64,000 nt of DNA, taken from Stappia sp. WLB 29 (GTDB taxonomy: Bacteria; Pseudomonadota; Alphaproteobacteria; Rhizobiales; Stappiaceae). Of this stretch, positions 1 through 64,000 are shown piece by piece; position 1 is the stretch's first letter; each line of letters starts with the position of its first letter. The translations under genes were made by a program, and so were the position numbers. Below the pieces are notes generated by a model, which saw nothing but the letters and a program-made list of their open reading frames with translations, did not search any database and was not told the DNA's origin. Location of the stretch: contig NZ_JALBGD010000002.1 in the NCBI RefSeq assembly GCF_023507705.1, positions 310,001 through 374,000 on the forward strand, read 5' to 3'.

Positions 1-549
1 AAGAAGATCCGCGGTTCGGGTCGCATGACCACGAAGTTCCTCGAGGCGCTGGGCGCCGAGGGCGTCAACGTCGCCTTCTCGGAAGTGCCGGGCGCGCTGG
101 AGCGCAGCGTCATCGACTGCGCCGTCACAGGTTCGGGCTCGGGCTACAGCGCCGGCTGGTGGGAAGTCACCGACACCTTGATGAACCTGCCGCTGGGCGG
201 TTGGGACTCGGTGGTCACCGCCGTCAACCTCGACCGCTGGAACGCCCTGCCGGAAGAGACCCGTACCCTGATCGAGACCCAGATCAAGGAGAAGTTCGAG
301 ACCCCGGCGTGGGATTCCGTGGCGGCCTCCGTCGCCACCGACACCGCCTGCCTGACCGGCAACGGCGAGTGCCCGGCCGGCAAGCCGGCTTCCATGAAGC
401 TGGTCGAGGCGAGCGAGGCGGATGTCGCCACCGCGCGCAAGATCCTGACCGAGACCGTTCTACCGGAGTGGGCCGAGCGGGCCGGTGCGGACTGGGTGAA
501 GCGCTGGAACGACAGCGTCGGCCAGACCACCGGCGTCACGGTCAACTGA
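1..549 (+). CDS. TRAP transporter substrate-binding protein DctP, 5'-truncated
   Basis: The reading frame is open from base 1 and stops at 547-549, so only the C-terminal 182 or so residues are in the window; the signal peptide and first half are missing. The segment with KKIRGSGRM, the stretch around residues 35-60 (ALERSVIDCAVTGSGSGY) and the helical C-terminus are typical of DctP-family periplasmic binding proteins that deliver carboxylates to a DctQM membrane pair. The dctQ gene follows 27 bases later and dctM overlaps dctQ, so this is the first or an early gene of a TRAP operon. The ligand cannot be told from this part. The amidase and enolase-superfamily genes downstream suggest an acid or amide derivative. 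Confidence 0.85.
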   Translation, partial: KKIRGSGRMTTKFLEALGAEGVNVAFSEVPGALERSVIDCAVTGSGSGYSAGWWEVTDTLMNLPLGGWDSVVTAVNLDRWNALPEETRTLIETQIKEKFETPAWDSVAASVATDTACLTGNGECPAGKPASMKLVEASEADVATARKILTETVLPEWAERAGADWVKRWNDSVGQTTGVTVN

Positions 550-576
550 TAGCGTGATCCAAGAGGGGGCCGCGAC

Positions 577-1125
577 ATGACGGACAATCTTGCCGCGGCC
601 CTCCGCCGCATAAATTCCGGACTTGCCCTGCTGGTCGGCATCGTCGTGCTGGCGACCGCAGGCTTCGTGATCGTTGACATCACGCTCAGACAGTTCGGCC
701 ATTCGTTCGGCGGTTCGGACGAAATCTCCGGGTATGTGATGGCCGCGGTCGCAAGCTGGGGCCTGTCCTATGCGCTGACCGAGCTTGCCCATGTGCGCAT
801 CGATCTCGTCCGTCAGAAGCTGCAGACGCGAGGGCGGGCCATGCTCGACATCTTCGCGATGAGCGTTGCTGCCGGCACGGTCTGCATCATCGCCTATCAG
901 GCCTGGCCGGTTCTGGAAAAGACGCTGGTCCGGGGGTCGCGGGCCAACACGGCCCTCGAGACGCCCCTGTGGATCCCGCAGGCGGTCTGGTTCTCCGGCT
1001 GGGTGTGGTTCGCCATCTCCTCCTGCCTTCTGGTCCTGCTGGCGCTGGCGACGGTACTGCGCGGCGATTTCGAGAACGCTGATGCGATGATCGGCGCACG
1101 CGGCGAAGCGGAGGACGGCAAATGA
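577..1125 (+). CDS. TRAP transporter small permease DctQ
   Basis: This 182-residue integral membrane protein has four hydrophobic segments (about residues 14-36, 48-68, 88-108 and 132-155), the usual DctQ size and topology. The small subunit pairs with the large permease to form the sodium-driven TRAP channel. It starts with ATG and a GAGGGGG-like ribosome binding site 27 bases after dctP, and its last four bases overlap the dctM start (ATGA), which indicates translational coupling. The conserved WGLSYAL segment near residue 65 fits DctQ family members. The family call is confident; the substrate is unknown. Confidence 0.85.
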   Translation: MTDNLAAALRRINSGLALLVGIVVLATAGFVIVDITLRQFGHSFGGSDEISGYVMAAVASWGLSYALTELAHVRIDLVRQKLQTRGRAMLDIFAMSVAAGTVCIIAYQAWPVLEKTLVRGSRANTALETPLWIPQAVWFSGWVWFAISSCLLVLLALATVLRGDFENADAMIGARGEAEDGK

Positions 1126-2402
1126 TCGGAAGCGTCGCCATCGCTCTGCTCGGGCTGCTTTCGCTATCCATTCCGGTCGGCATCGTCCTGTTCCTGCTCG
1201 GCTTCGGTATTTCCGAGTTTTTCTCGGTCTTTCCGCTGATCCGTGGCCTCGGGCAGGTGGTCTGGTCGGCATCCGATTCCGCCACGCTGATCGCGATTCC
1301 CTTCTTCGTGCTGCTCGGCGAGATCCTTGTGCGCGGCGGCATTGCCGAGAAGACCTACGGCTCCCTCGACAAGTGGGTGTCCTGGCTGCCGGGCGGGCTG
1401 GTCCATGCCAATATCGGCACCGCCACCATGTTCTCCGCCACCTCCGGCTCCTCCGTCGCAACGGCCGCGACGGTCGCCACCGTGGCCATGCCCCAGGCCG
1501 AGCGGCTGGGCTACGATCCCAAGCTGTTTTCCGGGGCGATTGCCGCCGGCGGCACGCTCGGCATCCTGATCCCGCCGTCGATCAACCTGATCGTCTATGG
1601 CTTCCTTACAGAGACCTCGATCCCGCGTCTGTTCCTGGCCGGTCTCCTGCCGGGCCTGTTGATGGCGGTCGCCTTCATGATCGTGACGGCGGTCCTGTGC
1701 AAGATCTGGCCCGCGCTCGGCGGTCCGAGCCGCAGCTTCGGCTGGGGCGAGCGGTTCATGGCCCTCGTCCAGCTGGTGCCGATCTTCATCCTGTTCACCG
1801 TGGTGATCGGGTCGATCTACGCGGGCTGGGCAACGCCGACGGAGTCGGCCGCCGTCGGCGTCGCGATGGCGCTGCTGATCGCGCTGTTCAACGGCGGCGT
1901 CTCCTCCAGCATGCTGCGCGAGAGCCTGCTCGGCACCGTGCGCATCACCGCGATGATCATGCTGATCATCACCGGTGCCTATTTCCTCAACTTCACGCTG
2001 GCCTCGGCCGGGCTCGGCCGCGAGCTTCAGGACTTGTTCGATAGCCTGAACCTGTCGCCCTTCGGCACGCTGCTGGTGGTCATCGTCCTCTACATTGTCC
2101 TCGGCTTCTTCATCGAGACGCTGTCGCTGATGGTCGCGACCATTCCCATCGTCGTGCCGATCATGGTCGGGCTCGGCTACGACAAGGTCTGGTTCGGTGT
2201 GATGATGATCGTGCTGGTGGAAATGGCGCTGATCACGCCGCCTGTCGGGCTCAATCTCTACGTGGTGCAGGGCGCGCGAAAATCCGGCTCGCTGAGCGAG
2301 GTGATGCTCGGCTGCATTCCTTATGTCCTGGTGATGCTCGCCATGGTCGCTGCCCTCATCGTCTTCCCGCAAATCGCCCTGTTCCTGCCCGGATCGCTCT
2401 GA
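1122..2402 (+). CDS. TRAP transporter large permease DctM
   Basis: This 426-residue protein has about a dozen hydrophobic segments, matching the DctM large subunit that forms the transport path. Family features include GGTLGILIPPSINLIVYG around residue 145-162 and the second-half counterpart VEMALITPPVGLNLYVVQG near residue 370; these paired PPS/PPVGLN loops are the DctM inverted-repeat hairpins. It overlaps dctQ by four bases and is followed after 38 bases by the DUF2848 gene, with a clear AGGAG site, so the operon probably continues. Length and architecture are complete. Confidence 0.9.
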   Translation: MIGSVAIALLGLLSLSIPVGIVLFLLGFGISEFFSVFPLIRGLGQVVWSASDSATLIAIPFFVLLGEILVRGGIAEKTYGSLDKWVSWLPGGLVHANIGTATMFSATSGSSVATAATVATVAMPQAERLGYDPKLFSGAIAAGGTLGILIPPSINLIVYGFLTETSIPRLFLAGLLPGLLMAVAFMIVTAVLCKIWPALGGPSRSFGWGERFMALVQLVPIFILFTVVIGSIYAGWATPTESAAVGVAMALLIALFNGGVSSSMLRESLLGTVRITAMIMLIITGAYFLNFTLASAGLGRELQDLFDSLNLSPFGTLLVVIVLYIVLGFFIETLSLMVATIPIVVPIMVGLGYDKVWFGVMMIVLVEMALITPPVGLNLYVVQGARKSGSLSEVMLGCIPYVLVMLAMVAALIVFPQIALFLPGSL

Positions 2403-2440
2403 TCCGGCGCAGGCCCTTTTCCTTTTTCAAGGAGCCTCCC

Positions 2441-3118
2441 ATGGAGTTCACCCTCAACGGTGCGCCGTTTTCCGCTCGCATCGCCCATCTGACCGTCGCC
2501 GGCTGGACCGGACGAGAACCGGAGGCGATCCGTCATCACATCGAGGAACTGGCGGAGATCGGTGTGGCGCCGCCGTCCACCGTGCCGCTCTACTACCGCA
2601 CTGCCGCGGATCTCCTCACCCAGGAAGGCGGCATCCAGGTCGTCGGCGGCGGCACGTCCGGCGAGGTCGAGCCGTTCCTGCTGGCAAAGGACGGCGTGCT
2701 TCATATCGGGCTTGCCTCCGACCATACGGATCGCGACCTCGAAGCCCATTCCGTGGCGCTCTCCAAGCAGGCCTGCGCCAAGCCAGTGGCCCGCGAACTC
2801 TGGCTGTTCGACGAGGTTGCCGGGCATCTCGATGCGCTTGAACTGCGCTCGTGGATCAAGGAGGATGCGGCCGGTGACTGGATCTCCTATCAGGACGGCA
2901 AGGTCGGCTCGATCCGCCCGCTCGCCGATCTGATCGAGGGGTCTGGAATGGACGCCGCCCGCGAGCGTGGCGACTGTGTGGCCATGCTGTGCGGTACGCT
3001 CGGCGCCATCGGCGGCGTGCGCCCGGCGGCGGCGTTCAGGATGGAGCTTCGCGATCCGGTGCTCGGCCGCAGCATCGGTCACAGCTACGAGATCACGGTC
3101 CTGCCGATCGTCGCCTGA
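2441..3118 (+). CDS. DUF2848 family protein
   Basis: This 225-residue soluble protein is recognisable as DUF2848 (fumarylacetoacetate-hydrolase-like region) from TVAGWTGRE near residue 18, the VPLYYR segment near residue 50, the GASDHTDRD-like stretch LASDHTDRDLEAHSVALSKQ around residue 90 and the C-terminal MELRDPVLGRSI. Its biochemical activity is not established. It lies between the TRAP permease and the amidase in the same direction, with AAGGAG eight bases upstream of the ATG. Genes of this family commonly accompany TRAP transporters and amidases in alphaproteobacterial catabolic clusters, so a role in breaking down the imported acid is likely, but that is inference. Confidence 0.75.
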   Translation: MEFTLNGAPFSARIAHLTVAGWTGREPEAIRHHIEELAEIGVAPPSTVPLYYRTAADLLTQEGGIQVVGGGTSGEVEPFLLAKDGVLHIGLASDHTDRDLEAHSVALSKQACAKPVARELWLFDEVAGHLDALELRSWIKEDAAGDWISYQDGKVGSIRPLADLIEGSGMDAARERGDCVAMLCGTLGAIGGVRPAAAFRMELRDPVLGRSIGHSYEITVLPIVA

Positions 3119-3181
3119 GGCGTCGCTCGCGGGACGACTGTCGCCGGCGGATGGGCCGGATGGTACAGGGGAGACAGGTGA

Positions 3182-4468
3182 ATGGGTGAGATCGTCGAGA
3201 AGGCCAGGGCCGCGATCGGACGCGTTGAGGCGCTGGGAGATGCGGCATCGGCGATCTTCACCGAGTTCTCTCCCGGCCGCATCTTGCAGGCGGCGGCCGA
3301 GGCGGAGGCCCTGGTCGCGGCCGCCGACAGGCCGTTGCCGCTCGCCGGGATGCTGGTCTCAGTGAAGGATCTCTACGACGAGGCGGGCCAGCGCACCACG
3401 GCGGCCTCGCTGCTGCTGAAGGACCGGGAGCCGGCAACCGAGGACTGCCCGGTGGTGGCGCGGATCAAGGAGGCGGGCGCCGTGCCGTTCGGCCGGACTT
3501 CGATGAGCGAGTTCGCCTATTCGGGCGTCGGCCTCAACCCGCATTACGGCACTCCATCGAACGTCTTCGAGGAGGGTGGCATTCCCGGCGGCTCGACATC
3601 GGGCGGCGGTGTGACGGTCGGCCTCGGCCTGTGCGAGATCGCGCTCGGAACCGATACCGGCGGCTCGGTCCGCATTCCCTCGGCGATCAACGGTCTCTAC
3701 GGGCACAAGCCGAGCCAGGACAAGGTGCCGCTCGACGGCGTGCATCCGCTGGCCGTCTCCTTCGATTCCTGCGGGCCGCTGGCGAGCGACTTCGCGACCA
3801 TGCTGGCTGCCTATCAGGTGATGAGCGGCGGCGATGCCCCGGGTGTCGAGGGACCTGCCGGAGGCCTGCGTCTGGCCGTGCCGGAAAACGCCTTCACCAA
3901 CGATCTGGACGCGTGGTCGCGCGGCCATTTCGAGGCGGTGAAGGCGCGCCTCGCCGAGGCGGGCCACGAACTCGTGCCGCTCGACCTGGGGTTCCTGCAC
4001 GAAGCGCTGCTGCTCAACAAGATCCTCATCTCCGCCGAGGCCCATGAGCTCTACAGGGATCATCTCGACACGCTCGTCAGCGTCGGCGACCCGCGGGTGT
4101 TGACCCGCATTCGCTTCCGCGAGACGCTGAGCGACGACGAAGTGGCCGAGGCGAGGGCGGCCCGCATCGAGGTCATCGCGCGCACGGTGGAGGCGTTGTC
4201 GGGCTTCGATGCGCTGATCGCTCCGACGCTGCAGATCCGCCCGCCCAGCATTGCGGACACGCTGGCGGATTTCGACCGCATCAACGCGGCGATGCTGCGC
4301 AACACCTCGTTGCTGAACCTTGCCGATGGCTGCGCGATGTCGATGCCGACGCGCAGCACAGGCACCGGCCGCCCCGGCGCGCTGATGATCGGCGGGGCGA
4401 AGGGTCACGACGAGCGCGTGTTGTCCGTCGGCGCAAGGCTCGACCGGGACCTCAACGGCATCGGTTGA
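3182..4468 (+). CDS. Amidase signature family amidohydrolase
   Basis: This is a 428-residue enzyme of the amidase signature family. The Ser-cisSer-Lys triad is visible: the lysine in SVKDLYD near residue 62, the glycine/serine-rich loop GGSTSGGG near residue 140 and the nucleophile region DTGGSVRIPSA near residue 160. These enzymes hydrolyse amides or carbamoyl groups. There is no signal peptide, so it acts in the cytoplasm. It is the last plus-strand gene of the TRAP cluster; its stop at 4468 directly abuts the stop of the convergent enolase-superfamily gene, with no space between them. The substrate is unknown. Confidence 0.85.
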   Translation: MGEIVEKARAAIGRVEALGDAASAIFTEFSPGRILQAAAEAEALVAAADRPLPLAGMLVSVKDLYDEAGQRTTAASLLLKDREPATEDCPVVARIKEAGAVPFGRTSMSEFAYSGVGLNPHYGTPSNVFEEGGIPGGSTSGGGVTVGLGLCEIALGTDTGGSVRIPSAINGLYGHKPSQDKVPLDGVHPLAVSFDSCGPLASDFATMLAAYQVMSGGDAPGVEGPAGGLRLAVPENAFTNDLDAWSRGHFEAVKARLAEAGHELVPLDLGFLHEALLLNKILISAEAHELYRDHLDTLVSVGDPRVLTRIRFRETLSDDEVAEARAARIEVIARTVEALSGFDALIAPTLQIRPPSIADTLADFDRINAAMLRNTSLLNLADGCAMSMPTRSTGTGRPGALMIGGAKGHDERVLSVGARLDRDLNGIG

Positions 4469-5698
4469 TCAGGCCTCGCCGTTCTTTCCGAACCGGCGAT
4501 CCCGGATGGCGTCGACCGGATGCTGGGTCATTTCCAGATGCAGCGCACGTCCCGTGTAGGGATTTGCGCGGGCGACATCCTCGTCGAGCTCGACGCCGAG
4601 GCCCGGCGCATCGGGCACGATGACGTAGCCGTTTTCCCAGCGCAGCGGCGTCTTCAGGATCTCGGCATGGAAGCCGTCGAACCGGCGGATCGATTCCAGG
4701 ATCAGGAAGTTCGGCGAGCAGGCGGCGAGCTGGATGTTCGCTGCGGCGACGATGGGCCCACAATATAGGTGCGGCGCGATCTGGGCGTGCCAGGCCTCCG
4801 CCATCCCGGCGATCTTTTTGGCCTCCAGCAAACCGCCGACGCGGCCGAGATTCATCTGCAGGATCGAGGCGGCTCCCGTCGACAGCAGCCGGGCGAACTC
4901 CCATTTGGTGCAAAGCCGCTCGCCGGTCGCAACCGGGATGGCGGTTCCGCGCGCCACCTTTGCCATTTCCTCCGGCATGTCGGGCGGCACCGGCTCCTCG
5001 AACCAGAGCGGATCGTAGGGCTCGATGCGGCGGGCAAGACGCAGTGCGCCCGATGCGGTGAACTGGCCGTGGGTTCCGAACAGGAGGTCCGCCCGGTTGC
5101 CGACGGCCTCGCGGATGCGGCGGCAGAACAGCTCGCTGCGATCGAGATCCTCCAGATCCGGCTGGCGCCCGCCATGCACGGAGTAGGGGCCGGCGGGATC
5201 GAACTTCACCGCCGTGAAGCCCTCCTCGACATATTCGGCAGCACGCTCGGCCGACAGGTCCGGATCGCCGTAGAAGGCGGCATGGTCCTCGTCTTTCTTC
5301 GGGTAGAGATAGGTGTAGGAGCGCAGCCGTTCGTGCACGCGCCCGCCGAGGAGGGCATGGACGGGCTTGCCGAGCGCCTTGCCGACAATGTCCCACATCG
5401 CCATTTCGAGGCCGCTGACGACGCCGCACATGGTCGGATCCGGGCGCTGGGTGAAGCCGGAGCCGTAGGCCCTGCGGAAGAAGACCTCGATGGCGAAGGG
5501 GTCGCTACCCTTCAGGTAGCGGGCGAACACGTCCTCGGCGAGGCGCGTCACCGCATCTGGGCCGAAGCTCGCCGTATAGATCTCGCCATAGCCGACAACG
5601 CCGCAGGCCGTGGTGAGCTTGACGAAGACGAAATAGCGGCCGCCGAAGCCGGGCGGCGGATTGCCGACCACGAATGTCTCGAGTTCGGCAAGCTTCAT
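4469..5698 (-). CDS. Mandelate racemase/muconate lactonizing enzyme family protein (enolase superfamily)
   Basis: This 409-residue protein has an N-terminal capping domain (about 1-120) and a barrel domain with metal-binding sites. The barrel shows VKFDPAG, then DLLFGTHGQF, then the EEP motif in WFEEPVPP, then ATGERL and IAPHLYCGP with the catalytic His. The FGTHGQ pattern resembles acid-sugar dehydratases (mannonate, galactonate and related groups) more than muconate cycloisomerases, but substrate assignment in this superfamily needs structure or assay. It is convergent with the amidase and lies downstream of the MurA-like gene on the same strand, separated by a perfect hairpin. Confidence 0.8.
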   Translation of the reverse strand: MKLAELETFVVGNPPPGFGGRYFVFVKLTTACGVVGYGEIYTASFGPDAVTRLAEDVFARYLKGSDPFAIEVFFRRAYGSGFTQRPDPTMCGVVSGLEMAMWDIVGKALGKPVHALLGGRVHERLRSYTYLYPKKDEDHAAFYGDPDLSAERAAEYVEEGFTAVKFDPAGPYSVHGGRQPDLEDLDRSELFCRRIREAVGNRADLLFGTHGQFTASGALRLARRIEPYDPLWFEEPVPPDMPEEMAKVARGTAIPVATGERLCTKWEFARLLSTGAASILQMNLGRVGGLLEAKKIAGMAEAWHAQIAPHLYCGPIVAAANIQLAACSPNFLILESIRRFDGFHAEILKTPLRWENGYVIVPDAPGLGVELDEDVARANPYTGRALHLEMTQHPVDAIRDRRFGKNGEA

Positions 5699-5765
5699 CG
5701 CATGTCCTCCTCATCGCGCGGTCGTCGGCCCTCGCAGGCTACTGGCGTTGGGGAGGATGTCCAGA

Positions 5766-5800
5766 TGCGCGAAAGCGACACGTACGGTCGCTTTCGCGCA
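5766..5800. promoter_or_regulatory. Perfect 14-bp inverted repeat with 7-nt loop
   Basis: The left arm (5766-5779) and right arm (5787-5800) are exact reverse complements (TGCGCGAAAGCGAC and its complement) around the loop ACGTACG. It lies between the stop of the MurA-like gene and the start of the enolase-superfamily gene. There is no T-rich tail on the minus strand, so it is not a standard rho-independent terminator. It could be a processing or stability element, a factor-dependent terminator, or an operator in front of the enolase-superfamily gene. Confidence 0.6.
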
Positions 5801-5809
5801 AACGTATCG

Positions 5810-7096
5810 TCAGGCCCAGCGGACCTGCGCGCCGAGCTCCGTCAGCTTCTCGACGAAGCGCGGATGGGCGCGGCGGATCGGATCCGCCTTGCGGATGGTC
5901 GACTGGCCCTCGACCTGGATCGCCGCCAGGAATAGGCCGAGGACGACGCGGATGATGTAGGGCGCCTCGACTTCCGCCGGCCGCAGGTTGTTGCCGCCGA
6001 AGACGATCAGCCGGTGCGGGTCGGAGAGGTGCACGCGGGCGCCGAACTTCGCCAGTTCCGAGCTCCAGGCCAGCGCACCTTCGTAGATCTTGTTCCAGAA
6101 CATGATCTCGCTGTGGCAGCCGACGGCGACGCCGATCGCCTGCGGCAGCAGGTCGGCCGGGAAATACGGCCAAGGAGCGGCTTCGATCTTCGGCAGCATC
6201 TCGCGGGTGTAGGGGCGGGAGATCTCGCGGGTCCAGCCGGTGACGGTGATGGAATCATCGGTCGTCTCGAACTGGAGCCCGAGCTTGGCGAATTGGCGCA
6301 GGATCAGCGTCATGTGCGGGGTGACGTCGGTCTTCACCGTGACCCGGCCACCGGTGACGCCGCCGATGGCGAGGAAGGTCGCGACTTCGTGGTGGTCGTC
6401 GGGCACCCGCACGCGGGTTCCGGACAGGCGCTCGACACCCGTCACGCTTAGGCGTGATGTTCCGAGGCCGTCGATCTTCGCACCCATGGAACGCAGCATC
6501 TCGCACAGCGCCTGGACATGCGGCTCGGAGGCCGCGTTCATCAGGATGGAAGAGCCTTCTGCCGTGGCGGCGATCATCGCGAAGGTCTCGGTCGCGGTCA
6601 CCGACGCATAGTCGGCCCAGATCGCCTGGCCCTTGAGCTGGTCCTCGCGGCGGATGTCGTAAGGATGCGTCGCGACGATGCGGGCGCCGAACTGCTCGAT
6701 GATCTCCAGATGGGGATCGATCTCGCGCAGGCCGAGAGCGCAGCCCTTGGCATCGGTGTCGAAGGTGAGGGTGCCGGTGCGCACCATCACCGGCGCCAGC
6801 AAAAGTACGGCGGAGCGGATACCGAGCGGCAGGTCCGCCTCACCGCTGCGGAAGGCGTCGAAGTCGTGGCGGATGGTCAGCGTCGCACCGTCGTCGGCGC
6901 GCGCCACGGTCGAGCCCATGCTCTCGAAATAGGCGAGGATCTTGGCGACGTCGCTGATCTCGGGAACGTTCTCCAGCGTCACCGGTTCGTCGGTGAGCAG
7001 GGTGGCGCAGAGCATCGGCAGAACGGCATTCTTGTTGCCCGACGGAATGACGGTGCCCGAGATCGGGTGTCCGCCATCGACGATGAGGTCGGCCAT
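5810..7096 (-). CDS. UDP-N-acetylglucosamine 1-carboxyvinyltransferase-like (MurA paralog)
   Basis: This 428-residue EPSP-synthase/MurA-fold protein opens with SGNKNAVLPMLCATLL, the MurA signature containing the conserved Lys and Asn. The loop corresponding to the catalytic Cys reads DAKGCALGLREIDPH near residue 119, so the Cys is kept, but the following residues differ from the usual GARPVDLH of housekeeping MurA. MurA transfers enolpyruvate from PEP to UDP-GlcNAc in peptidoglycan synthesis. The location here, downstream of a DeoR regulator and next to a catabolic TRAP/amidase/enolase cluster, does not fit a cell-wall operon, so a specialised paralog is likely. It begins 114 bases after the DeoR gene stop. 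Confidence 0.8.
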   Translation of the reverse strand: MADLIVDGGHPISGTVIPSGNKNAVLPMLCATLLTDEPVTLENVPEISDVAKILAYFESMGSTVARADDGATLTIRHDFDAFRSGEADLPLGIRSAVLLLAPVMVRTGTLTFDTDAKGCALGLREIDPHLEIIEQFGARIVATHPYDIRREDQLKGQAIWADYASVTATETFAMIAATAEGSSILMNAASEPHVQALCEMLRSMGAKIDGLGTSRLSVTGVERLSGTRVRVPDDHHEVATFLAIGGVTGGRVTVKTDVTPHMTLILRQFAKLGLQFETTDDSITVTGWTREISRPYTREMLPKIEAAPWPYFPADLLPQAIGVAVGCHSEIMFWNKIYEGALAWSSELAKFGARVHLSDPHRLIVFGGNNLRPAEVEAPYIIRVVLGLFLAAIQVEGQSTIRKADPIRRAHPRFVEKLTELGAQVRWA

Positions 7097-7210
7097 GGAA
7101 AAGTGCCTCCGGATGGAAGGGGCAGGATGTTGCCCGTTTCCTAATGGAGAATCCGGGCGACGGCAAACGGCAGTTCCGTGGCAAGGATATGGCCGTGCCG
7201 AGATGCCGTC

Positions 7211-7972
7211 CTACGCCGCGATCTCCAGTGTGGTGCCGGCGGCCAGCAAGCGCTCGGCGATCTCCGGCGGCGGAGCCATGTCGGTGACGATCCGGTCGAC
7301 ATCGGGGAATCCCGCGACCCGCACAAGCGCGCGCCGGTTGAACTTGCTGTGGTCGGTGATGACCGTTCGGGTCTCGCCGCAGCCGAGCACCGTGCGGGCG
7401 AAATCCGCCTCTGCAAGGTGATAGTCCATCAGCCCGTCCACCGGATCGATGGCCGCGATGGAAATGACCACGTGGCGGACGCGAAAGGCGGAGACGAAGT
7501 CGATGGCGGAGCGGCCGAAGGCGGCGCCGTTGTCGCCGTGCAACTCGCCCCCGGCCATATAGACCTTGTTGCCGTTCACGGTCGCCAGGGTCCTTGCGAC
7601 GTCGGACGAGTTGGTGACGATGGTCAGGCCGGTCTTGCCGCGCAACTCGCGCGCCAGCACGCTCGTCGTGGTTCCTGTGTCCATCATGACGCTATCGCCG
7701 TCGGCGATGCCGGCCGCGACATGGCGGGCGATGCGGATCTTGGCGTCGAGGTTTTCCCGCATGCGGCGCTCGAACGGAGCCTCCATGTCCTGCCGCGCCA
7801 GGCTGACCAGCCCGTGCAACTTGACGATCTCGCCGGTTTCCACCAGCGAGCGGATGTCGCGGCGGATCGTCTCCAGCGAGACATCGAGCTCGGCAGCGAG
7901 ATCGGCGATGCGGGCACTGCCCGAGCGGCGGGTGCTTTCCAGGATCAGGGTCTGACGCTTGCTGAAGGTCAT
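7211..7972 (-). CDS. DeoR/GlpR family transcriptional regulator
   Basis: This is a 253-residue regulator. It has an N-terminal HTH (about residues 5-58, with IADLAAELDVSLETIRRDI as the recognition region) and a C-terminal sugar-phosphate-sensing DeoRC domain containing MDTGTTTSVLARELRG, the typical phosphate-binding MDTGTT loop. Members usually repress adjacent sugar or polyol genes and are relieved by a phosphorylated metabolite. It is read toward the MurA-like and enolase-superfamily genes, which are its most likely targets. It is divergent from the betaine transporter operon, with a 218-base shared intergenic region. Confidence 0.88.
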   Translation of the reverse strand: MTFSKRQTLILESTRRSGSARIADLAAELDVSLETIRRDIRSLVETGEIVKLHGLVSLARQDMEAPFERRMRENLDAKIRIARHVAAGIADGDSVMMDTGTTTSVLARELRGKTGLTIVTNSSDVARTLATVNGNKVYMAGGELHGDNGAAFGRSAIDFVSAFRVRHVVISIAAIDPVDGLMDYHLAEADFARTVLGCGETRTVITDHSKFNRRALVRVAGFPDVDRIVTDMAPPPEIAERLLAAGTTLEIAA

Positions 7973-8190
7973 AGCGCAGGTTACGGCCCGGCTGTTTGGT
8001 TGTTTGTGTGGCTTTTGTGGTAATATCGGCTATTCAATCTCAAAAAGCCACATCAAGTGCTCTATTTGCCAATTTTATCCCCCAAATGCATTGACAGGTT
8101 TGGCAGCCGAGGTGACGATCCTGTGACGGCGCCGAAGAGATCCGACAAGGGCGGGCGCTGCCTCCAGAGCGCATACAGAGGGAACCAGCC
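7973..8190. other. Divergent intergenic region between DeoR regulator and betaine-type transporter
   Basis: These 218 bases separate two divergent genes and must hold both promoters. The middle (about 8025-8100) is AT-rich for this genome. A TTGACA-like hexamer occurs near 8091, but I see no convincing matching -10, so no promoter is called. No ORF or RNA gene is evident. Confidence 0.5.
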
Positions 8191-9150
8191 ATGACACATG
8201 TCCGTCCGGCGGCAGCGATCCTGTCCGCCTTGCTGGCCGCAACCGTCCTTTCGGGGGCGCCGGTGCGAGCCGCGGAGAACGCAGATCCCATCCGCCTCAC
8301 CCTGCACGACTGGACGGGCCAGCTGATTACCACGCAGATTATGGGCGAGGTGCTGAAGAAGGCCGGCTACAACGTCGAATACGTTCAGGCCGACTATATC
8401 GCCCAGTTCGCCGGCCTGAAGACCGGCGACCTGCACGTGGCGATGGAAATCTGGGAGACCACCGGCCGCGATGCGCTGGACGAGGCGACCGCCACCGGGC
8501 AGGTCGAGAACCTCGGTGAAAGCGGCATGTTGGCGATCGAGGAATGGTGGTATCCCAGCTACATGAAGGAGCTCTGCCCGGGGCTGCCCGACTGGGAAGC
8601 GCTGAAGAGCGATGCTTGCGCCGAAGCCTTCTCCACCGCGGAGACGGCGCCGAAGGGCCGGTATCTCGGAGCTCCGGTGACCTGGGGCGGATATGACGAT
8701 GAGCGCGTCGAGGCGCTCGAACTGCCGTTCGAGGTGGTTCACGCCGGGACGGATGCGGCGCTCTTCGCCGAGCTGGAATCGGCCTATCAGCGCAAGGCGC
8801 CGATTCTCCTGTGGGTCTATGCCCCGCACTGGGCGCCGCAGAAATACGAGGGCGAGTGGGTCGAGTTCCCGACCTATGAGAAGGCCTGCTACGAGGACCC
8901 CGCGTGGGGCTCCAATCCGGACATGGCCTACGATTGCGGCAAGCCGCGCGGGCCGATCTGGAAGGTCGCGTGGTCCGGCGTGAAGGACAAGTGGCCCGGC
9001 GCGCACAAGGCGATCTCGGCCTTCTCCGTCGACAATGACGAGATGGGCGGGATGATCACCAAGGTCGATCTCGACGGACAGAGCGTCGAGGATGTGGTCG
9101 CTGCCTGGATGGAAGCCAACACCGACCGCTGGTCGGAGTGGATCAAGTAA
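8191..9150 (+). CDS. Glycine betaine/proline-type ABC transporter substrate-binding protein
   Basis: This is a 319-residue periplasmic binding protein with a Sec signal peptide (about residues 1-27, ending ...VRA-AEN). The mature part belongs to the OpuAC/ProX family: LHDWTGQLITTQI near residue 35, the GDLHVAMEIWE segment near residue 80 and the aromatic-rich stretches EEWWYPSYMKE and PILLWVYAPHW, suited to caging a quaternary amine. The downstream gene for a demethylating flavoprotein suggests dimethylglycine, betaine or a similar methylated amine. A G+C-rich hairpin follows the stop codon, which would favour higher expression of the binding protein than of the membrane genes. Confidence 0.88.
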   Translation: MTHVRPAAAILSALLAATVLSGAPVRAAENADPIRLTLHDWTGQLITTQIMGEVLKKAGYNVEYVQADYIAQFAGLKTGDLHVAMEIWETTGRDALDEATATGQVENLGESGMLAIEEWWYPSYMKELCPGLPDWEALKSDACAEAFSTAETAPKGRYLGAPVTWGGYDDERVEALELPFEVVHAGTDAALFAELESAYQRKAPILLWVYAPHWAPQKYEGEWVEFPTYEKACYEDPAWGSNPDMAYDCGKPRGPIWKVAWSGVKDKWPGAHKAISAFSVDNDEMGGMITKVDLDGQSVEDVVAAWMEANTDRWSEWIK

Positions 9151-9172
9151 CACCCTTGCCCGACTGGCTGTC

Positions 9173-9199
9173 GCCGCCTTCCGTCCCCGGGACGGCGGC
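9173..9199 (+). terminator. Hairpin between binding-protein and ATPase genes
   Basis: GCCGCC (9173-9178) and GTCCC (9183-9187) pair with GGGAC (9189-9193) and GGCGGC (9194-9199), with a small unpaired CUUC bulge on one side. The 3' flank contains CTCTTTTC. This is a plausible attenuator or mRNA-stabilising structure 23 bases after the binding-protein stop, in the 127-base gap before the ATPase gene. Confidence 0.5.
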
Positions 9200-9277
9200 A
9201 GCCTCTTTTCGCCCTGTCGCGGATATGTCCTTCCGTCTTTCGGCAGGCTGGCGGCGACGGGACCTGCAAGCCGAGGC

Positions 9278-10342
9278 ATGCCACCCGTGACCAGTTCATT
9301 GCAGCAGGGCCAAAGGCCCGCAGCCGCAGCACCTGCGACGAAGCTCGAATGCCGTTCGGTCTGGAAACTGTTCGGCGCCGGCGCCGAGGGTTACCCGGTC
9401 GACGGCCCGAACGCCGCGGACAGCGGTCGCCTTGCGCGGGCCGGACTTGTCGGCGCGGTGCGCGACGTCAATCTCGGCGTGCGCGAGGGCGAGATCTTCG
9501 TGATCATGGGTCTGTCCGGCTCCGGCAAGTCGACGCTGGTGCGCTGCCTGTCGCGGCTGGTCGAGCCGACCCATGGCGAGATCCTGTTCAACGGCGAGAA
9601 CCTGCTTGCCGCAAGCCCGAAGCGGATGATCGAGATCCGCCGGCACCATATGGGCATGGTGTTCCAGCATTTCGCGCTGCTGCCGCATCTCACCGTGCTC
9701 GGCAATGTCGCCTTTCCGCTGGAGGTTCAGGGCGTCGGGCGGACGGAGCGCGAGGCGCGTGCACGGCAGATGATTTCGCTGGTCGGCCTGGAAGGGCGCG
9801 AGGGCTTTTTCCCGCGCGAACTGTCCGGCGGCCAGCAGCAGCGGGTGGGCATCGCCCGTTCGCTCGCGGTGGAGCCGGAACTGTGGTTCCTCGACGAGCC
9901 GTTCTCCGCGCTCGATCCGTTGATCCGGCGCGAGATGCAGGATGAGTTCATCCGCCTGCAGTCGGTGCTGCGCAAGACCATCGTCTTCATCACCCACGAT
10001 TTCGACGAGGCCATTCGCCTGGCCGACCGCATTGCCATCATGAAGGACGGTGCGGTCGTGCAGGTCGGCACGCCTGAAGACCTGGTGCTGCGGCCGGCGA
10101 ACGACTACGTCGCCGAGTTCACCCGCGGCGTTGCCCGCGCCAAGGTGATCCGTGCCGGCAGCCTGATGGAGGCAGGGAGCGCTCCGGCAGGTGCGCCGAC
10201 GGTGGACGAGGGCGCGCCCATCGCCGATGCGGCCTCGTTCTTTGCCGGCGGCTTGCAGGAAATTGGCGTGCGCGCGCGCGACGGTCGTGTGTTCGGGCGC
10301 CTCACCCGCGATGCGGTCGTGACCGTGATGATGCAGGGCTGA
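9278..10342 (+). CDS. Betaine/choline-type ABC transporter ATP-binding protein
   Basis: This is an ABC ATPase of the ProV/OpuAA group, 354 residues from the ATG at 9278. An upstream in-frame start at 9092 would lie inside the binding-protein gene. Visible are the Walker A motif GLSGSGKST, the Q-loop region MVFQHFALLPH, the signature LSGGQQQRVGIARS and Walker B LWFLDEPFSALD followed by the switch ITHDFDEA. An insertion before Walker A (VDGPNAADSGRLARAGLVGAV) is longer than in simple ABC proteins but is typical of ProV-like members. A C-terminal tail (residues 280-354) may be a regulatory CBS-like remnant. The permease gene follows after two bases. Confidence 0.88.
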   Translation: MPPVTSSLQQGQRPAAAAPATKLECRSVWKLFGAGAEGYPVDGPNAADSGRLARAGLVGAVRDVNLGVREGEIFVIMGLSGSGKSTLVRCLSRLVEPTHGEILFNGENLLAASPKRMIEIRRHHMGMVFQHFALLPHLTVLGNVAFPLEVQGVGRTEREARARQMISLVGLEGREGFFPRELSGGQQQRVGIARSLAVEPELWFLDEPFSALDPLIRREMQDEFIRLQSVLRKTIVFITHDFDEAIRLADRIAIMKDGAVVQVGTPEDLVLRPANDYVAEFTRGVARAKVIRAGSLMEAGSAPAGAPTVDEGAPIADAASFFAGGLQEIGVRARDGRVFGRLTRDAVVTVMMQG

Positions 10343-10344
10343 GC

Positions 10345-12408
10345 ATGAGCGAGGCCGCCAGCATTCCGCGCGCGCCCGCGCCTCTCGCCGCCGCTGGAGC
10401 CGGCGGCCGCGAGAACCGTCGCCGCTGGCACATCATCTGGGGCGCCGGTGTTCTCGCCTTTGTGCTGCTCTGGCAATTCGGCGAGTCCTATGCCGGCTGG
10501 GCCTTCGACATTCCGCGCGGCTGGCGCATCCCGATGCAGCGCTGGATCAGCGATGCGATGCGCTGGCTGGTCGAGGAGGCGAGCTTCGGCCTGTTCACCT
10601 TCACCGACCTCACGCGCTTTCTCGCCGCCATGGTGGAGGCACCCTATCGTCTGGTCCTCGGTCTGCTGTCGACCGGTATTCTCGATGGGCGCGGCAGCGC
10701 CGCGGTGCAGTTGCTGCCGCCGCTGTCGTGGCTCGCGGTGACCGGCGTTGCGATGTTGATGGGCCACTATGCCGGCGGACGCCGTCTCGCGCTGCTGGTC
10801 GGCGGCTGCTTTGCCTTCCTTGCCGTCTTCGGCCAGTGGGCCAGCGCGATGGTCACGCTCGCCTCGATCCTGATCGCCGTGCCGGTCGGGGTCGTGGGCG
10901 GGTTGCTGCTGGGACTTGCCGCCTTCCGCTGGCGGATGTTCGACAGGGCCTTGAGGCCGGTGCTCGACCTGATGCAGACCGTGCCGGTCTTTGCTTATCT
11001 GGTGCCGATCCTGTTCCTGTTCGGTTTCGGTCCGACTTCGGCGGTCGTCGCCACCATCATCTATGCGCTGCCGCCGATGACCCGGATCAGCCTGCTGGCC
11101 CTGCGCGCCGTGCCAGAAGAGGCGCACGAGCTCGGGCGAATGACCGGTTGCTCGCGGCGGCAGATGACCTGGCGCATCCTCGTGCCGAGCGCGCGGCCGG
11201 GGCTGATGGTCGGCGTCAACCAGGTGATCATGCTGTCGCTCAACATGGTCATCATCGCCTCGATGATCGGCGCGGGCGGGCTCGGCTTCGACGTGCTGGC
11301 GGCCCTGAGACGGCTCGACATCGGCGCGGGCATCGAGGCAGGCCTTGCCATTGTCGCGCTTGCCATTGCGCTCGACAGGCTGAGCCAGGCCTTTGCCGAC
11401 CGCCGTCCGGAGCACGGGGCGGAGGACGCGCAGCGAAAGGGGCTGCTCGCGCGCCATCCCTATACGGTTGCCGGCTGCCTGCTCGTCCTGGTCACGGCGC
11501 TCGCCGGCCTCGTCGCCGCGCCCGTGCAGGCCTACCCGAAGGCCTTGCAGCTTTCCACCGGCTCGGTCGGCAGCGACATCGTCGGCTGGATCAACGTCAA
11601 TTTCTTCGACCAGATCGAGGCGGTGAAGAACGCGCTGCTGCTCAACGTGCTGGTTCCGGCCAAGCGGTTCCTCGCCGGACTGCCGTGGCTAGGTGTCTCC
11701 GGGCTGCTGGGCCTGCTCGGCTGGCGGCTCGGCGGCTGGCGTCTCGCCCTTCTGGTCACCGTGCTCGCCTCGCTGATCGCCTTCACCGGCCAGTGGGAGA
11801 AGGCGATGGTGACCGTCTATCTCTGCGGCATCTCCGTCGTCATCGCCTGCATGATCGGCATTCCTGTCGGCATTCTCGCTTCCACCCGCGAACGGGTGTG
11901 GAAGGGCGTGGAACTGGTCATCGACACGCTGCAGACGCTGCCCTCCTTCGTCTACCTGATGCCGGCGGTGATGCTGTTCCGCGTCGGCGACTTCACGGCC
12001 ATGATCGCCGTCGTCGCCTATGCGGTCGCGCCGGCGATCCGCTACACCGCGCACGGTCTGCGCCAGGTGAACCCGCAGCTGCTCGAGGCCGGCATCGTGT
12101 CGGGAGCGACGCCGTGGCAGCTGATGACCAAGATCCGCCTGCGGCTTGCGTTGCCGGAGATCCTTCTCGGCATCAACCAGACCATCATGCTGGCACTGTC
12201 GATGCTGGTGATCACGGCCCTGGTCGGCACGCGCGACCTTGGCCAGGAGGTCTATATCGCGCTCACCAAGGCCGATACCGGGCGCGGTCTCGTCGCCGGT
12301 CTTGCCGTCGCCTTCATCGCCATCATCGCCGACCGGCTGATCGCCGCTGCCGCAGAGCGCAGCCGGCAACGCCTCGGCCTCGACGACACCGCAGGAGGAC
12401 GCTCATGA
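10345..12408 (+). CDS. Tandem-fused betaine-type ABC permease (two ProW domains in one chain)
   Basis: This 687-residue membrane protein is made of two BPD_transp_1 permease units. Each has the EAA-like coupling loop: EEAHELGRMTGCSRRQMTWR (about residue 255) and QLLEAGIVSGATPWQLMTK (about residue 575), each followed by a NQxIMLxLxM helix. ProW proteins are usually about 280-400 residues and dimerise; here both halves are encoded as a single chain, so one copy would suffice for the transporter. Its last four bases (ATGA) overlap the kinase-like gene. It acts in the inner membrane with the ATPase and binding protein just upstream. Confidence 0.88.
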   Translation: MSEAASIPRAPAPLAAAGAGGRENRRRWHIIWGAGVLAFVLLWQFGESYAGWAFDIPRGWRIPMQRWISDAMRWLVEEASFGLFTFTDLTRFLAAMVEAPYRLVLGLLSTGILDGRGSAAVQLLPPLSWLAVTGVAMLMGHYAGGRRLALLVGGCFAFLAVFGQWASAMVTLASILIAVPVGVVGGLLLGLAAFRWRMFDRALRPVLDLMQTVPVFAYLVPILFLFGFGPTSAVVATIIYALPPMTRISLLALRAVPEEAHELGRMTGCSRRQMTWRILVPSARPGLMVGVNQVIMLSLNMVIIASMIGAGGLGFDVLAALRRLDIGAGIEAGLAIVALAIALDRLSQAFADRRPEHGAEDAQRKGLLARHPYTVAGCLLVLVTALAGLVAAPVQAYPKALQLSTGSVGSDIVGWINVNFFDQIEAVKNALLLNVLVPAKRFLAGLPWLGVSGLLGLLGWRLGGWRLALLVTVLASLIAFTGQWEKAMVTVYLCGISVVIACMIGIPVGILASTRERVWKGVELVIDTLQTLPSFVYLMPAVMLFRVGDFTAMIAVVAYAVAPAIRYTAHGLRQVNPQLLEAGIVSGATPWQLMTKIRLRLALPEILLGINQTIMLALSMLVITALVGTRDLGQEVYIALTKADTGRGLVAGLAVAFIAIIADRLIAAAAERSRQRLGLDDTAGGRS

Positions 12409-13307
12409 GTGATGCGCCCGGCGCCGCCGCAACCCATGACAGGATCGCCGCCCTGCCGGTTTGGTCCGGCCCCATCGAGATCGAGCCGCTGCATGGTGGG
12501 CTTTCCAATGCCAGCTTTCTCGTTCGTGATCGCGAAGGGGCCTTCGTGGTGCGCCTCGGTCAGGACTTCCCGTTCCATCATGTGGAGCGGGCACGCGAGG
12601 CGATGGTGACACGGGCCGCCGTCGATCTTGGCCTTGCGCCGGAACTGGTGCATGTCGAGCCCGGCATCATGGTCTCTCGCTTCATCGACGGGCACACGTT
12701 CGGGCCTGCCGATGTGCGGGCCCGGCGTGCCGATGTCGCCGCGCTCATCCGGCGCTTCCATACCGGCATGGGCGAGCGGGTCAGCGGTGCGGGCTTCATC
12801 TTCTGGGTCTTCCACGTCATCCGCGACTATGCCCGCACGCTGGTCGCCGGAAACTCGCGCATGGCGGGCCGCCTGCCGGAATTCCTCGCCGTGGCGCAGG
12901 AGATGGAGCAGGCGCAGGTGGCGCTGCCCATCGTCTTCGGCCACCACGACCTGCTGCCGGCGAATTTCATCGACGACGGCAACCGTCTCTGGCTGATCGA
13001 CTTCGAATATGCGGGCTTCGGCACGGCGATGTTCGACCTCGCCGGTGTCGCCTCCAATGCGGGTTTCTCGCAGATGGAGACCGAAGACCTGCTGGCAACC
13101 TATCTCGACGCGCCGGCGGATGCGGCCTTCCTGCATGCCCATGCGGCGATGCAGGTCGCCTCGCTGTTGCGCGAGACCCTCTGGAGCCTCGTCTCCGAAC
13201 TGCATCTCGACGCGCCGGGCGTCGACTACGTCGCCTACACCGCAGAAACGCTCGCCGCCTATGAGGCGGCGCTTGCCAGCTACCGCCTCCGTTTCGGAAA
13301 GGGTTAG
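12405..13307 (+). CDS. Choline/aminoglycoside kinase-like phosphotransferase (APH fold)
   Basis: This 300-residue protein has a kinase fold of the APH/choline kinase family. The N-lobe Gly-rich region reads PLHGGLSNASFLV, the Brenner catalytic loop is GHHDLLPANFI near residue 178, and the metal-binding DFEYAG follows near residue 196. It starts at the ATG overlapping the permease stop, with AGGAGG ten bases upstream. Position in an operon for methylated-amine uptake and demethylation favours phosphorylation of a small amino alcohol such as choline or ethanolamine over antibiotic resistance. The substrate is inferred, not shown. Confidence 0.8.
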   Translation: MSDAPGAAATHDRIAALPVWSGPIEIEPLHGGLSNASFLVRDREGAFVVRLGQDFPFHHVERAREAMVTRAAVDLGLAPELVHVEPGIMVSRFIDGHTFGPADVRARRADVAALIRRFHTGMGERVSGAGFIFWVFHVIRDYARTLVAGNSRMAGRLPEFLAVAQEMEQAQVALPIVFGHHDLLPANFIDDGNRLWLIDFEYAGFGTAMFDLAGVASNAGFSQMETEDLLATYLDAPADAAFLHAHAAMQVASLLRETLWSLVSELHLDAPGVDYVAYTAETLAAYEAALASYRLRFGKG

Positions 13308-13311
13308 TTCC

Positions 13312-15756
13312 ATGTCGCTTCCACAGCAGGCCCAGATCGTCGTCATCGGCGGCGGCATCATCGGCTGTTCGACCACCTATCACCTGGCGCGCGATCACAA
13401 GGCCGATGTGCTGCTGCTGGAGCAGGGCAAGCTCACCAGCGGCTCGACCTGGCATGCGGCCGGGCTGGTCGGTCAGTTGCGCTCCTCCGCCTCTATCACC
13501 CAGGTGCTGAAATACTCCGTCGATCTCTACAAGCGGCTGGACGCAGAGACGGGCCTGGAGACCGGCTGGCGGATGACCGGCTGTCTGCGGCTCGCCTGCA
13601 ACGAGGATCGCTGGACCGAGTATCGCCGCCTTGCCACCACCGCCCGCAGCTTCGGCATGGAGATGCACCTGCTGTCGCCGGACGAGGTGAAGGCGATGTG
13701 GCCCCTGATGCGCGTCGACGATCTGGTGGGAGCGACCTTTCTGCCGACCGACGGACAGGCCAGTCCGTCCGACATCACCCAGTCGCTGGCCAAGGGCGCA
13801 CGCATGCACGGGGTGCGGATCGTCGAGGGCATCCGCGTTACCGGCTTCGTCATGGACGGGGCGCGCATCACCCATGTGGAGACGACGCAGGGGCGCATTG
13901 CCTGCGACAAGGTGGTCAACTGTGCCGGCCAGTGGGCGCGGCAGGTCGGCGCCATGGCGCGCGTCAACGTGCCGCTGCAGCCGGTCAAGCACCAATACAT
14001 CATCACCGAGCCGATCCAGGGTATCACCTCCAACACCCCGACCGTGCGCGACCCCGACCGGCGTACCTATTTCAAGGAGGAGGTCGGCGGCCTGGCGCTC
14101 GGCGGCTACGAGCCGGACCCCATCGCCTGGACGACGGGCGATGTGCCGGACGATTTCCAGTTCCAGCTGTTCGAGGACGACTGGGACCATTTCGAGCAAC
14201 ATCTGGTCAACTCGATCCATCGCGTCCCGGCGCTCGAGCAGACCGGCGTCAAGCAGATGATCAACGGGCCGGAAAGCTTCACACCGGACGGCAATTTCAT
14301 TCTCGGCGCGGCGCCCGAATGCGCGAACATGTATGTCGGCGCCGGCTTTAACGCCTTCGGCATCGCCTCGGGCGGCGGTGCCGGCTGGGTGCTCGCCGAA
14401 TGGGTGATGAAGGGCGAGGCGCCGCTGGATCTTTGGAGCGTCGACATCCGCCGCTTCTCCGGCCTGCACAGCGACCGCGATTGGGTCTGCGAGCGCACGC
14501 TGGAAGCCTATGGCAAGCACTACACCATCGTTTTCCCGCATGAGGAATATGCGAGCGGCCGGCCGCGCATCGTCTCGCCGCTCTACGAACGGCTCCAGGC
14601 GCGCGGGGCGGTGTTCGGCTCGAAGCTCGGCTGGGAGCGGCCCAACTGGTTCGCCCGCCCCGGCGACGAGCCGCGCGACATCTACTCCATGGGCAGGCAG
14701 AACTGGTTCGACGCGGTCGGCGAGGAACACCGTGCCGTGCGCGAAGCGGTCGGCCTGTTCGACCAGTCGTCCTTTGCCAAGTTCGAGCTGCGCGGGCCGG
14801 ATGCGGCGGCACAGCTGGAGTTCATCTGCGCCAACAAGGTCGGCAAGTCGGCTGGCCGGTTGACCTATACCCAGCTGCTCAACAGCCGCGGCGGCATCGA
14901 ATGCGACCTCACCGTCGCGCGCCTTGCCGACGATCTGTTCTACATCGTCACCGGTACCGGTTTTCGCACCCATGACGGAAGCTGGATCGCCGAGCACCTG
15001 CGCGCGGGCTCCAATGCGACCCTCGCTGACGTGACCGAGGAGTTCGGCACGCTGTCGCTGATGGGGCCGAAGGCGCGCGATGTGCTCGCCGCTGTTGCGC
15101 CGGGGGCGGATGTGTCGGGGGAGGCCTTTCCTTTCGGCCATGTGCGGGTGATCGAGATCGCCGGACATCCGGTGCGGGCCTTGCGTGTGACCTATGTCGG
15201 CGAACTCGGCTGGGAGTTGCACGTGCCCATCGGCGCCACCGGGGCGGTGTTCGATGCCCTGATGGAGGCGGGCGCCCCGCACGGAATCCGGCCGGCGGGT
15301 TATCGCGCCATCGAATCCTTGCGGCTTGAGAAGGGTTATCGCGCCTGGGGCGCGGATATCACGCCGAACGACAGCCCGTTCGAGGCTGGTCTCGGCTGGG
15401 CGGTGAAGCTGCGCTCCGGCCTGCCGTTCCTCGGTCGGGAGGCTTCGGAGCGGATCGCGGCGGTGCCGCTGCGCAAGCAGCTCGCCTGTTTCACGGTCGA
15501 GGACCAGAGCGTGGTGCTGCTCGGCCGCGAGACGATCCTGCGCGACGGCGAGTTTGCCGGCTATCTGTCCAGCGGCGGCTACGGCTACACGGTGGACCGG
15601 CCGATCGGCTATGGCTATTTGCGTCGTGCGGATGGTGTGGACGAGGCGTACTTGCGCGCCGGCAGCTATGAGCTCGTTGTCGCCAATGAGCGGGTTCCGG
15701 CACGGATCGAACTCGGCCCTCTCTACGATCCGCAGAATGCCCGTGTGAAGGCCTGA
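13312..15756 (+). CDS. Dimethylglycine/sarcosine dehydrogenase-like FAD oxidoreductase with GcvT domain
   Basis: This 814-residue enzyme has an N-terminal DAO-type FAD domain (VVIGGGIIGCSTTYHLA at residues 7-23, then GSTWHAAGL near residue 45, whose His is the usual covalent flavin-attachment site in this family). It is followed by an FAO_M linker and a C-terminal aminomethyltransferase (GcvT) fold (about 430-800). Such enzymes oxidatively demethylate N-methyl amino acids and pass the one-carbon unit to tetrahydrofolate. The upstream in-frame extension is rejected because ATG 13312 sits four bases after the kinase stop. The stop lies three bases from the convergent exporter gene. The context supports betaine-derived dimethylglycine as substrate. 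Confidence 0.85.
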   Translation: MSLPQQAQIVVIGGGIIGCSTTYHLARDHKADVLLLEQGKLTSGSTWHAAGLVGQLRSSASITQVLKYSVDLYKRLDAETGLETGWRMTGCLRLACNEDRWTEYRRLATTARSFGMEMHLLSPDEVKAMWPLMRVDDLVGATFLPTDGQASPSDITQSLAKGARMHGVRIVEGIRVTGFVMDGARITHVETTQGRIACDKVVNCAGQWARQVGAMARVNVPLQPVKHQYIITEPIQGITSNTPTVRDPDRRTYFKEEVGGLALGGYEPDPIAWTTGDVPDDFQFQLFEDDWDHFEQHLVNSIHRVPALEQTGVKQMINGPESFTPDGNFILGAAPECANMYVGAGFNAFGIASGGGAGWVLAEWVMKGEAPLDLWSVDIRRFSGLHSDRDWVCERTLEAYGKHYTIVFPHEEYASGRPRIVSPLYERLQARGAVFGSKLGWERPNWFARPGDEPRDIYSMGRQNWFDAVGEEHRAVREAVGLFDQSSFAKFELRGPDAAAQLEFICANKVGKSAGRLTYTQLLNSRGGIECDLTVARLADDLFYIVTGTGFRTHDGSWIAEHLRAGSNATLADVTEEFGTLSLMGPKARDVLAAVAPGADVSGEAFPFGHVRVIEIAGHPVRALRVTYVGELGWELHVPIGATGAVFDALMEAGAPHGIRPAGYRAIESLRLEKGYRAWGADITPNDSPFEAGLGWAVKLRSGLPFLGREASERIAAVPLRKQLACFTVEDQSVVLLGRETILRDGEFAGYLSSGGYGYTVDRPIGYGYLRRADGVDEAYLRAGSYELVVANERVPARIELGPLYDPQNARVKA

Positions 15757-15759
15757 GGA

Positions 15760-17511
15760 TCAGTTGCCGGACACGACGGCGGCATCCGCAATCGCGTGTG
15801 CCGACCCCGGCTGGCGGGTGTCGGCAAGGATCCGGCCGGCTTCCATGCGGATCAGCCGGTCGCACTTGTCGAAACAGTGTTCGTCGTGGGTCACCGCGAT
15901 GACCAGATGGCCGTCGCGCGCCATCTGCGGTACCAGCACGTCGTAGAAGAGCTTGCGGCGGACCGGGTCCTGGTCGGCGGCGAATTCGTCCAGCACGATG
16001 ATCGGCCGTGCCTCGGCGAGGGCCACGGACAGCGCGAGCCGCCGCTTCTGGCCGGTCGACAATGCCAGGGTCGAGAACGCGCCGTTCTCGATGCGGACGC
16101 GGTGGGCAAGGTCGAGCTCGGCAAGATGCGGCGGAACCTTCGCCTGTTCCGCCTCGTCCAGCCCGTAAAGCCGGGAAAAGAGGTGAAACTCGCTGAAGAC
16201 CGCGCTGAAGAGGTCCCGGTAGTCCTGAAGGGTGGCCGTCGTCACCGGCTGTCCGTCGAGAAGAATCTCCCCGTCTTCGGGCCGGCGCAGGCCGGTCAGC
16301 AGCGAGATCAGTGTCGATTTGCCGGCACCGTTGCCGCCGCTGATGAAAACCACTTCGCCGGGCACCAGCACGAGGTCGATCGGCCCGACGGTGAAGTGTT
16401 CGTCGTCGGCAGGGGCGGCGGTGGTTGCCCCTTCAGGCGGTGCCTCCGACAGGGTCGCCGTCACGCCGCGCAGCTCGATCCGCGAGAAACGGGCAGGCGG
16501 GGCTGCGGCCCTGTCGGTCGGTGCGTCAATCTCCGCCTCGGCGATCAGATCCTTTTCCAGCCCGGCGATCAGGCGCCGTGCGACGGCGGCGCGCGAGAAC
16601 GAGGCGAGATTGCCCATCACCGTTTCCACCGGCCCATAGGTCAGTAGCACCACGGTCAGCACCTGCAGCACCGTTTCGGTGGGCGTGCCGGCAAGAAGCG
16701 GCAGGCCGACGACGATCAGACACAGCAGGCCCATCATTGCGCCCTGGGCGACTGTCTGGCCGAGGCTGAAGAAGCGCTCTGCGGTGACCTTCAACTCGCG
16801 CTCGCGACTTGCCGCGTCGATGATGTCGGCCTGCAGCCCGTCGCGCCGCGCACGCCGCAGCCGCAGCTCCTTGTAGCCGCGCAGCACGTCGTTGACCCGG
16901 TCGAAGAAGGTCCACTCGGTTCGCGAGGCACGTTCCGCGCTCGCCTGCGCCGGGGTCTGTGCCAGCAGGTAGCCGATGGCGCCGAGCACTACGGCACAGA
17001 GAGTCGCGACGCCGCTCGGCCAGGACAGATAAAAGATGTAGGGAATGCAGAAGGCGATCACCAGCACTGCTTCCAGCGACTGGATGAAGTTCACCGATGC
17101 GTAGGAGATCTGGTTCACCTCGTGGGTGACGATGGAATAAACTTTGCCATGGTCGCGGCGGGAGAGAAAATCGGCACGGGCCTCCAGAAGACGCCGGCTC
17201 AGTTCGGTGCGCAGCCGCCGCTTCGTGGTTTCGACCAGACGGAAGCTGGCGACCCGGGCAAGATGCGAGAAGGTGAGGGTAGAGGCGATGGCGGCGAACA
17301 GCAGCAGGACATCGCCCGTGGCAATGGCCGCCGCGCCTGCCAGCGTGTTGATGGCGTAGATCATGCCCGAGCGGGTGACGCTGGCCAGCACCGCATAGGC
17401 GAGCACGGGCGAGCGCATCAGGTTGCCGTCGCGGATCAGGAACGCGAAGAGGGAGCCGAGCCCGCTGCCGCCTTCGGTGCCGCTCGTCTCGCTGTCGTTT
17501 CGCCCCGCCAT
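15760..17511 (-). CDS. Cyclic peptide-type ABC exporter (fused permease and ATPase)
   Basis: This is a 583-residue half-transporter starting at the ATG on the minus strand at 17511. The N-terminal half has about six membrane helices (residues 30-300). The C-terminal ATPase shows Walker A GGNGAGKST, a signature-like LALSTGQKRRLALS in place of LSGGQ, and Walker B PIIVLDEFAADQDP with the switch VTHDEH. The relaxed LSTGQ signature and layout are typical of the SyrD/PvdE/cyclic-peptide exporter group (TIGR01194-like). No biosynthetic genes are adjacent, so the cargo is unknown. Upstream in-frame codons to 17883 look non-coding. Confidence 0.82.
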   Translation of the reverse strand: MAGRNDSETSGTEGGSGLGSLFAFLIRDGNLMRSPVLAYAVLASVTRSGMIYAINTLAGAAAIATGDVLLLFAAIASTLTFSHLARVASFRLVETTKRRLRTELSRRLLEARADFLSRRDHGKVYSIVTHEVNQISYASVNFIQSLEAVLVIAFCIPYIFYLSWPSGVATLCAVVLGAIGYLLAQTPAQASAERASRTEWTFFDRVNDVLRGYKELRLRRARRDGLQADIIDAASRERELKVTAERFFSLGQTVAQGAMMGLLCLIVVGLPLLAGTPTETVLQVLTVVLLTYGPVETVMGNLASFSRAAVARRLIAGLEKDLIAEAEIDAPTDRAAAPPARFSRIELRGVTATLSEAPPEGATTAAPADDEHFTVGPIDLVLVPGEVVFISGGNGAGKSTLISLLTGLRRPEDGEILLDGQPVTTATLQDYRDLFSAVFSEFHLFSRLYGLDEAEQAKVPPHLAELDLAHRVRIENGAFSTLALSTGQKRRLALSVALAEARPIIVLDEFAADQDPVRRKLFYDVLVPQMARDGHLVIAVTHDEHCFDKCDRLIRMEAGRILADTRQPGSAHAIADAAVVSGN

Positions 17512-18065
17512 CTCGTTCGTCTTGCCTGCTCGTCGCCGGTTTGTGTTTTCTGCGGGCTGGCGCCTGCCTCGCGCGCTGCCCGATTGTTGTCGCGCACCCT
17601 GCTCTAGCCCAATTCTCGGGTGAGGGAAACGCGCTTGAGCCGGGCAGGGGAGATGCGCCGGGCTGTGCTCCGGCTTGCTGGACGCGCGCAAAGCGTTTGT
17701 TTCTTGCTGCAGCTTCCTTGCTAGCGTCGAGCGGCTATGGCGCCGTGGCTGTCCCGGAGAGGGTGGGCTCTCGGCGCGCCATGGCAAAGCGCGTCCAGCG
17801 ACCGCCTCGGATGCTTCGGCGACCGGCAAGCTTCTTCCCGTACCATCTTGCGGGAGGGCGGGCTCACTGCCAAAACCGTCCATGGCAGGGGCAATCCGGT
17901 GGCCGGAAGCCGCCTTCGGCGACCTGGGTCACCGCCCTTTGGAGCCGCGTGAAACGGCGAGTGGGGAGAAGCACGCCTAACCTGCGGCTCCTCTCTTGAC
18001 AGGCGGCCGCGGCGCCGACTATATGCGGGCTCACTCGCGCGGGCCTTGCTGCCCGCTGCCGGTCT
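17512..18065. other. Intergenic region upstream of the tRNA gene
   Basis: These 554 bases separate the exporter start from the tRNA. Overlapping open frames here have arginine/alanine-rich shadow compositions and no ribosome binding site. Apart from the tRNA promoter at 17996-18025, I see no gene or clear structure. Confidence 0.5.
17996..18025 (+). promoter_or_regulatory. Sigma-70-type promoter of the tRNA gene
   Basis: TTGACA at 17996-18001 is a perfect -35 box. An 18-base spacer leads to TATATG at 18020-18025, a good -10 box, 40 bases before the mature tRNA 5' end. Transcription would start near 18032. Confidence 0.75.
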
Positions 18066-18142
18066 GGCGGAGTAGCTCAGTTGGTTAGAGCAGCGGAATC
18101 ATAATCCGCGTGTCGGGGGTTCGAGTCCCTCCTCCGCTACCA
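18066..18142 (+). tRNA. tRNA-Met (anticodon CAT)
   Basis: A complete cloverleaf can be drawn. The acceptor stem 18066-18072 pairs with 18132-18138 (one G-U at the end). The D arm is GCTC/GAGC, the anticodon stem GCGGA/TCCGC holds the loop ATCATAA with anticodon CAT, the T arm GGGGG/CCCTC encloses TTCGAGT, and a genomic CCA sits at 18140-18142. The sequence matches my memory of alphaproteobacterial elongator tRNA-Met; a CAT anticodon could also mean tRNA-Ile2 after lysidine modification. The 3' end is the attachment site for the downstream genomic island, which regenerates the tRNA end. Confidence 0.95.
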
Positions 18143-18146
18143 AAAA
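18130..18146 (+). repeat. attL core (tRNA 3' end), 17-bp direct repeat
   Basis: TCCTCCGCTACCAAAAA, covering the T-arm end, acceptor strand, discriminator and CCA of tRNA-Met plus four A residues, is repeated exactly at 47644-47660. Direct repeats of a tRNA 3' end flanking foreign DNA are the signature of tyrosine-integrase-mediated insertion. Confidence 0.85.
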
Positions 18147-18527
18147 TTCAAAAAATTAGATTTTTATAGACTGACTCAGTATGCACCGGTTTCTGAGTTT
18201 TGCTTTTTGGGCAACTTGTACTGACTGTGTAACGATCCAAACGAGTCCCTAAGCACGCATTCGTGTGAATCCTTTGAGACCGCGATATCATCCGGAGTTA
18301 CGGGGGAAGTTTTTTACGTGATCGATATCGCGGAAGAGTGGGGCCATCATTTTTCGTGCACACGAAAAGAAAACCGCCTTGGCTAAACCCCTCCCCTGAA
18401 AAAGAAACTCGGACGAACGCCCTCAACACAATTGCGATGAACGCAGCCGAACGGTAAAGGCGGCTCCGGGTAAATCGCAAGGCATATTCGGAAACTGACC
18501 AAACGGAAAACGAGTGGGTGCTCGGAC

Positions 18528-18713
18528 GTGATTTACGACCTGATCGGAGCGCTCTACGGTTTCCTGGGAAACACATCGTCGGACGCCGTTCCGGATCAAA
18601 ACAACAGAATTGCTGAGTTCCATGCGATCGTGGAACCGAGCAAAAGGGTGCGTAAATTCATCAAAAAGATTTTCGAAGAAAGGCGAAATGAGATCGAGGC
18701 CGATAAGCCTTAA
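18528..18713 (+). CDS. Small hypothetical ORF near the island's left end
   Basis: This is a 61-residue reading frame starting with GTG. It is hydrophobic at first (IYDLIGALYGFLG), then charged and helical toward the end (RVRKFIKKIFEERRNEIEADKP). There is no recognisable family. It could be a genuine small protein or leftover sequence between the attachment site and the kinase gene. A weak GGACGTG precedes the start. Confidence 0.3.
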   Translation: MIYDLIGALYGFLGNTSSDAVPDQNNRIAEFHAIVEPSKRVRKFIKKIFEERRNEIEADKP

Positions 18714-18748
18714 TCGATGGCTGGATTCCGCGCGTCCCGATAGAGGAC

Positions 18749-19024
18749 GTGGAACCGCCACGACGCTGCTACAGTGCGCGTCTCTCAGATCTGATAAACA
18801 GGAATTTGTCTACATCCTTTTCAACTTGTTGGCCAGAACGCCCGTGGCTGAAAGATGCCGTTCTAATTCTCGAGTTTCTTAAGCTCGCGGAAAACCCGAA
18901 ATGGGAAGGAAGCGTACGCCAGAACGAGGCGCGGACATCAAAAGCACTTCTGGCTTTGTATCGTTGGACCGAAACCTCGCTATCAAAGTTGCGGCGCGCG
19001 TCGCGATTCAAGCTAGACAAATAA
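18749..19024 (+). CDS. Small hypothetical ORF upstream of the GHKL kinase gene
   Basis: This is a 91-residue frame with a GTG start. It contains a plausible amphipathic stretch (LKDAVLILEFLKLAENPKWE) and ends 26 bases before the ATG of the kinase-like gene. No family is recognised. I considered a relic of an integrase C-terminus, but no R-H-R-Y residues are in the right arrangement. Low confidence that it is translated. Confidence 0.3.
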   Translation: MEPPRRCYSARLSDLINRNLSTSFSTCWPERPWLKDAVLILEFLKLAENPKWEGSVRQNEARTSKALLALYRWTETSLSKLRRASRFKLDK

Positions 19025-19050
19025 CTCCCCAGCGATAGGCTCTCGTAGTT

Positions 19051-21396
19051 ATGGATCAGATTGCATTCCGGATCAGCACACATCTCAAGGATGTCATCGG
19101 GCGTGACCTGGTGACGAATGAATTCGTCGCAATCTTCGAACTTGTGAAGAACTCATTCGATGCCAGGGCTACGCATGTTCGAATTACGTTCGATCTTGAG
19201 GCAGATCTGCTCACTATCGTAGACGATGGTAAGGGAATGTCTTCGTATGACGTAAGGGAAAAATGGCTTTTCGTTGCTTACTCTGCGAAGGCTGATGGTA
19301 CTGAAGATGATGATGCGAGCGACTATCGCGACCGAATCAGGATTCGAGGATATGCCGGAAGCAAGGGCATAGGCCGTTTCTCATGCGACACGCTTGGAAG
19401 GTCATTGGAATTATATTCGAGGACAGGAGAAGATATTTCCCCAGTAATCAAACTTGAAGTCGACTGGGAGGACTTTGAGCAAGACAGCAAGGAAGAGTTT
19501 GGTACGATCAAGGTGAGCCTTGATGAGGATAGTTCGTTCCCAAAATCTGACGGAGTTGTGCCACCTTCGCAACGTGGCACGATGCTCCGAATAAAGGGGC
19601 TGCGCCACGCATGGGGTGAGGATGCTGTTGCCAAACTACGTCGTTATCTGGCGAAGCTCATAGACCCGTTTGGAACCACGGAGGACGTCGAGGTGGCGAC
19701 AGTCCTTGTCGGTTCAGATCCGCACAATCGTGATTTAAACGGTCCTATTTCCAACGATATCGCGGATGTCTTAAAAGACAAGACGACGAGGATGGAAGTG
19801 GGGATATCCGAGGGCAGGATACACTCCTCCCTTATTGATCGGGGCCGAGTGATATATGAGATCTCTGAGGAAAGCCCATATGAAGACCTGACTGGGGCTA
19901 CGGTCCGGGGTGAGATTTTCTACCTCAATCGGAGCGCTAAACAGACCTTTTCCCAGCGGATGAAGGTGCCGGTGGTCGAATTTGGTAGCATTTTCCTCTT
20001 TCTCAATGGATTTAGGGTATTCCCCATTGGAGAGGAGTACGACGATAGCTTTGGCCTAAACCGCAGGAAGCAGCAGGGCTCCTCGCGTTACCTTGGGACA
20101 AGAGACGTCCTTGGACGTATCGACGTAAAAGCTCCTGCTCGCATGTTTCGTGAAGCGTCGAGCCGAGATGCTGGTTTGATTGAAGACGCGCACTGGCGCG
20201 AGCTTTACGACGCCGTCCGTAAGCACATGATTTTTAGGCTTGAGAGATATGTGGTCGGTGTTAATTGGAAGGATAAAGCTGACAGGGACCGGGATACTTC
20301 TGAAGGGCTTGAAACAGATCCAGCTCGAAGAAGAATTCTAGAGATCGTCGGTGGTTTTGCACGCGCAAAGGGTGTCGAGATTGTTCATTTCGATCACGAC
20401 ATTTTGGAATTGGCAGATGCCCGCGAAGAAGCCAGCCGGAAAGCTCTTGAAGATCTTTCGTCGATTGCTGAACGGGAGGGCGACTTGACCCTCCTCAAGC
20501 GCATCGAAGAAACCCGCGCGCAGATCGTTGAGCTTGAAAAATCGGAAGCAGCAGCCCGGGAAGAAGCCAATCGATATGCTCAGGAGCGAGCAAGGTCTGA
20601 TGCTAGGATTTCCCAGCTCGAGAAACAGGCCCATTTTCTGGCGTCGAGTCAAGATCTTGATGCTGAGCGCATTCGACTCCTTCTCCATCAAGTGAATATT
20701 TACTCGGGCCATATTGATGCAGGTACAGGAAGGGCTCTTGCAAACGCAGGCGGGATTCTTGGGCAACTCAATGATATTGAAAATTTGGATGCGGATGATC
20801 TTGAAGATTTAGCCGGGTCCCTTCGTCATGGACTTCGGCAAGTGCTTGATGATCTCTCCTACATCCGACTTGAGAACGACCGGCTCCAATCAATTTCTCG
20901 CTTTGCGCCAAATATCAGAGTGGATCTTGAAACCAGCGAAGTCAGGGGCGATCTCGTTGGGTTCTTGGAGGAATACTTTTCAGTGTTGCTCAACGATTCA
21001 GCGCAACGACCCCAGCCGACATTCGAAGCGAATAACTTGTCCCTAGAGCGCAAGTTTTCTCCTTTTGATCTCGCTGTGATCGTTGATAACTTGATTGACA
21101 ATGCTCGGAAGGCAAAGGCGCAAACAATCTTATTTAAAGCTGCACGTCCCAAGTCCGGGAAAGGCCTTGCCATAAGGGTGTCTGACGATGGGGTAGGCTT
21201 CAATCCTGAGCGTATGGACCCGCGGCGAATATTCGAGAAGCACTATTCTGCTACGGTTGGAGGCACCGGTCTTGGCCTATACCACGTCCGGCATGTTCTC
21301 GAAGAGATGGGGGGGTCTATCGAACTTGATCCTGATGGTGAGGAGAACAGGGCCGATTTTTTGATTACGATTGCGGAGGGGGCACGTGAACCTTGA
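19051..21396 (+). CDS. Two-headed GHKL ATPase: N-terminal Hsp90/MORC-like, C-terminal histidine-kinase-like
   Basis: This 781-residue protein has two ATPase modules. Residues 1-180 carry a GHKL fold of the Hsp90/MutL/MORC kind: N-box ELVKNSFDA (30-38), G1 VDDGKGM (57-63) and G2-like YAGSKGIGRFS near residue 100. A middle region (about 190-430) is followed by a coiled coil (about 455-540). A DHp-like helix with LLLHQVNIYSGH (His near 546) leads to a histidine-kinase catalytic domain: N-box IVDNLIDNARKA, G1 VSDDGVGF and G2 GGTGLGLYHV (about 670-770). There is no membrane segment, so it is cytosolic. The receiver-protein gene overlaps its last 11 bases, suggesting a phosphorelay pair. AT-rich relative to the chromosome. 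Confidence 0.8.
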   Translation: MDQIAFRISTHLKDVIGRDLVTNEFVAIFELVKNSFDARATHVRITFDLEADLLTIVDDGKGMSSYDVREKWLFVAYSAKADGTEDDDASDYRDRIRIRGYAGSKGIGRFSCDTLGRSLELYSRTGEDISPVIKLEVDWEDFEQDSKEEFGTIKVSLDEDSSFPKSDGVVPPSQRGTMLRIKGLRHAWGEDAVAKLRRYLAKLIDPFGTTEDVEVATVLVGSDPHNRDLNGPISNDIADVLKDKTTRMEVGISEGRIHSSLIDRGRVIYEISEESPYEDLTGATVRGEIFYLNRSAKQTFSQRMKVPVVEFGSIFLFLNGFRVFPIGEEYDDSFGLNRRKQQGSSRYLGTRDVLGRIDVKAPARMFREASSRDAGLIEDAHWRELYDAVRKHMIFRLERYVVGVNWKDKADRDRDTSEGLETDPARRRILEIVGGFARAKGVEIVHFDHDILELADAREEASRKALEDLSSIAEREGDLTLLKRIEETRAQIVELEKSEAAAREEANRYAQERARSDARISQLEKQAHFLASSQDLDAERIRLLLHQVNIYSGHIDAGTGRALANAGGILGQLNDIENLDADDLEDLAGSLRHGLRQVLDDLSYIRLENDRLQSISRFAPNIRVDLETSEVRGDLVGFLEEYFSVLLNDSAQRPQPTFEANNLSLERKFSPFDLAVIVDNLIDNARKAKAQTILFKAARPKSGKGLAIRVSDDGVGFNPERMDPRRIFEKHYSATVGGTGLGLYHVRHVLEEMGGSIELDPDGEENRADFLITIAEGAREP

Positions 21397-22321
21397 ATTT
21401 GGAATACTATGGTTCGAAGACGCTTTTAACCCGGGTGAAGTAGACAGCATTCGAGAAGCTGCTTCAAACTCAGGCTTTGAGGCAAGCATTCGTAATTCTG
21501 CAGACGGATCCAATCTTGCAGAGCTTGCGCAGGAGCAAGCAGTCTATCATCCTTTCGACCTGATCCTGCTTGATTTGAATTTGGCGGGTGGCGTAAAGGG
21601 GGATGCTTTGGCTCCCCAGGTTAGAAAGTTGTTTCGCTCAACACCTATTCTATTCTACAGTGGGAGCGTTGAAGAAGCTGATCTTCGCCGGCGAATGGCG
21701 GACGAGCGAATAGAAGGTATTTTCTGTGCTCACCGGCGCCGTTTTCTCGATAGGGCTGCTGAAATGATTTCAGATCTAGCCCAGTCACTTGACAGACTGT
21801 CCGGGATGCGTGGACTGGCAGTGGAAGTAGTCGCGGTAGCTGATTCACTTTGCAAGGACATAGTCCTAGCGATTAGTGCTCAGGGACTTGCTGACGGGGC
21901 GGACAAAAAGCTTTCAGCGCAGGTAGTGCAGTCCGCGCAGAGAATAGTTGAAGACTTTCCGAGACTCGATGGATTGACAGCTCAATTGGATCATAGGGCT
22001 GTCGATAGCATGAAGCTCTTCGGAACATTTCGTGATTTGCTTCGAGTGGCCATCCGGGAGAAAGAGGATGGAGAAGAAAAAGACCATCTCAGCGCGATGC
22101 AATTAGCCACGAAGAACTTTCGCGCGGAGGTTTTGGAAAAGCGAAATATTCTGGGGCATGCCACGGAATTTAAATCCAAGGATGGATGGGAGATCCGTAA
22201 CTCAAACGGAGACACCATCATGACTACACATGACTTTCCCGCGCTCAGGCGGCATTTCTTGTCCAATTTGAAGGCTATCAGGGAAATTCACCACCTTTTG
22301 GTCCCTCAGCAAGCTGAGTAG
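21386..22321 (+). CDS. Receiver-domain protein with HEPN-like C-terminus
   Basis: This 311-residue protein starts at GTG 21386, preceded by GGAGGGGG. Residues 4-125 look like a REC domain: acidic pocket WFED near residue 8, phospho-acceptor Asp63 in LILLDLNL, and the Thr/Ser and Lys-equivalent region PILFYSGS near residue 90. The C-terminal helical half ends with KRNILGHA; Arg253-Asn254 and His258 give the R-N-x3-H spacing typical of HEPN ribonucleases. The HEPN call is inference from a short motif in an all-helical region. It overlaps the kinase gene by 11 bases, and its 3' end overlaps the convergent methyltransferase gene by 120 bases. Confidence 0.7.
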   Translation: MNLEFGILWFEDAFNPGEVDSIREAASNSGFEASIRNSADGSNLAELAQEQAVYHPFDLILLDLNLAGGVKGDALAPQVRKLFRSTPILFYSGSVEEADLRRRMADERIEGIFCAHRRRFLDRAAEMISDLAQSLDRLSGMRGLAVEVVAVADSLCKDIVLAISAQGLADGADKKLSAQVVQSAQRIVEDFPRLDGLTAQLDHRAVDSMKLFGTFRDLLRVAIREKEDGEEKDHLSAMQLATKNFRAEVLEKRNILGHATEFKSKDGWEIRNSNGDTIMTTHDFPALRRHFLSNLKAIREIHHLLVPQQAE

Positions 22322-23503
22322 GATCTTCCCGAGAGCGCGCCCCAGCAAAGGGGGAACTGCGTTTCCTACTTGCGTATAGCGCGGGCAGGCGGTTCTTCGT
22401 GCCAGTCCGCCTGCGGTGTATCTGCCATGGAACGAAAACCAGTCTGGAAACGACTGAAGACGCGCATGTTCCCTTACCGTCATTGTCCGCGGTTCCGAGT
22501 AATGTATCAGGTCGTCCGGAAGGGTTGTAATTGTCGGAGACGGAGCATCCGGATCAAGCGGTGTCGTCGAGCGCTTTCGAATCCCCAAGCGTTCACGATC
22601 TAGTACCCCAATCACGCGCCCCTTCGGACAAGTGGCGAGTACTTCGCTCATCATCTTGACTTTTTCCGGGGAATGACGAGCGAGGCGCATATCGGTGAGG
22701 TTAGCGTTGGCCTCATCTCGCATCAAGCGCACGTAGGGAGTTGGATGTTCGGGCTCTTGATAGTCGAGCGCGCAAAACCCTGAGTGCCCCCATTCGGGGT
22801 CCGGTACCGTTATCTTTCCCCTCGTTTCGAGGTCATACAATGCTTCTTTTGCCGTTACTGGACTGGATCCAAGTCCCAGCCCCTCAAGAAACGATTTCCG
22901 GAAGACACGGAGGCGTTCAATAGGATTGATACCTGGAAGGCTATCCTTTGGCGCCCCGATAAGGATATAGCGCGGACGTCGTTGGGGAACCCCCCAATCT
23001 GAGGCCGCCAGCAGTGTGTCCCATGCTTCATATCCAAGCGCGGAGAGTCGACGACGAGCGTGGTCTGGATAGCAACCTCCATCTGAATGCGGCATGGAAG
23101 CAAAACCCTGAACGTTCTCCAGTAATACAAGCTTTGGTCTGATTGCTGCAACAAAGTCCATGTAGGCGTCGATCATCGAACTCCTTGGGTCCGATGGATC
23201 TCGCCGTCCATTTGTGCTGAAACCTTGACAAGGTGGCCCACCGGCGATGAGGTCAATCTCGCCTCGCAGCGCAACGAGTTCGTCCATATGGGTGTCGAGG
23301 AGTTGGCGAATGTCATGAGGCGATCTTGAGAGCCAACTAGGCCATCGGCTTTCGTAGTCAGTTCCGAGTATGAGATTGCGCTCGTACGTGGAGAAGGGAT
23401 CGGGGTGGCTTTCCACCGCGAAAAGGTGTTCGAAGCCTGCCTGGGACAATCCCAGCGAGAGGCCTCCGCAACCTGAAAAGAGATCAATCGCCACTGGCTT
23501 CAT
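22202..23503 (-). CDS. DNA (cytosine-5) methyltransferase
   Basis: This 433-residue C5-MTase has the motifs in canonical order: I DLFSGCGGLSLG (residues 6-17); IV with catalytic Cys in GGPPCQGFS (near 88); VI LLENVQGF (near 125); VIII PQRRPRYILIG (near 175); then a target recognition region; then IX/X with TQVGNAVPPLLGRALG (near 390). It modifies cytosine C5 in duplex DNA; the recognition site is not readable. No ordinary restriction endonuclease is adjacent. The partner genes are the GHKL kinase and receiver on the opposite strand, whose 3' end it overlaps by 120 bases. The last 20 or so residues are unusual for the family and may be an extension into the overlap. Confidence 0.9.
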   Translation of the reverse strand: MKPVAIDLFSGCGGLSLGLSQAGFEHLFAVESHPDPFSTYERNLILGTDYESRWPSWLSRSPHDIRQLLDTHMDELVALRGEIDLIAGGPPCQGFSTNGRRDPSDPRSSMIDAYMDFVAAIRPKLVLLENVQGFASMPHSDGGCYPDHARRRLSALGYEAWDTLLAASDWGVPQRRPRYILIGAPKDSLPGINPIERLRVFRKSFLEGLGLGSSPVTAKEALYDLETRGKITVPDPEWGHSGFCALDYQEPEHPTPYVRLMRDEANANLTDMRLARHSPEKVKMMSEVLATCPKGRVIGVLDRERLGIRKRSTTPLDPDAPSPTITTLPDDLIHYSEPRTMTVREHARLQSFPDWFSFHGRYTAGGLARRTACPRYTQVGNAVPPLLGRALGKILLSLLRDQKVVNFPDSLQIGQEMPPERGKVMCSHDGVSV

Positions 23504-23568
23504 AGGGGCACATTTACATGTGCTCTAGACAATGTCCAGGACAAACTTGGTCGATATTCGAGCAAAGT

Positions 23569-23600
23569 ATTTCACCGTAAAACTATCACTGTGGTGAAAT
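23569..23600. promoter_or_regulatory. Inverted repeat upstream of the methyltransferase
   Basis: ATTTCACC (23569-23576) and GGTGAAAT (23593-23600) form an 8-bp palindrome with a 16-base spacer, 66-97 bases upstream of the methyltransferase start, in AT-rich DNA. This spacing (arm centres about 24 bases apart) suits a dimeric repressor, as in controller-type regulation of modification genes. No controller gene is seen nearby. Confidence 0.4.
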
Positions 23601-23877
23601 GTGCCATCCAAGGGTTAAGAAAGGTTATTCGACTGGTGCTGTGCCAATTGATACGTGTCGACGGCTTTGTTGCCGAAATTAACCATAAATGGGAGCCTCC
23701 GATCTCCGCAATGGCAGGTGCGTCCCGGTAGCCTTTGCCTTCAAGTTCTATCTAGTTTTGTTCGGGGCCGAGGGTGGTTTGCCTTGTCGGGCAAGTGAGG
23801 CGGTGGTTGCTGGCGGCTGAGTGGAGGTGTTTGGTGGGGGGCGCGCGGATCGCGGCCCGATTGAACGGCGCGCCCCT
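23601..23877. other. Intergenic region without recognisable gene
   Basis: With 23504-23600 this forms a 374-base gap between the starts of the methyltransferase (leftward) and the stop of the small secreted protein gene. A TGCGGG-poor, GTGG-rich stretch at 23760-23830 is unremarkable. No RNA gene or ORF with a credible start is seen. Confidence 0.4.
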
Positions 23878-24240
23878 CTAGTCACAGATCCGGCCGTTCG
23901 CGATCGCAAGCTCCAGGCTGTAGCCCGGCACTTTGAATGCGAACACCTCGTAGACCCCGCCCTGGTGCAGATAGCCCGCGAAAAAGAACTGCTTGCCGGT
24001 ATAGGCACCGAAGCCGTTCTTGGCGTTGACCGTGCCGCAGATCTTGCCCGCTTCGTTGTCACCCATCACCCGAACGATGTCGAAGGTGAAGACGGCGGAG
24101 TAGGGGTCGTTGAGCACGCTGGCAGCCTTGTCGCGGATCGCCTGTTCGAGGGCAGGGTCGATCTGATCCGCTGTGGCGTTGCTCGCTGCCGAGCCGGCAA
24201 GCAGGAGGCTGAGAGCGGCAGTTCGGATCGTATTTTTCAT
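23878..24240 (-). CDS. Small secreted/periplasmic hypothetical protein
   Basis: This 120-residue protein has a clear Sec signal peptide (MKNTIRTAALSLLLAGSAAS-NATA, residues 1-24). The mature part (about 96 residues) has two Cys, KICGTVNAKN near residue 76 and the C-terminal GRICD, which could form a disulfide. It resembles small alphaproteobacterial periplasmic proteins of unknown function with a conserved LNDPYSAVF-like segment (here SVLNDPYSAVFTFD). Its G+C is nearer that of the chromosome than that of the kinase module. No defence role is suggested by its sequence. Confidence 0.7.
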   Translation of the reverse strand: MKNTIRTAALSLLLAGSAASNATADQIDPALEQAIRDKAASVLNDPYSAVFTFDIVRVMGDNEAGKICGTVNAKNGFGAYTGKQFFFAGYLHQGGVYEVFAFKVPGYSLELAIANGRICD

Positions 24241-24402
24241 GATCGTACCTCGGTTTCAGGTGTGATCTTGCTGCGATAGGACGCCGGCTGGTCGGGGCCA
24301 AGGGTGGATTTGGGCGGAAGGGATGGCAGGAAACAGCCATTTTATTGCCGACGATCTAAGGGTATGATTAGTGATTTCATTTTTCACTTGATATGATCGT
24401 GG

Positions 24403-25440
24403 ATGTCAGCTACAACGCTCTCACCATCAACGGGGAGACGTGTCGTGTCCGAACGCCGCTATGCAGACATCAGCGCAGAAGAGCGCATGGAGTGGTTCCA
24501 CGAGAGCTACGGCAATGTGCTCGATGGGGGGCGTACCTTCGAGTGCATCCTGCTGGCGCTTGGCGACTATCTTTCGAAACTGGCCGATGTAGCTTCGGCG
24601 GATGCAGCCATGGCCGCTCTGCTGAACGATTGGCTCGGGGCCGAGACCCGAGACGCCCGCGAATGGCGGACTTACGTATCGGACAACAGTTCGATGTTCT
24701 TTTCGGCCATGGGGCACGGGCCGGTCATGCACAACCTCCTTGCCTACGCGGAATACGGGATCGTGCTGCCGGTTGAGGATGAAGCTGGCGATTGGGCAGA
24801 ACACATCCAGGCGATGATCGACCAGGTTGATGCGTTCTGGCAGGCGACGCCAATCAAGCAGTGGGGGCTCGAAGAGTTCGACGAAATCGGTCCCTTGCTG
24901 ACCTGGGCAAAAGGCCGCTGGGCGTTGGACAACAACGAGCCGATCGAACCGGCTGCGTTGGCGCGCCTCGGGAACGTCTCCGAGCGCTCAATCCGCAATC
25001 TGATGTCGAAGAAGGACAAAGGCTTGCGGTCAGAGAACGGCAAGGTGCTCGCAAGCGATGCTCTGGCGTGGCTTCGTGTGCGCCCCGACTATTGGGACTC
25101 GATTTGGCAGCGCCAAGAGCATGACGATCACGAGCAAGCCGCTGAGCCGGTGGAAGACGCTTATGTGTTCGTGCCGGTGTCTCGCGATGGGAGCATTTTC
25201 CATCCGGGCCTGCGTGGAGCGAATGGGTACCGCGTCGGCGCCAAGGGCAGTGAGCGTGACTTCGACACGTTCGAAGCGGCTCTCACTCACCTTCACGCAT
25301 TGTCGCACCCGTATTGGCGCCGACAGAACGCCAACGGCGCCTGGGTGATTGTGTCAGGTATCCGCTGGGAGCGTCTCAGCGAACGCGAACTTTCCGACTT
25401 TGCTGACGATCCGGAGCGACGTCTGCAATCCGTTCTTTGA
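24403..25440 (+). CDS. Hypothetical protein with possible internal HTH
   Basis: This is a 345-residue soluble protein of no family I recognise. An alternative GTG start at 24445 with GGGGAGA upstream would give MSERRYADISAEER and may be the true start. Residues about 185-225 (PAALARLGNVSERSIRNLMS) read like a DNA-binding helix-turn-helix. The C-terminal 110 residues (YVFVPVSRDGSIFHPGLRG...) look like a small mixed alpha/beta domain. It stands alone, with gaps of over 150 bases on each side, so operon context gives no clue. It might regulate nearby defence genes; that is conjecture. Confidence 0.6.
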   Translation: MSATTLSPSTGRRVVSERRYADISAEERMEWFHESYGNVLDGGRTFECILLALGDYLSKLADVASADAAMAALLNDWLGAETRDAREWRTYVSDNSSMFFSAMGHGPVMHNLLAYAEYGIVLPVEDEAGDWAEHIQAMIDQVDAFWQATPIKQWGLEEFDEIGPLLTWAKGRWALDNNEPIEPAALARLGNVSERSIRNLMSKKDKGLRSENGKVLASDALAWLRVRPDYWDSIWQRQEHDDHEQAAEPVEDAYVFVPVSRDGSIFHPGLRGANGYRVGAKGSERDFDTFEAALTHLHALSHPYWRRQNANGAWVIVSGIRWERLSERELSDFADDPERRLQSVL

Positions 25441-25500
25441 TCCGTGACTGAGCGTCTCGGAGCAGAGAGCGTCGTGGCCTAGCGGCTCTTCATCAACCCT

Positions 25501-25722
25501 GTGGTTGTCCAACTCGGTCTCTTCCGAGAACGAACTCGGCTGCCTACAGAAAGGAGTAAATCTGTGCTTTTCGAATATGACTACGCCCTAATAAACCAGT
25601 GCCTGAAGATGTTCTCGGAGTTGCAGGCAAGTCCTCTTCCTGCTGATTGCCCGAGCTTTTCTTACTTCTGGACAAATTTCGCGATTGAAAATGTCGTCGC
25701 ACTGGAACTCGAGGATATGTAA
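25501..25722 (+). CDS. Small hypothetical ORF
   Basis: This is a 73-residue frame with a GTG start. The second half (FEYDYALINQCLKMFSELQA ... FSYFWTNFAIENVV) looks like real protein with alternating hydrophobic residues, but no family is recognised. It ends inside the region where the following DUF2188 gene should begin. It could be a fragment of a larger gene lost on insertion. Confidence 0.35.
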   Translation: MVVQLGLFRERTRLPTERSKSVLFEYDYALINQCLKMFSELQASPLPADCPSFSYFWTNFAIENVVALELEDM

Positions 25723-25940
25723 CCAAACATCCGAAAGGCTGGGCCGTGAAGGCGCCTGGCGGGCAACGCGCGAGCAGCGTGCACACAACGCAACGCGCAG
25801 CCGAGCAGGCGGCCAAGCAGACCGTCGGCAATCTTGGTGGTGGCGAGGTTCGCATTCAGGGACGTGATGGCAGGTGGCGCGACTCCGACACGGTCGCACC
25901 GGGCAATGATCCTTGCCCACCGCGGGACAAGAAGCACTGA
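25719..25940 (+). pseudogene. DUF2188-like gene lacking a start codon
   Basis: Read in the frame ending at TGA 25938-25940, the sequence gives VTKHPKGWAVKAPGG, then HTTQRAAEQAAKQ and GRDGRWRDSDT, the hallmarks of DUF2188. The family N-terminus normally reads M-x-K-x-P-x-GWAVK. Here the codon at the expected start is GTA, and the nearby ATG (25717-25719) is shifted by two bases and runs straight into TAA. Either a two-base change destroyed the start, or translation begins at GTG 25746 and loses the conserved N-terminus (64 residues). It ends 16 bases before the TIR gene. Confidence 0.55.
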
Positions 25941-25956
25941 GAAAGGCAGGGCCGGC

Positions 25957-26892
25957 ATGAAGGCGTTCATCTCATACTCACATCGCGATACGGCTGCGCT
26001 CGAGCGCCTTCATACCCACTTGTCGATGCTCCGGCGTGAGGGACAAATCACTGAATGGTATGATCGCGAGATTCTCGCGGGGAGCGACCTCGACAGCGAG
26101 ATTACAGCGCAACTCGAATCAAGCGAGCTGTTCCTGCTCCTTGTCAGTCCCGATTTCCTCGCTTCGGACTATTGCTATGATCGCGAGCTGCGCCGCGCCC
26201 TGGAACGGCACGAAAGCGGCGAGGCCATCGTCGTTCCGATCATCGTTGAACCATGCGACTGGAAGTCCTCGCCCCTGAAGCAGTTGAAGGCGCTCCCGCG
26301 CGACGGTCATCCTGTCAGTGAATGGACGAATCAGAACAACGCGTTTCTCGATGTTGTCACCGAACTGCGGCGGGCCGTTGCGCGCGAAGATAGGGCCGAT
26401 GACCGGGAGGACGAGCCTGCGCCGCCTGCTCGTGCCGCAAGTTCACGGTACCGTATCAAACGGGAGTTCGACGAAATCGACCGCAGCGACTTCCGGTCGA
26501 ACGCATTCGAGATCATGCGGCGCTATTTTGAGCGGGCGGTTGCCGAAGTAGATCAGATTGAAGGCGTCCGTGCACGCTATGTATCAACCGGCCCCCTCAG
26601 CTTCACCTGCACCCTTATCAACCGGGCGATCGATCATGGCACGGCCCACATCACCGTACACGGCCAGAGCGGTGCGATGGGTTTTTCCGACATCTTCTAT
26701 TCTTTTCAGGAGAACGCCCTGCCCAACACCGCCAATGGCGGCTTCACGATCGAGAGCGACAACTACGAGCTTTTCCTAAAATCGGGGCCGTTTGGTTTTG
26801 AAACGAGCAGTGAGCGGCTGACCCCGGAGCAGGCGTCGGCTCTTCTGTGGACCAATTTTCTGGATCAGGCGGGGGTGTCCCATGACGAATAG
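25957..26892 (+). CDS. TIR-domain protein with unknown C-terminal domain
   Basis: This 311-residue protein starts at the ATG at 25957 after AAAGGCAGGG. Residues 1-145 form a TIR_2-type domain: KAFISYSHRD at the start, then the loop WYDREILAG, then ELFLLLVSPDFLASDYCYDREL; the Glu of CYDREL fits the NADase catalytic Glu position. Residues 165-311 form a compact alpha/beta domain of no known family that could be the sensor or binding surface. Bacterial TIR proteins usually act as NAD-consuming effectors of phage defence. The stop overlaps the start of the zinc-ribbon gene by 11 bases. Confidence 0.78.
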   Translation: MKAFISYSHRDTAALERLHTHLSMLRREGQITEWYDREILAGSDLDSEITAQLESSELFLLLVSPDFLASDYCYDRELRRALERHESGEAIVVPIIVEPCDWKSSPLKQLKALPRDGHPVSEWTNQNNAFLDVVTELRRAVAREDRADDREDEPAPPARAASSRYRIKREFDEIDRSDFRSNAFEIMRRYFERAVAEVDQIEGVRARYVSTGPLSFTCTLINRAIDHGTAHITVHGQSGAMGFSDIFYSFQENALPNTANGGFTIESDNYELFLKSGPFGFETSSERLTPEQASALLWTNFLDQAGVSHDE

Positions 26893-27046
26893 GATCCGCT
26901 TTCGGTGCATGAACTGCGGCAAGCGTTTCGAGGAAGACGTTCTCGACGAGGACGAAAAGCGCGAGGCGCGCCGCCGCGATCAGCCGACATATCCAATCCA
27001 CTGCCCAGAATGCCAGCGAACAGACATCCGACGGGGATGGGAGTGA
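26882..27046 (+). CDS. Zinc-ribbon micro-protein
   Basis: This 54-residue protein is encoded in a frame overlapping the TIR stop (ATG at 26882). It has two Cys-x2-Cys knuckles, CMNC at residues 9-12 and CPEC near residues 43-46, separated by a charged helix (FEEDVLDEDEKREARRRD). This is a typical zinc ribbon that may bind nucleic acid or act as an adaptor. The 11-base overlap with the TIR gene implies translational coupling and a shared function. Confidence 0.7.
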   Translation: MTNRIRFRCMNCGKRFEEDVLDEDEKREARRRDQPTYPIHCPECQRTDIRRGWE

Positions 27047-27092
27047 ACGCTATACAGGCTGAAATCCGAAAAATCAGACAGGAGGATTGGAA

Positions 27093-27974
27093 ATGGCGCG
27101 CCGCGTAACGCCGTCGCAGTTCAAAAGCATGATGCGACAGGCTCAGCAGAAGCAGAAACGGGCCATCGATGACCTTAATCGCGGCATCCGAGAGTATAAC
27201 CGTAAGGTCAAGCAGGAGGTTGACCGCTACAACCGCGAGGTCAGGGCGCACAACTCCAGGGTCCGCGCGAACCGGCAGCGGCTCAAGAACGAAATTGCGC
27301 GCCTTAACCGCCAGGCGAACACCACACGCTATGTGACCTACCGGGTGTCGGTCGACTCCATGCAGGCGGCGTATGAGCGTCTTGAAAGCGCAGCCGATCA
27401 GGGGCGCTTCGACGAGCGCTACAATGAACTGCTGGACCTGTCAGAGCGTGAGGCCGCGAATAACGCCGGTCTGATGAACGCGCTGCTGGAAGACAGCGCC
27501 ATCGCTGACAACGCACCGGCACCCAATGAGCCCGAAAGTCCGCTCACGCCGATCCTTCAACGTCTATCCGCAGATCTTTGCGACAGGTGGCGCGGCGCGC
27601 TCTACTCGCTCAGTCCGCAAAACCCCGACGCGGCCCGCCATTTCTGCACCAGTGCGCGCGAGATCATCACACGCATCCTCGACATCCACGCCCCCAATGA
27701 GGCGGTCGAACAAGCAATTCCCGACTGTGACCGGACACAGCAGGGAACGCCGACCAGACGGGCAAAGATCAAATACATTCTTCACCGGAGCGGTATGGCG
27801 GGGGACGAACTGGAGTCTTTTGTCGACAGCGACATCGAGAATGTCGTCGCGCTCTTCCAGACCTTCAACCAGGGTACACATGGCGAGGCCGGAAAATTCA
27901 GCTTCAACAAGCTGCAGGCGATCCGCGTGCGCGTTGAAGACGGGATTCTCTACCTCTCACGACTCATTCACTAA
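27093..27974 (+). CDS. Coiled-coil protein with predicted pPIWI-associated nuclease-like C-terminus
   Basis: This 293-residue protein starts at ATG 27093, with AGGAGG seven bases upstream. Residues 1-75 are strongly basic and helical (MRQAQQKQKRAIDDLNRGI...), probably a coiled coil that could contact nucleic acid. The C-terminal 150 residues (LSPQNPDAARHFCTSAREII ... FNQGTHGEAGKFSF) resemble the predicted nuclease domains reported beside pPIWI-RE genes, with the NPD-x-R/H...S-x-RE and NxG-x-H pattern. That similarity is from memory and needs a profile search. The gene lies between the TIR/zinc-ribbon genes and the short-Argonaute operon, all on one strand. Confidence 0.6.
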   Translation: MARRVTPSQFKSMMRQAQQKQKRAIDDLNRGIREYNRKVKQEVDRYNREVRAHNSRVRANRQRLKNEIARLNRQANTTRYVTYRVSVDSMQAAYERLESAADQGRFDERYNELLDLSEREAANNAGLMNALLEDSAIADNAPAPNEPESPLTPILQRLSADLCDRWRGALYSLSPQNPDAARHFCTSAREIITRILDIHAPNEAVEQAIPDCDRTQQGTPTRRAKIKYILHRSGMAGDELESFVDSDIENVVALFQTFNQGTHGEAGKFSFNKLQAIRVRVEDGILYLSRLIH

Positions 27975-28097
27975 CCCCCACGCGGCGCGGGAGAAAGGTT
28001 CCACCGGACGTTTCAGGTTCAGAATAATCCACAGTGTCGCGGAGCAAATCCTCCGCTATCGTGGCAAATGTTCTCTGATTGTTCTATGATTATCATC

Positions 28098-29420
28098 ATG
28101 TCGAAGATCCTTACGCCAAACCAGATGCTCGGTCAGATCGGAGAACTCGCTGTCGGACAGCGATTTCTTCACATCGGCTTTCAGTTTGACGGCCGGTCCC
28201 GCCTTGAAGCCGGGATCGACGGTATCGCCGAAGTGATGGATGAAGGCCGCCCGCTGGCGCGAATGATCGCCGTGCAGGTCAAGGCAACGGCAGAAGGGAA
28301 ATACACGTCCGAAGACGATACGGGGTTCAGCTATCTGCTCAAGCCGAAAGACCTGGATTACTGGCGCGGATCGAACCTGCCCGTGATCATCGTCCTCTAT
28401 CGAAAATCGGACGAGAGCTTCTACTGGAAGGAAGTCCCGAGCGGAGTCACAGCGGGTGAGCGCCGACTACGGTTCGATAAGGTGCAGGATGTTTTAGACC
28501 GCAATGCGGTCGACCGTCTGGCCGCCCTTACCGTGCCTAAGGCAGGATTCGGCTACTACGTTCCGCCGCTTGGCGGAGGCGAGAGCGCTCTTGTCAATTT
28601 GCTGCCGATTACCCTGCCCCCCGAGATATTCGTTGCTTCGACACCGTATACGGGGCCGAAGGCGACGTCGTTGCTTCTGGAAGGTGACGGACCCGCTAGG
28701 TTCGACTGGGTCATTAAGGGCGGCTCGTTCTGGTCGTTTCACGATCCACGCAATTCCGCGTGCCGCGACATTGTCGATGCCGATCAGGTTGAGGCGATCG
28801 AGACGAGCTTTTTGGCTTTCCACGAGGACCTCGACGAGCAGCACAATTTCTCTTTCCTGCTACGGCAGACGCTCAAGCACCAGGTTGGGGAAGACCTGAA
28901 CTGGGAGAAGGAGCGCAAGCTGCTGTATTTCCGGGCGGAAGAGAAAAATGTGCCACGCCGGTTCCATTACGAGTCGACGCAGAAAAAGACACATGCCGAC
29001 GTCGTGAACGTCATTACCAGCAAGAAGGAAGAGGGGCTTGTTGCCTACGTGCGCCACCACGCATTCGCGCCGCGCTTCGAACTGCTCGACGATCAGTGGT
29101 TCTTGATCGTTACCCCCACCTACTATTTTACGACAGACGGCTTCACACCGCACTCTTACCCGCAGGCTTTGCTCGCGGGAAAGAAGCGCCTGGATAACAG
29201 CGCCTCGCTGCGCGGTCAGGTGATCATGTGGCATCGCTTCCTTACCCAGAAGCAAAGCGCAGGCGATGATCTCTTTGGGCGTCATGCGGTTCAGGAGCCT
29301 TGCCTGAAATTCGCTCCGCCGCCGCAGATCGCGCTTGATACACGTGTGCCGGAAGATGTCTGGGGTGCGCCGAAGAAACGGCCCGAAGAACCAGCCGAGC
29401 AGGAAAGGTTCGCGGTCTGA
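28098..29420 (+). CDS. DREN-APAZ protein: DUF4365 nuclease fused to APAZ (SPARDA effector)
   Basis: This 440-residue protein uses the ATG at 28098. Residues 1-160 are a DUF4365 restriction-endonuclease-like domain with Glu16, Asp41 in GIDGIAEV and the Q-x-K motif VQVKAT (Gln60, Lys62), so the nuclease centre looks intact. The C-terminal half is an APAZ domain: [20 protein letters not shown], then [10 protein letters not shown], then [10 protein letters not shown]. In short-Argonaute systems of the SPARDA type this protein pairs with the PIWI subunit; recognition of foreign DNA by a guide releases a non-specific DNA/RNA nuclease that kills or arrests the cell. Its stop overlaps the Argonaute start by one base. 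Confidence 0.88.
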
Positions 29421-30877
29421 TGGAATTTGAGAGCAAGATATTCGAAGAACCCGAGCTGGAATTCGGCGACCAGCACCACGGCCTCGATCCGCGCCGCGGA
29501 CTCGTTGAGGCGGGGCCGCTGCAGCCGCCCCTGGGGGAGCTGATCAGGGTCGGAGTTGTCGGAAGCACGAAAACCGTCGAGAGCACGCAGAAGTACTTCT
29601 CGGCAGTTGCGACGGGGATCAAAGGCAAAGGCGAGAGGCATCCCAATTTGCACCCGGATTTTCCCGGGCTTGGCAATCAGAACCCCTTTCGCTGCCGGTT
29701 TGAGATCTCGGAAAATGCTACGGCCGCGCTGTCCCAGAGCAAGATCGATAAGATCGTCAAGGAGCCGCACCATCAGAAGGCGGTCGAGATGGCAGTCGAG
29801 GAAATATACTCACTGCTGCAGACGCTGGATGACAGCGGGGACAGGCCTGATGTTGCGATCGTTGCCTTGCCAGTCGCCCTTATCGAGCGTGTCTGGAATG
29901 CAAAGGTCGACTCAAAAAGCACGACTGAGAAGGAAGACAGCAGCGGCTCAGATGCCCCGAATTTCCGGGGGATGCTCAAAGCCCGGACGATGGGCCTGAA
30001 CTTTCCGATCCAGATCGTCTGGGAAGATGTCATCGACGAGAAGGCGGCAATCCCCCGGAAGATCAAGGAGAGCAAAGACCGCGAGATCCAGGACGAGGCA
30101 GACAGGAGCTGGAACCTCTTCACCACTCTCTATTTTAAAGGCAGCGGCCGCATCCCGTGGCGCCGCCCGCCACGGGAGGGGGAATTTGCCGCTTGCTATG
30201 TAGGGATCAGCTTCTATCGCGAAGCTGGCGGCCAGCAGCTTTTTACCAGCGCGGCGCAAATGTTCGATGAGCGCGGGCGCGGGTTCATTCTCAAGGGGAA
30301 GAGGGCGCAAACCGAAAGCCGCGGCCGTCACCCCTATATGACCGAAAATGATGCGTACGAGCTCATCGAGCAGGTGCTCGCAGCCTACAAGAATCATCAC
30401 AAGCACTATCCGGCACGGGTCATTGTGCTCAAAACCTCCCGTTTCCGGGAGGATGAGGCCGACGGCATTCTGCGCGCGCTGGAAGAAGCGGGCTCCGAGC
30501 TTCGCGATCTGGTCTGGGTTCAGGAGTCGTACGCAGCAAAGATCCTGCGTGATGGAAACTATCCGGTCCTGCGAGGCACATTCGTGAACCTGGCGGGCAA
30601 AGGCCTGCTCTATACGAATGGCAGCATACCCTACTATGGCACCTACCCGGGGCTGTATGATCCGCGTCCGCTGCTGCTTTGTCCGCACAAAAGCTGCGAT
30701 AGCACGATTGCCCAGATCGCTGAGGAAGTCTTCTCGTTGACGAAAATCAATTGGAATTCAACGCAGATGAACCAGCGCCTTCCGATCCCTATCCGGGCAG
30801 CGCGTAAGGTGGGGGAGGTCCTGAAATATATGGCTGAAGGCCAAACAGTAAGTTCAGATTACCGCAGATATATATAG
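29420..30877 (+). CDS. Short prokaryotic Argonaute (MID-PIWI), catalytically inactive
   Basis: This 485-residue protein lacks N and PAZ domains, as short Argonautes do. The PIWI domain is recognised by [12 protein letters not shown] near residue 260, [15 protein letters not shown] near 305, [14 protein letters not shown] near 340, [14 protein letters not shown] near 390 and the C-terminal LTKINWNST near 440. The catalytic acidic residues are missing: Ser occupies the first Asp place (VGIS) and Thr-Ser the later one (LKTS), so it can bind a guide and target but not slice. With the DREN-APAZ partner just upstream (TGATG junction) it forms a SPARDA-type system. Confidence 0.88.
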
Positions 30878-31035
30878 ACTTCGACGGTACAACGTGCTTT
30901 TGGAAGTTCTCTGACGCGCTCTGTCGATCTGGGACAGACGCTAATCGCCAGCTTGCAGCGGCATCAACAATTTCGTGACAATCGCTGTTCCCTCGAACTG
31001 AAGCTCGAGGTTAAACATCTTCCTGGCTGAACCCA

Positions 31036-32592
31036 CTATTCCGAAGCGTATTTGCTGTCAAAATCATCGAAGGCATCTGCGACGATTGCCTCAATCCGAC
31101 TGACCTCGTCGTCCCGCAGTTTTTCAAACTCGCCCGTTCGGCGGCGTTTGCTGAGCGAGCCGCCGTTCTGACGGATGTGCATGATGAGGTCCTGCGCCAT
31201 GCGGTCGGGCATTTCGACCAGATTCATGACGGCCGTCAGAGCCTCGTCGCGGCACTTGAGATAGTCGATCTCGCGCGGCAGATCGACCTCTACGGTTCGC
31301 TGCACGCAGCTATAGAGGAACTCAGCCTCCTCGGTGCAGTCAAAATAGCGATAAAGGTCCGCCGTGTCGTTGGTGACCTCGACATTGTGACTGGGCAGCG
31401 CGCGCCAGTCGATGAACCCCATCAAGGGACCGGAGTGCCGCTTCAGGGTAGCGGCATAGTCGTCGATGCGATCCAACATGACTGCCGAGACGGGAAACAC
31501 CATGCCCGGCGGGGTGTATTTACGCTCGGCAAGCACGTGGTGGATGAGACAGCGGTGCAGGCGCCCGTTGCCGTCAGCCAGCGGGTGCACATAGACAAAC
31601 CCGAATGCGATCGCAGCGGCCTGCAGGACCGGATCGACGTCTGAGGTCCGCAGCCTGTTGTTGCACTCATTGAGGCCGGTCATGATGTCGAGAACATCCT
31701 GAGGACGGGCACCGATGAACTCGGGCAGCGGATCATGGTTGTGATCCCGCTCGCCCAGAAACACGCCGTCGCTGCGATATCCGATTTCGGTGAAACGGTC
31801 ATCGCCGATCAGGATGCGGTGCAGGCGGTAGATCTCGGACTGGTTTAGCGGACGCTTGCCGGCCTCGAGAACGGCGCGTCCCCAGCGCTCAAGCCGATTG
31901 GCTGGCACGCGCTCCCCTTCAATCTCGAAGCTGGCACGGCTGTCCGCGAGGAGGAGAAAGCTCGCGGCCCGGGAAACGACGTGGGCGCCTGTTCGCCCTA
32001 TCGTCTCCTGGGCCTTCCTAGAAAGATCGAGGGCCAGAAATGCCTCCAGCTTTTCTGTGCGCCTGATCACCGGACAGAGCGCGCCGGTGCCAAGCAGATT
32101 GTTGCGCACCCGATGGCGCAGAGACAGGGACGCGGGGCAGGTGAAATAGGCTTCGGGATCGAGTGCGTCGACGGCGGTAACTGTGGGGGCGTCGTCGATA
32201 TCCAGCCGCTTGCCGCTCAGGGTTTCGTAAAAGAACCATGCGCGCCGCGTCGCCGCGCCGGTCGGTGTCCGCTGGATGAAGTCTATGAGGTTCTGTTCCG
32301 GCAACGCATCGAGGATGCGCTTGAGCACCAGAAGATCGATCGGCTCATGACGCAGGGCAAAGCCGAGATGCCCATCTAGGGTGTCTTCCGGTTGATACCG
32401 CTTGTCATAGACCTCCCAGATGCCCTCCCCCCGGCGATTGCCGCGCACATGCCGTTCGGAAATACAGGCGGGGTTTCTCACGGGCGCCTTCACGTCGAGT
32501 GCTTGGACGAGAGCGGCCCAACCCGCGAGCCGCGTGCCCTCTGGAACGGATTCGTTCTGAAAATGGGCAGATTTCCCGACGTCGAGTTTCAT
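31036..32592 (-). CDS. Fic-domain protein (class II, with inhibitory motif)
   Basis: This 518-residue protein has the Fic core motif VHPLADGNGRLHR near residue 331 (canonical H-x-F-x-D/E-GNGR-x2-R with Leu in place of Phe), containing the catalytic His and phosphate-binding Asn-Gly-Arg. About 110 residues upstream lies SFEIEG, matching the S/T-x3-E-G/N inhibitory helix motif, so this is probably a self-inhibited class II Fic enzyme that transfers AMP or a related nucleotide group to a protein. The N-terminal 200 residues are unlike standard short Fic proteins. It is transcribed alone on the minus strand, convergent with the Argonaute gene. Confidence 0.85.
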   Translation of the reverse strand: MKLDVGKSAHFQNESVPEGTRLAGWAALVQALDVKAPVRNPACISERHVRGNRRGEGIWEVYDKRYQPEDTLDGHLGFALRHEPIDLLVLKRILDALPEQNLIDFIQRTPTGAATRRAWFFYETLSGKRLDIDDAPTVTAVDALDPEAYFTCPASLSLRHRVRNNLLGTGALCPVIRRTEKLEAFLALDLSRKAQETIGRTGAHVVSRAASFLLLADSRASFEIEGERVPANRLERWGRAVLEAGKRPLNQSEIYRLHRILIGDDRFTEIGYRSDGVFLGERDHNHDPLPEFIGARPQDVLDIMTGLNECNNRLRTSDVDPVLQAAAIAFGFVYVHPLADGNGRLHRCLIHHVLAERKYTPPGMVFPVSAVMLDRIDDYAATLKRHSGPLMGFIDWRALPSHNVEVTNDTADLYRYFDCTEEAEFLYSCVQRTVEVDLPREIDYLKCRDEALTAVMNLVEMPDRMAQDLIMHIRQNGGSLSKRRRTGEFEKLRDDEVSRIEAIVADAFDDFDSKYASE

Positions 32593-32769
32593 GTCGGCTT
32601 TCTCTCATGATTGTCGAATATCGATCATATGTCGCGAGTCTGTCGAAAGGAGTTTACAGTCCAAGGATTGAAAATCAAACACCAATGTCGAAAATCGTTC
32701 ACGATAAGATATGAGTGTCGATAACAAGACGAAACACACCCGCAGGCCACTGACCAGAATGGAGCCAAA

Positions 32770-34137
32770 ATGCCGTCAAAAGAGCTCTGGCGCGAGGAAC
32801 TGTTCGCGCTGGTTTGGGAGAAGCCGACGCAGGAGGTGGCCAGGGAACTTGGCGTTTCGGATGTCGCAATCGCTAAGCTATGCGCCCGTCTTCAGGTTCC
32901 CAAACCGCCGCGAGGCTACTGGGCCAGGGTTCAATCCGGGCAGACGCCGAAACGTCCGCCCCTTGCGGCGTTCCGAGAAGAGGTCGATCGCAAACGCCGG
33001 GAAACGGCACGTGCGAAAGCAGTTGTAACATTATCAAAACTGCAACAGCAATTCTACGAGGCTGCGCTTAGCGAGTTGATCGCTCGTGGTGTGGATGTGG
33101 GTGGGACCGAGACACGCAGGCCCAGGCTGCCCGAACTCCACCCCGACCCGATCTCGCCGTACAGATACTGCTCCTCATTCAAAACCGCGGGCATCACTGG
33201 GTCAAAGAGGGTCAAGTCGCCGCCAACTGGAGCCATTCGGTTCAAGCCAGTGCGGCCAGTCTGGTTGGAAAGCTCCTGCCACTCGCACGACCACAGCTCT
33301 TGATGTTTGAAAGCGATCGCGAGCCCAGGCGGCACACGGCAAATGGCCCTGCGGTCTTCGTGCGTCTGACGGCACATCTGCAGGAGCGGATTGCCTCTCT
33401 TGTGCGCGTCGTCCGGGACCAGAAATTGGACCACGTCGTCATGCCGCTGATCGCCGCGGATCACGCGTGGTCGGCCCGGTATCTTTATGCGCCGGCAGCG
33501 CATGTCTTCCTGGACAGCACCTTGTGTGTTTCGGCCACCGAAGTCTGGGTGGAAAGCGCTCGGCGAGCGTGGCGCGACGAGGATCCGCCCGAACGGGTCG
33601 CCACCGGCAGACTCAAGCTGCGCGACATTATGCCGATCGATTACATGCCGGTTCGGGAAATCGAGCTGCCTCCAGGCGTTTCCCGTGCCACCGTGAAACC
33701 CTACCGAGAGCGCCTGCAGGGATTGCTCGAGGCCGATCGCGTACATGAGATGATATCTCGCGCTACATACGCGATTGAACGGCAGGTCCCAGACGACGAG
33801 CTGTTGCTCGCGGACCGAATATGGTTCGGAAGAGAGCGGCCCTTTCGGTCGGCGCGGGAAGCTTTGGCGCGTCTCGAAGATGAACTGGCCGACTGGGAGA
33901 CGGAGTTGGAAGCCGAGCGTTGCGCCCTCGCCCAATCGATACTGGGCATTGAAATGGGAGATATCGTGGCTGCGGAAAACCGCGGGCGCTTCCTACGTCT
34001 TTCCGTCACGGGAATTACCCCTCTACGCGAGCGACAAAGGCGCCACGTTCATCATCAGTGGCACGCGGTTTCGCAAGGATGGCACATTGGGAAAACTGCA
34101 GGACACGTTGAGTCTGCATTTCGAGGCCGACAGATGA
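32770..34137 (+). pseudogene. Frameshifted hypothetical gene (at least two frameshifts)
   Basis: Three frames must be joined to give one protein. The first (32770 onward) reads ELWREELFALVWEKPTQEVARELGVSDVAIAKLC, a DNA-binding-like start found in conserved hypothetical proteins. From about 33168 the plausible protein continues one frame over (QNRGHHWVKEGQVAANWS ... RLTAHLQERIASL). Near 34010 it shifts again to ELPLYASDKGATFIISGTRF and stops at 34137. No intact ORF covers the whole. The frames keep protein-like composition, so the breaks are recent, or sequencing errors are possible. Confidence 0.65.
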
Positions 34138-34397
34138 CTGGCATATTCGCACAAGCTTATCGACGCTACCATCCGCAGATGGCCCGCAAATGGCTCCTTC
34201 GCGCGCCCATTTCCGTCATCTACGACGCCGGTGGCCGTTCCCGTTACCGGCTACCAACCGAGACAGTTTTGGATTGGAGGCATTCTGGCCGCCACTAGTA
34301 CCCACATGCCGTACTACATTTGTTGGTGACTTCAGCGAAGTATTGCAGTCCGGAACCAAACATTGTCGCGTGCAGGGCTGCTGGGTTATACTATCCT

Positions 34398-37300
34398 ATG
34401 CAGTTGCGCGACGACTCACTCCTGCTTAGCGCGTCCGACCTGATCGGGCACCTGAACTGCCGCCATTTGACCGGTCTCGACATAGAGGTCGCGCGCGGCA
34501 CACTTCCCAAACCCGCCTTCTGGGACCCGCTCCTCCAGATCCTCTGGGAGCGCGGCGCACGCCACGAACGGGGCTATATGGAGCACCTGAAGGCGCAAGG
34601 ATTCGACGTCACCGTTATCGACGGCGTCGGGGTCGATGACGACGCGGTCGCCCAGACCCGCACGGCGATGATCGAAGGCCATCCTATCATCGTGCAGGGC
34701 GCGTTTCGGCTGAATGGCTGGGTCGGTCGTTCCGACATTCTCCGGCGCATCGACACGCCGAGCGATCTGGGAGCCTGGTCCTATGAGGTGATTGACACCA
34801 AGCTCGCCCGCGAGACCAAAGGCGGCACCGTCCTGCAACTCTGCCTTTACGCCGAACTCGTGGCCTCGGTGCAGGGGCTGACGCCAGCATATTCCTACGT
34901 CGTCGCCCCCTGGTCCGACTATGAGCCGCAGGTCTTCCGCATGGATGACTATGCGGCCTATTACCGTCGGGTACGGGACGGGCTCGCCCGCGCGATCGAC
35001 GAGCATGGAGACTCGGAGATTTATCCCGACCCGAAAACGCATTGCGATATCTGCCGCTGGCAGGATCGTTGCGACCAGCGGCGGCGCGCCGACGATCATC
35101 TCTCCCTCGTGGCCGGTATCAGCAAGGTCCAGATCGACGAACTCAAGCGCCAGGGCATCGAGACCGCCGCCAACCTCGCGGTCATGCCCTTACCCCTTGC
35201 CTGGAAGCCCACCCGCGGTGCGGCCCATTCCTACGAGCGCGTCCGCGAACAGGCGCGCATCCAGGTCGAAGGCCGCGCGGCAGGTGCCATGCTCCACGAG
35301 TTACTCCCTGTGGTGCCGGGGTTCGGGCTTGCGAGCTTGCCGGCGCCGTCCGCCGGGGATGTCTTCTTCGACCTCGAAGGCGATCCCTTCGCAGGCGAAG
35401 GCGGGCTCGAATATCTGTTCGGCTACAGCTTCAAGGATGCGGACGACACCGCCAGCTACACCTGCGACTGGGCATTCTCCCGCGAAGAGGAGAAGGCGAA
35501 TTTCGAGCGCTTCATCGACTTCGTCATGGCGCGTCTCGAACAGCACCCCGATCTGCACATCTACCACTTCGCGCCCTACGAGCCGGCAGCGCTCAAGCGG
35601 CTGATGGGCCGCTACGCGAGCCGCGAGGAGGAGATCGACTTCCTGCTGCGCTCCAAGCGCTTCGTCGATCTTTACGGCGTTGTTCGGAACGGCTTGCGGG
35701 CGAGCGTCGAGAGCTACTCGATCAAGAAGCTCGAATCCCTTTACGGCTTCACGCGCGACACAAAGCTGTCCGACGCCAACATGGCGCTCGCCAAAGTCCA
35801 GGCCTGCCTAGAGCTTGGCGATCTCGAATTCATCGACGAGGCCGACCGGGCGGTGGTCGCTGGCTATAACCGCGACGACTGCGTTTCGACCTGGCAGCTG
35901 CGCGACTGGCTCGAGACCCGGCGCGATGATTTGGTCGCAGGCGGTACGGTCGTGCCACGCCCGGAGGCACCGGAAGGTGCGCCAAGTGAAAAGCTTAGCG
36001 AATGGCAGGAGCAGATCAATGCGCTGATCGCGCAGCTGAAGGGCGACGTGCCTCCCAATCCCGCGGACCGGACGCCTGAGCAGCATGCGCGCTGGCTGCT
36101 TGCCCATTCGCTCGACTGGCATCGCCGGGAGCAGAAGGCGCTGTGGTGGGAGTATTTCAGGCTGTCCGACTTAGCCGCAGAGGATCTGCTCGAAGAGAGG
36201 GCGGGCCTGTCCGGCCTTTCCTTCATCGGTGTGACCGGCGGCACCGCCAAGGCGCCGATCCACCGCTACGGCTTCCCGCCGCAGGAAACGGAACTGCGCG
36301 GCGGGGAAGGCTTGCACAATCTGGGCGGCGCGAAGCTTGGTTCGGTCGAGGCAATTTCGCTCGAAGAGCGCTGGGTTGACATCAAAAAGCGGATGGACAC
36401 CGCCGGCCTGCATTCCGGCGCCGTGTTTGCGCACAAGGTTGTAAGAGCAGAGGTCCTTGCGGAAGCACTCGTCCGCATTGGCACCTATGTCGCCGCAAAC
36501 GGCATGGAAGGCGACGGTCCATATAGGGCCGCCCGCGATCTTCTCATGCGGATGCCACCGCGGATCGGCGACCAGCCGATCCAGCAGGATGGCGAACCGG
36601 CGCTCGATGCCGCGCTCCGCATCGCACCCTTTCTGCAGCCGGGCGTCTTTCCCATTCAAGGCCCGCCCGGTGCCGGCAAGACCCACACCGGCGCCCGCAT
36701 GATCTGCGTCCTCGTTCAGGCCGGAAAGACCGTCGGCGTGACCGCCAACAGCCACAAGGTCATCCGCAATCTTCTGAATGCTGTCGTGACGGCGGCCGAC
36801 GAGATGGGCATCGACGTCCAGTGCATGCAGAAGCCTGCCGACAAAGAGGACGGCGTTCACCGCCTGCGCTTCACGACCAAGGCGCCCGAACTGCTCGGAG
36901 CCATCGGCCACGGCGTTCACGTCGGCGGCGGCACAGCGTGGCTCTGGGCCTCGCCCGACGCCGCCGAAGCTGTCGATGTCCTCTTTATCGACGAAGCGGC
37001 GCAGATGGCGCTTGCCAATGTGCTGGCCGTCTCTCAGGCGGCATCCACTATCGTGCTGCTCGGTGATCCGCAACAACTCGACCAACCCATGCAGGGCAGC
37101 CATCCCGAAGGCACCGACGTCTCATCGCTCCATCACATCCTCGGCGGTGATCAAACCATTGCCGATGACCACGGGCTGTTTCTCGCCGAGACGTGGCGGC
37201 TTCACCCGGACATCTGCGCCTATACCTCCGAGCTGTTCTACGGTGGGCGCCTTCACCCACGGCCAGGGCTGGAAGTGCAGGACATAAGATCGAGAAGCCG

Positions 37301-37793
37301 TATCAGCGGTGCGGGCCTGCGCTATATCCCGGTCCCGACTGAAGGCAATCAGAGTTCGTCGCCAGAGGAAGCCGACTGTGTCCGCGATCTTGTGAATGAG
37401 ATCCTTGGTTCGGGCACGACCTGGATCGACAAACACGGCGTCGAAGCGCCTGTGACGCTCGACGACATCCTCATCATCGCGCCTTACAACGCCCAAGTCT
37501 TCGAAATGCGGGACCACATTCCCGGCGGCCGTATCGGCACGGTCGACAAGTTCCAGGGACAGGAAGCGCCGATCGTCATCTACTCGATGACGACTTCAAG
37601 CTATGCCGACGCGCCGCGCGGCATGGAGTTTCTCTACAGCCTGAACCGGCTCAATGTGGCCACCTCACGCGCCAAATGCACTTGCATGTTGGTCGCCTCG
37701 CCCTCCGTTTTCGAAGCGCAGTGCCGAACGCCCCGACAGATGCAGCTTGCGAACGCCTTCTGCCGGTATCTTGAACGGGCGAACGTGATCTGA
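34398..37793 (+). CDS. TM0106-type RecB-like nuclease fused to SF1 helicase
   Basis: This 1131-residue protein starts at ATG 34398. The N-terminal 320 residues form a RecB-family nuclease: GRSDIL (Asp near 113), YEVIDTKL (D-x-K near 135) and QLCLYA (Q-x3-Y near 150). Four Cys likely hold an iron-sulfur cluster (LNCRH near the start and CDICRWQDRC near 218). Next comes an RNase H-like segment with FFDLEGDPF (near 322), then a UPF1/DNA2-like SF1 helicase with Walker A GPPGAGKTHTG (near 757), Walker B LFIDEAAQM (near 862) and C-terminal DKFQGQEAPIVIYSM and LNRLNVATSRAKC. Such proteins unwind and degrade DNA; a defence role is inferred from location. Confidence 0.85.
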   Translation: MQLRDDSLLLSASDLIGHLNCRHLTGLDIEVARGTLPKPAFWDPLLQILWERGARHERGYMEHLKAQGFDVTVIDGVGVDDDAVAQTRTAMIEGHPIIVQGAFRLNGWVGRSDILRRIDTPSDLGAWSYEVIDTKLARETKGGTVLQLCLYAELVASVQGLTPAYSYVVAPWSDYEPQVFRMDDYAAYYRRVRDGLARAIDEHGDSEIYPDPKTHCDICRWQDRCDQRRRADDHLSLVAGISKVQIDELKRQGIETAANLAVMPLPLAWKPTRGAAHSYERVREQARIQVEGRAAGAMLHELLPVVPGFGLASLPAPSAGDVFFDLEGDPFAGEGGLEYLFGYSFKDADDTASYTCDWAFSREEEKANFERFIDFVMARLEQHPDLHIYHFAPYEPAALKRLMGRYASREEEIDFLLRSKRFVDLYGVVRNGLRASVESYSIKKLESLYGFTRDTKLSDANMALAKVQACLELGDLEFIDEADRAVVAGYNRDDCVSTWQLRDWLETRRDDLVAGGTVVPRPEAPEGAPSEKLSEWQEQINALIAQLKGDVPPNPADRTPEQHARWLLAHSLDWHRREQKALWWEYFRLSDLAAEDLLEERAGLSGLSFIGVTGGTAKAPIHRYGFPPQETELRGGEGLHNLGGAKLGSVEAISLEERWVDIKKRMDTAGLHSGAVFAHKVVRAEVLAEALVRIGTYVAANGMEGDGPYRAARDLLMRMPPRIGDQPIQQDGEPALDAALRIAPFLQPGVFPIQGPPGAGKTHTGARMICVLVQAGKTVGVTANSHKVIRNLLNAVVTAADEMGIDVQCMQKPADKEDGVHRLRFTTKAPELLGAIGHGVHVGGGTAWLWASPDAAEAVDVLFIDEAAQMALANVLAVSQAASTIVLLGDPQQLDQPMQGSHPEGTDVSSLHHILGGDQTIADDHGLFLAETWRLHPDICAYTSELFYGGRLHPRPGLEVQDIRSRSRISGAGLRYIPVPTEGNQSSSPEEADCVRDLVNEILGSGTTWIDKHGVEAPVTLDDILIIAPYNAQVFEMRDHIPGGRIGTVDKFQGQEAPIVIYSMTTSSYADAPRGMEFLYSLNRLNVATSRAKCTCMLVASPSVFEAQCRTPRQMQLANAFCRYLERANVI

Positions 37794-38175
37794 GGCGGCT
37801 CGCACCGGCTGCGAGTTTCACGCGAGGTCCCCTTCGGTGCGATTACCCTTCTGTCCGAAGACACAGGGAGAACGTGTTAGTGAATATGCCGGATGCAACG
37901 AACTAACGCAACGTCCTGAACAGTGACCTGACCAACGCGAATTGGCCAGGCCAGGTCGAGGCGGGATCGAAGGCCCATATCTCCTTGGGCCAACAGCTGA
38001 TGAGCGCATCACGATGATCTGCATGGGACCTGCCCGATTATGGCGCAAGTCCGGACATATTCGATACGCTGTACGGCGCGGACTCGCTGGATGCATAGCT
38101 GGCAGCAATGTAGGCTATGCGACACGTGGGAGCATGGGTCATGTTGCAAAGGCTTAATCTGATAGGGAGGGGTGC
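37794..38175. other. Intergenic region before the giant ATPase gene
   Basis: These 382 bases lie between the nuclease-helicase stop and the TTG start of the sacsin-like gene. Small ORFs on either strand lack credible starts or composition. No repeats or RNA genes are recognised; it presumably contains the promoter of the downstream gene. Confidence 0.4.
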
Positions 38176-41100
38176 TTGTCAGTCGATGAATCTGTCTCCG
38201 ACGTTGTGCTGGGTGCAGAAGCGGCGCGGTTGATATGGGACGATGACCCGGCGGCGGGGGCACTTGTCGATCCGCGCACGCCAGAATTTGCGCATGCAAT
38301 GATCGATACGTCAGTGACGATCCTGCGGAGCTCGCGAGGTCTCATAAAGCGCATGATTGATCGCGCGGCGGCGGGAGCGGAGGATCTTGCCGTCGAGCAG
38401 TTCCAGGGCATCATCGAAGTCATACAAAACGCCGACGATGTGCGTGCCACGGAAGTGCGATTTGCGCTCCGCGAAAAGCCTGGGAAAAGGCAGCTACTAA
38501 TAGTTCACAATGGCCAACCGGTGACATGCCACAATGTACTAGGCATGGCGCTGCCGTACCTCACAACCAAGACTGACCGCGTGGACCAGCGAGGCCGGTT
38601 CGGTATCGGGATGAAAACCCTCAAACGCATCGCCGATGCTGTCTCGATCCATTCAGCGCCGTATCATTTTTCGGGCGATCAACTACGCTTCGATCGGATA
38701 GGTCCAGAGAACGCCATTCCCGGTTTCTATGATCCGACCCTCGACACGATGCTGGTCGCGGACCTCAACGCGAGCTTCCATGAGGATGAACTCAAGGAAT
38801 GGTGCGAAGCTTGGGAAGCAGATAGCCTTCTTTTCCTGGCGTCGGTGTGCCGGTTTCGATGGTGTACGCTGGATGGGCAATCGATAGCCGAACGCACCCT
38901 TGCGTTCTCGGCTTGGGAGCCGGTGCACTACACGGTCTCTCACGCTTCGATAGATCATTTGGTACGCAGGCAGGTGAACGGCCCGGCCGGCAGTTGGACA
39001 GTCTGGCGTGCGACCGTAGCAGTACCCGCCCATCTGCACCCTGCGCACAAGGCGCGAAGTGATTTCACGGATATCTCTGTCGCCATAGCGAACGACAACA
39101 GCCCGGCGGGGCTGTTCATAGGTTTTCGGTCGCAAGTGCCATTATCTGTCCCTTTCTCGATTGACGCACAGTTCGATCCGAGCACCTCGCGCGAAGCCAT
39201 CATTGAGAATCCATGGAACAACTGGCTCATCGACCGGACCGGTGAAGTTCTGGCCACGATTGCTGCCGAGCAACTGCGAACAAATCCCTTAGCAGGCTGG
39301 AGCCTTGTGCCCCTGGAATCCGAAACAGTGGGTAAGGCGGACGACCGCTGGCTTTCCGGAAGATTTGCCAGTGCCTTTGCTGAAACCCGAGATTGGTTGG
39401 CGAAGCAGACTTCCCTCACGATCCAAGGAACGGCGGTACCCCTGGAGCGCATAGTTCACGAAGAAGACTACTTCACCAATGTCCTCGGCGGCGCGGACTT
39501 GGAACAGCTGGAGCCAGAATGCACCGCCCTTCCGACGGGGCACCGTGACGATGAGGGCCGCTGGCGAGAGGTTCTCAATGCTCTCGGTGTATCGCCTCTG
39601 ATCGACGCGGCCGTATTGCTCTCAGCCCTCCGGGACGGTCAGTTTTCCGGCAAGCCCCCGGAATGGTGCGTGGCAGTGGCTTCGCGCCTTGTGCAAAACC
39701 ATCCTGATGATGAGCTGTTCGACACGCCGTTCTTGCTCACAGATGATCTGCGTATCGTCAGTTGCAGGGAAGCGGATGAGTCGCAAAAGCCGCTAGTCTA
39801 TGACGCCGCACCCTCTCCTTTTGCGATGCGGTGGCGGCTTATGGATCGTCTGCATCCGGCTTTCGGTCACAACGAAGATGGCAAGGAGGTGATCGCTTGG
39901 CTTTCCGCGAATGCTGCGTTCACAAGCCACCTCGAACCTGAGATCGAGCTTGCGGCATTTGCTGAGCATTTCGCTGGCAATCGTATCGAGATCACAGATG
40001 AAGAGTTGCGCGAGCTTCGTGAGAGTTTCGATAGCGTGTCCGACAGAAGGGCGGAAAGGCTGGGCCCATCGGTCGGCGACGTGCTGCTCGTCGACGGGTT
40101 GGTTTACAAAGGAGGAAAGCCAGCACGACAAAAAGTGGCTTTGACGGAAGCCTATCTCTCCAAAACTCTCGATGGCGAGAACTCCACCTGGCCAGATGCT
40201 GCCGGAACCACACCGGGGATCCAGTGGATCGCTGCGAAGTACGAAGACGTGCTCAAGACGGGTGCTAGGCGGTGGGCCAAGCGCAAGCGCGAAGATGGGT
40301 CGATATCCCGAGGACCTAGACGCTTCCTGACACTGCTGGGAGCGGAGACCGCCCCACGAGTGGTGGAGACGGATGGGCGGGTACGCTGGGGTGAAGGCGC
40401 CCGGTATGCGGAGCTGCGCGCCCGGCGCGCCGAGCAAGTGGAGTATGACTACCTATCGCCTGCCTTAAGCAGCGTCCTCAAAGCTCTGAGAAAGCTTAGT
40501 AAACGCGATGTCCGGCAGCGAAGCCCGGCCCTTCTTCGGACACTCTCCAGACACTGGGATCGGCTTTACGCGCCAAGACAGCGCGTTCCGGCTGAGCATG
40601 TGGCCACCAAGTATATCCACAGCCGCGGGGAGGTCACCGCCGCATGGCTGAACGAACTTCGTGAAAGTGATTGGGTAGCTGTAGGCCGTGGCGAACTGGT
40701 CGCTCCGGACGTGGCCGTACTAAAGACGTCAGAGACCCAGGCGCTTTACCAAGTGTTTGTGTGTGACATCGCGCTGGACGAGGTGTCTGCGGACTGTGCC
40801 GTAGCACTCAAGTTAATCGTGGATGTGCGGGTGGGCGATCTGGTCGGCAGGCTCGAGGAAATCCGCGACCAGGCCGGACCCGTCGATGACCTCCATATAC
40901 TCCAGCTCTATCGCACCATTGCCAAAAGATGTCCCCGCGTAGCGGCGTATAACGCCCTCGTCGGTGAAATGAGTGTGCAGGAACTCAGACGCCGGTTTCT
41001 TGCGGGCACGGGACTTGTCTATGTGGGCAATGGAACATGGAAACGTCCCGACGAGGTTATGCGGGGCGTCGACATCTTCCATGACCGCCGGCTCTTTGTG

Positions 41101-42603
41101 CCGGGAGGCCCAGGCTGTGCCAGTCTCTGGGTCACTCTTGGTGTCGAAGAACCAACACTCGACGATTGTATCCAGTTTTGCCGCGAGCTCGCTGCTGAAG
41201 AATACAGCCTGGCTACAGACGCCGTCCTAATGGATGTCTACCGCTATATGGAGGAGATCGTGGGGACGGCCGAGCGCCGTCACCGCGACAAACTACGCCA
41301 GCTTCCGTTGTACTGCACGGACAAATGGGTGAGCACGCGCCCGGTGTTCTGGATTGAGAATGCCGAGCTTCGGCAAGAGCTTGTGGCCAGACTTCCCTCT
41401 TTGAACTGCTGGACGCCCCCTTGCGACCTTCGGGATTTCCCAGGTCTTGGCCGAGCGATCGGCGTGGAAGTCATGGCACTCACACTTAGCGTCGAGCAAG
41501 ATATGCCGGAGGAAGAAGAACGCGGCGAACAACTGCGCCTGCGATACGGGCACGCCGTCGACCATTTGTCATCGGAGTTGGCGCGCAGTGAACCGACGCT
41601 ACGTGATCGCATCAACATAAGCTGGGATACACTCAAGGCAATCCCGCTATATGTATCGGACGGTGTAATTCCTGTTCGGGTTAAGGCCGAGCATCTGCCT
41701 TCTACTGGGATCGTTGTCGGTCTTCGCGCTTACATCGATGACGCATCGCGCAGAGTGTACGTGCGGGATGACGACATTGGCGACCGTGAGTTCGGAGGGC
41801 GTGCGATTGCCTCGTTCTTTCCGCTGGATGTGCGTCGTCGTATCGGCGGAGAATGGGCCCTAGCGTGGCTTAAGAGCCGGGACACGGCCGCAGAGGTCAT
41901 CCGCCTTGCCAGTGATGAGAGACGCACAGAGGCCATGGCCGAGACTGCAGCGGCAATTAATGCGGCGCCGAAGAGCAAGATAAAGGTCACCCCGCCGAAA
42001 AGCCGCGAGACGAAGGTCGAGCCAAGAACGCTGAAGCAATCAGCAGGGGCGGTGGTCGGCGCGACGGTGCAGCCTGGTACGCAAAGCCACAACCCGAAGC
42101 AGGCAGGCAAGAAGCAGACTAAGGGCCTGCATTCAACTCCACCGAAGCCAAGCGAGTTTGCGACGAGCGGTAAAATCTCGGCACCTGCCGCTTACACCAA
42201 TGCGGATCTGGAACAACGAGGGTGGGAGATTTTGAAGCAGGCGTTGGAGACATCGCCGGACCAACGCCTTACCGACTTTCGTCAGCGACATGGCGTTGGT
42301 GCGGACGGAGTATTCGACTGGAAACGCTTCGTCGAGATGAAGGCAACTGCGCGCGCACCGCAAACTCAGATTGAACTCTCCAACAATGAGTTTGAACGAG
42401 CAAAGCAACGAGGTAGCGACTTCATCTTGGCGCTCGTATCGGGCCTGGAGACCGGCCAGAAGGACGAGGTTCGGCTGATTTTCGATCCTGCGAACTGTGC
42501 CACTATGCGTCCGGCCAACGGTGTGAAGCTAGTTGGCCTTCTGGATGCACCTGCTGTCGTAATACACTTCGAAGAAGCAAGCGAGGAGGCGGAGGCCGAC
42601 TAG
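38176..42603 (+). CDS. Giant sacsin-like GHKL ATPase with C-terminal DUF3883 domain
   Basis: This 1475-residue protein starts at TTG 38176, five bases after GGGAGG; the next in-frame ATG would cut the N-terminus. The N-terminal ATPase of the sacsin/Hsp90 class shows N-box EVIQNADD (near 80), G1 VHNGQPV and the lid GRFGIGMKTLKRIAD (near 138). About 1000 residues of mixed helical sequence follow with no recognised domain. A low-complexity Lys/Ala/Pro linker (about 1255-1340) leads to a DUF3883 domain (RGWEILKQALE ... FVEMKATARAP ... NEFERAKQ), whose E-x-K resembles restriction-enzyme-like folds. Comparable large ATPase-nuclease fusions occur in defence islands. It is not paired with an overlapping gene. 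Confidence 0.75.
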   Translation: MSVDESVSDVVLGAEAARLIWDDDPAAGALVDPRTPEFAHAMIDTSVTILRSSRGLIKRMIDRAAAGAEDLAVEQFQGIIEVIQNADDVRATEVRFALREKPGKRQLLIVHNGQPVTCHNVLGMALPYLTTKTDRVDQRGRFGIGMKTLKRIADAVSIHSAPYHFSGDQLRFDRIGPENAIPGFYDPTLDTMLVADLNASFHEDELKEWCEAWEADSLLFLASVCRFRWCTLDGQSIAERTLAFSAWEPVHYTVSHASIDHLVRRQVNGPAGSWTVWRATVAVPAHLHPAHKARSDFTDISVAIANDNSPAGLFIGFRSQVPLSVPFSIDAQFDPSTSREAIIENPWNNWLIDRTGEVLATIAAEQLRTNPLAGWSLVPLESETVGKADDRWLSGRFASAFAETRDWLAKQTSLTIQGTAVPLERIVHEEDYFTNVLGGADLEQLEPECTALPTGHRDDEGRWREVLNALGVSPLIDAAVLLSALRDGQFSGKPPEWCVAVASRLVQNHPDDELFDTPFLLTDDLRIVSCREADESQKPLVYDAAPSPFAMRWRLMDRLHPAFGHNEDGKEVIAWLSANAAFTSHLEPEIELAAFAEHFAGNRIEITDEELRELRESFDSVSDRRAERLGPSVGDVLLVDGLVYKGGKPARQKVALTEAYLSKTLDGENSTWPDAAGTTPGIQWIAAKYEDVLKTGARRWAKRKREDGSISRGPRRFLTLLGAETAPRVVETDGRVRWGEGARYAELRARRAEQVEYDYLSPALSSVLKALRKLSKRDVRQRSPALLRTLSRHWDRLYAPRQRVPAEHVATKYIHSRGEVTAAWLNELRESDWVAVGRGELVAPDVAVLKTSETQALYQVFVCDIALDEVSADCAVALKLIVDVRVGDLVGRLEEIRDQAGPVDDLHILQLYRTIAKRCPRVAAYNALVGEMSVQELRRRFLAGTGLVYVGNGTWKRPDEVMRGVDIFHDRRLFVPGGPGCASLWVTLGVEEPTLDDCIQFCRELAAEEYSLATDAVLMDVYRYMEEIVGTAERRHRDKLRQLPLYCTDKWVSTRPVFWIENAELRQELVARLPSLNCWTPPCDLRDFPGLGRAIGVEVMALTLSVEQDMPEEEERGEQLRLRYGHAVDHLSSELARSEPTLRDRINISWDTLKAIPLYVSDGVIPVRVKAEHLPSTGIVVGLRAYIDDASRRVYVRDDDIGDREFGGRAIASFFPLDVRRRIGGEWALAWLKSRDTAAEVIRLASDERRTEAMAETAAAINAAPKSKIKVTPPKSRETKVEPRTLKQSAGAVVGATVQPGTQSHNPKQAGKKQTKGLHSTPPKPSEFATSGKISAPAAYTNADLEQRGWEILKQALETSPDQRLTDFRQRHGVGADGVFDWKRFVEMKATARAPQTQIELSNNEFERAKQRGSDFILALVSGLETGQKDEVRLIFDPANCATMRPANGVKLVGLLDAPAVVIHFEEASEEAEAD

Positions 42604-43229
42604 CCCGCCTCGGCAAGAACCAACCTGGGGAGTTGCAATTCCAACGAAGCAATGGGCAAGGGCTCCATTGGCAGCTTTGACAGCCTTGCTTTTCCGCTCT
42701 CCTGAAGAGCTTCGGGCGCAGGCAGGCATACGAAAGTCCCCGAGGAAGGATCCCGCGAGGTGCAGTCGACGGCTAGGCTGCCAATGTCCGGGAGAACAAT
42801 CGGAGCCTGTAGCGAATATCCGGTAGGTGTGGGGATTGACGGTAGCGGTCCCTAGTCTCGATACTCAAACGTTGGATCTCCTACGCTGGAGCAAGCCAGA
42901 GTAACATGGTCATCCCGGACCGAGCTGACCTCAACGCTCACTCCGCTGACGGGTGCATCTATGGCCGCTTCGCGCTCCCATCCCGGCCGTGCAAGGTCGC
43001 CGCCCCTCATCCCGAAAGCGGCCGCTCCTTGAAATCTGATTGAAGGCCAATGTGGGCTGAAGCAGTCCTTCGCTGCGGTGCTCGCCCTTTGACGGCGATA
43101 GCGACGGCGGCTCCAAATTAAGCAGCGAAAGCGAGCTTGCGCGAATTCATCCGTCAAATCCACCCGATACAGCCCAAGAGGGTGCTCTAACTTCTTTGCT
43201 ATCAGTGATTCGCGAAGTATTCTTACTCG
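42604..43229. other. Intergenic region with internal att-arm repeat
   Basis: This is a 626-base gap between the giant ATPase and the SF2 helicase. It contains the left copy of the 79-base repeat (42771-42849). A leftward open frame (42852-43163) has a shadow-like composition and no ribosome site, so I do not call it. Otherwise no gene is seen. Confidence 0.45.
42771..42849 (+). repeat. 79-bp direct repeat, copy 1 (internal)
   Basis: Aligned by eye without gaps to 47568-47646, about 69 of 79 bases match, including the uninterrupted runs AATCGGAGCCTGTAGCG and CCGGTAGGTGTGGGGATTG. Copy 2 runs directly into the 17-bp att core, whereas this copy keeps only the first three core bases (TCC) before diverging. 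It looks like the integrase-side arm of an att site whose tRNA-derived core has been lost. Confidence 0.75.
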
Positions 43230-46154
43230 ATGTCCTATTTCTCGGATAATTATGAGGCCTTCCGTTACCCGCTCAAAGACGGAGATGCTGCCGGATTCCG
43301 GCTAGCACAGCTCGGCGCCATCCATGCTGCTGCCTCACACTTCACCCTGCGGTCAGAGCCCGGTGTGGTCGCGATGCCAACCGGATCGGGTAAAACGGCC
43401 GTTCTTATTTCCGCTGCCTTCGTGCTTCGCGCAACGCGTGTTCTCATCATCTCGCCTGGGCGCCTTGTCCGGGAACAGATCGCCGAAGAAGCTGGCGCAC
43501 TGACTACGCTGCGAGAGGCCGGCGCAATTGGTGACGGCGTTCCGAACCCACGAGTGTTCAGCACCAAGAAACGTATCACGACGGCAGAGGAATGGGAGGC
43601 CTTGCGCGAGTTCGATGTCGTCGTAGGCACGGTTCAGAGCATCAGCCCCGAATACGAGCAGATTCCGGAACCGCCCGCTGACCTGTTTGACCTGGTGCTG
43701 GTCGACGAAGCGCATCATAGCCCTGCCCGAACGTGGCAGGCGGTGCTCAACCATTTCCCTGAGGCCAAGCGGCTGTTGTTTACGGCGACGCCGTTTCGTC
43801 AAGACCAGAAGGAAATCAAAGGCCGCTTCATTTACACCTACGATCTCCATAAGGCCTACGAAGATGGTGTCTTCGGGGAAATTACCTATCAGCCTGTCGG
43901 CCCCGCCCCGGGCGTCAACCATGACGTTTCGATCGCGCTCGCAGCCGAGAGACAGTACACGGCGGACCGGGAGGCCGGATTCCGGCACCATCTAATGGTG
44001 CGAACGGATAGCCGTAAGCGCGCCGGAGAATTGCAAGCCGTCTACGACGAAAACACAGGGCTCAGACTTCGCATCATTACCGGTGACAAATCGCTGAGAT
44101 ACGTGAAGGGAGTGATTAACAAGCTGCTCGCGGGAGAACTTGATGGCGTTATCTGCGTGAACATGCTCGGTGAAGGTTTTAATCTCCCGAGCCTGAAAAT
44201 CGCCGCTATCCATTCTCCCCATCGTTCGCTCGCGGTCACCCTGCAATTCATTGGCAGGTTTGCAAGGACGGTCGGTGACAACATCGGGCCTGCGACGTTC
44301 CTGGCGATTCCATCGGAGATCGAGATCGAGGCCGAGCGTCTCTATGATACCCGCGCGGTTTGGCAGGAGATGGTGCAGAACCTGAGCGCTACGCGCGTCC
44401 ACCAGGAAGCGCAGATTCGCGAAGTGCTTGAATCCTTTGCCGTTGCCCAGTTAGGCGCCGAGGACCTTGCTGACCTGTCACTGTTCGTCCTTGAACCGTA
44501 CTACCACGTCAAAGTCTACCAACTTGATGCGCCGGTCGATCTGAATCAGCCGGTGAATTTTCCGGAGCCGCTTGAGGTCGTTTACGAAGGCATCAGCGAA
44601 GCCCACAACGCGGCGGTCTACATCACACGTGAGGTCAGCCTTCCTCGATGGACGACCGATGATCGCCTCGCCATTGTCCACCCGGACCTGTTCATCTTCT
44701 ATCAGCACGCTGACTCTGGTCTGTTGTTCATATGCGCCTCCCGCCGGGCGGAAGGGCTGTACGCTCAACTGGCTGAAACCTTTGCGGTTGCCAATCCCCG
44801 GCCGCTGCCACTTGTTCGCCTGAATCGGGCGCTCAACGATCTGACGACACCCGAATTCTTCAATGTCGGAATGCGCAATCGTGTCGCGCTCAATACCATG
44901 GAGTCATATAGGATCGTTACCGGCTCCAACGCGGACAAGGCGATCCATAAGAGTGATGGGCGCCTTTACCATCGCGGCCATGTGTTTGGCCGAGCGTCGG
45001 ATGACGGCGACCTAGTCACTATCGGATTGAGCAGCGCCTCAAAGATTTGGAGTAATACCAGTTCCAAACTCCCTGGCCTGATCTCGTGGTGCGAGAAGCT
45101 TGCCACCCGCATCAGTAGCGACCGCAACCCGGTTACCGGCTCGGGTCTCGACTATCTCGATGTCGGCGAAGAAATCACCGAGCTTCCCGATAACATAATC
45201 GGTGCCGATTGGCCGCTGTCAGTGTACCGCAGTCCGCCACTCGTCAGGTTCAATGGCCCGAACGGCGACATCACGGCGCAGCTATTGGACTTCGACATAT
45301 CCGTTGATCGCGATCGGTCAACGCCCGAAGCGGTGATGGTCACATTGCGGCACGATCCGGGGTTTGCATTCGACGCGACGTTTTCGTTCGAGACTGACCG
45401 ATATTTTGAGCCAGCAAGCGACCATGAACCGGAGGCATTCGTGGAACACGATCGCGATAACATTCCACTGATCGATTTTCTGAACGGCGATATGCCGCAT
45501 TTTTTCACGTCCGATCTGTCGCTTGTCGACGGAGCTAGTCTCTTGAGGCCGCCTGACGGCGGCGTTCCTCTCGTTGCCGAGGACCAGTGGGAAGTAGTCG
45601 ACTGGACAGCTGCAAACGTTGATATCGGCCGCGAATTCGGTAACGCGAGCCCCGGCATGGAGTCGGTCCATTCATGGCTGGATGCTCGTCTGCGCGCATC
45701 GAATGATATTGTCGTTTATTACGATCACGGCACGGGCGAGATGGCGGATTTCGTCGGTATCGAACAGCACGACCGTGGATTGACGATTCGTCTCTATCAT
45801 TGCAAAGGCGCGGGCGGTGCCGCTGCGGGGCACAGGTTGGGTGACATATACGAGGTCACCTCTCAGGCCGTTAAGTCGGTCACCTGGGCGCTCAAGCAGC
45901 GCGTGCTCAAGCACATACGCAGGCGGTTCACTGAAAGGAAAGGTGCCCATCAGTTTATCAAAGGCGATCTTGATGCTTTAACGCTCCTCATCGAGGAAGC
46001 GACGCCCGCGCAGATTTCATTTGAGTTCCTGGCGGTTCAGCCTGGACTTCAAAGAGAGGGATTGCCGGAAGAATTCGCCAACGTACTTGCCGCCGCCAGC
46101 GACCACCTTGTTCGTGGTGGTTTTCTGCCCCTGCGCGTCATGTGTTCGGCATGA
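43230..46154 (+). CDS. Superfamily 2 DEAD/DEAH-box helicase
   Basis: This 974-residue protein has helicase motif I MPTGSGKTAVL (near 49), motif Ia, motif II VDEAHHSPA (near 159), motif III LLFTATPF (near 181) and, in the second RecA fold, NMLGEGFNLPSLK (motif V region, near 312) with motif VI QFIGRFARTVG (near 340). The long C-terminal 600 residues are unlike known helicase accessory domains. Family members act as ATP-driven DNA or RNA translocases. The gene for a nuclease-like protein follows 97 bases downstream on the same strand, making a helicase-nuclease pair comparable in plan to Hachiman or Gabija but without recognisable homology to them by eye. Confidence 0.85.
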   Translation: MSYFSDNYEAFRYPLKDGDAAGFRLAQLGAIHAAASHFTLRSEPGVVAMPTGSGKTAVLISAAFVLRATRVLIISPGRLVREQIAEEAGALTTLREAGAIGDGVPNPRVFSTKKRITTAEEWEALREFDVVVGTVQSISPEYEQIPEPPADLFDLVLVDEAHHSPARTWQAVLNHFPEAKRLLFTATPFRQDQKEIKGRFIYTYDLHKAYEDGVFGEITYQPVGPAPGVNHDVSIALAAERQYTADREAGFRHHLMVRTDSRKRAGELQAVYDENTGLRLRIITGDKSLRYVKGVINKLLAGELDGVICVNMLGEGFNLPSLKIAAIHSPHRSLAVTLQFIGRFARTVGDNIGPATFLAIPSEIEIEAERLYDTRAVWQEMVQNLSATRVHQEAQIREVLESFAVAQLGAEDLADLSLFVLEPYYHVKVYQLDAPVDLNQPVNFPEPLEVVYEGISEAHNAAVYITREVSLPRWTTDDRLAIVHPDLFIFYQHADSGLLFICASRRAEGLYAQLAETFAVANPRPLPLVRLNRALNDLTTPEFFNVGMRNRVALNTMESYRIVTGSNADKAIHKSDGRLYHRGHVFGRASDDGDLVTIGLSSASKIWSNTSSKLPGLISWCEKLATRISSDRNPVTGSGLDYLDVGEEITELPDNIIGADWPLSVYRSPPLVRFNGPNGDITAQLLDFDISVDRDRSTPEAVMVTLRHDPGFAFDATFSFETDRYFEPASDHEPEAFVEHDRDNIPLIDFLNGDMPHFFTSDLSLVDGASLLRPPDGGVPLVAEDQWEVVDWTAANVDIGREFGNASPGMESVHSWLDARLRASNDIVVYYDHGTGEMADFVGIEQHDRGLTIRLYHCKGAGGAAAGHRLGDIYEVTSQAVKSVTWALKQRVLKHIRRRFTERKGAHQFIKGDLDALTLLIEEATPAQISFEFLAVQPGLQREGLPEEFANVLAAASDHLVRGGFLPLRVMCSA

Positions 46155-46251
46155 CCGCCTTGGCGCTTCTTGACGTTCAAGGACATCATGTTCTGACCAA
46201 TGATGGAGCACAGACCCTCCTCCTCGTAAGCAACGCGGGCTGTATTTAAGA

Positions 46252-47382
46252 ATGACCTTATCGCCTTCGACCAAGTTCGCCGTGGCGGTGAAGCCCCTGC
46301 TTTGGAGCTTGAACGGCTACAACGGTCCAAGCAGCCCCCGGGTGGCCGGCGGCTTCGTGAGGAAACACGGGTTTGGCGGTGAGGAATGGAACGGGCGCAT
46401 TAACCGTACCTGGAGGGGGCAGCGCGTTTTCCATACTGAGACGAAGGAAAAGCTCGATCTCTACGCGAAACATGGACACCTCGGCCTTCTCATGATCGCC
46501 ATGCATGACGACGTACAGCACATCGTGGGTGTGGCCTGTGGCGTGCGCATCAACGAGGAGGATGACCTCGCCTCGATTTTCAAACAGTCGGCCTTCAAAA
46601 ACACAATCAATGAGCTATGGAATGCAGGCTCCGTTCGAGCGCGATATGCATCGATTGCGGCATTGAAGAAGGACTTTCCAGCCGGATTTGACACACCGAG
46701 GTGGCGTTGCCCATCTGACTATTTTCATTGGTTCGACGAACCTATTCCTCTGCCGAAAGACCCCCTCGGCTTAGGGAAAAAGGTTCTCGCCAAGATGCAC
46801 AACAACTACCAGGCGATCCGACCCGAACATGCCCTGAAGCTGCTGGATGGACACCTGCCGCCCGAGAGCCTCGTTCGCCAGTGGTTCATAGAAGGGGAGT
46901 TCGACGAAGCCTTCCTGCCGCGCTACGTGAGAAGCAAACCAGGTCAGACGTCCTCGGAGCGTGCCGACAACTTCGGCGCGCCAGCGGCCAAAGACCCTTA
47001 CACGCGCTACATTCAAAATAGGGAGGTCAGGGTAACTCCCGAGCACCACTTGTTAGAGAAGGCGTTTCTCGCCTTCCTGAGAACCCTCAAAGCGACAGCC
47101 ATTTCGCAGAACAAGAACGCGATCGACGTTCGTTTCCACCTTGCAACTCGGGGCCGCGTCATCGCCGAACTCAAGCCAGCCACAGCTGGGCAGACCAAAT
47201 ACCCCATTCGCTTTGCTGTGGGCCAGGTGCTCGAGTATCGATATTTCCAGAACCCAGACGCACATCCTCTCATCGTCCTGGGAGCCAAACCCAAACACGA
47301 AGAGATCAAGTTCTGCCATTCACTAGGTATCAGCTTGGCATGGAAGACAACTGATACGTTTGTCGTCCAGTGGGCACAATGA
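46252..47382 (+). CDS. Probable PD-(D/E)XK nuclease-like partner of the SF2 helicase
   Basis: This is a 376-residue protein. Its C-terminal 110 residues fit a PD-(D/E)XK core: Asp in NAIDVRFHL (near 289), Glu-x-Lys in IAELKPA (near 306) and the following helix with GQVLEYRYF, then a beta strand LIVLGAKP. The N-terminal 250 residues, with a WNGRINRTWRGQRVFH segment, are of no recognised family and could be DNA-binding. It is transcribed with the helicase and ends 186 bases before the second copy of the 79-base repeat. Restriction-like cleavage of foreign DNA guided by the helicase is inferred. Confidence 0.6.
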   Translation: MTLSPSTKFAVAVKPLLWSLNGYNGPSSPRVAGGFVRKHGFGGEEWNGRINRTWRGQRVFHTETKEKLDLYAKHGHLGLLMIAMHDDVQHIVGVACGVRINEEDDLASIFKQSAFKNTINELWNAGSVRARYASIAALKKDFPAGFDTPRWRCPSDYFHWFDEPIPLPKDPLGLGKKVLAKMHNNYQAIRPEHALKLLDGHLPPESLVRQWFIEGEFDEAFLPRYVRSKPGQTSSERADNFGAPAAKDPYTRYIQNREVRVTPEHHLLEKAFLAFLRTLKATAISQNKNAIDVRFHLATRGRVIAELKPATAGQTKYPIRFAVGQVLEYRYFQNPDAHPLIVLGAKPKHEEIKFCHSLGISLAWKTTDTFVVQWAQ

Positions 47383-47567
47383 TGATCGACGCAATGCGCA
47401 AGTCGTCCACGATGCCTACCACGTGGCGCGAATGACACTTCGGGATCAGAAGTGGAATAGGCGAACTTTTCCTAATTTGCGAACTCAGCACAGCTGCTTG
47501 ATGCAGAACGTTTTCACAACCGGGCAGTCTGGAAACGGCCCTGATACGGTCAATCCCATCGGCGCAG

Positions 47568-47646
47568 CTAGGCTGCTAGAAGCCGAGAGAATAATCGGAG
47601 CCTGTAGCGTATTTCCGGTAGGTGTGGGGATTGGCGGTAGCGGTCC
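47568..47646 (+). repeat. 79-bp direct repeat, copy 2 (attR arm)
   Basis: This is the second copy of the repeat at 42771-42849 (about 69 of 79 positions identical). Its last bases GGTCC merge with the 17-bp att core that follows, so it is the element-side arm of the right attachment site. Confidence 0.75.
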
Positions 47647-47660
47647 TCCGCTACCAAAAA
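47644..47660 (+). repeat. attR core, 17-bp copy of the tRNA-Met 3' end
   Basis: This is an exact copy of 18130-18146. It marks the right border of the island; sequence beyond it (from about 47661) is expected to be the original chromosome downstream of the tRNA gene. Confidence 0.85.
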
Positions 47661-47868
47661 AATCGATCGTGCCAAAGATTTAGCTAGTGGTCGCATTCTG
47701 CGACGACGGGTACTGGGCGGCTTCTTTTTCTTGCTACTCAGACCTAGCAACTCTCATGTGCTATTCAGGGCCCAACGCCGATGAATCGAACTCTGAACAA
47801 TATCGGCTTTGACCTGAGGTCCGATTTTCTTCCAGTTTGGCGCAGAGTTTTACTGTTGATTTTTGACC

Positions 47869-48467
47869 TCATGCTGCCTGTATTTGCGATTTCCTTTTTG
47901 ATGCAAATTCGTAGGGCGTGAGATTGCCTAGGGATGTATGGGGTCTGTATCTGTTGTAGTCGTCCTTCTATGTAGTGATTTGGAATTCGGCTTCCGCGAT
48001 CGATGAAAACAGCGTCTCGTTGAGGCACTCATCCCTGAAGCTGCCGTTGAAGCTCTCGACGAAACCGTTTTGCATCGGCTTGCCGGGCTGGATGTAGTGC
48101 CAACCGAAACCGGTGACACCATTTGAGAACGGCCATGCTTGTCAGTTCGGTTCCTTTCAGAGACCACGGTGACCGGTTTGCCACGCAGACGGACGAGCGC
48201 TTCGCATTCACGTCTTTCCAGCGTCTTCAGCTTGCGGGCATCGGATACATCCATACCGCCAAACTTGGCCTTGTACTTGTGAAAGGTGGCTTCCGAGATT
48301 CCGTGGTACCCGCAAACATCGGCCGTCTTCTGGCCGCTCTCCTGCTCTCGCAAAATGCCGATGATCTGTTCTTCCGTGAACCTTGAACGCTTCCTTCCAT
48401 CCGTCTCCTGAATGCGAGGGACGCTATATCCGAGCGGTCGAACAGCGGGTGGCGAGGCCGGCTCCAA
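47869..48467 (-). pseudogene. IS3-family transposase remnant (orfA joined to orfB 3' end)
   Basis: On the minus strand the frame begins with KRSRFTEEQIIGILREQ and GISEATFHKYKAKFGG, the HTH of an IS3-family OrfA. After about 60 residues the sequence turns into the end of OrfB ([19 protein letters not shown], then YNRYRPHTSLGNLTP), with frameshifts and a TAG at 47968-47970 in place of the expected Trp. The central integrase (DDE) region is missing, so this is an internally deleted, inactive copy lying just outside the island border. Terminal inverted repeats were not identified. Confidence 0.8.
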
Positions 48468-48548
48468 CTAGTGGGGTGGAATCCGCTCCCGCCTGTTAGA
48501 ATACCTCTCGGCTTTCCGGCAGTCGCATTGTTGTGTCGAGGAGGGACG

Positions 48549-49826
48549 GTGGCTCACTATCTGGTAGCGAATCGGCGATTTGCCCCCTTGTTCTTTTGTC
48601 AGGTTGTTTCCTGGTTCAACGATAATTTCCTCAAGAACACCCTGGTCTTCTTGATTTTGTTTAATGTCGCGGAGGGTTCCGCTGCCCTGATTTCCCTCGC
48701 AAGCGCCGTCTATATCGTGCCCTTTCTTTTCCTGTCTGCGCCGGGTGGGCAGATTGCCGATCGGTATGACAAGGCCGCTATCTTGAGAGGGCTCAAGTTG
48801 GTGGAGATCGCAGGGGCGGTGCTGGCAACCCTCGGCATGGCCTTCCAGTCGCTTCCGACACTGTTTTCGTCACTTCTCATGTTCGGTGTCGTTTCGGCGT
48901 TCGGCGTGCCCGTGCAGTACAGCATCCTTCCAGAGCAGATGCGTCCCAACGAACTCCCGACGGCGAACGCCTGGCTGAAGGGGAGTGTCTTTCTCGCCAA
49001 GCTGGGGAGCACGCTTTCGGCGGGGCTTCTGTTCACGCTGGATATCGCTCACCTGGCCTTTGCCCCGATCATCGTTACGCTGGCGATTGCCTGTTATCTC
49101 GTCAGCCGAATGATTCCCCCGACCACGGCTGCAAGTCCCGGCCTGCGGGTCGACTGGAACATCATCAAGTCGACATGGGAGATCTTTGCCGATCTGGTAC
49201 GCGAGCGCCGGTTTCTCGTCATTGCCGCGATGACGTCCTGGTTCTGGTTGATCTCCGCCATGATCTTTGCGGTGCTTCCGGTCTTCGTTAAGGAAAACAT
49301 GGGAGGTGGGGAGAGCGCCGTCACGTTCTTCCTTGTCGTCTTTGCCTTTTCGATCGGCATCGGCTCCGCATTTGCAGCGAGGCTTTGTGCAGGACGGGTT
49401 GTCTTCCTGCCGTCGATCATCGGGACGGCACTGATGTCAGTCCTCTGCTTTGATATTCACTTCGTGATTGCGGGCGTCGCCGAACAACACACCTCCGTTC
49501 CAATCCTCGACTTCATTGTCCAGGCACATGTGATCCGCATTGCCATCGATGTGGCTGGTCTTGCGATGGCCGGTGGCCTGCTGCTTGTTCCCACGTCCGT
49601 TGCTCTTCAGGTCTGGCCCGAACCGGGGCGCCGGGCGAGGACGATCGCGGGGGCAAGCGCATTGGGCGCCGCTCTCATTGTCATCTTCGGCACAGCGCTT
49701 GCCGCGGCGCAGAAATTCGGACTGAGCGCTCCCGACGCGATGCTGATCCTGAGCGGGCTGAACGCTGTAGCCTTCGTTCTAATGATCAGGTTTCTCCCGG
49801 TGCCCCTTTTCGGACGGCCTCTGTAG
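48549..49826 (+). CDS. MFS transporter related to lysophospholipid transporter LplT
   Basis: This is a 425-residue protein from GTG 48549, with GAGGAGGGA just upstream. It has about twelve membrane helices and N-terminal sequence FAPLFFCQVVSWFNDNFLKNTLVFL, typical of the LplT/Aas-associated MFS group, with the MFS loop PGGQIADRYDKA. In many alphaproteobacteria this permease is the N-terminal third of a larger protein fused to acyltransferase and acyl-ACP synthetase domains. Here it stops after the MFS part, so it is either a stand-alone LplT-like flippase or a truncated fusion. It lies downstream of the IS3 remnant. Confidence 0.75.
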   Translation: MAHYLVANRRFAPLFFCQVVSWFNDNFLKNTLVFLILFNVAEGSAALISLASAVYIVPFLFLSAPGGQIADRYDKAAILRGLKLVEIAGAVLATLGMAFQSLPTLFSSLLMFGVVSAFGVPVQYSILPEQMRPNELPTANAWLKGSVFLAKLGSTLSAGLLFTLDIAHLAFAPIIVTLAIACYLVSRMIPPTTAASPGLRVDWNIIKSTWEIFADLVRERRFLVIAAMTSWFWLISAMIFAVLPVFVKENMGGGESAVTFFLVVFAFSIGIGSAFAARLCAGRVVFLPSIIGTALMSVLCFDIHFVIAGVAEQHTSVPILDFIVQAHVIRIAIDVAGLAMAGGLLLVPTSVALQVWPEPGRRARTIAGASALGAALIVIFGTALAAAQKFGLSAPDAMLILSGLNAVAFVLMIRFLPVPLFGRPL

Positions 49827-50216
49827 GGCACTTCCTGAATCCCATAACGCCTCCATGCCCGATGCATTCCTTGCAGCGATTGCCCCAGCTGCGTGGATCA
49901 GGGCGCTTCCCCGAGTTGGTTCGGGCGCTCCTAGTCGGGGCGGTTCGGGCGTGCGGGCTTGAGATGGCGAGCCGCGCCGGAGCCTGTCTGTATCCTTTGG
50001 CACAAATGCTATATTGTAATGTTCTCATTCAGTTTGCCTAATATTTAGCCGGCGGCGTTGAGACGGGAAGAACGATGGCCTTTTGGCCCCGATCCGACGG
50101 CCGGCATTTTTCCAAGCATCTCTGCGCGGTTTGCGCTCGCATATTTGGTATGTGTAGCGTGTTCAGCTTTGCTGGTGGCTTGATAGTTCGACGCTTGGAC
50201 GAGCTGGAAATCTATT
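49827..50216. other. Intergenic region between MFS and regulator genes
   Basis: This is a 390-base gap. The middle (about 50010-50060) is AT-rich. No ORF with credible start and composition is seen, and no RNA gene is recognised. If the MFS protein derives from a longer fusion, the missing acyltransferase sequence is not found here. Confidence 0.4.
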
Positions 50217-53093
50217 ATGATCGAACAGAATGATTTCACTGAGGGCGAGGTGTTTTCCTTTGGGCCGTTTCGAATGGTGCCCGCGCATAGGTCCTTATTT
50301 CGAGACGGTGTTTCCGTCAGAGTTGGAACACGTGCGCTCGACATCTTGAGAACTCTTCTGGAACGCCCGGGTCAGGTCGTTGCGAAAGAGGAGTTGATCG
50401 AGCGAGTCTGGCCGGAAGTCACTGTCGAGGAATCCAATCTTCGCGTGAACCTCGCCGCGCTTCGCAAAGCACTCGGCGACCGGCGGGAGGACGTCCGGTA
50501 TATCACGAACGTCCCGGGCCGTGGCTACTGCTTCACTGCGCCGGTGGTTCGCGGCCGGCTTGAGCAAGCCCAGCCGGACACATCGGAATCGCAAACCGAG
50601 CTGAGGAAATTGCCCGCTCCGCCGGCCAGCATGATCGGCCGAGACCAAGCGGTCGACGCCCTCTGCGAGCTTCTCCAATCCAGCCGTTTCGTCAGCATCG
50701 TCGGCGCGGGAGGCATGGGCAAGACCACTGTCGCGGTGTCCGTGGCGCATCGCCTGTTGCGGACCTTCCCCGACGGGGTGGCATTTGTCGACCTCGGCGC
50801 AATTTCCGATCCCGCGCTCGTCATCTCCGAGACCGGCGCAGCGCTGGGATTTAAAGCACAGGGGGATGGCGCGATGGCGCGCCTGCTGACGTCTCTCAAG
50901 GCCAAACGCATTCTTCTCGTCCTGGACAATTGCGAGCATCTCGTCCAAGCCGTTTCGGACCTTTCGGAGCGGCTGATCGCGGATCTCCCGGCGCTGCATC
51001 TGCTCGCTACGAGCCGGGAGGCCCTGCGCGTCCGGGGCGAAAACGTCTATCGTCTGGCCGCGTTAGACGTTCCGGGACGGGACCAGGGGCTTACTGCGGC
51101 GCAGGCGCTGGCCACGCCCGCCGTGCGCCTGTTCATGGAACGGGCCGCAGCCAGCGGATACTCAAAGGGCCTGACCGACGAGGATGCGCCGCTCGTCGCT
51201 AGGATCTGCCATCGCCTGGACGGAATTCCCCTCGCGATCGAGCTCGTGGCCAGCCGCGTCGGACCCTACGGCATTCACGGTGTGGAAGACCTGCTGAACA
51301 ACCGCTTCAGGCTGGTCTGGCAAGGAAGGCGCACGGCCTTGCCGCGCCACAAGACACTTAAGGCGATGCTCGATTGGAGTTACTTCCTCCTTTCGGAGCG
51401 CGAGCAGCGCTTATTGCGACGCCTGTCATTGTTCGTGGGCATGTTCACACATGCGGAGGCCCACGACTTCGGCAGCACCGTTGACCGGGACGGCGACGAT
51501 GAAGGCATCGAGGCCATCGAAGGCCTGGTCGAGAAATCTCTGGTCTGGGTTGTCCAGCAGAACGGGGTTCCGGCGTTCCGACTTCCGGAGACGACCCGAT
51601 CCTACGCGGCCTTCAAGCTCGAAGAGTGCGGAGAGAGCGAACGGCTGCACAAGGGGCACGTGCTCTATGTCTCGGGTCTGTTGGGGCAGATCCTAGCGGA
51701 CGCCCCCGTGATCGCAGATAAGAGACAGCTGACCGCCTTCGAACCTCACCTCGCCAACTTGCGAAGCGCATTGGCCTGGTGCTTTTCGGCAGGCGGCGAC
51801 AGCCGTTTAGGCGTGGAAATGGCTGGTCAGGCAGCACCCTTGTTTCTGGGGCTCTCGTATCTTCCCGAATGCCTGCAATGGTGCGGACGAGCACTGGCGG
51901 TGCTTCCTGCCGCGGTTCGCGGAAGCAAACTGGAGCTAACGCTCCAGCTTTCAACAGCGATCGCCACCGTATTCACGTCCGGAAACAACGACGAGATCCG
52001 ACATGCGATGGATCGAGGTCTCGAACTGGCCGGGGCCTTGCGCGATACGGAACGTCAACTTCATCTGCTTGCCGGGCAGAGCGTGTTCTTCGCGCGGCAT
52101 TCGAGAACCGACGAAGCCATTCGAGCAGCTCGGCATAGCGTCACCATAGCGGAACAACTTGCCGGCGACAGCCCGGCGGTGGCTGCCAAATGGCTTCTCG
52201 CGTCCGCCCACTTCGTTGCCGGAAACCAGAGGGAGGCGGAGCAAGTCGGAGAAAGCGCCCTGGCGCAGTCGAATGCGACGATTTCCCAAGACTACACGTT
52301 GTTTGGCTATCATCAACGCTCGCGTGGCCTCGTTTCCCTGGCCCTTACCCTTTGGATGCGCGGCCGGCCAGAACGGGCCATGCTCATCGCAAGGCAATCC
52401 GCCGGAGAGGCCGAAACTCGGGGAGGACCGGTCGATCTCTGCCTCTCGCTGACCCACACGGTGCCGATCTTCTTGCTGAGTGGTGAGCTTGACGCTGCCG
52501 AGACGCAAGTCGGCCGGGCCTTGTCCTTGTCGCGGGCGCACTCCTTGAAGCACTTCGAATCGACATGCGTTGGCTTCAAAGGGGAATTGCTCATCGCCAG
52601 GGGCAACCCGACCAGCGGGGTCGAGGTTTTGAAAGACGCTCTACCCAGAATACGAGCGGAGGGAGCGCGGCCACGCGCGACTGCCGCGGAACTTGCGCTG
52701 GTGAAGGGGCTTTTGTGCCTCGGAGAGGTCGACGGGGCGCGCATTCTGGTCGCTCAAGCAAGAGAAGCGGCCGACCGCGGATTTCTGTATCCGGAGGTGC
52801 TGAGGGCGAGCGCCGAGGTCCTCATGGCCGCGCAAGACGGAGGGACTGATATGGCTGAAGCCTTGCTTCGAGAGGCGATTCAGTTGGCCCAGTTGCAGCA
52901 CGCTCTGGGCTGGGAGCTGCGCGCGGCAACGACGCTGGCCGAGCTGTTGCTGCAGGATGGAAGGATTTCGGAGGCACGTAGCGTCTTGAGCGAGCCGCGC
53001 TCTCGATTCAGGGAAGGCTTTGCCACTCGAGACTTCTCGGCTGCAGTTCGTATGCTTGAGAAGATCGTGACGAGTGAGAATTCGTTCACCTGA
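50217..53093 (+). CDS. Winged-helix regulator with NB-ARC-type ATPase and TPR-like C-terminus
   Basis: This is a 958-residue protein. Residues 10-105 form an OmpR/CadC-type winged helix (ALDILRTLLERPGQVVAKEEL ... NLRVNLAALRKALGD ... YITNVPGRGYCF). Residues 140-420 hold an ATPase of the NB-ARC/STAND class with Walker A VGAGGMGKTT (near 162), Walker B LLVLDNCEHL and the GIPLAIELVASR motif. The rest is helical repeats (TPR-like). Such proteins are cytosolic, signal-dependent transcriptional activators. The NTF2-like gene 282 bases downstream on the same strand is a likely target or partner. G+C-rich, consistent with chromosomal origin. Confidence 0.82.
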   Translation: MIEQNDFTEGEVFSFGPFRMVPAHRSLFRDGVSVRVGTRALDILRTLLERPGQVVAKEELIERVWPEVTVEESNLRVNLAALRKALGDRREDVRYITNVPGRGYCFTAPVVRGRLEQAQPDTSESQTELRKLPAPPASMIGRDQAVDALCELLQSSRFVSIVGAGGMGKTTVAVSVAHRLLRTFPDGVAFVDLGAISDPALVISETGAALGFKAQGDGAMARLLTSLKAKRILLVLDNCEHLVQAVSDLSERLIADLPALHLLATSREALRVRGENVYRLAALDVPGRDQGLTAAQALATPAVRLFMERAAASGYSKGLTDEDAPLVARICHRLDGIPLAIELVASRVGPYGIHGVEDLLNNRFRLVWQGRRTALPRHKTLKAMLDWSYFLLSEREQRLLRRLSLFVGMFTHAEAHDFGSTVDRDGDDEGIEAIEGLVEKSLVWVVQQNGVPAFRLPETTRSYAAFKLEECGESERLHKGHVLYVSGLLGQILADAPVIADKRQLTAFEPHLANLRSALAWCFSAGGDSRLGVEMAGQAAPLFLGLSYLPECLQWCGRALAVLPAAVRGSKLELTLQLSTAIATVFTSGNNDEIRHAMDRGLELAGALRDTERQLHLLAGQSVFFARHSRTDEAIRAARHSVTIAEQLAGDSPAVAAKWLLASAHFVAGNQREAEQVGESALAQSNATISQDYTLFGYHQRSRGLVSLALTLWMRGRPERAMLIARQSAGEAETRGGPVDLCLSLTHTVPIFLLSGELDAAETQVGRALSLSRAHSLKHFESTCVGFKGELLIARGNPTSGVEVLKDALPRIRAEGARPRATAAELALVKGLLCLGEVDGARILVAQAREAADRGFLYPEVLRASAEVLMAAQDGGTDMAEALLREAIQLAQLQHALGWELRAATTLAELLLQDGRISEARSVLSEPRSRFREGFATRDFSAAVRMLEKIVTSENSFT

Positions 53094-53375
53094 ATATCTC
53101 CTGTACACATCCAAGCGGCATGAACGGAATTTACTTTAATTACTGAGATTTTTACGAAATATCTTCGATAACTTGATGCTTCCTGTTCGAAAAGTATTGC
53201 CGATTCTGTGATCGAGGAGAGGGGTATTCAAGTAACCTCGCCGATGGACCGCGATATGACGTCGTCGGCATGCTCTTCGTTTTTTCACAACCATTAACAC
53301 GCGCGGGCCGACGTTTTCCGCGATGATCGAACAGAGATGGTCTGATGCCACCACCTCATTGCCTGTCGGTCGGCG

Positions 53376-54050
53376 ATGTCTCTGTCCAATCTTCCCCTCC
53401 CGATCCGGATCTTTCTCGAGGGCCTGGTTGCTTGCGGCAGCAATACGACCGCGAAGACCATGGCCTCGCGCCTCGATCGGCGGCTGGCGACGGTCAAGCC
53501 GCTCGCCCATTGGCTCGAATTCCTGTCGGGTTGTTCAATCCGCCTGATCCGCGCGGTCGACGAACGAAAGCGAGCCGGGGAGGCCGTGGTCACTACGCTG
53601 ACAGTCACACGGGGGCCGGAAGGCGGCGAGGGGGAAACCTACAGCGACTGGCGGTTCGTCGTCCATGACGGGCGGGTCGCCGTGGTTGCCATCGAAGACC
53701 GGACGCCGGTCCGGATGCCCCCGACCGTCGGAAGGTTCCTACGAGCGGCGAATTGCCTCGACGCCGAAGGCATGCTTGCAACATTCGCCTCCGACGCCTT
53801 CGTCGATGACCAGTTCAGTGACTATTGGGGCAGGTCTGCGATTGCCGACTGGGCGTCACGCGATGTCGTCGGGCGCCGGTTGACCTTCTATGTCGTCAAC
53901 GCCCTCGACCACTACGGCGAGGTCATCGTAACGGTCACGGTCAACGGAAATTTCGACTGGCTCGGGCTTCCGGATCCAGTGATTCACGCCTTGTACTTTC
54001 GCCTGTCCAGCGACCGGATCGTCAGCCTCATCATCCTGCCGAAGCAGTGA
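53376..54050 (+). CDS. SnoaL/NTF2-like protein
   Basis: This 224-residue protein looks like two NTF2-like halves. The second half is clear: VGRFLRAANCLDAEGMLATFASDAFVDDQ followed by GRSAIADWASRDVVGRRLTF and a beta-sheet-rich end (IVSLIILPKQ). The first half (LEGLVACGSNTTAKTMASRL ... SIRLIRAVDERKRAGEAVV) is more diverged. NTF2-like folds serve as isomerases, hydrolases or small-molecule binders; the ligand here is unknown. The ATG at 53376 is chosen as the first start giving the complete first half. It may be regulated by the winged-helix ATPase upstream. Confidence 0.65.
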   Translation: MSLSNLPLPIRIFLEGLVACGSNTTAKTMASRLDRRLATVKPLAHWLEFLSGCSIRLIRAVDERKRAGEAVVTTLTVTRGPEGGEGETYSDWRFVVHDGRVAVVAIEDRTPVRMPPTVGRFLRAANCLDAEGMLATFASDAFVDDQFSDYWGRSAIADWASRDVVGRRLTFYVVNALDHYGEVIVTVTVNGNFDWLGLPDPVIHALYFRLSSDRIVSLIILPKQ

Positions 54051-54161
54051 GGGCCGAGGCGCCGATCACGGTCTATGCCGAGCGGGATTTGATCTCGCCT
54101 TGCGCAATTTATACGCGAGTCGATCGGCGCGCCGACCGCGCCGGTGCGGAGCGCGAGCTGG

Positions 54162-54193
54162 CCACACCTGCGTCGGGTCGGACGCAGGTGTGG
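54162..54193. terminator. Perfect 13-bp hairpin between convergent genes
   Basis: CCACACCTGCGTC (54162-54174) and its exact complement (54181-54193) enclose the loop GGGTCG. It is followed on the plus strand by TTGTTC. It lies between the NTF2-like gene (rightward) and the molybdenum oxidoreductase operon (leftward), so it may serve as a bidirectional terminator, though T-tracts are short. Confidence 0.55.
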
Positions 54194-54360
54194 TTGTTCA
54201 AGGTTTCGAGATAGGGTCGCCGCTGGGCGTCCGATCTGTCCGATCGAACGCCGGCTGCCTGGATCGGCGGACGTTCTTTCGATAGCGACCGAACGTCCAA
54301 CGCTCATCGACTTCAGTTCCCTGGGGCACCTTTACTTCGTCCGAATGGATGCGGTCTGCC

Positions 54361-56472
54361 CTAGGCTGTGAGTACGTTCTCGATCGAAATCGGCAGGTTG
54401 CGCAGGCGCGTGCCGGTGGCATGGAAGATCGCGTTGGCGATGGCCGGGGCCATGCCGACCAGAGCGATCTCGCCAAGCCCCTTCACGCCGAGCGGGTTGA
54501 CGTGGGGATCCTCCTCGTCGACGAAATGCGCCTCAAGCCGGTCGATGTCGAGATTGACGGGCATCAGATAGTCGGCCATGTGGGCGTTGACGAGCCGGCC
54601 GTCGCGGGCGTCGAGCATGGTGCGCTCCATGAGGGCCATGCCGATGCCTCCGACCATGCCGCCGGTGCACTGGCTGAGGGCGAGCCGCGGATTGACGATA
54701 CGGCCGGCGCCGTAGACGCCGAGCGCCCGGCGCACGCGGATCGTGCCGACGTCGCTATCGATCCCCACCTCGGCGAACACGGCGCCGAACGAATGCATGG
54801 AAAACCGCGCCGCGACCTCCGGATCGCGCTGCGCCGATCCTTCCGCCTCGATCGGCCGCACCTCGCGGTTGCGCGCTGCTGCTTCCAGAACAGCTGCGCA
54901 GGCGGCGCGGATGGCGGACCCGACCGACGCCATGGTCTGGGACCCCCCGTGCGGTGGGGCCGGCGGAAAGTCGGAACGTCCGAGGCTGAAGCGGACGTTG
55001 TCCAGCGGCAGGCCGAGTGCGTCCGCGGCGACCTGGGTCATCGACGTATAGGTCCCCGGCCCCATGTCGCTGGCCGCGACCTCGATCTCGGCAGTGCCGT
55101 CGGCGAGCAAACGCGCTCTCGCCCTGGTCGGGCTGAAGAGCACCGGATAGGTCGCGGATGCACACCCCATCCCGACATATTCGCGGTCGTCGCGCATTGA
55201 GCGCGGTGCCGGGTTGCGCTGTGCCCAGCCGAACAGCTCGGCGCCACGGTCGTAACACGGCATCAGCGACCGGCTCGAGAACGGCTTGCCGGTGCTTTCG
55301 TCGATTTCCGGCTCGTTGCGGCGTCGAAGTTCGATCGGGTCGATGCCGAGTTCATAGGACAGTTCGTCCATCGCGCACTCCAGTGCGAACATGCCCTGCG
55401 CCTCGCCGGGACCGCGCATGTGATTGGGTGTGCCCGTGTCGAGCGGGACGATGCGGTACTGGGTTCGGACGTTCGGGCAGGAATACATGAAGCCCGTGCC
55501 CGCGGTCAGCGCCTCGATGAACTCCTCGTAGCGGCTGGTCTCGCCCCGGCCTTCGTGAACGATGCTGGTCAGCTTGCCGTCGGGTGTTGCGCCGAGTGCT
55601 ACCCGCTGCAAGGATCGAGGCCGATGGCCGGTGGTGAAGAACATCTGCTTGCGCGTCAGCGCGAGCTTGACGGGCCGTCCCACCTGGCGAGCGGCCAACG
55701 CGGCGATGGTCACATGCGACCAGGTTCTGAGCGTTGTGCCGAAGCCGCCGCCGACGAAAGGCGAGATCACCTGAACGTTCTCGGTCGGGATGCCGAAGAT
55801 CGCCGCGATTTCGGCTTGCTCGTTGACGACGAACTGTGTCTTCGACCAGAGCGTCACCCGATCGCCGTCCCAGCGGGCGACGGTCGCATGCGGCTCCATC
55901 GGATTGTGGTTCTCGCGCGCCGTGTCGTAGAAGGCGTCGATCCTGACGGGCGCGGTGGCGAGGGCGGCGTCGGCGTCGCCGCGGGCGGTGTCGGCCGGAT
56001 AATATGCCTTGGGGCCCTTGCTGGCCTCGGCCATGATTTCCGTTGTGTCTGAGGCCGACGGGTCGACGGCAGGACGCTTGGCCGCATAGGTGATCGAAAG
56101 CGCGGCCGCCGCCCGCTCCGCCTGGTCGAGCGTATCGGCGACGACGACGGCGACCGGCTGGCCGTAGAAGCGCACCTGATCGCCCTGCAGCACATGCAGC
56201 CGTTCCCCGGTCGCGGGATCGATCGCACCCTTGTGCGGGTGGTAGGCGAGGCGCGGGGCGTTGAGGTGCGAGATCACAGCGATCACGCCGGGGAGCCGCG
56301 TTGCGGCCGCCTGATCGATCGAGACGATACGGCCGAGCCCAACCGTCGCATTGACGATGACCGCGTAGACGTGCTCGTCCAGATTGAAATCCGCCGCATA
56401 GCGTGCGCCACCGGTCACCTTGAGACGACCGTCGACGCGACGGATCGGCTGTCCGACGAATTGTGTGTTCAT
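54361..56472 (-). CDS. paoC: Periplasmic aldehyde oxidoreductase molybdenum-binding subunit (PaoC-like)
   Basis: This is a 703-residue molybdopterin-cytosine-dinucleotide subunit of the xanthine oxidase family, close in length to E. coli PaoC. Visible are the substrate/Moco regions FVGGGFGTTLRTWSH (near 235), MRGPGEAQGMFALE (near 350), GGSQTMASVGSA (near 500) and the catalytic Glu in VKGLGEIALVG (near 660). Such enzymes oxidise aromatic and aliphatic aldehydes to acids. It overlaps the FAD-subunit gene by four bases (ATGA). The usual maturation factor gene (paoD/xdhC-like) is not in the operon, so insertion of the cofactor must depend on a gene elsewhere. Confidence 0.88.
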   Translation of the reverse strand: MNTQFVGQPIRRVDGRLKVTGGARYAADFNLDEHVYAVIVNATVGLGRIVSIDQAAATRLPGVIAVISHLNAPRLAYHPHKGAIDPATGERLHVLQGDQVRFYGQPVAVVVADTLDQAERAAAALSITYAAKRPAVDPSASDTTEIMAEASKGPKAYYPADTARGDADAALATAPVRIDAFYDTARENHNPMEPHATVARWDGDRVTLWSKTQFVVNEQAEIAAIFGIPTENVQVISPFVGGGFGTTLRTWSHVTIAALAARQVGRPVKLALTRKQMFFTTGHRPRSLQRVALGATPDGKLTSIVHEGRGETSRYEEFIEALTAGTGFMYSCPNVRTQYRIVPLDTGTPNHMRGPGEAQGMFALECAMDELSYELGIDPIELRRRNEPEIDESTGKPFSSRSLMPCYDRGAELFGWAQRNPAPRSMRDDREYVGMGCASATYPVLFSPTRARARLLADGTAEIEVAASDMGPGTYTSMTQVAADALGLPLDNVRFSLGRSDFPPAPPHGGSQTMASVGSAIRAACAAVLEAAARNREVRPIEAEGSAQRDPEVAARFSMHSFGAVFAEVGIDSDVGTIRVRRALGVYGAGRIVNPRLALSQCTGGMVGGIGMALMERTMLDARDGRLVNAHMADYLMPVNLDIDRLEAHFVDEEDPHVNPLGVKGLGEIALVGMAPAIANAIFHATGTRLRNLPISIENVLTA

Positions 56473-57446
56473 GCGAGTTCTCCCGCCATTTCGAGCGCAC
56501 GTGCGATCGTGCGCGGCAGCAGTTCGATCTTGTAGTGGTTGTGCGCGAGCGGCCGCGTGCCTTCGAGCGCGAGCTTTGCCGCCGCCTCGAGGTTTGCGCG
56601 ATCCGGCGGGCGGCCGATGAGCGCCTGCTCGCAGGCACGCATGCGCCAGGGTTTCGTTCCGACGCCGCCACAGGCAATGCGGACGGTGCGGATGACGCCG
56701 TCTTCGATCTCCAGCGCCGCCGCGGCCGAAACCAGCGCGAATTCGTAGGAGGCGCGGTCGCGCACCTTCAGGTAGCGCGCTTGCCTGGCATGGGCGCCCC
56801 CAGGCACGCGGACCTCGAGGATCAATTCGCCGGGCAGCAGCGTGTGCTCAAGATGCGGCGTGTCGCCGGGCAGCCGGAAGAGCTCCTCCACCGGGAAACT
56901 GCGCTCGCCGTCCGGGCCGCGCACGCGCATCGTAGCGTCGAGCGCTACGAACGCTACGGCAACGTCGGAGGGATGCGTGGCGACACACTGCTCGCTCGTT
57001 CCGAGAATGGCATGGCCGCCGTTGAGCCCGTCGAGCGCGGTACAGCCGGAACCAGGCTGGCGCTTGTTGCAGGCTGCGTCATGCATTCGAAAGTAAGGGC
57101 AGCGCACGCGCTGGAGCAGGTTGCCGCCGATCGAGGCCATGTTGCGCAATTGCGGCGAGGCGCCTTCGATCAGGCTTTCGGCCACGAGCGGCTGCAGGCG
57201 CAGGACGTCGGGATGCGCGGCGATCTCGCTCATCCGCGCCAGCGCGCCGAACACGAGGTCCTCGCCTTCGACGCGGATATCCTTGAGCGGGAGCGCGTTG
57301 ATGTCGACGAGCCTTTCGGGCCGCTCGACCTCTTCGCGCATGAGATCAATGAGGGTCGTGCCGCCGGCGATGTAGCGGGCCCCGGCTTGCGCCGCGGCGA
57401 TCGCATCCTCGGGGCTGCCGGCCTTCTGCAATGTGAAGAGAAGCAT
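56469..57446 (-). CDS. paoB: Aldehyde oxidoreductase FAD-binding subunit (PaoB-like)
   Basis: This 325-residue FAD subunit starts at ATG 57446 (the longer frame to 57617 overlaps the Fe-S gene). It has the FAD motifs ARYIAGGTTLIDLM (residues 24-37) and MASIGGNLLQRVRC (near 120). The insertion CPYFRMHDAACNKRQPGSGC holds Cys residues placed like those that bind an extra 4Fe-4S cluster in PaoB. It carries electrons between the Mo and Fe-S subunits. It starts two bases after the 2Fe-2S gene stop and overlaps the Mo-subunit gene by four bases. Confidence 0.88.
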   Translation of the reverse strand: MLLFTLQKAGSPEDAIAAAQAGARYIAGGTTLIDLMREEVERPERLVDINALPLKDIRVEGEDLVFGALARMSEIAAHPDVLRLQPLVAESLIEGASPQLRNMASIGGNLLQRVRCPYFRMHDAACNKRQPGSGCTALDGLNGGHAILGTSEQCVATHPSDVAVAFVALDATMRVRGPDGERSFPVEELFRLPGDTPHLEHTLLPGELILEVRVPGGAHARQARYLKVRDRASYEFALVSAAAALEIEDGVIRTVRIACGGVGTKPWRMRACEQALIGRPPDRANLEAAAKLALEGTRPLAHNHYKIELLPRTIARALEMAGELA

Positions 57447-57448
57447 GG

Positions 57449-58090
57449 TCAGGCCCTTTCCGCTGCATCGGTGATCGCTGCCACGATCCCAGGATAGGCC
57501 CCGCAGCGGCAGATGTTTCCGCTCATCCAGAAGCGGATTTCCTCCGGCGAACCGGCATGGCCTTCGGCGATACAGGCGACGCCCGACATGATCTGTCCCG
57601 GCGTACAGAAACCGCACTGCAGGCCATCGTGCTCGATGAAGGCCGTCTGCAGCGGGTGGAGTTCCCCGCCTTTCGCCAGCCCTTCGATGGTTGTGATCTC
57701 GGCGCCGTCATGCATGGCTGCCAGCGTCAGGCACGACACCACCCGCTTGCCGTCGACAAGGACTGTGCAGGCCCCGCAGGCACCCTGGTTGCAGCCCTTC
57801 TTGGTGCCTGTGAGGTCGAGCGTTTCTCGAAGGACATCGAGCAGCGACTGGCGCGGATCCGGTGTCAATTCGTGCGGCGTTCCGTTGACGGATATCCGCA
57901 AGGTATCTGTCATGGTGGAGCTATCCTGTGCGGCGGCGGAGATGGTCCCTACCGCGGGTGTCACCGCCACGGATACGGCTCCGCCGGCGAATTGCAGGAC
58001 GGTTCGTCTTGAATAGGCGCCGGCACCCGTTTGGGGCGAAGCCGAGCTCTCTGCGCCGCTCGATGAACCAGGAAGGTCAGGATTCGCCAT
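57449..58090 (-). CDS. paoA: Aldehyde oxidoreductase 2Fe-2S subunit with Tat signal (PaoA-like)
   Basis: This is a 213-residue Fe-S subunit. The N-terminus carries a twin-arginine signal (YSRRTVLQFAGGAVSVAV, near residue 26), so the folded complex is exported to the periplasm. Two clusters are visible: plant-ferredoxin-like GCNQGACGACTVLVDG with a further Cys in SCLTLA, and the C-terminal CGFCTPGQ plus NICRCGAYPG. It is the first gene of the paoABC-like operon. Transcription starts in the 197 bases before 58288, which are shared with rightward remnants. Confidence 0.9.
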   Translation of the reverse strand: MANPDLPGSSSGAESSASPQTGAGAYSRRTVLQFAGGAVSVAVTPAVGTISAAAQDSSTMTDTLRISVNGTPHELTPDPRQSLLDVLRETLDLTGTKKGCNQGACGACTVLVDGKRVVSCLTLAAMHDGAEITTIEGLAKGGELHPLQTAFIEHDGLQCGFCTPGQIMSGVACIAEGHAGSPEEIRFWMSGNICRCGAYPGIVAAITDAAERA

Positions 58091-58287
58091 GTTGGTCCTC
58101 CGTCAAGAATGCGCAACTGCACACTCGCAAGGACAGTGTACGGCGATCCTAAACTGGGGCCGAGTTAATCGTTGTGAATCGAGCGGGGCACATGTGAAGG
58201 CCGCAGAATAAAAGGGGTGGATTTGAGCATTCCTCTGCAGACGAGGTTCATTATTGGCTGCCCTGCGCCATTGAAGCCTCGCTTCTA

Positions 58288-58560
58288 GTGATGAGACCGG
58301 GGTCTCCGCCCGCCCCCACTGCGGAAGGAACCTCCGCGCTGGCGCAGCGGTTGGCCCGGCAATTTCGATCGTTGATCCTATGGTCAAAGAAACGCCGGAC
58401 GGTGGACGACGCCCTCTTCGCCCGCGCCGTCGAGGTCCTCTGCGCCAAGGCGGTTGTCGATATGGTGGGTCTGCTCGACTACTATTCGTTGATTTCCCCG
58501 ACGATTAGCGTCTTCCGGATCCCGCCGATGGGCTGCATCCCGGAGCTGTCCGATGAATGA
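58288..58560 (+). pseudogene. Carboxymuconolactone decarboxylase-like fragment
   Basis: This 90-residue frame has a GTG start. Its second half (DDALFARAVEVLCAKAVVDMVGLLDYYSLIS) resembles the C-terminal helices of the carboxymuconolactone decarboxylase/AhpD family. The Cys-x2-Cys-type active-site part is missing. It overlaps the start of the broken amidohydrolase gene by eight bases, as in an operon, so it is most likely the 3' end of a gene truncated by rearrangement. Confidence 0.5.
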
Positions 58561-58900
58561 GGCGGCGCCGACCTGGACGGCAAACCCGCGGCGGACGCAG
58601 GTGGTCCTGCCGGCGGGCACGATCGACTGCCATTGCCATGTTTTTGGACCGACCGACTGCTTCCCCTATGATCCGGCGAGCGGCTGCATGCCAGGCGATG
58701 CGCCGTAGGAGTCCCTGTTCGCCCTTTACGACCGCATGGGCATTGAGCGCTGCGTCATCGTGTAGTCCGGCTGCCACGGCTTCGACAACAGTGCGACGGC
58801 CAGCGCTATCTCGGCATTGCGCTGCTTCGGCCCGACGTCTCAGACGCCACCCTCGATGCCTACCACGCGCTCTCAGGCATCCGCTACCCCCGGCGCGCCG
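58553..58900 (+). pseudogene. Broken amidohydrolase (LigI/pyrone-dicarboxylate hydrolase-like)
   Basis: The frame from ATG 58553 reads PAGTIDCHCHVFGPTDCFPYD, the metal-binding start of amidohydrolase-2/2-pyrone-4,6-dicarboxylate hydrolase-type enzymes. It is interrupted by TAG at 58706-58708 and again at 58763-58765. After a frameshift the protein resumes as QRYLGIALLRPDVSDATLDA, then ends around 58890. An SDR-like piece follows. The gene cannot make a functional enzyme. Confidence 0.7.
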
Positions 58901-58995
58901 CAAGCCGCCTATGCGTCGGCCAAGGCCACCATCATTCAGTTCTCGCGCGTTGTGGCGGTGGAGTCGCCCGAACGCATGCCTTCCGCTAGTGCATC
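58896..58995 (+). pseudogene. Short-chain dehydrogenase fragment
   Basis: The sequence AAYASAKATIIQFSRVVAVE matches the active-site helix of short-chain dehydrogenases (Y-x3-K followed by the hydrophobic helix). Only about 30 residues remain, joined directly to the broken amidohydrolase, indicating deletion of the intervening DNA. Confidence 0.55.
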
Positions 58996-58999
58996 TTGC

Positions 59000-59160
59000 A
59001 GGCTTTTGAGCCTCAGAAGGACATTGAAATGGCGGGGAAAGACACAAGGCAGAAGAGATCGTCACGAAGCTTCGTCGGGTTGACGTGCTGCATGCGCACG
59101 GCAAGTCCGACGACGCCACCTCCGATAATCGCGACTTCGCTTGCTTCCTGCATCGCCGCT
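59000..59160 (-). pseudogene. N-terminal fragment of an FAD-dependent oxidoreductase
   Basis: On the minus strand the sequence from near 59158 reads MQEASEVAIIGGGVVGLAV, a Rossmann FAD-binding start, then about 30 more residues that lose family resemblance toward 59000. It follows the MocR regulator stop directly, so the regulator was once followed by an oxidoreductase gene that has been truncated. Confidence 0.55.
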
Positions 59161-59162
59161 GC

Positions 59163-60572
59163 TCAGATCATCGTTTCATAGAGGCGCCGGTCCGCTTTCA
59201 ACACGTCCCGGAGGCTCTCCAAAGCGCACCGAAGATCTTTCGGCGAGCGCGCCGCTCCAACGTTCACTCGTACGGCATGCGGCACCGAATCGCGGCCGAC
59301 CGCAAAGACCTCGCCGGAAAGAACGCCGACGCCAGCCTGCGCGGCGGCGCGGGCGAACGCGTTCGCATGCCAAGGCTCTGGCAAGTGCAGCCAGAAATGT
59401 GTCGCGACGTCATCTGTCCAAATGTTCACGTCATGCAGAACTTCCCGAACCACTGCCTGACGCCTGCCGAACTCGTCGCGTTGACCGTCAACAATCCGCG
59501 CTACGCGGCCGTCCTCGATCATCCGTGTCGCGATCAACGCATTGAGCGGGCTGGTGCTCCAGCAGTTGATGCGCAGCATCGCCGCAATGTCGGCCACGAG
59601 CGCCTTGGGGGCTAGGACGGCACCGAACCGCAAGCCCGGCGCGACGCATTTCGACAAGCCGCTGATATGGACTGTGATGTCAGGGTCGGACGACACCAGT
59701 GCGCGCGGCGCATCCGCTTTCAATGGACGATAGACGTCGTCCTCGACGATCAGCACACCATGCTTGCGCGCGATTGCGGCTAGCGCGCACTTGCGCTCGG
59801 CGGACAGCGTAATCGTCGTCGGATTGTGCAGGGTCGGCACGAGGAACAGCGCGCGTGGCTTGAACTCGTTGCAGGTCCTGTCCAGCGCATCCGGCAGCAT
59901 ACCATCGCGGTCAATTGCAACCGGCCTGAGGTTGAGGTCTAGTGACCGGCACAGTGCGCCAATTCCCTGATAGGTGACCGCGTCCGCCAAAATCGCATCG
60001 CCCTGCCGTGCTACGGCACCGAGGACGCAGGCGAGGCCGTTCTGCGCTCCGTTGGTCACGATGATTCTTGACGGATCGTTGATACCGGCTGCGGGAGACA
60101 ACCAGTCGGCAACCGCCTCTCGAGCCCAGCTCGGACCTTCGGGCGCGTGAAAGTCCTGCAGCGAAGTGTAGCGTTTGTCGCGCGGTAGCTGCGGCATCAG
60201 GGCCGCAAGAGCCTCAAGGTAGCCAGTTGTGGCCGGTCGGTTGACTGACAAGTCTATAAAGCCCTGCTCCTCAACTGGCGCTGACTTGAAGCTGGCGTTC
60301 ACCGAGGGGTCGGCGATGATCGAACCTCTGCCGGCGCGACTCTCCACCAGCCCGCGCTCTTGTAAGTCCGCGAAGGCACGGGTGATCGTGGTCAAGTTGA
60401 CGCCGACCATACGCGCGATGTCGCGCTGCGGTGGAAGTCGTTCACCGACGGTAAGCTTGCCCTGCACAATGCCGTCGGCAATCAGGTCAGCGATCTGCCG
60501 GTAGATTGGCACGTTACCCGCTACGAACTTCGTCTTCTCAAACATGCGAACTGGCTGATCCTCGAATCTCAT
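59163..60572 (-). CDS. MocR-type GntR regulator fused to aminotransferase domain
   Basis: This protein has about 469 residues. An N-terminal GntR winged helix (PIYRQIADLIADGIVQGKL ... LPPQRDIARMVGVNLTTITRAF) is joined to a class I aminotransferase-like domain with NGAQNGLACVL (near 165), PTLHNPTTITLS and the PLP-lysine region HISGLSKCVAPGLRFG (near 310). MocR proteins sense PLP-linked or amino metabolites. The ATG at 60572 is preferred because an upstream in-frame ATG (60590) lies inside the repeated CATGCAA operator. It is divergent from the TRAP operon, which it probably controls. Confidence 0.85.
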   Translation of the reverse strand: MRFEDQPVRMFEKTKFVAGNVPIYRQIADLIADGIVQGKLTVGERLPPQRDIARMVGVNLTTITRAFADLQERGLVESRAGRGSIIADPSVNASFKSAPVEEQGFIDLSVNRPATTGYLEALAALMPQLPRDKRYTSLQDFHAPEGPSWAREAVADWLSPAAGINDPSRIIVTNGAQNGLACVLGAVARQGDAILADAVTYQGIGALCRSLDLNLRPVAIDRDGMLPDALDRTCNEFKPRALFLVPTLHNPTTITLSAERKCALAAIARKHGVLIVEDDVYRPLKADAPRALVSSDPDITVHISGLSKCVAPGLRFGAVLAPKALVADIAAMLRINCWSTSPLNALIATRMIEDGRVARIVDGQRDEFGRRQAVVREVLHDVNIWTDDVATHFWLHLPEPWHANAFARAAAQAGVGVLSGEVFAVGRDSVPHAVRVNVGAARSPKDLRCALESLRDVLKADRRLYETMI

Positions 60573-60587
60573 GGACGCTTTGTGCCA

Positions 60588-60639
60588 CATGCAAATAGAT
60601 CATGCAATTAATCATATTTCATAAAAACATGACATGCAA
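60588..60639. promoter_or_regulatory. Three direct CATGCAA repeats (putative MocR operator)
   Basis: CATGCAA occurs at 60588-60594, 60601-60607 and 60633-60639, in AT-rich DNA between the MocR gene and the TRAP operon. MocR regulators generally bind direct repeats near their own promoter, so these are good operator candidates. Start-to-start spacings are 13 and 32 bases. Confidence 0.5.
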
Positions 60640-60774
60640 AGAAGGATTGAGCGAAAAATTTGACATTAATGGTCGGTTGACGATGGATTGATATCGTGCA
60701 AGTTTCAAATTAATGACTTGTATGGTCATACATTGGGAGCAACCGCTACAGAGAGCTCGGTGGAGGAGACCGCA

Positions 60775-61779
60775 ATGACACAAAACAATCGCAAAATCGC
60801 AACGCTGCTGGCCATCACAACCCTTCTACTTACCGGAGCAGCGCACGCCGAGACGCTGCGCCTGTCCACCTTGAAACAGCCAGGCTCGGACGGCGCGCAG
60901 GCTGCAGAGAAATTCGCAGCGCTTGTCGGGGAGCGAACCGAAGGACGAGTCGAGGTCAAGGTCTATCCTGCCAGCCAACTCGGCGACTGGACCGAGGTCT
61001 ACGAGCAGGTCATGCAGGGCGCAGTCGACATGGCCATGCAGCCGCTGGCAACCGCTGACGACAAGCGACTCGCCATCACCTGGTTTCCCTACGCCTTCAC
61101 CAATTACGAGACGGCGAAACAGTCGCTGTCGCCCGGCGGCGCGGTATTCGACATCGTCAGCGAAGCAATCGCCGACAAAGGCTTGACGCCCCTCGGCGTT
61201 TATGGCGAGGGCATGGGCGGCGCCGGCTTCGCCGGGGCGGTCGAAAATCCCTCCGACACGGAACTCAAGCGAAACCTCAAGATCCGCGTCTGGCCGGGCG
61301 GCGTCACACACAGGGTCCTGCTGGAGCGCTTCGGCTTCAACACCGCCACGCTGCCCTGGGCCGAACTCTATACTGGCATGCAGACCGGAGTGGTCGACGG
61401 ACAGATCGGCGGCACCGCCGGCATGGCACTCGAATCGTTCAAAGACATCACCAAGACCTGGGTCCAGTACAACGACCACTTCGAAGGCGACTGGTTCATC
61501 GTCAACTCGGAGAGGTATGCCTCGCTCTCGGAGGCCGACCAGAAGATCCTGCTCGACGCGGCGCAGGAAGTCAGTTCGGAACGTTTCGAGCAGGTCGAAG
61601 CGGCCGACGCTAAACATTTGGACACGATGCGTCAGGCGGGTATCGAGGTCGTGACCTTCGACGACGCAACGCTGGACAAGCTGGCAGGCGTCGCGCGTAC
61701 CGACGTTTGGCCGCAGATCGCCGGCGAACTCGGCGAGGAAACCTTCGGCCAGTTGAAGTCCTCCCTCGGCATCGATTGA
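60775..61779 (+). CDS. TRAP transporter substrate-binding protein DctP
   Basis: This 334-residue protein starts at ATG 60775 with GGAGGAG upstream. Signal peptide at residues 1-22 (ITTLLLTGAAHA-ET). The DctP family is clear from ETLRLSTLKQPGSDGAQAAEKFA at the mature start, YPASQLGDWTEVYEQVMQG near 75 and the ligand-binding Arg segment LKIRVWPGGVTHRVL near 180 with WAELYTGMQTGVVDGQIGG. It delivers a carboxylate-type ligand to the DctQM pair. A terminator-like hairpin follows, probably giving more binding protein than permease. Confidence 0.9.
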   Translation: MTQNNRKIATLLAITTLLLTGAAHAETLRLSTLKQPGSDGAQAAEKFAALVGERTEGRVEVKVYPASQLGDWTEVYEQVMQGAVDMAMQPLATADDKRLAITWFPYAFTNYETAKQSLSPGGAVFDIVSEAIADKGLTPLGVYGEGMGGAGFAGAVENPSDTELKRNLKIRVWPGGVTHRVLLERFGFNTATLPWAELYTGMQTGVVDGQIGGTAGMALESFKDITKTWVQYNDHFEGDWFIVNSERYASLSEADQKILLDAAQEVSSERFEQVEAADAKHLDTMRQAGIEVVTFDDATLDKLAGVARTDVWPQIAGELGEETFGQLKSSLGID

Positions 61780-61787
61780 TGTCCCTT

Positions 61788-61827
61788 GGGACCCGGCGGC
61801 AGTCTCCCGGCCGGGTCCCTTCTTTTT
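61788..61827 (+). terminator. Rho-independent terminator/attenuator between dctP and dctQ
   Basis: GGGACCCGG (61788-61796) pairs with CCGGGTCCC (61811-61819), followed by TTCTTTTT (61820-61827). It starts nine bases after the dctP stop. Partial read-through would set the dctP to dctQM expression ratio. Confidence 0.75.
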
Positions 61828-61844
61828 CTGAGAGGCAAGACGCG

Positions 61845-62423
61845 ATGCAAGAAGACGAAACCACCGTCGCAGTTGCAGTACCGGGCAGCATACATGCAGG
61901 CGTCAATACGCCAGACTTTCTCTCGGCCCGCGGTCTGGCGATCTGGAACGCCAAGCTCATTCTGCAGCGCCTTGTGCTGCTCGTCTGCGGCGCGGCCCTC
62001 ACAGCTCTCGTGACGGTGCAGGTGTTCACCCGCTACGTCGTGGGCATCTCGCTGTTCGGCATCGAGGAACTGGCGAGCTTCGTCGCCGTCTATCTCTATT
62101 TTATCGGTGCATCACACGGCGCTTGGGAGCGTGGGCATATTTCAGCGAGCCTGGTCGAGCTCTTCCTGCCCGAAGGCAAGGCGCGCGCCGCTATGGCCGT
62201 CTTTTCCAGCTTGGTGACTGTGGTCCTCTCGGGCTGGATGACGGTGTGGGCATTTCAGTACCTCGCCTTCACGATCAGACGCGGAACCATGTCGCTTGAG
62301 ACCGGCATTCCGCTCGCCTGGGTGCATGGCGTGATGCCGCTCGGCCTTACTTTGATGACGCTCTATTTCGTGGTTGAGCTTCTCGACCGCTGGAACCTGC
62401 TTCGCGGCAAGACAAGCCGATGA
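61845..62423 (+). CDS. TRAP transporter small permease DctQ
   Basis: This is a 192-residue membrane protein from ATG 61845 (AGAGGCAAG upstream); longer upstream frames overlap dctP. Four hydrophobic segments begin near residues 38, 73, 105 and 150. The central GIEELASFVAVYLYFIGASHG is typical of DctQ. It forms the membrane complex with DctM, whose start it overlaps by four bases. Confidence 0.88.
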   Translation: MQEDETTVAVAVPGSIHAGVNTPDFLSARGLAIWNAKLILQRLVLLVCGAALTALVTVQVFTRYVVGISLFGIEELASFVAVYLYFIGASHGAWERGHISASLVELFLPEGKARAAMAVFSSLVTVVLSGWMTVWAFQYLAFTIRRGTMSLETGIPLAWVHGVMPLGLTLMTLYFVVELLDRWNLLRGKTSR

Positions 62424-63727
62424 GCCCGCTGATCCTCATCGATGCGCTGCTGCTGACGGTTTTGCTGATCATCGGTGTGCCAGTCCCACTCTGCTTTGCA
62501 GGCGCGGTCTTGTTCCTAGTGTTGACGGGCGACTTCGGCAACGCCAGCTTCCTGGTCGGAGCCGGCTATGCAAAGCTCTCCTCGATCGTGTTGGTGGCGA
62601 TTCCGCTCTACATCCTCGCCGGAGGGATCATGAGCCGCGGCGGCATTGCCGGCCGCCTCGTCGACCTTGCCGACACCGTGTTCGGGCGCATGCGCGGCGG
62701 CCTCGGAATCGTCGTCATCATCGCGACCGCCATCTTCGGCGCCATATCGGGCATGGCCTCCTCGGCTGTGGCCGCGATCGGCACGATCATGATCCCTCGC
62801 ATGGAAGAGCGAGGTTACGACCGTGCCTATGCAACTGCACTCGTTTCGGCCTCGGCCGTTCTGGCTTTGCTCATCCCGCCCAGCGCCTCAATGATCCTGT
62901 TCGGCTGGGTCACAGGCACCTCAATCCTCGCCTGCTTCCTGGCACCTGTTGTGCCGGGTCTCCTGCTTTGCCTGTTGCTGGGAAGCTGGAACTACGTGCT
63001 GACGCGGCGCATGCCGCTCGCCGCTCCTGAAAAGGCAACCACTCGGCAGGTCATGCAAGAGTTTGCGCGGCGCACGAAACGGGCCGGCTTTGGTCTCGCC
63101 ATGCCTCTGATCATTCTCGGCTTTATCTACGGCGGCGTCACCACCCCGACCGAAGCGGCGGCCGTCGCCGTCGTCTACGCCATACCGATCTCGATCTACA
63201 TCTATCGCGACATGAACTGGTGCGACACGAGCGAGGTAATCTGGCGTGCCGGGCAGACGACAGGCGTGCTGATGGTGCTGATTTTCTTCGCCGCCATGCT
63301 CGGGCGCGTCTGGACGCTGGAGAATGTACCGCAGCAGATCATGGAGGGCTTTCTCCTAGTGAGCGAGAATCCGGTGATCCTGCTGCTGCTCGCCAACCTC
63401 TTCCTGATGATCGTCGGCATGTTCATGGAGGACGTCAGCGGCATCCTGCTCGCATCGCCGCTGCTCATGCCGGTCATGGTCCATGCTGGAGTCGATCCGA
63501 TCCAGTTTGCCGCGATCGTCGCCACCAATCTTGGTATGGGACTGATCACGCCACCGACCGCGCCGATCCTCTACTTCGCTGCCTTGATCGGCAAGGTGCC
63601 GTTGGCCAAGATGCTGACGCCGACGCTAGTCTTCGTATTCCTTGCCTATTTGCCCGTGGTTCTCTTGACGACCTTCGTACCCAGCCTCTCGTTGGCCCTG
63701 CCACGGCTCGTGCTGGGCGTTCCGTGA
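62420..63727 (+). CDS. TRAP transporter large permease DctM
   Basis: This 435-residue protein has about twelve membrane segments. Family hairpins are visible as VLALLIPPSASMILFGW near residue 152 and GMGLITPPTAPILYFAALIG near 372, plus GRVWTLENVPQQ in the middle. It completes the second TRAP system of the window. It differs from the 1122-2402 DctM in most loop regions, so the two transporters probably have different ligands. Confidence 0.9.
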   Translation: MSPLILIDALLLTVLLIIGVPVPLCFAGAVLFLVLTGDFGNASFLVGAGYAKLSSIVLVAIPLYILAGGIMSRGGIAGRLVDLADTVFGRMRGGLGIVVIIATAIFGAISGMASSAVAAIGTIMIPRMEERGYDRAYATALVSASAVLALLIPPSASMILFGWVTGTSILACFLAPVVPGLLLCLLLGSWNYVLTRRMPLAAPEKATTRQVMQEFARRTKRAGFGLAMPLIILGFIYGGVTTPTEAAAVAVVYAIPISIYIYRDMNWCDTSEVIWRAGQTTGVLMVLIFFAAMLGRVWTLENVPQQIMEGFLLVSENPVILLLLANLFLMIVGMFMEDVSGILLASPLLMPVMVHAGVDPIQFAAIVATNLGMGLITPPTAPILYFAALIGKVPLAKMLTPTLVFVFLAYLPVVLLTTFVPSLSLALPRLVLGVP

Positions 63728-63756
63728 CCCTCGCTATCTTATCATCAAAATGATCT

Positions 63757-64000
63757 CCCTTCTGCCAAACCGCTCTGAAAGGAACATGCGCGGGTTGACC
63801 TTGGCTGGGATCACTGCCTCTACACCGGCTGCCTCGATCTCCTTGCAGACAGCGTCGGCATCTTAGCCCCGATCAGCCAGGAAGGCCTCGATCCGGTCTC
63901 CAATCACACGGAACAGCGGAGCAAAGCCCTGCACATCGTGCACCTGTCCAGGCCTCAGCATGAAGCCGAGCGGGAGATCTCTGGCGTCGCATCTGGCTTG
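63757..64000 (-). pseudogene. IS5-family transposase remnant, running off the window
   Basis: Read on the minus strand from the window end, the frame gives LPLGFMLRPGQVHDVQGFAP, RIEAFLADRG, a TAA stop (63863-63865) where a Tyr codon is expected, then DADAVCKEIEAAGVEAVIPAK. This is the DDE-type core of an IS5-family (IS427-like) transposase. It carries a nonsense mutation and loses similarity after IPAK, so it is inactive. The other end lies beyond base 64000. Confidence 0.75.

What the first reader, a model, noticed from the sequence alone, without database searches (positions are those of the whole stretch)
19051..23503. Candidate new defence module: dual GHKL/histidine kinase, receiver protein with HEPN-like motif, and C5 methyltransferase
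Sequence shows a cytosolic protein with an Hsp90/MORC-like ATPase at the N-terminus and a histidine-kinase ATPase at the C-terminus. An 11-base overlap couples it to a receiver protein (Asp63) whose helical C-terminus ends in R253-N-I-L-G-H258, the R-N-x3-H spacing of HEPN RNases. A cytosine methyltransferase converges on them. Established knowledge: prokaryotic GHKL/MORC-like ATPases occur in restriction-like operons, and HEPN domains are common abortive-infection RNases. Inference: a phosphorelay that senses unmodified or invading DNA through the GHKL head and switches on a receiver-gated RNase, with the methyltransferase marking self. I know of no described system with this exact composition.
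Basis: partly seen in the sequence, partly recalled or inferred. Interest (0 to 1): 0.8.

Follow-up and report, generated by a model that had tools for sequence, protein, structure and literature searches.

The report
Kinase-gated RNase with DNA methylase
Three neighbouring bacterial genes (a double-ATPase kinase, a signal receiver fused to a probable RNA-cutting domain, and a DNA-cytosine methylase) recur together across several bacterial phyla and look like a restriction-like immune system that would cut RNA instead of DNA.

Summary
Gene A has an N-terminal paraMORC-type ATPase and a C-terminal histidine-kinase ATPase. Gene B overlaps A by 11 bases and has receiver Asp63 and R253-N-I-L-G-H258. 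Gene C is a convergent C5 methyltransferase. A profile scan gave 80 further loci from several phyla. In 77 full-length B proteins D63, R253 and H258 are invariant. In 82 kinases H546 is the only invariant His. HEPN families lead the Pfam hits of B C-termini, all sub-threshold; no fold could be predicted, so HEPN is likely, not proven.

The claim of novelty must shrink. PMC8011034 (2021) described GHKL-kinase + response-regulator-like + C5-methylase loci. That HEF_HK/Response_reg_2 system is a sister: longer regulators (567-721 aa), RNx3H in 1 of 8, and HEF_HK, which the window kinase lacks. What I did not find described is the receiver-HEPN output without a widely recurring endonuclease gene. 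Best reading: a phosphorelay-gated RNase paired with a protective methylase. Function is untested. New variant of a known kind.

The parts
18066..18142 (+). tRNA-Met (cat); the point at which synteny with same-genus genomes ends, i.e. the island edge
   Evidence: ARAGORN; blastn against 5 same-genus loci: in 5 of 5 the long match ends at 18142-18144; GC per 2 kb falls from 0.667 to 0.51
19051..21396 (+). Gene A: kinase with N-terminal HATPase_c_3 (paraMORC-type), conserved middle region, His546 and C-terminal HATPase_c
   Evidence: Pfam; conserved ATPase residues, and H546 in 82 of 82; no HEF_HK match
20686..20688 (+). His546 codon, candidate phosphoacceptor (LLLHQ)
   Evidence: only His invariant in 82 of 82 aligned kinases; codon position computed from the 19051 start
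21386..22321 (+). Gene B: receiver (about 1-119) + helical HEPN-like domain (about 120-311)
21572..21574 (+). Asp63 codon, receiver phosphoacceptor
   Evidence: 77 of 77
22142..22159 (+). R253-N-I-L-G-H258, Rx4H motif
   Evidence: R and H 77 of 77, N 73 of 77
22202..23503 (-). Gene C: C5-cytosine DNA methyltransferase, convergent with A-B
   Evidence: PF00145 E 3e-49; PADLOC Type II MTase E 4.7e-76; a relative within 3.5 kb of A in 77 of 82 loci

Best explanation
A three-gene restriction-like immune module whose killing step is probably RNA cleavage. Gene A is a sensor kinase: its N-terminal paraMORC-type ATPase reads a cue of invasion and its C-terminal kinase core autophosphorylates His546 (inferred). 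The phosphate passes to Asp63 of B (inferred from invariant residues and gene overlap). This releases or dimerises the C-terminal HEPN-like domain, which cleaves RNA through R253/N254/H258 and stops growth (inferred). The C5 methyltransferase keeps the module quiet by marking host DNA or by being the thing monitored (inferred from co-occurrence only). Shown: gene content, order, conservation of the active-site residues, island context. Not shown: HEPN fold, phosphotransfer, RNase activity, anti-phage effect, methylation-dependence.
For: Linkage: B next to A in 80 of 82 loci, C within 3.5 kb of A in 77 of 82. Of the 5 others, 3 have a C relative about 10 kb away, L051 has one about 2.9 kb beyond B, L079 is a short contig. 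In IMG/VR: 8 of 8 loci have B with RNx[LFM][AG]H, 7 of 8 have C; in the eighth the contig ends with B. HEPN: R253 and H258 77 of 77, N254 73 of 77, acidic residue at 153 in 77 of 77, which fits the published signature (PMC3710099 section 6). Abi_2 (4 of 73), HEPN_RiboL-PSP (3) and HEPN_Swt1 (3) head the Pfam list for B C-termini, all sub-threshold. Of 10 members rescanned, 3 had such hits: L070 RiboL-PSP 34-136 and Swt1 107-139, both over its motif at 127-132; L094 Swt1 121-142 over its motif at 134-139; L058 Abi_2 19-81, not over the motif. Both ATPase sites are conserved. No endonuclease family recurs widely in the flanks; Vsr-like, in 14 of 82, is the commonest neighbour. Island with short pAgo, TIR, Fic and TmtA-like genes.
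Against: No fold prediction. Profile-profile matches to HEPN families are weak: best hhalign probability 9.4% (11.6% with both profiles reversed), and masking the six motif columns removes most of the signal. The B C-terminal profile finds no HEPN structure in the PDB. The window B itself has no HEPN hit, and 7 of 10 rescanned relatives had none. The position I take for the canonical receiver Lys is Arg (74 of 77). In the nearest relative L008 the kinase is 80% identical but the methylase only 49%, against 65% and 60% in L019, so the kinase need not read the methylase's target site. No B was found in 2 of 82 loci (L085, L097).
Confidence: 0.6

Rival explanations
1. A regulatory two-component pair that tunes expression or activity of a neighbouring restriction-modification system, the B C-terminus being a non-catalytic RNA- or protein-binding helical domain. 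This is the speculation of PMC8011034 for its sister system.
For: Same composition in the sister family, where the authors speculate about control of R-M systems. Some HEPN domains are probably non-catalytic (PMC3710099).
Against: R, H and the acidic residue are invariant across very diverged proteins, as expected of an active site. No restriction endonuclease recurs widely in the flanks to be regulated. No DNA-binding domain was found in the window B or listed for the 73 relatives.
Confidence: 0.2
2. A true DNA restriction system: A (or A+B) is itself the endonuclease, like the BbrUII/HgiDII GHKL restriction enzymes, with C as cognate methylase.
For: Best NCBIfam match of A is BbrUII/HgiDII restriction enzyme, E 1.3e-23; a PADLOC REase_II profile also matches the N-terminus, E 6.4e-9. 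A C5 methylase accompanies A in 77 of 82 loci.
Against: The NCBIfam match covers only the N-terminal ATPase (residues 14-210 to 11-193 of 659; 83 bits against a cut-off of 550). The rest of A includes a histidine-kinase ATPase, and no nuclease family was found in it or in 6 relatives.
Confidence: 0.12
3. A toxin-antitoxin-like selfish element: A-B is a toxin held in check by C's methylation or by A's phosphatase activity, giving stabilisation of the island rather than phage defence.
For: Patchy occurrence: own plus 2 others with near-full-length matches among 385 class genomes, none in 13 other same-genus genomes. Found in a tRNA island and in predicted viral contigs. R-M systems can act this way (PMC8011034 discussion).
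Against: Not exclusive of defence; sits among defence genes in the window.
Confidence: 0.15

Closest known systems
HEF_HK / Response_reg_2 two-component-like system (PF19191/PF19192; Bellieny-Rabelo et al. 2021, PMC8011034)
   Same: Kinase with N-terminal HATPase_c_3 and C-terminal HATPase_c, adjacent receiver protein, C5 methylase, frequent Vsr; linked by the authors to paraMORCs and R-M loci.
   Different: Window-type kinases are 757-871 aa (82 aligned), His mostly followed by Gln in the rows printed, no HEF_HK in 7 of 7 scanned; regulators 288-349 aa with Rx4H. Control PF19192 loci: kinases of 993-1078 aa in the 7 of 8 where my A query found one, HEF_HK in 2 of 2 scanned, regulators of 567-721 aa; of 8 regulators one (L181) has RNx3H and two more (L178, L184) have R[DQH]x3H.
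paraMORC-HEPN (Ymh family) fusions in R-M loci (Anantharaman et al. 2013, PMC3710099)
   Same: GHKL paraMORC ATPase coupled to a HEPN RNase in R-M neighbourhoods.
   Different: There the HEPN is fused to the ATPase; here a kinase core and a separate receiver protein intervene.
Detocs (defensive two-component system; glossary of PMC11249213; more is recalled)
   Same: Three-gene defence system named for two-component signalling, with an effector that acts inside the host cell.
   Different: Best-described effector is an ATP-cleaving PNP. No methylase and no paraMORC head (recalled).
DS-11, CBS-HEPN (DefensePredictor, PMC13092281)
   Same: A regulatory domain on one chain with a HEPN nuclease; its catalytic HEPN residues were needed for defence.
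   Different: One protein with a CBS domain; no kinase, receiver or methylase.
HATPase/REC predicted system in Fig. 6F of PMC13092281
   Same: The legend lists HATPase and REC among domains of predicted, unvalidated defence systems.
   Different: Figure not seen; whether it is this system cannot be told.
BbrUII/HgiDII GHKL restriction enzymes (NF050001)
   Same: N-terminal GHKL ATPase similarity.
   Different: Match stops at residue 210 of A.

Membership tests
HEPN RNase superfamily | Rx4-6H motif | tested here: met
   R253-x4-H258, 77 of 77; definition from PMC3710099 section 6
HEPN RNase superfamily | polar residue (mostly N, D or H) just after R | tested here: met
   N 73, H 1, I 3 of 77
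HEPN RNase superfamily | second conserved acidic residue, typically upstream and in an Ex3[KR] motif (in many families) | tested here: met
   residue 153 is D in 70 and E in 7 of 77; the x3[KR] part was not counted
HEPN RNase superfamily | significant match to a HEPN profile | tested here: inconclusive
   6 HEPN-type families among the 25 of 103 Pfam families shown, all sub-threshold; hhalign weak, though stronger than three HEPN-versus-Abi_2 pairings run the same way
HEPN RNase superfamily | all-alpha four-helix fold | not testable with these tools
   structure prediction switched off; crude propensity averages give 68% helix and 11% strand for residues 120-311
HEPN RNase superfamily | RNase activity | not testable with these tools
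   -
Response regulator receiver | phosphoacceptor Asp, beta-1 acidic residue, Thr/Ser | tested here: met
   D63 77 of 77; D12 68 of 77 (N in 9); S92 76 of 77, T in 1
Response regulator receiver | conserved Lys at the end of beta-5 | tested here: not met
   Arg117 in 74 of 77, Lys in 1 at the aligned column; taking that column as the beta-5 position is my reading
Histidine kinase | N, G1, F, G2 boxes and a phosphoacceptor His | tested here: met
   N680, N684, D712, G714, G716, F728, G738, G740, G742 each kept in at least 79 of 82; H546 82 of 82. Box names are my assignment; DHp fold not tested
HEF_HK / Response_reg_2 system | PF19191 in the kinase | tested here: not met
   no hit in the window kinase (E up to 1) or in 6 of 6 relatives (E up to 0.1); 2 of 2 control kinases hit
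HEF_HK / Response_reg_2 system | PF19192 in the regulator | tested here: not met
   no hit in the window B (E up to 1); hits in 9 of 73 family members, best E 1.7e-4, so a distant kinship is possible
Type II restriction-modification | cognate DNA endonuclease | tested here: inconclusive
   blastp clustering of 725 ORFs within 6 kb of the cores of 82 loci: Vsr-like in 14, no other nuclease-like cluster in more than 4 (DndH-like) among the 25 clusters printed; diverged endonucleases would not cluster
Anti-phage defence system | experimental protection against phage | not testable with these tools
   -

The most novel reading that the evidence does not exclude
A restriction-modification analogue in which the restriction step is RNA cleavage: a C5 methylase marks the cell's DNA, a double-ATPase paraMORC histidine kinase detects absence of the mark (or a blocked methylase), and a phosphorylated receiver switches on a HEPN RNase. 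DNA modification would thus be wired to RNA destruction through a two-component phosphorelay, with no DNA cutter.
Probability: 0.33. Interest if true: 0.85.

Novelty: new variant of a known kind. Interest (0 to 1): 0.62.

Why it matters
If right, it gives a class of kinase-plus-methylase loci an output: an RNase under receiver control. It would join three themes so far described apart (paraMORC ATPases, two-component signalling, methylase-guarded defence) in a compact three-gene unit found in several phyla. It makes direct tests possible: invariant residues H546, D63, R253 and H258 are named.

Tried and rejected
hhalign against HEPN alignments built here was underpowered: 9 RiboL-PSP, 2 MAE_28990, 6 then 9 Abi_2 and 19 then 13 MCP control sequences, out of 24, 5, 25 and 25 loci, because my extraction lost the rest. 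Results: B C-terminus versus RiboL-PSP E 0.0045 and 0.0034, RiboL-PSP+MAE_28990 0.0049, MAE_28990 0.0076 (both calls), Abi_2 0.033 and 0.061, MCP control 0.43 and 0.44. HEPN families versus Abi_2 as yardstick 0.14, 0.49, 0.17. Controls with one side reversed 0.16-0.82. Masking the motif columns took RiboL-PSP to 0.17 and 0.25, MAE_28990 to 0.043, Abi_2 to 0.29 and 0.15. PDB profile search with the B C-terminus gave 17 weak matches (best E 0.055), none HEPN by its molecule name. B as a single query in genome contigs found nothing. B has no match in plasmids or phages, nor two relatives of B in plasmids, nor an Aeromonas A-B in E. coli genomes by DNA, nor A in plasmids at E 1e-40 or phages at E 1e-20. 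The methylase query did hit 4 plasmids, so that search works. The B-family profile matched only 1 of 8 control Response_reg_2 regulators (L183, E 6.4e-5) plus one other protein in L184. Considered and rejected: that A is a HEF_HK member; that A is a HgiDII-type nuclease; that the tRNA 3' end is duplicated in the window as an att site (one match only).

Literature: 10 searches gave no description of a receiver-HEPN protein with a GHKL kinase and methylase in what I read. The library lacks most subscription papers and all preprints, and listed papers were not all opened. PMC8011034: abstract, introduction, results and discussion read, not methods or supplements. PMC3710099: abstract, section 6 and passages. 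PMC13092281: legends and passages. PMC12839542, PMC8195603 and PMC11249213: passages. Detocs beyond the glossary is recalled.
Full report
What is there. Gene A (19051-21396 +) encodes 781 aa with HATPase_c_3 at 25-153 and HATPase_c at 673-761. The ORF finder's TTG start at 21371 gives five extra residues, but two relatives with ATG starts, L008 and L028, keep the same 11-base overlap. Gene C (22202-23503 -) is a C5 methyltransferase. B has no hit in PADLOC-DB at E up to 0.1; three relatives of B also have none at E up to 0.001.

Context. A tRNA-Met ends at 18142 and GC drops from 0.667 to 0.51 per 2 kb there. The gene before it is present in 13 of 14 same-genus genomes, own included. In the 5 same-genus stretches I fetched, the long match to the window ends at the tRNA 3' end in 5 of 5; three of them show one further short match each, 46-48 bases, elsewhere. 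So the module lies at the start of a variable island. Further in are a TIR protein, a pPIWI-associated nuclease, a REase-APAZ-type partner with a short Argonaute, a Fic protein (PADLOC PDC-S24) and a TmtA relative. The window genome appears to be alphaproteobacterial: a genome of the same class (G153:C57) matches a Desertibaculum contig by length and gene coordinates, and that genus is placed in Alphaproteobacteria.

Relatives. B alone is rare and fast-evolving. Among 61 relatives only the window's own genome has a full match; three others match the receiver part at E 2.7e-5 to 2.2e-4. Among 385 class genomes two others had near-full-length matches, 62% over 1-310 and 27% over 25-270 (G361, G153), and one matched the receiver part only. 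Both loci have the same three genes in the same layout. Using the alignment of three A proteins, a scan of one genome each of 84,980 species gave 238 relatives in 534 stretches, the best 80 kept. By their record titles they come from Proteobacteria, Bacteroidota, Acidobacteriota, Verrucomicrobia, Firmicutes, Planctomycetota, Patescibacteria and others. Counting these 80, L008 and the window (82 loci; L009 dropped as the same stretch as L054), B follows A in 80: 77 full-length, L022 interrupted, L079 and L088 partial at contig ends. L085 and L097 had no B hit. A C relative lies within 3.5 kb of A in 77 of 82. The other five: L029, L032 and L066 have one about 10 kb away (distance computed by me, taking its contigs to be the records), L051 has one about 2.9 kb beyond B, L079 is a 6.5-kb contig. 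Of 73 loci with all three full genes, C is convergent downstream in 48, upstream on the same strand in 22, and otherwise placed in 3. These loci were chosen by similarity to A, so they sample this subfamily and not GHKL kinases at large.

Receiver and kinase. In 77 aligned B proteins D63, G72, Y91, R142, G143, R253 and H258 are invariant. D12 (68 of 77) and S92 (76 of 77) are conserved, but the position I take for the canonical Lys is Arg117 in 74 of 77. In 82 aligned A proteins both ATPase sites keep their motif residues, and H546 is the only histidine conserved in all. It lies in an LxHHQ/LLLHQ stretch in most printed rows, upstream of the kinase ATPase, as expected of a phosphoacceptor; the DHp fold is not shown.

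Is the B C-terminus HEPN? For: the published signature (PMC3710099 section 6) is Rx4-6H, a polar residue after R, and in many families an acidic residue upstream. Here R and H are 77 of 77, N 73 of 77, acidic 153 77 of 77. Scanning the C-terminal halves of 73 members against Pfam, the three families hit by most members were Abi_2 (4), HEPN_RiboL-PSP (3) and HEPN_Swt1 (3), with HEPN_MAE_28990 (2), HEPN_LA2681 (1) and Ribonuc_2-5A (1) also among the 25 of 103 families shown. All are sub-threshold, and unrelated families fill the rest of the list. Of 10 members rescanned with coordinates, 3 had HEPN-type hits: in L070 RiboL-PSP (34-136) and Swt1 (107-139) cover the motif at 127-132; in L094 Swt1 (121-142) covers the motif at 134-139; in L058 Abi_2 (19-81) lies at the RG helix, away from the motif. 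Against: profile-profile scores are weak and hang mostly on the six motif columns, a solved-structure search found nothing relevant, the window protein itself has no HEPN hit, and no fold could be predicted. My estimate that it is a HEPN domain is about 0.85.

Relation to what is published. [quoted passage not shown] I tested membership. PF19191 is absent from the window kinase and 6 of 6 relatives but present in 2 of 2 control kinases. PF19192 is absent from the window B and hits 9 of 73 family members, best E 1.7e-4. Eight control PF19192 loci (from 8 of 299 genomes) all have a C5 methylase; 7 of 8 gave a kinase hit, 993-1078 aa; the 8 regulator ORFs are 567-721 aa, of which one (L181) has RNx3H and two more have R[DQH]x3H. 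The two systems look like sister designs with different outputs. PMC3710099 had already noted Ymh-HEPN fused to paraMORC ATPases in R-M loci. The DefensePredictor paper validated a CBS-HEPN protein and lists HATPase and REC domains in a figure of predicted systems; I could not see the figure. Ten literature searches turned up no receiver-HEPN plus GHKL-kinase plus methylase description.

Mechanism. No endonuclease family recurs widely beside the module: the commonest shared neighbour cluster is Vsr-like (14 of 82), then integrase-like by my reading (9), a second methylase cluster (7) and others down to the DndH-like cluster (4). A and B diverge together (correlation of pairwise identities 0.90), C less so (0.71 with A, 0.66 with B; 73 loci, relatedness not corrected). 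In the closest relative L008 the kinase is 80% identical while the methylase is only 49%, whereas in L019 the values are 65% and 60%: the methylase may have been exchanged. This argues that the kinase does not read a site specific to its methylase, unless both methylases share a target. In the methylase alignment parts of the segment between the PPCQGF-type core and the C-terminal motifs are conserved across loci, which would be compatible with one shared target; this was judged by eye. Methylases 41-44% identical to C also occur on 4 plasmids; in the three annotated ones they sit beside a DUF87 protein or a large ATP-binding protein, and no A relative was found on plasmids at E 1e-40. I commit to phosphorelay-gated RNA cleavage with the methylase as guard, at 0.6, every biochemical step being inferred.

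Noticed in passing
window 25834-30877: TIR protein (PADLOC ThsB1 profile, E 3e-72), pPIWI-associated nuclease, REase-APAZ-type protein and short prokaryotic Argonaute in a row: a short-pAgo system with an adjacent TIR gene.
   Followed up: partly
window 18066-18142: tRNA-Met is an island hot spot: the long match to 5 of 5 same-genus stretches fetched ends at its 3' end.
   Followed up: yes
window 31036-42603: Fic protein matching PADLOC PDC-S24 (E 1.4e-187), a protein with RNase_H_2, PDDEXK and helicase-type AAA domains (34320-37793), and a full-length TmtA match (38176-42603).
   Followed up: no
L190:2795-2842 and window 58963-59010: A 48-base, 98% identical stretch lies just behind the tRNA-Met in a same-genus genome and 41 kb from it in the window: perhaps the trace of an older island end.
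   Followed up: partly
L022:9298-11443: In Gluconacetobacter diazotrophicus the B gene is in two pieces with a transposase-like ORF between them (IS3-type by my reading), while A and C remain.
   Followed up: no
L032:833-6331 (same cluster in L029, L066, L071): A protein of about 1830 aa, DndH-like at its C-terminus in L032, lies near A-B, with a Vsr-like gene in L029 and L032 and the methylase about 10 kb from A-B in L029, L032 and L066: possibly a larger variant of the module.
   Followed up: partly
L199, L200, L201: Methylases 41-44% identical to C sit on plasmids beside DUF87 or large ATP-binding proteins, with no A-B annotated.
   Followed up: partly
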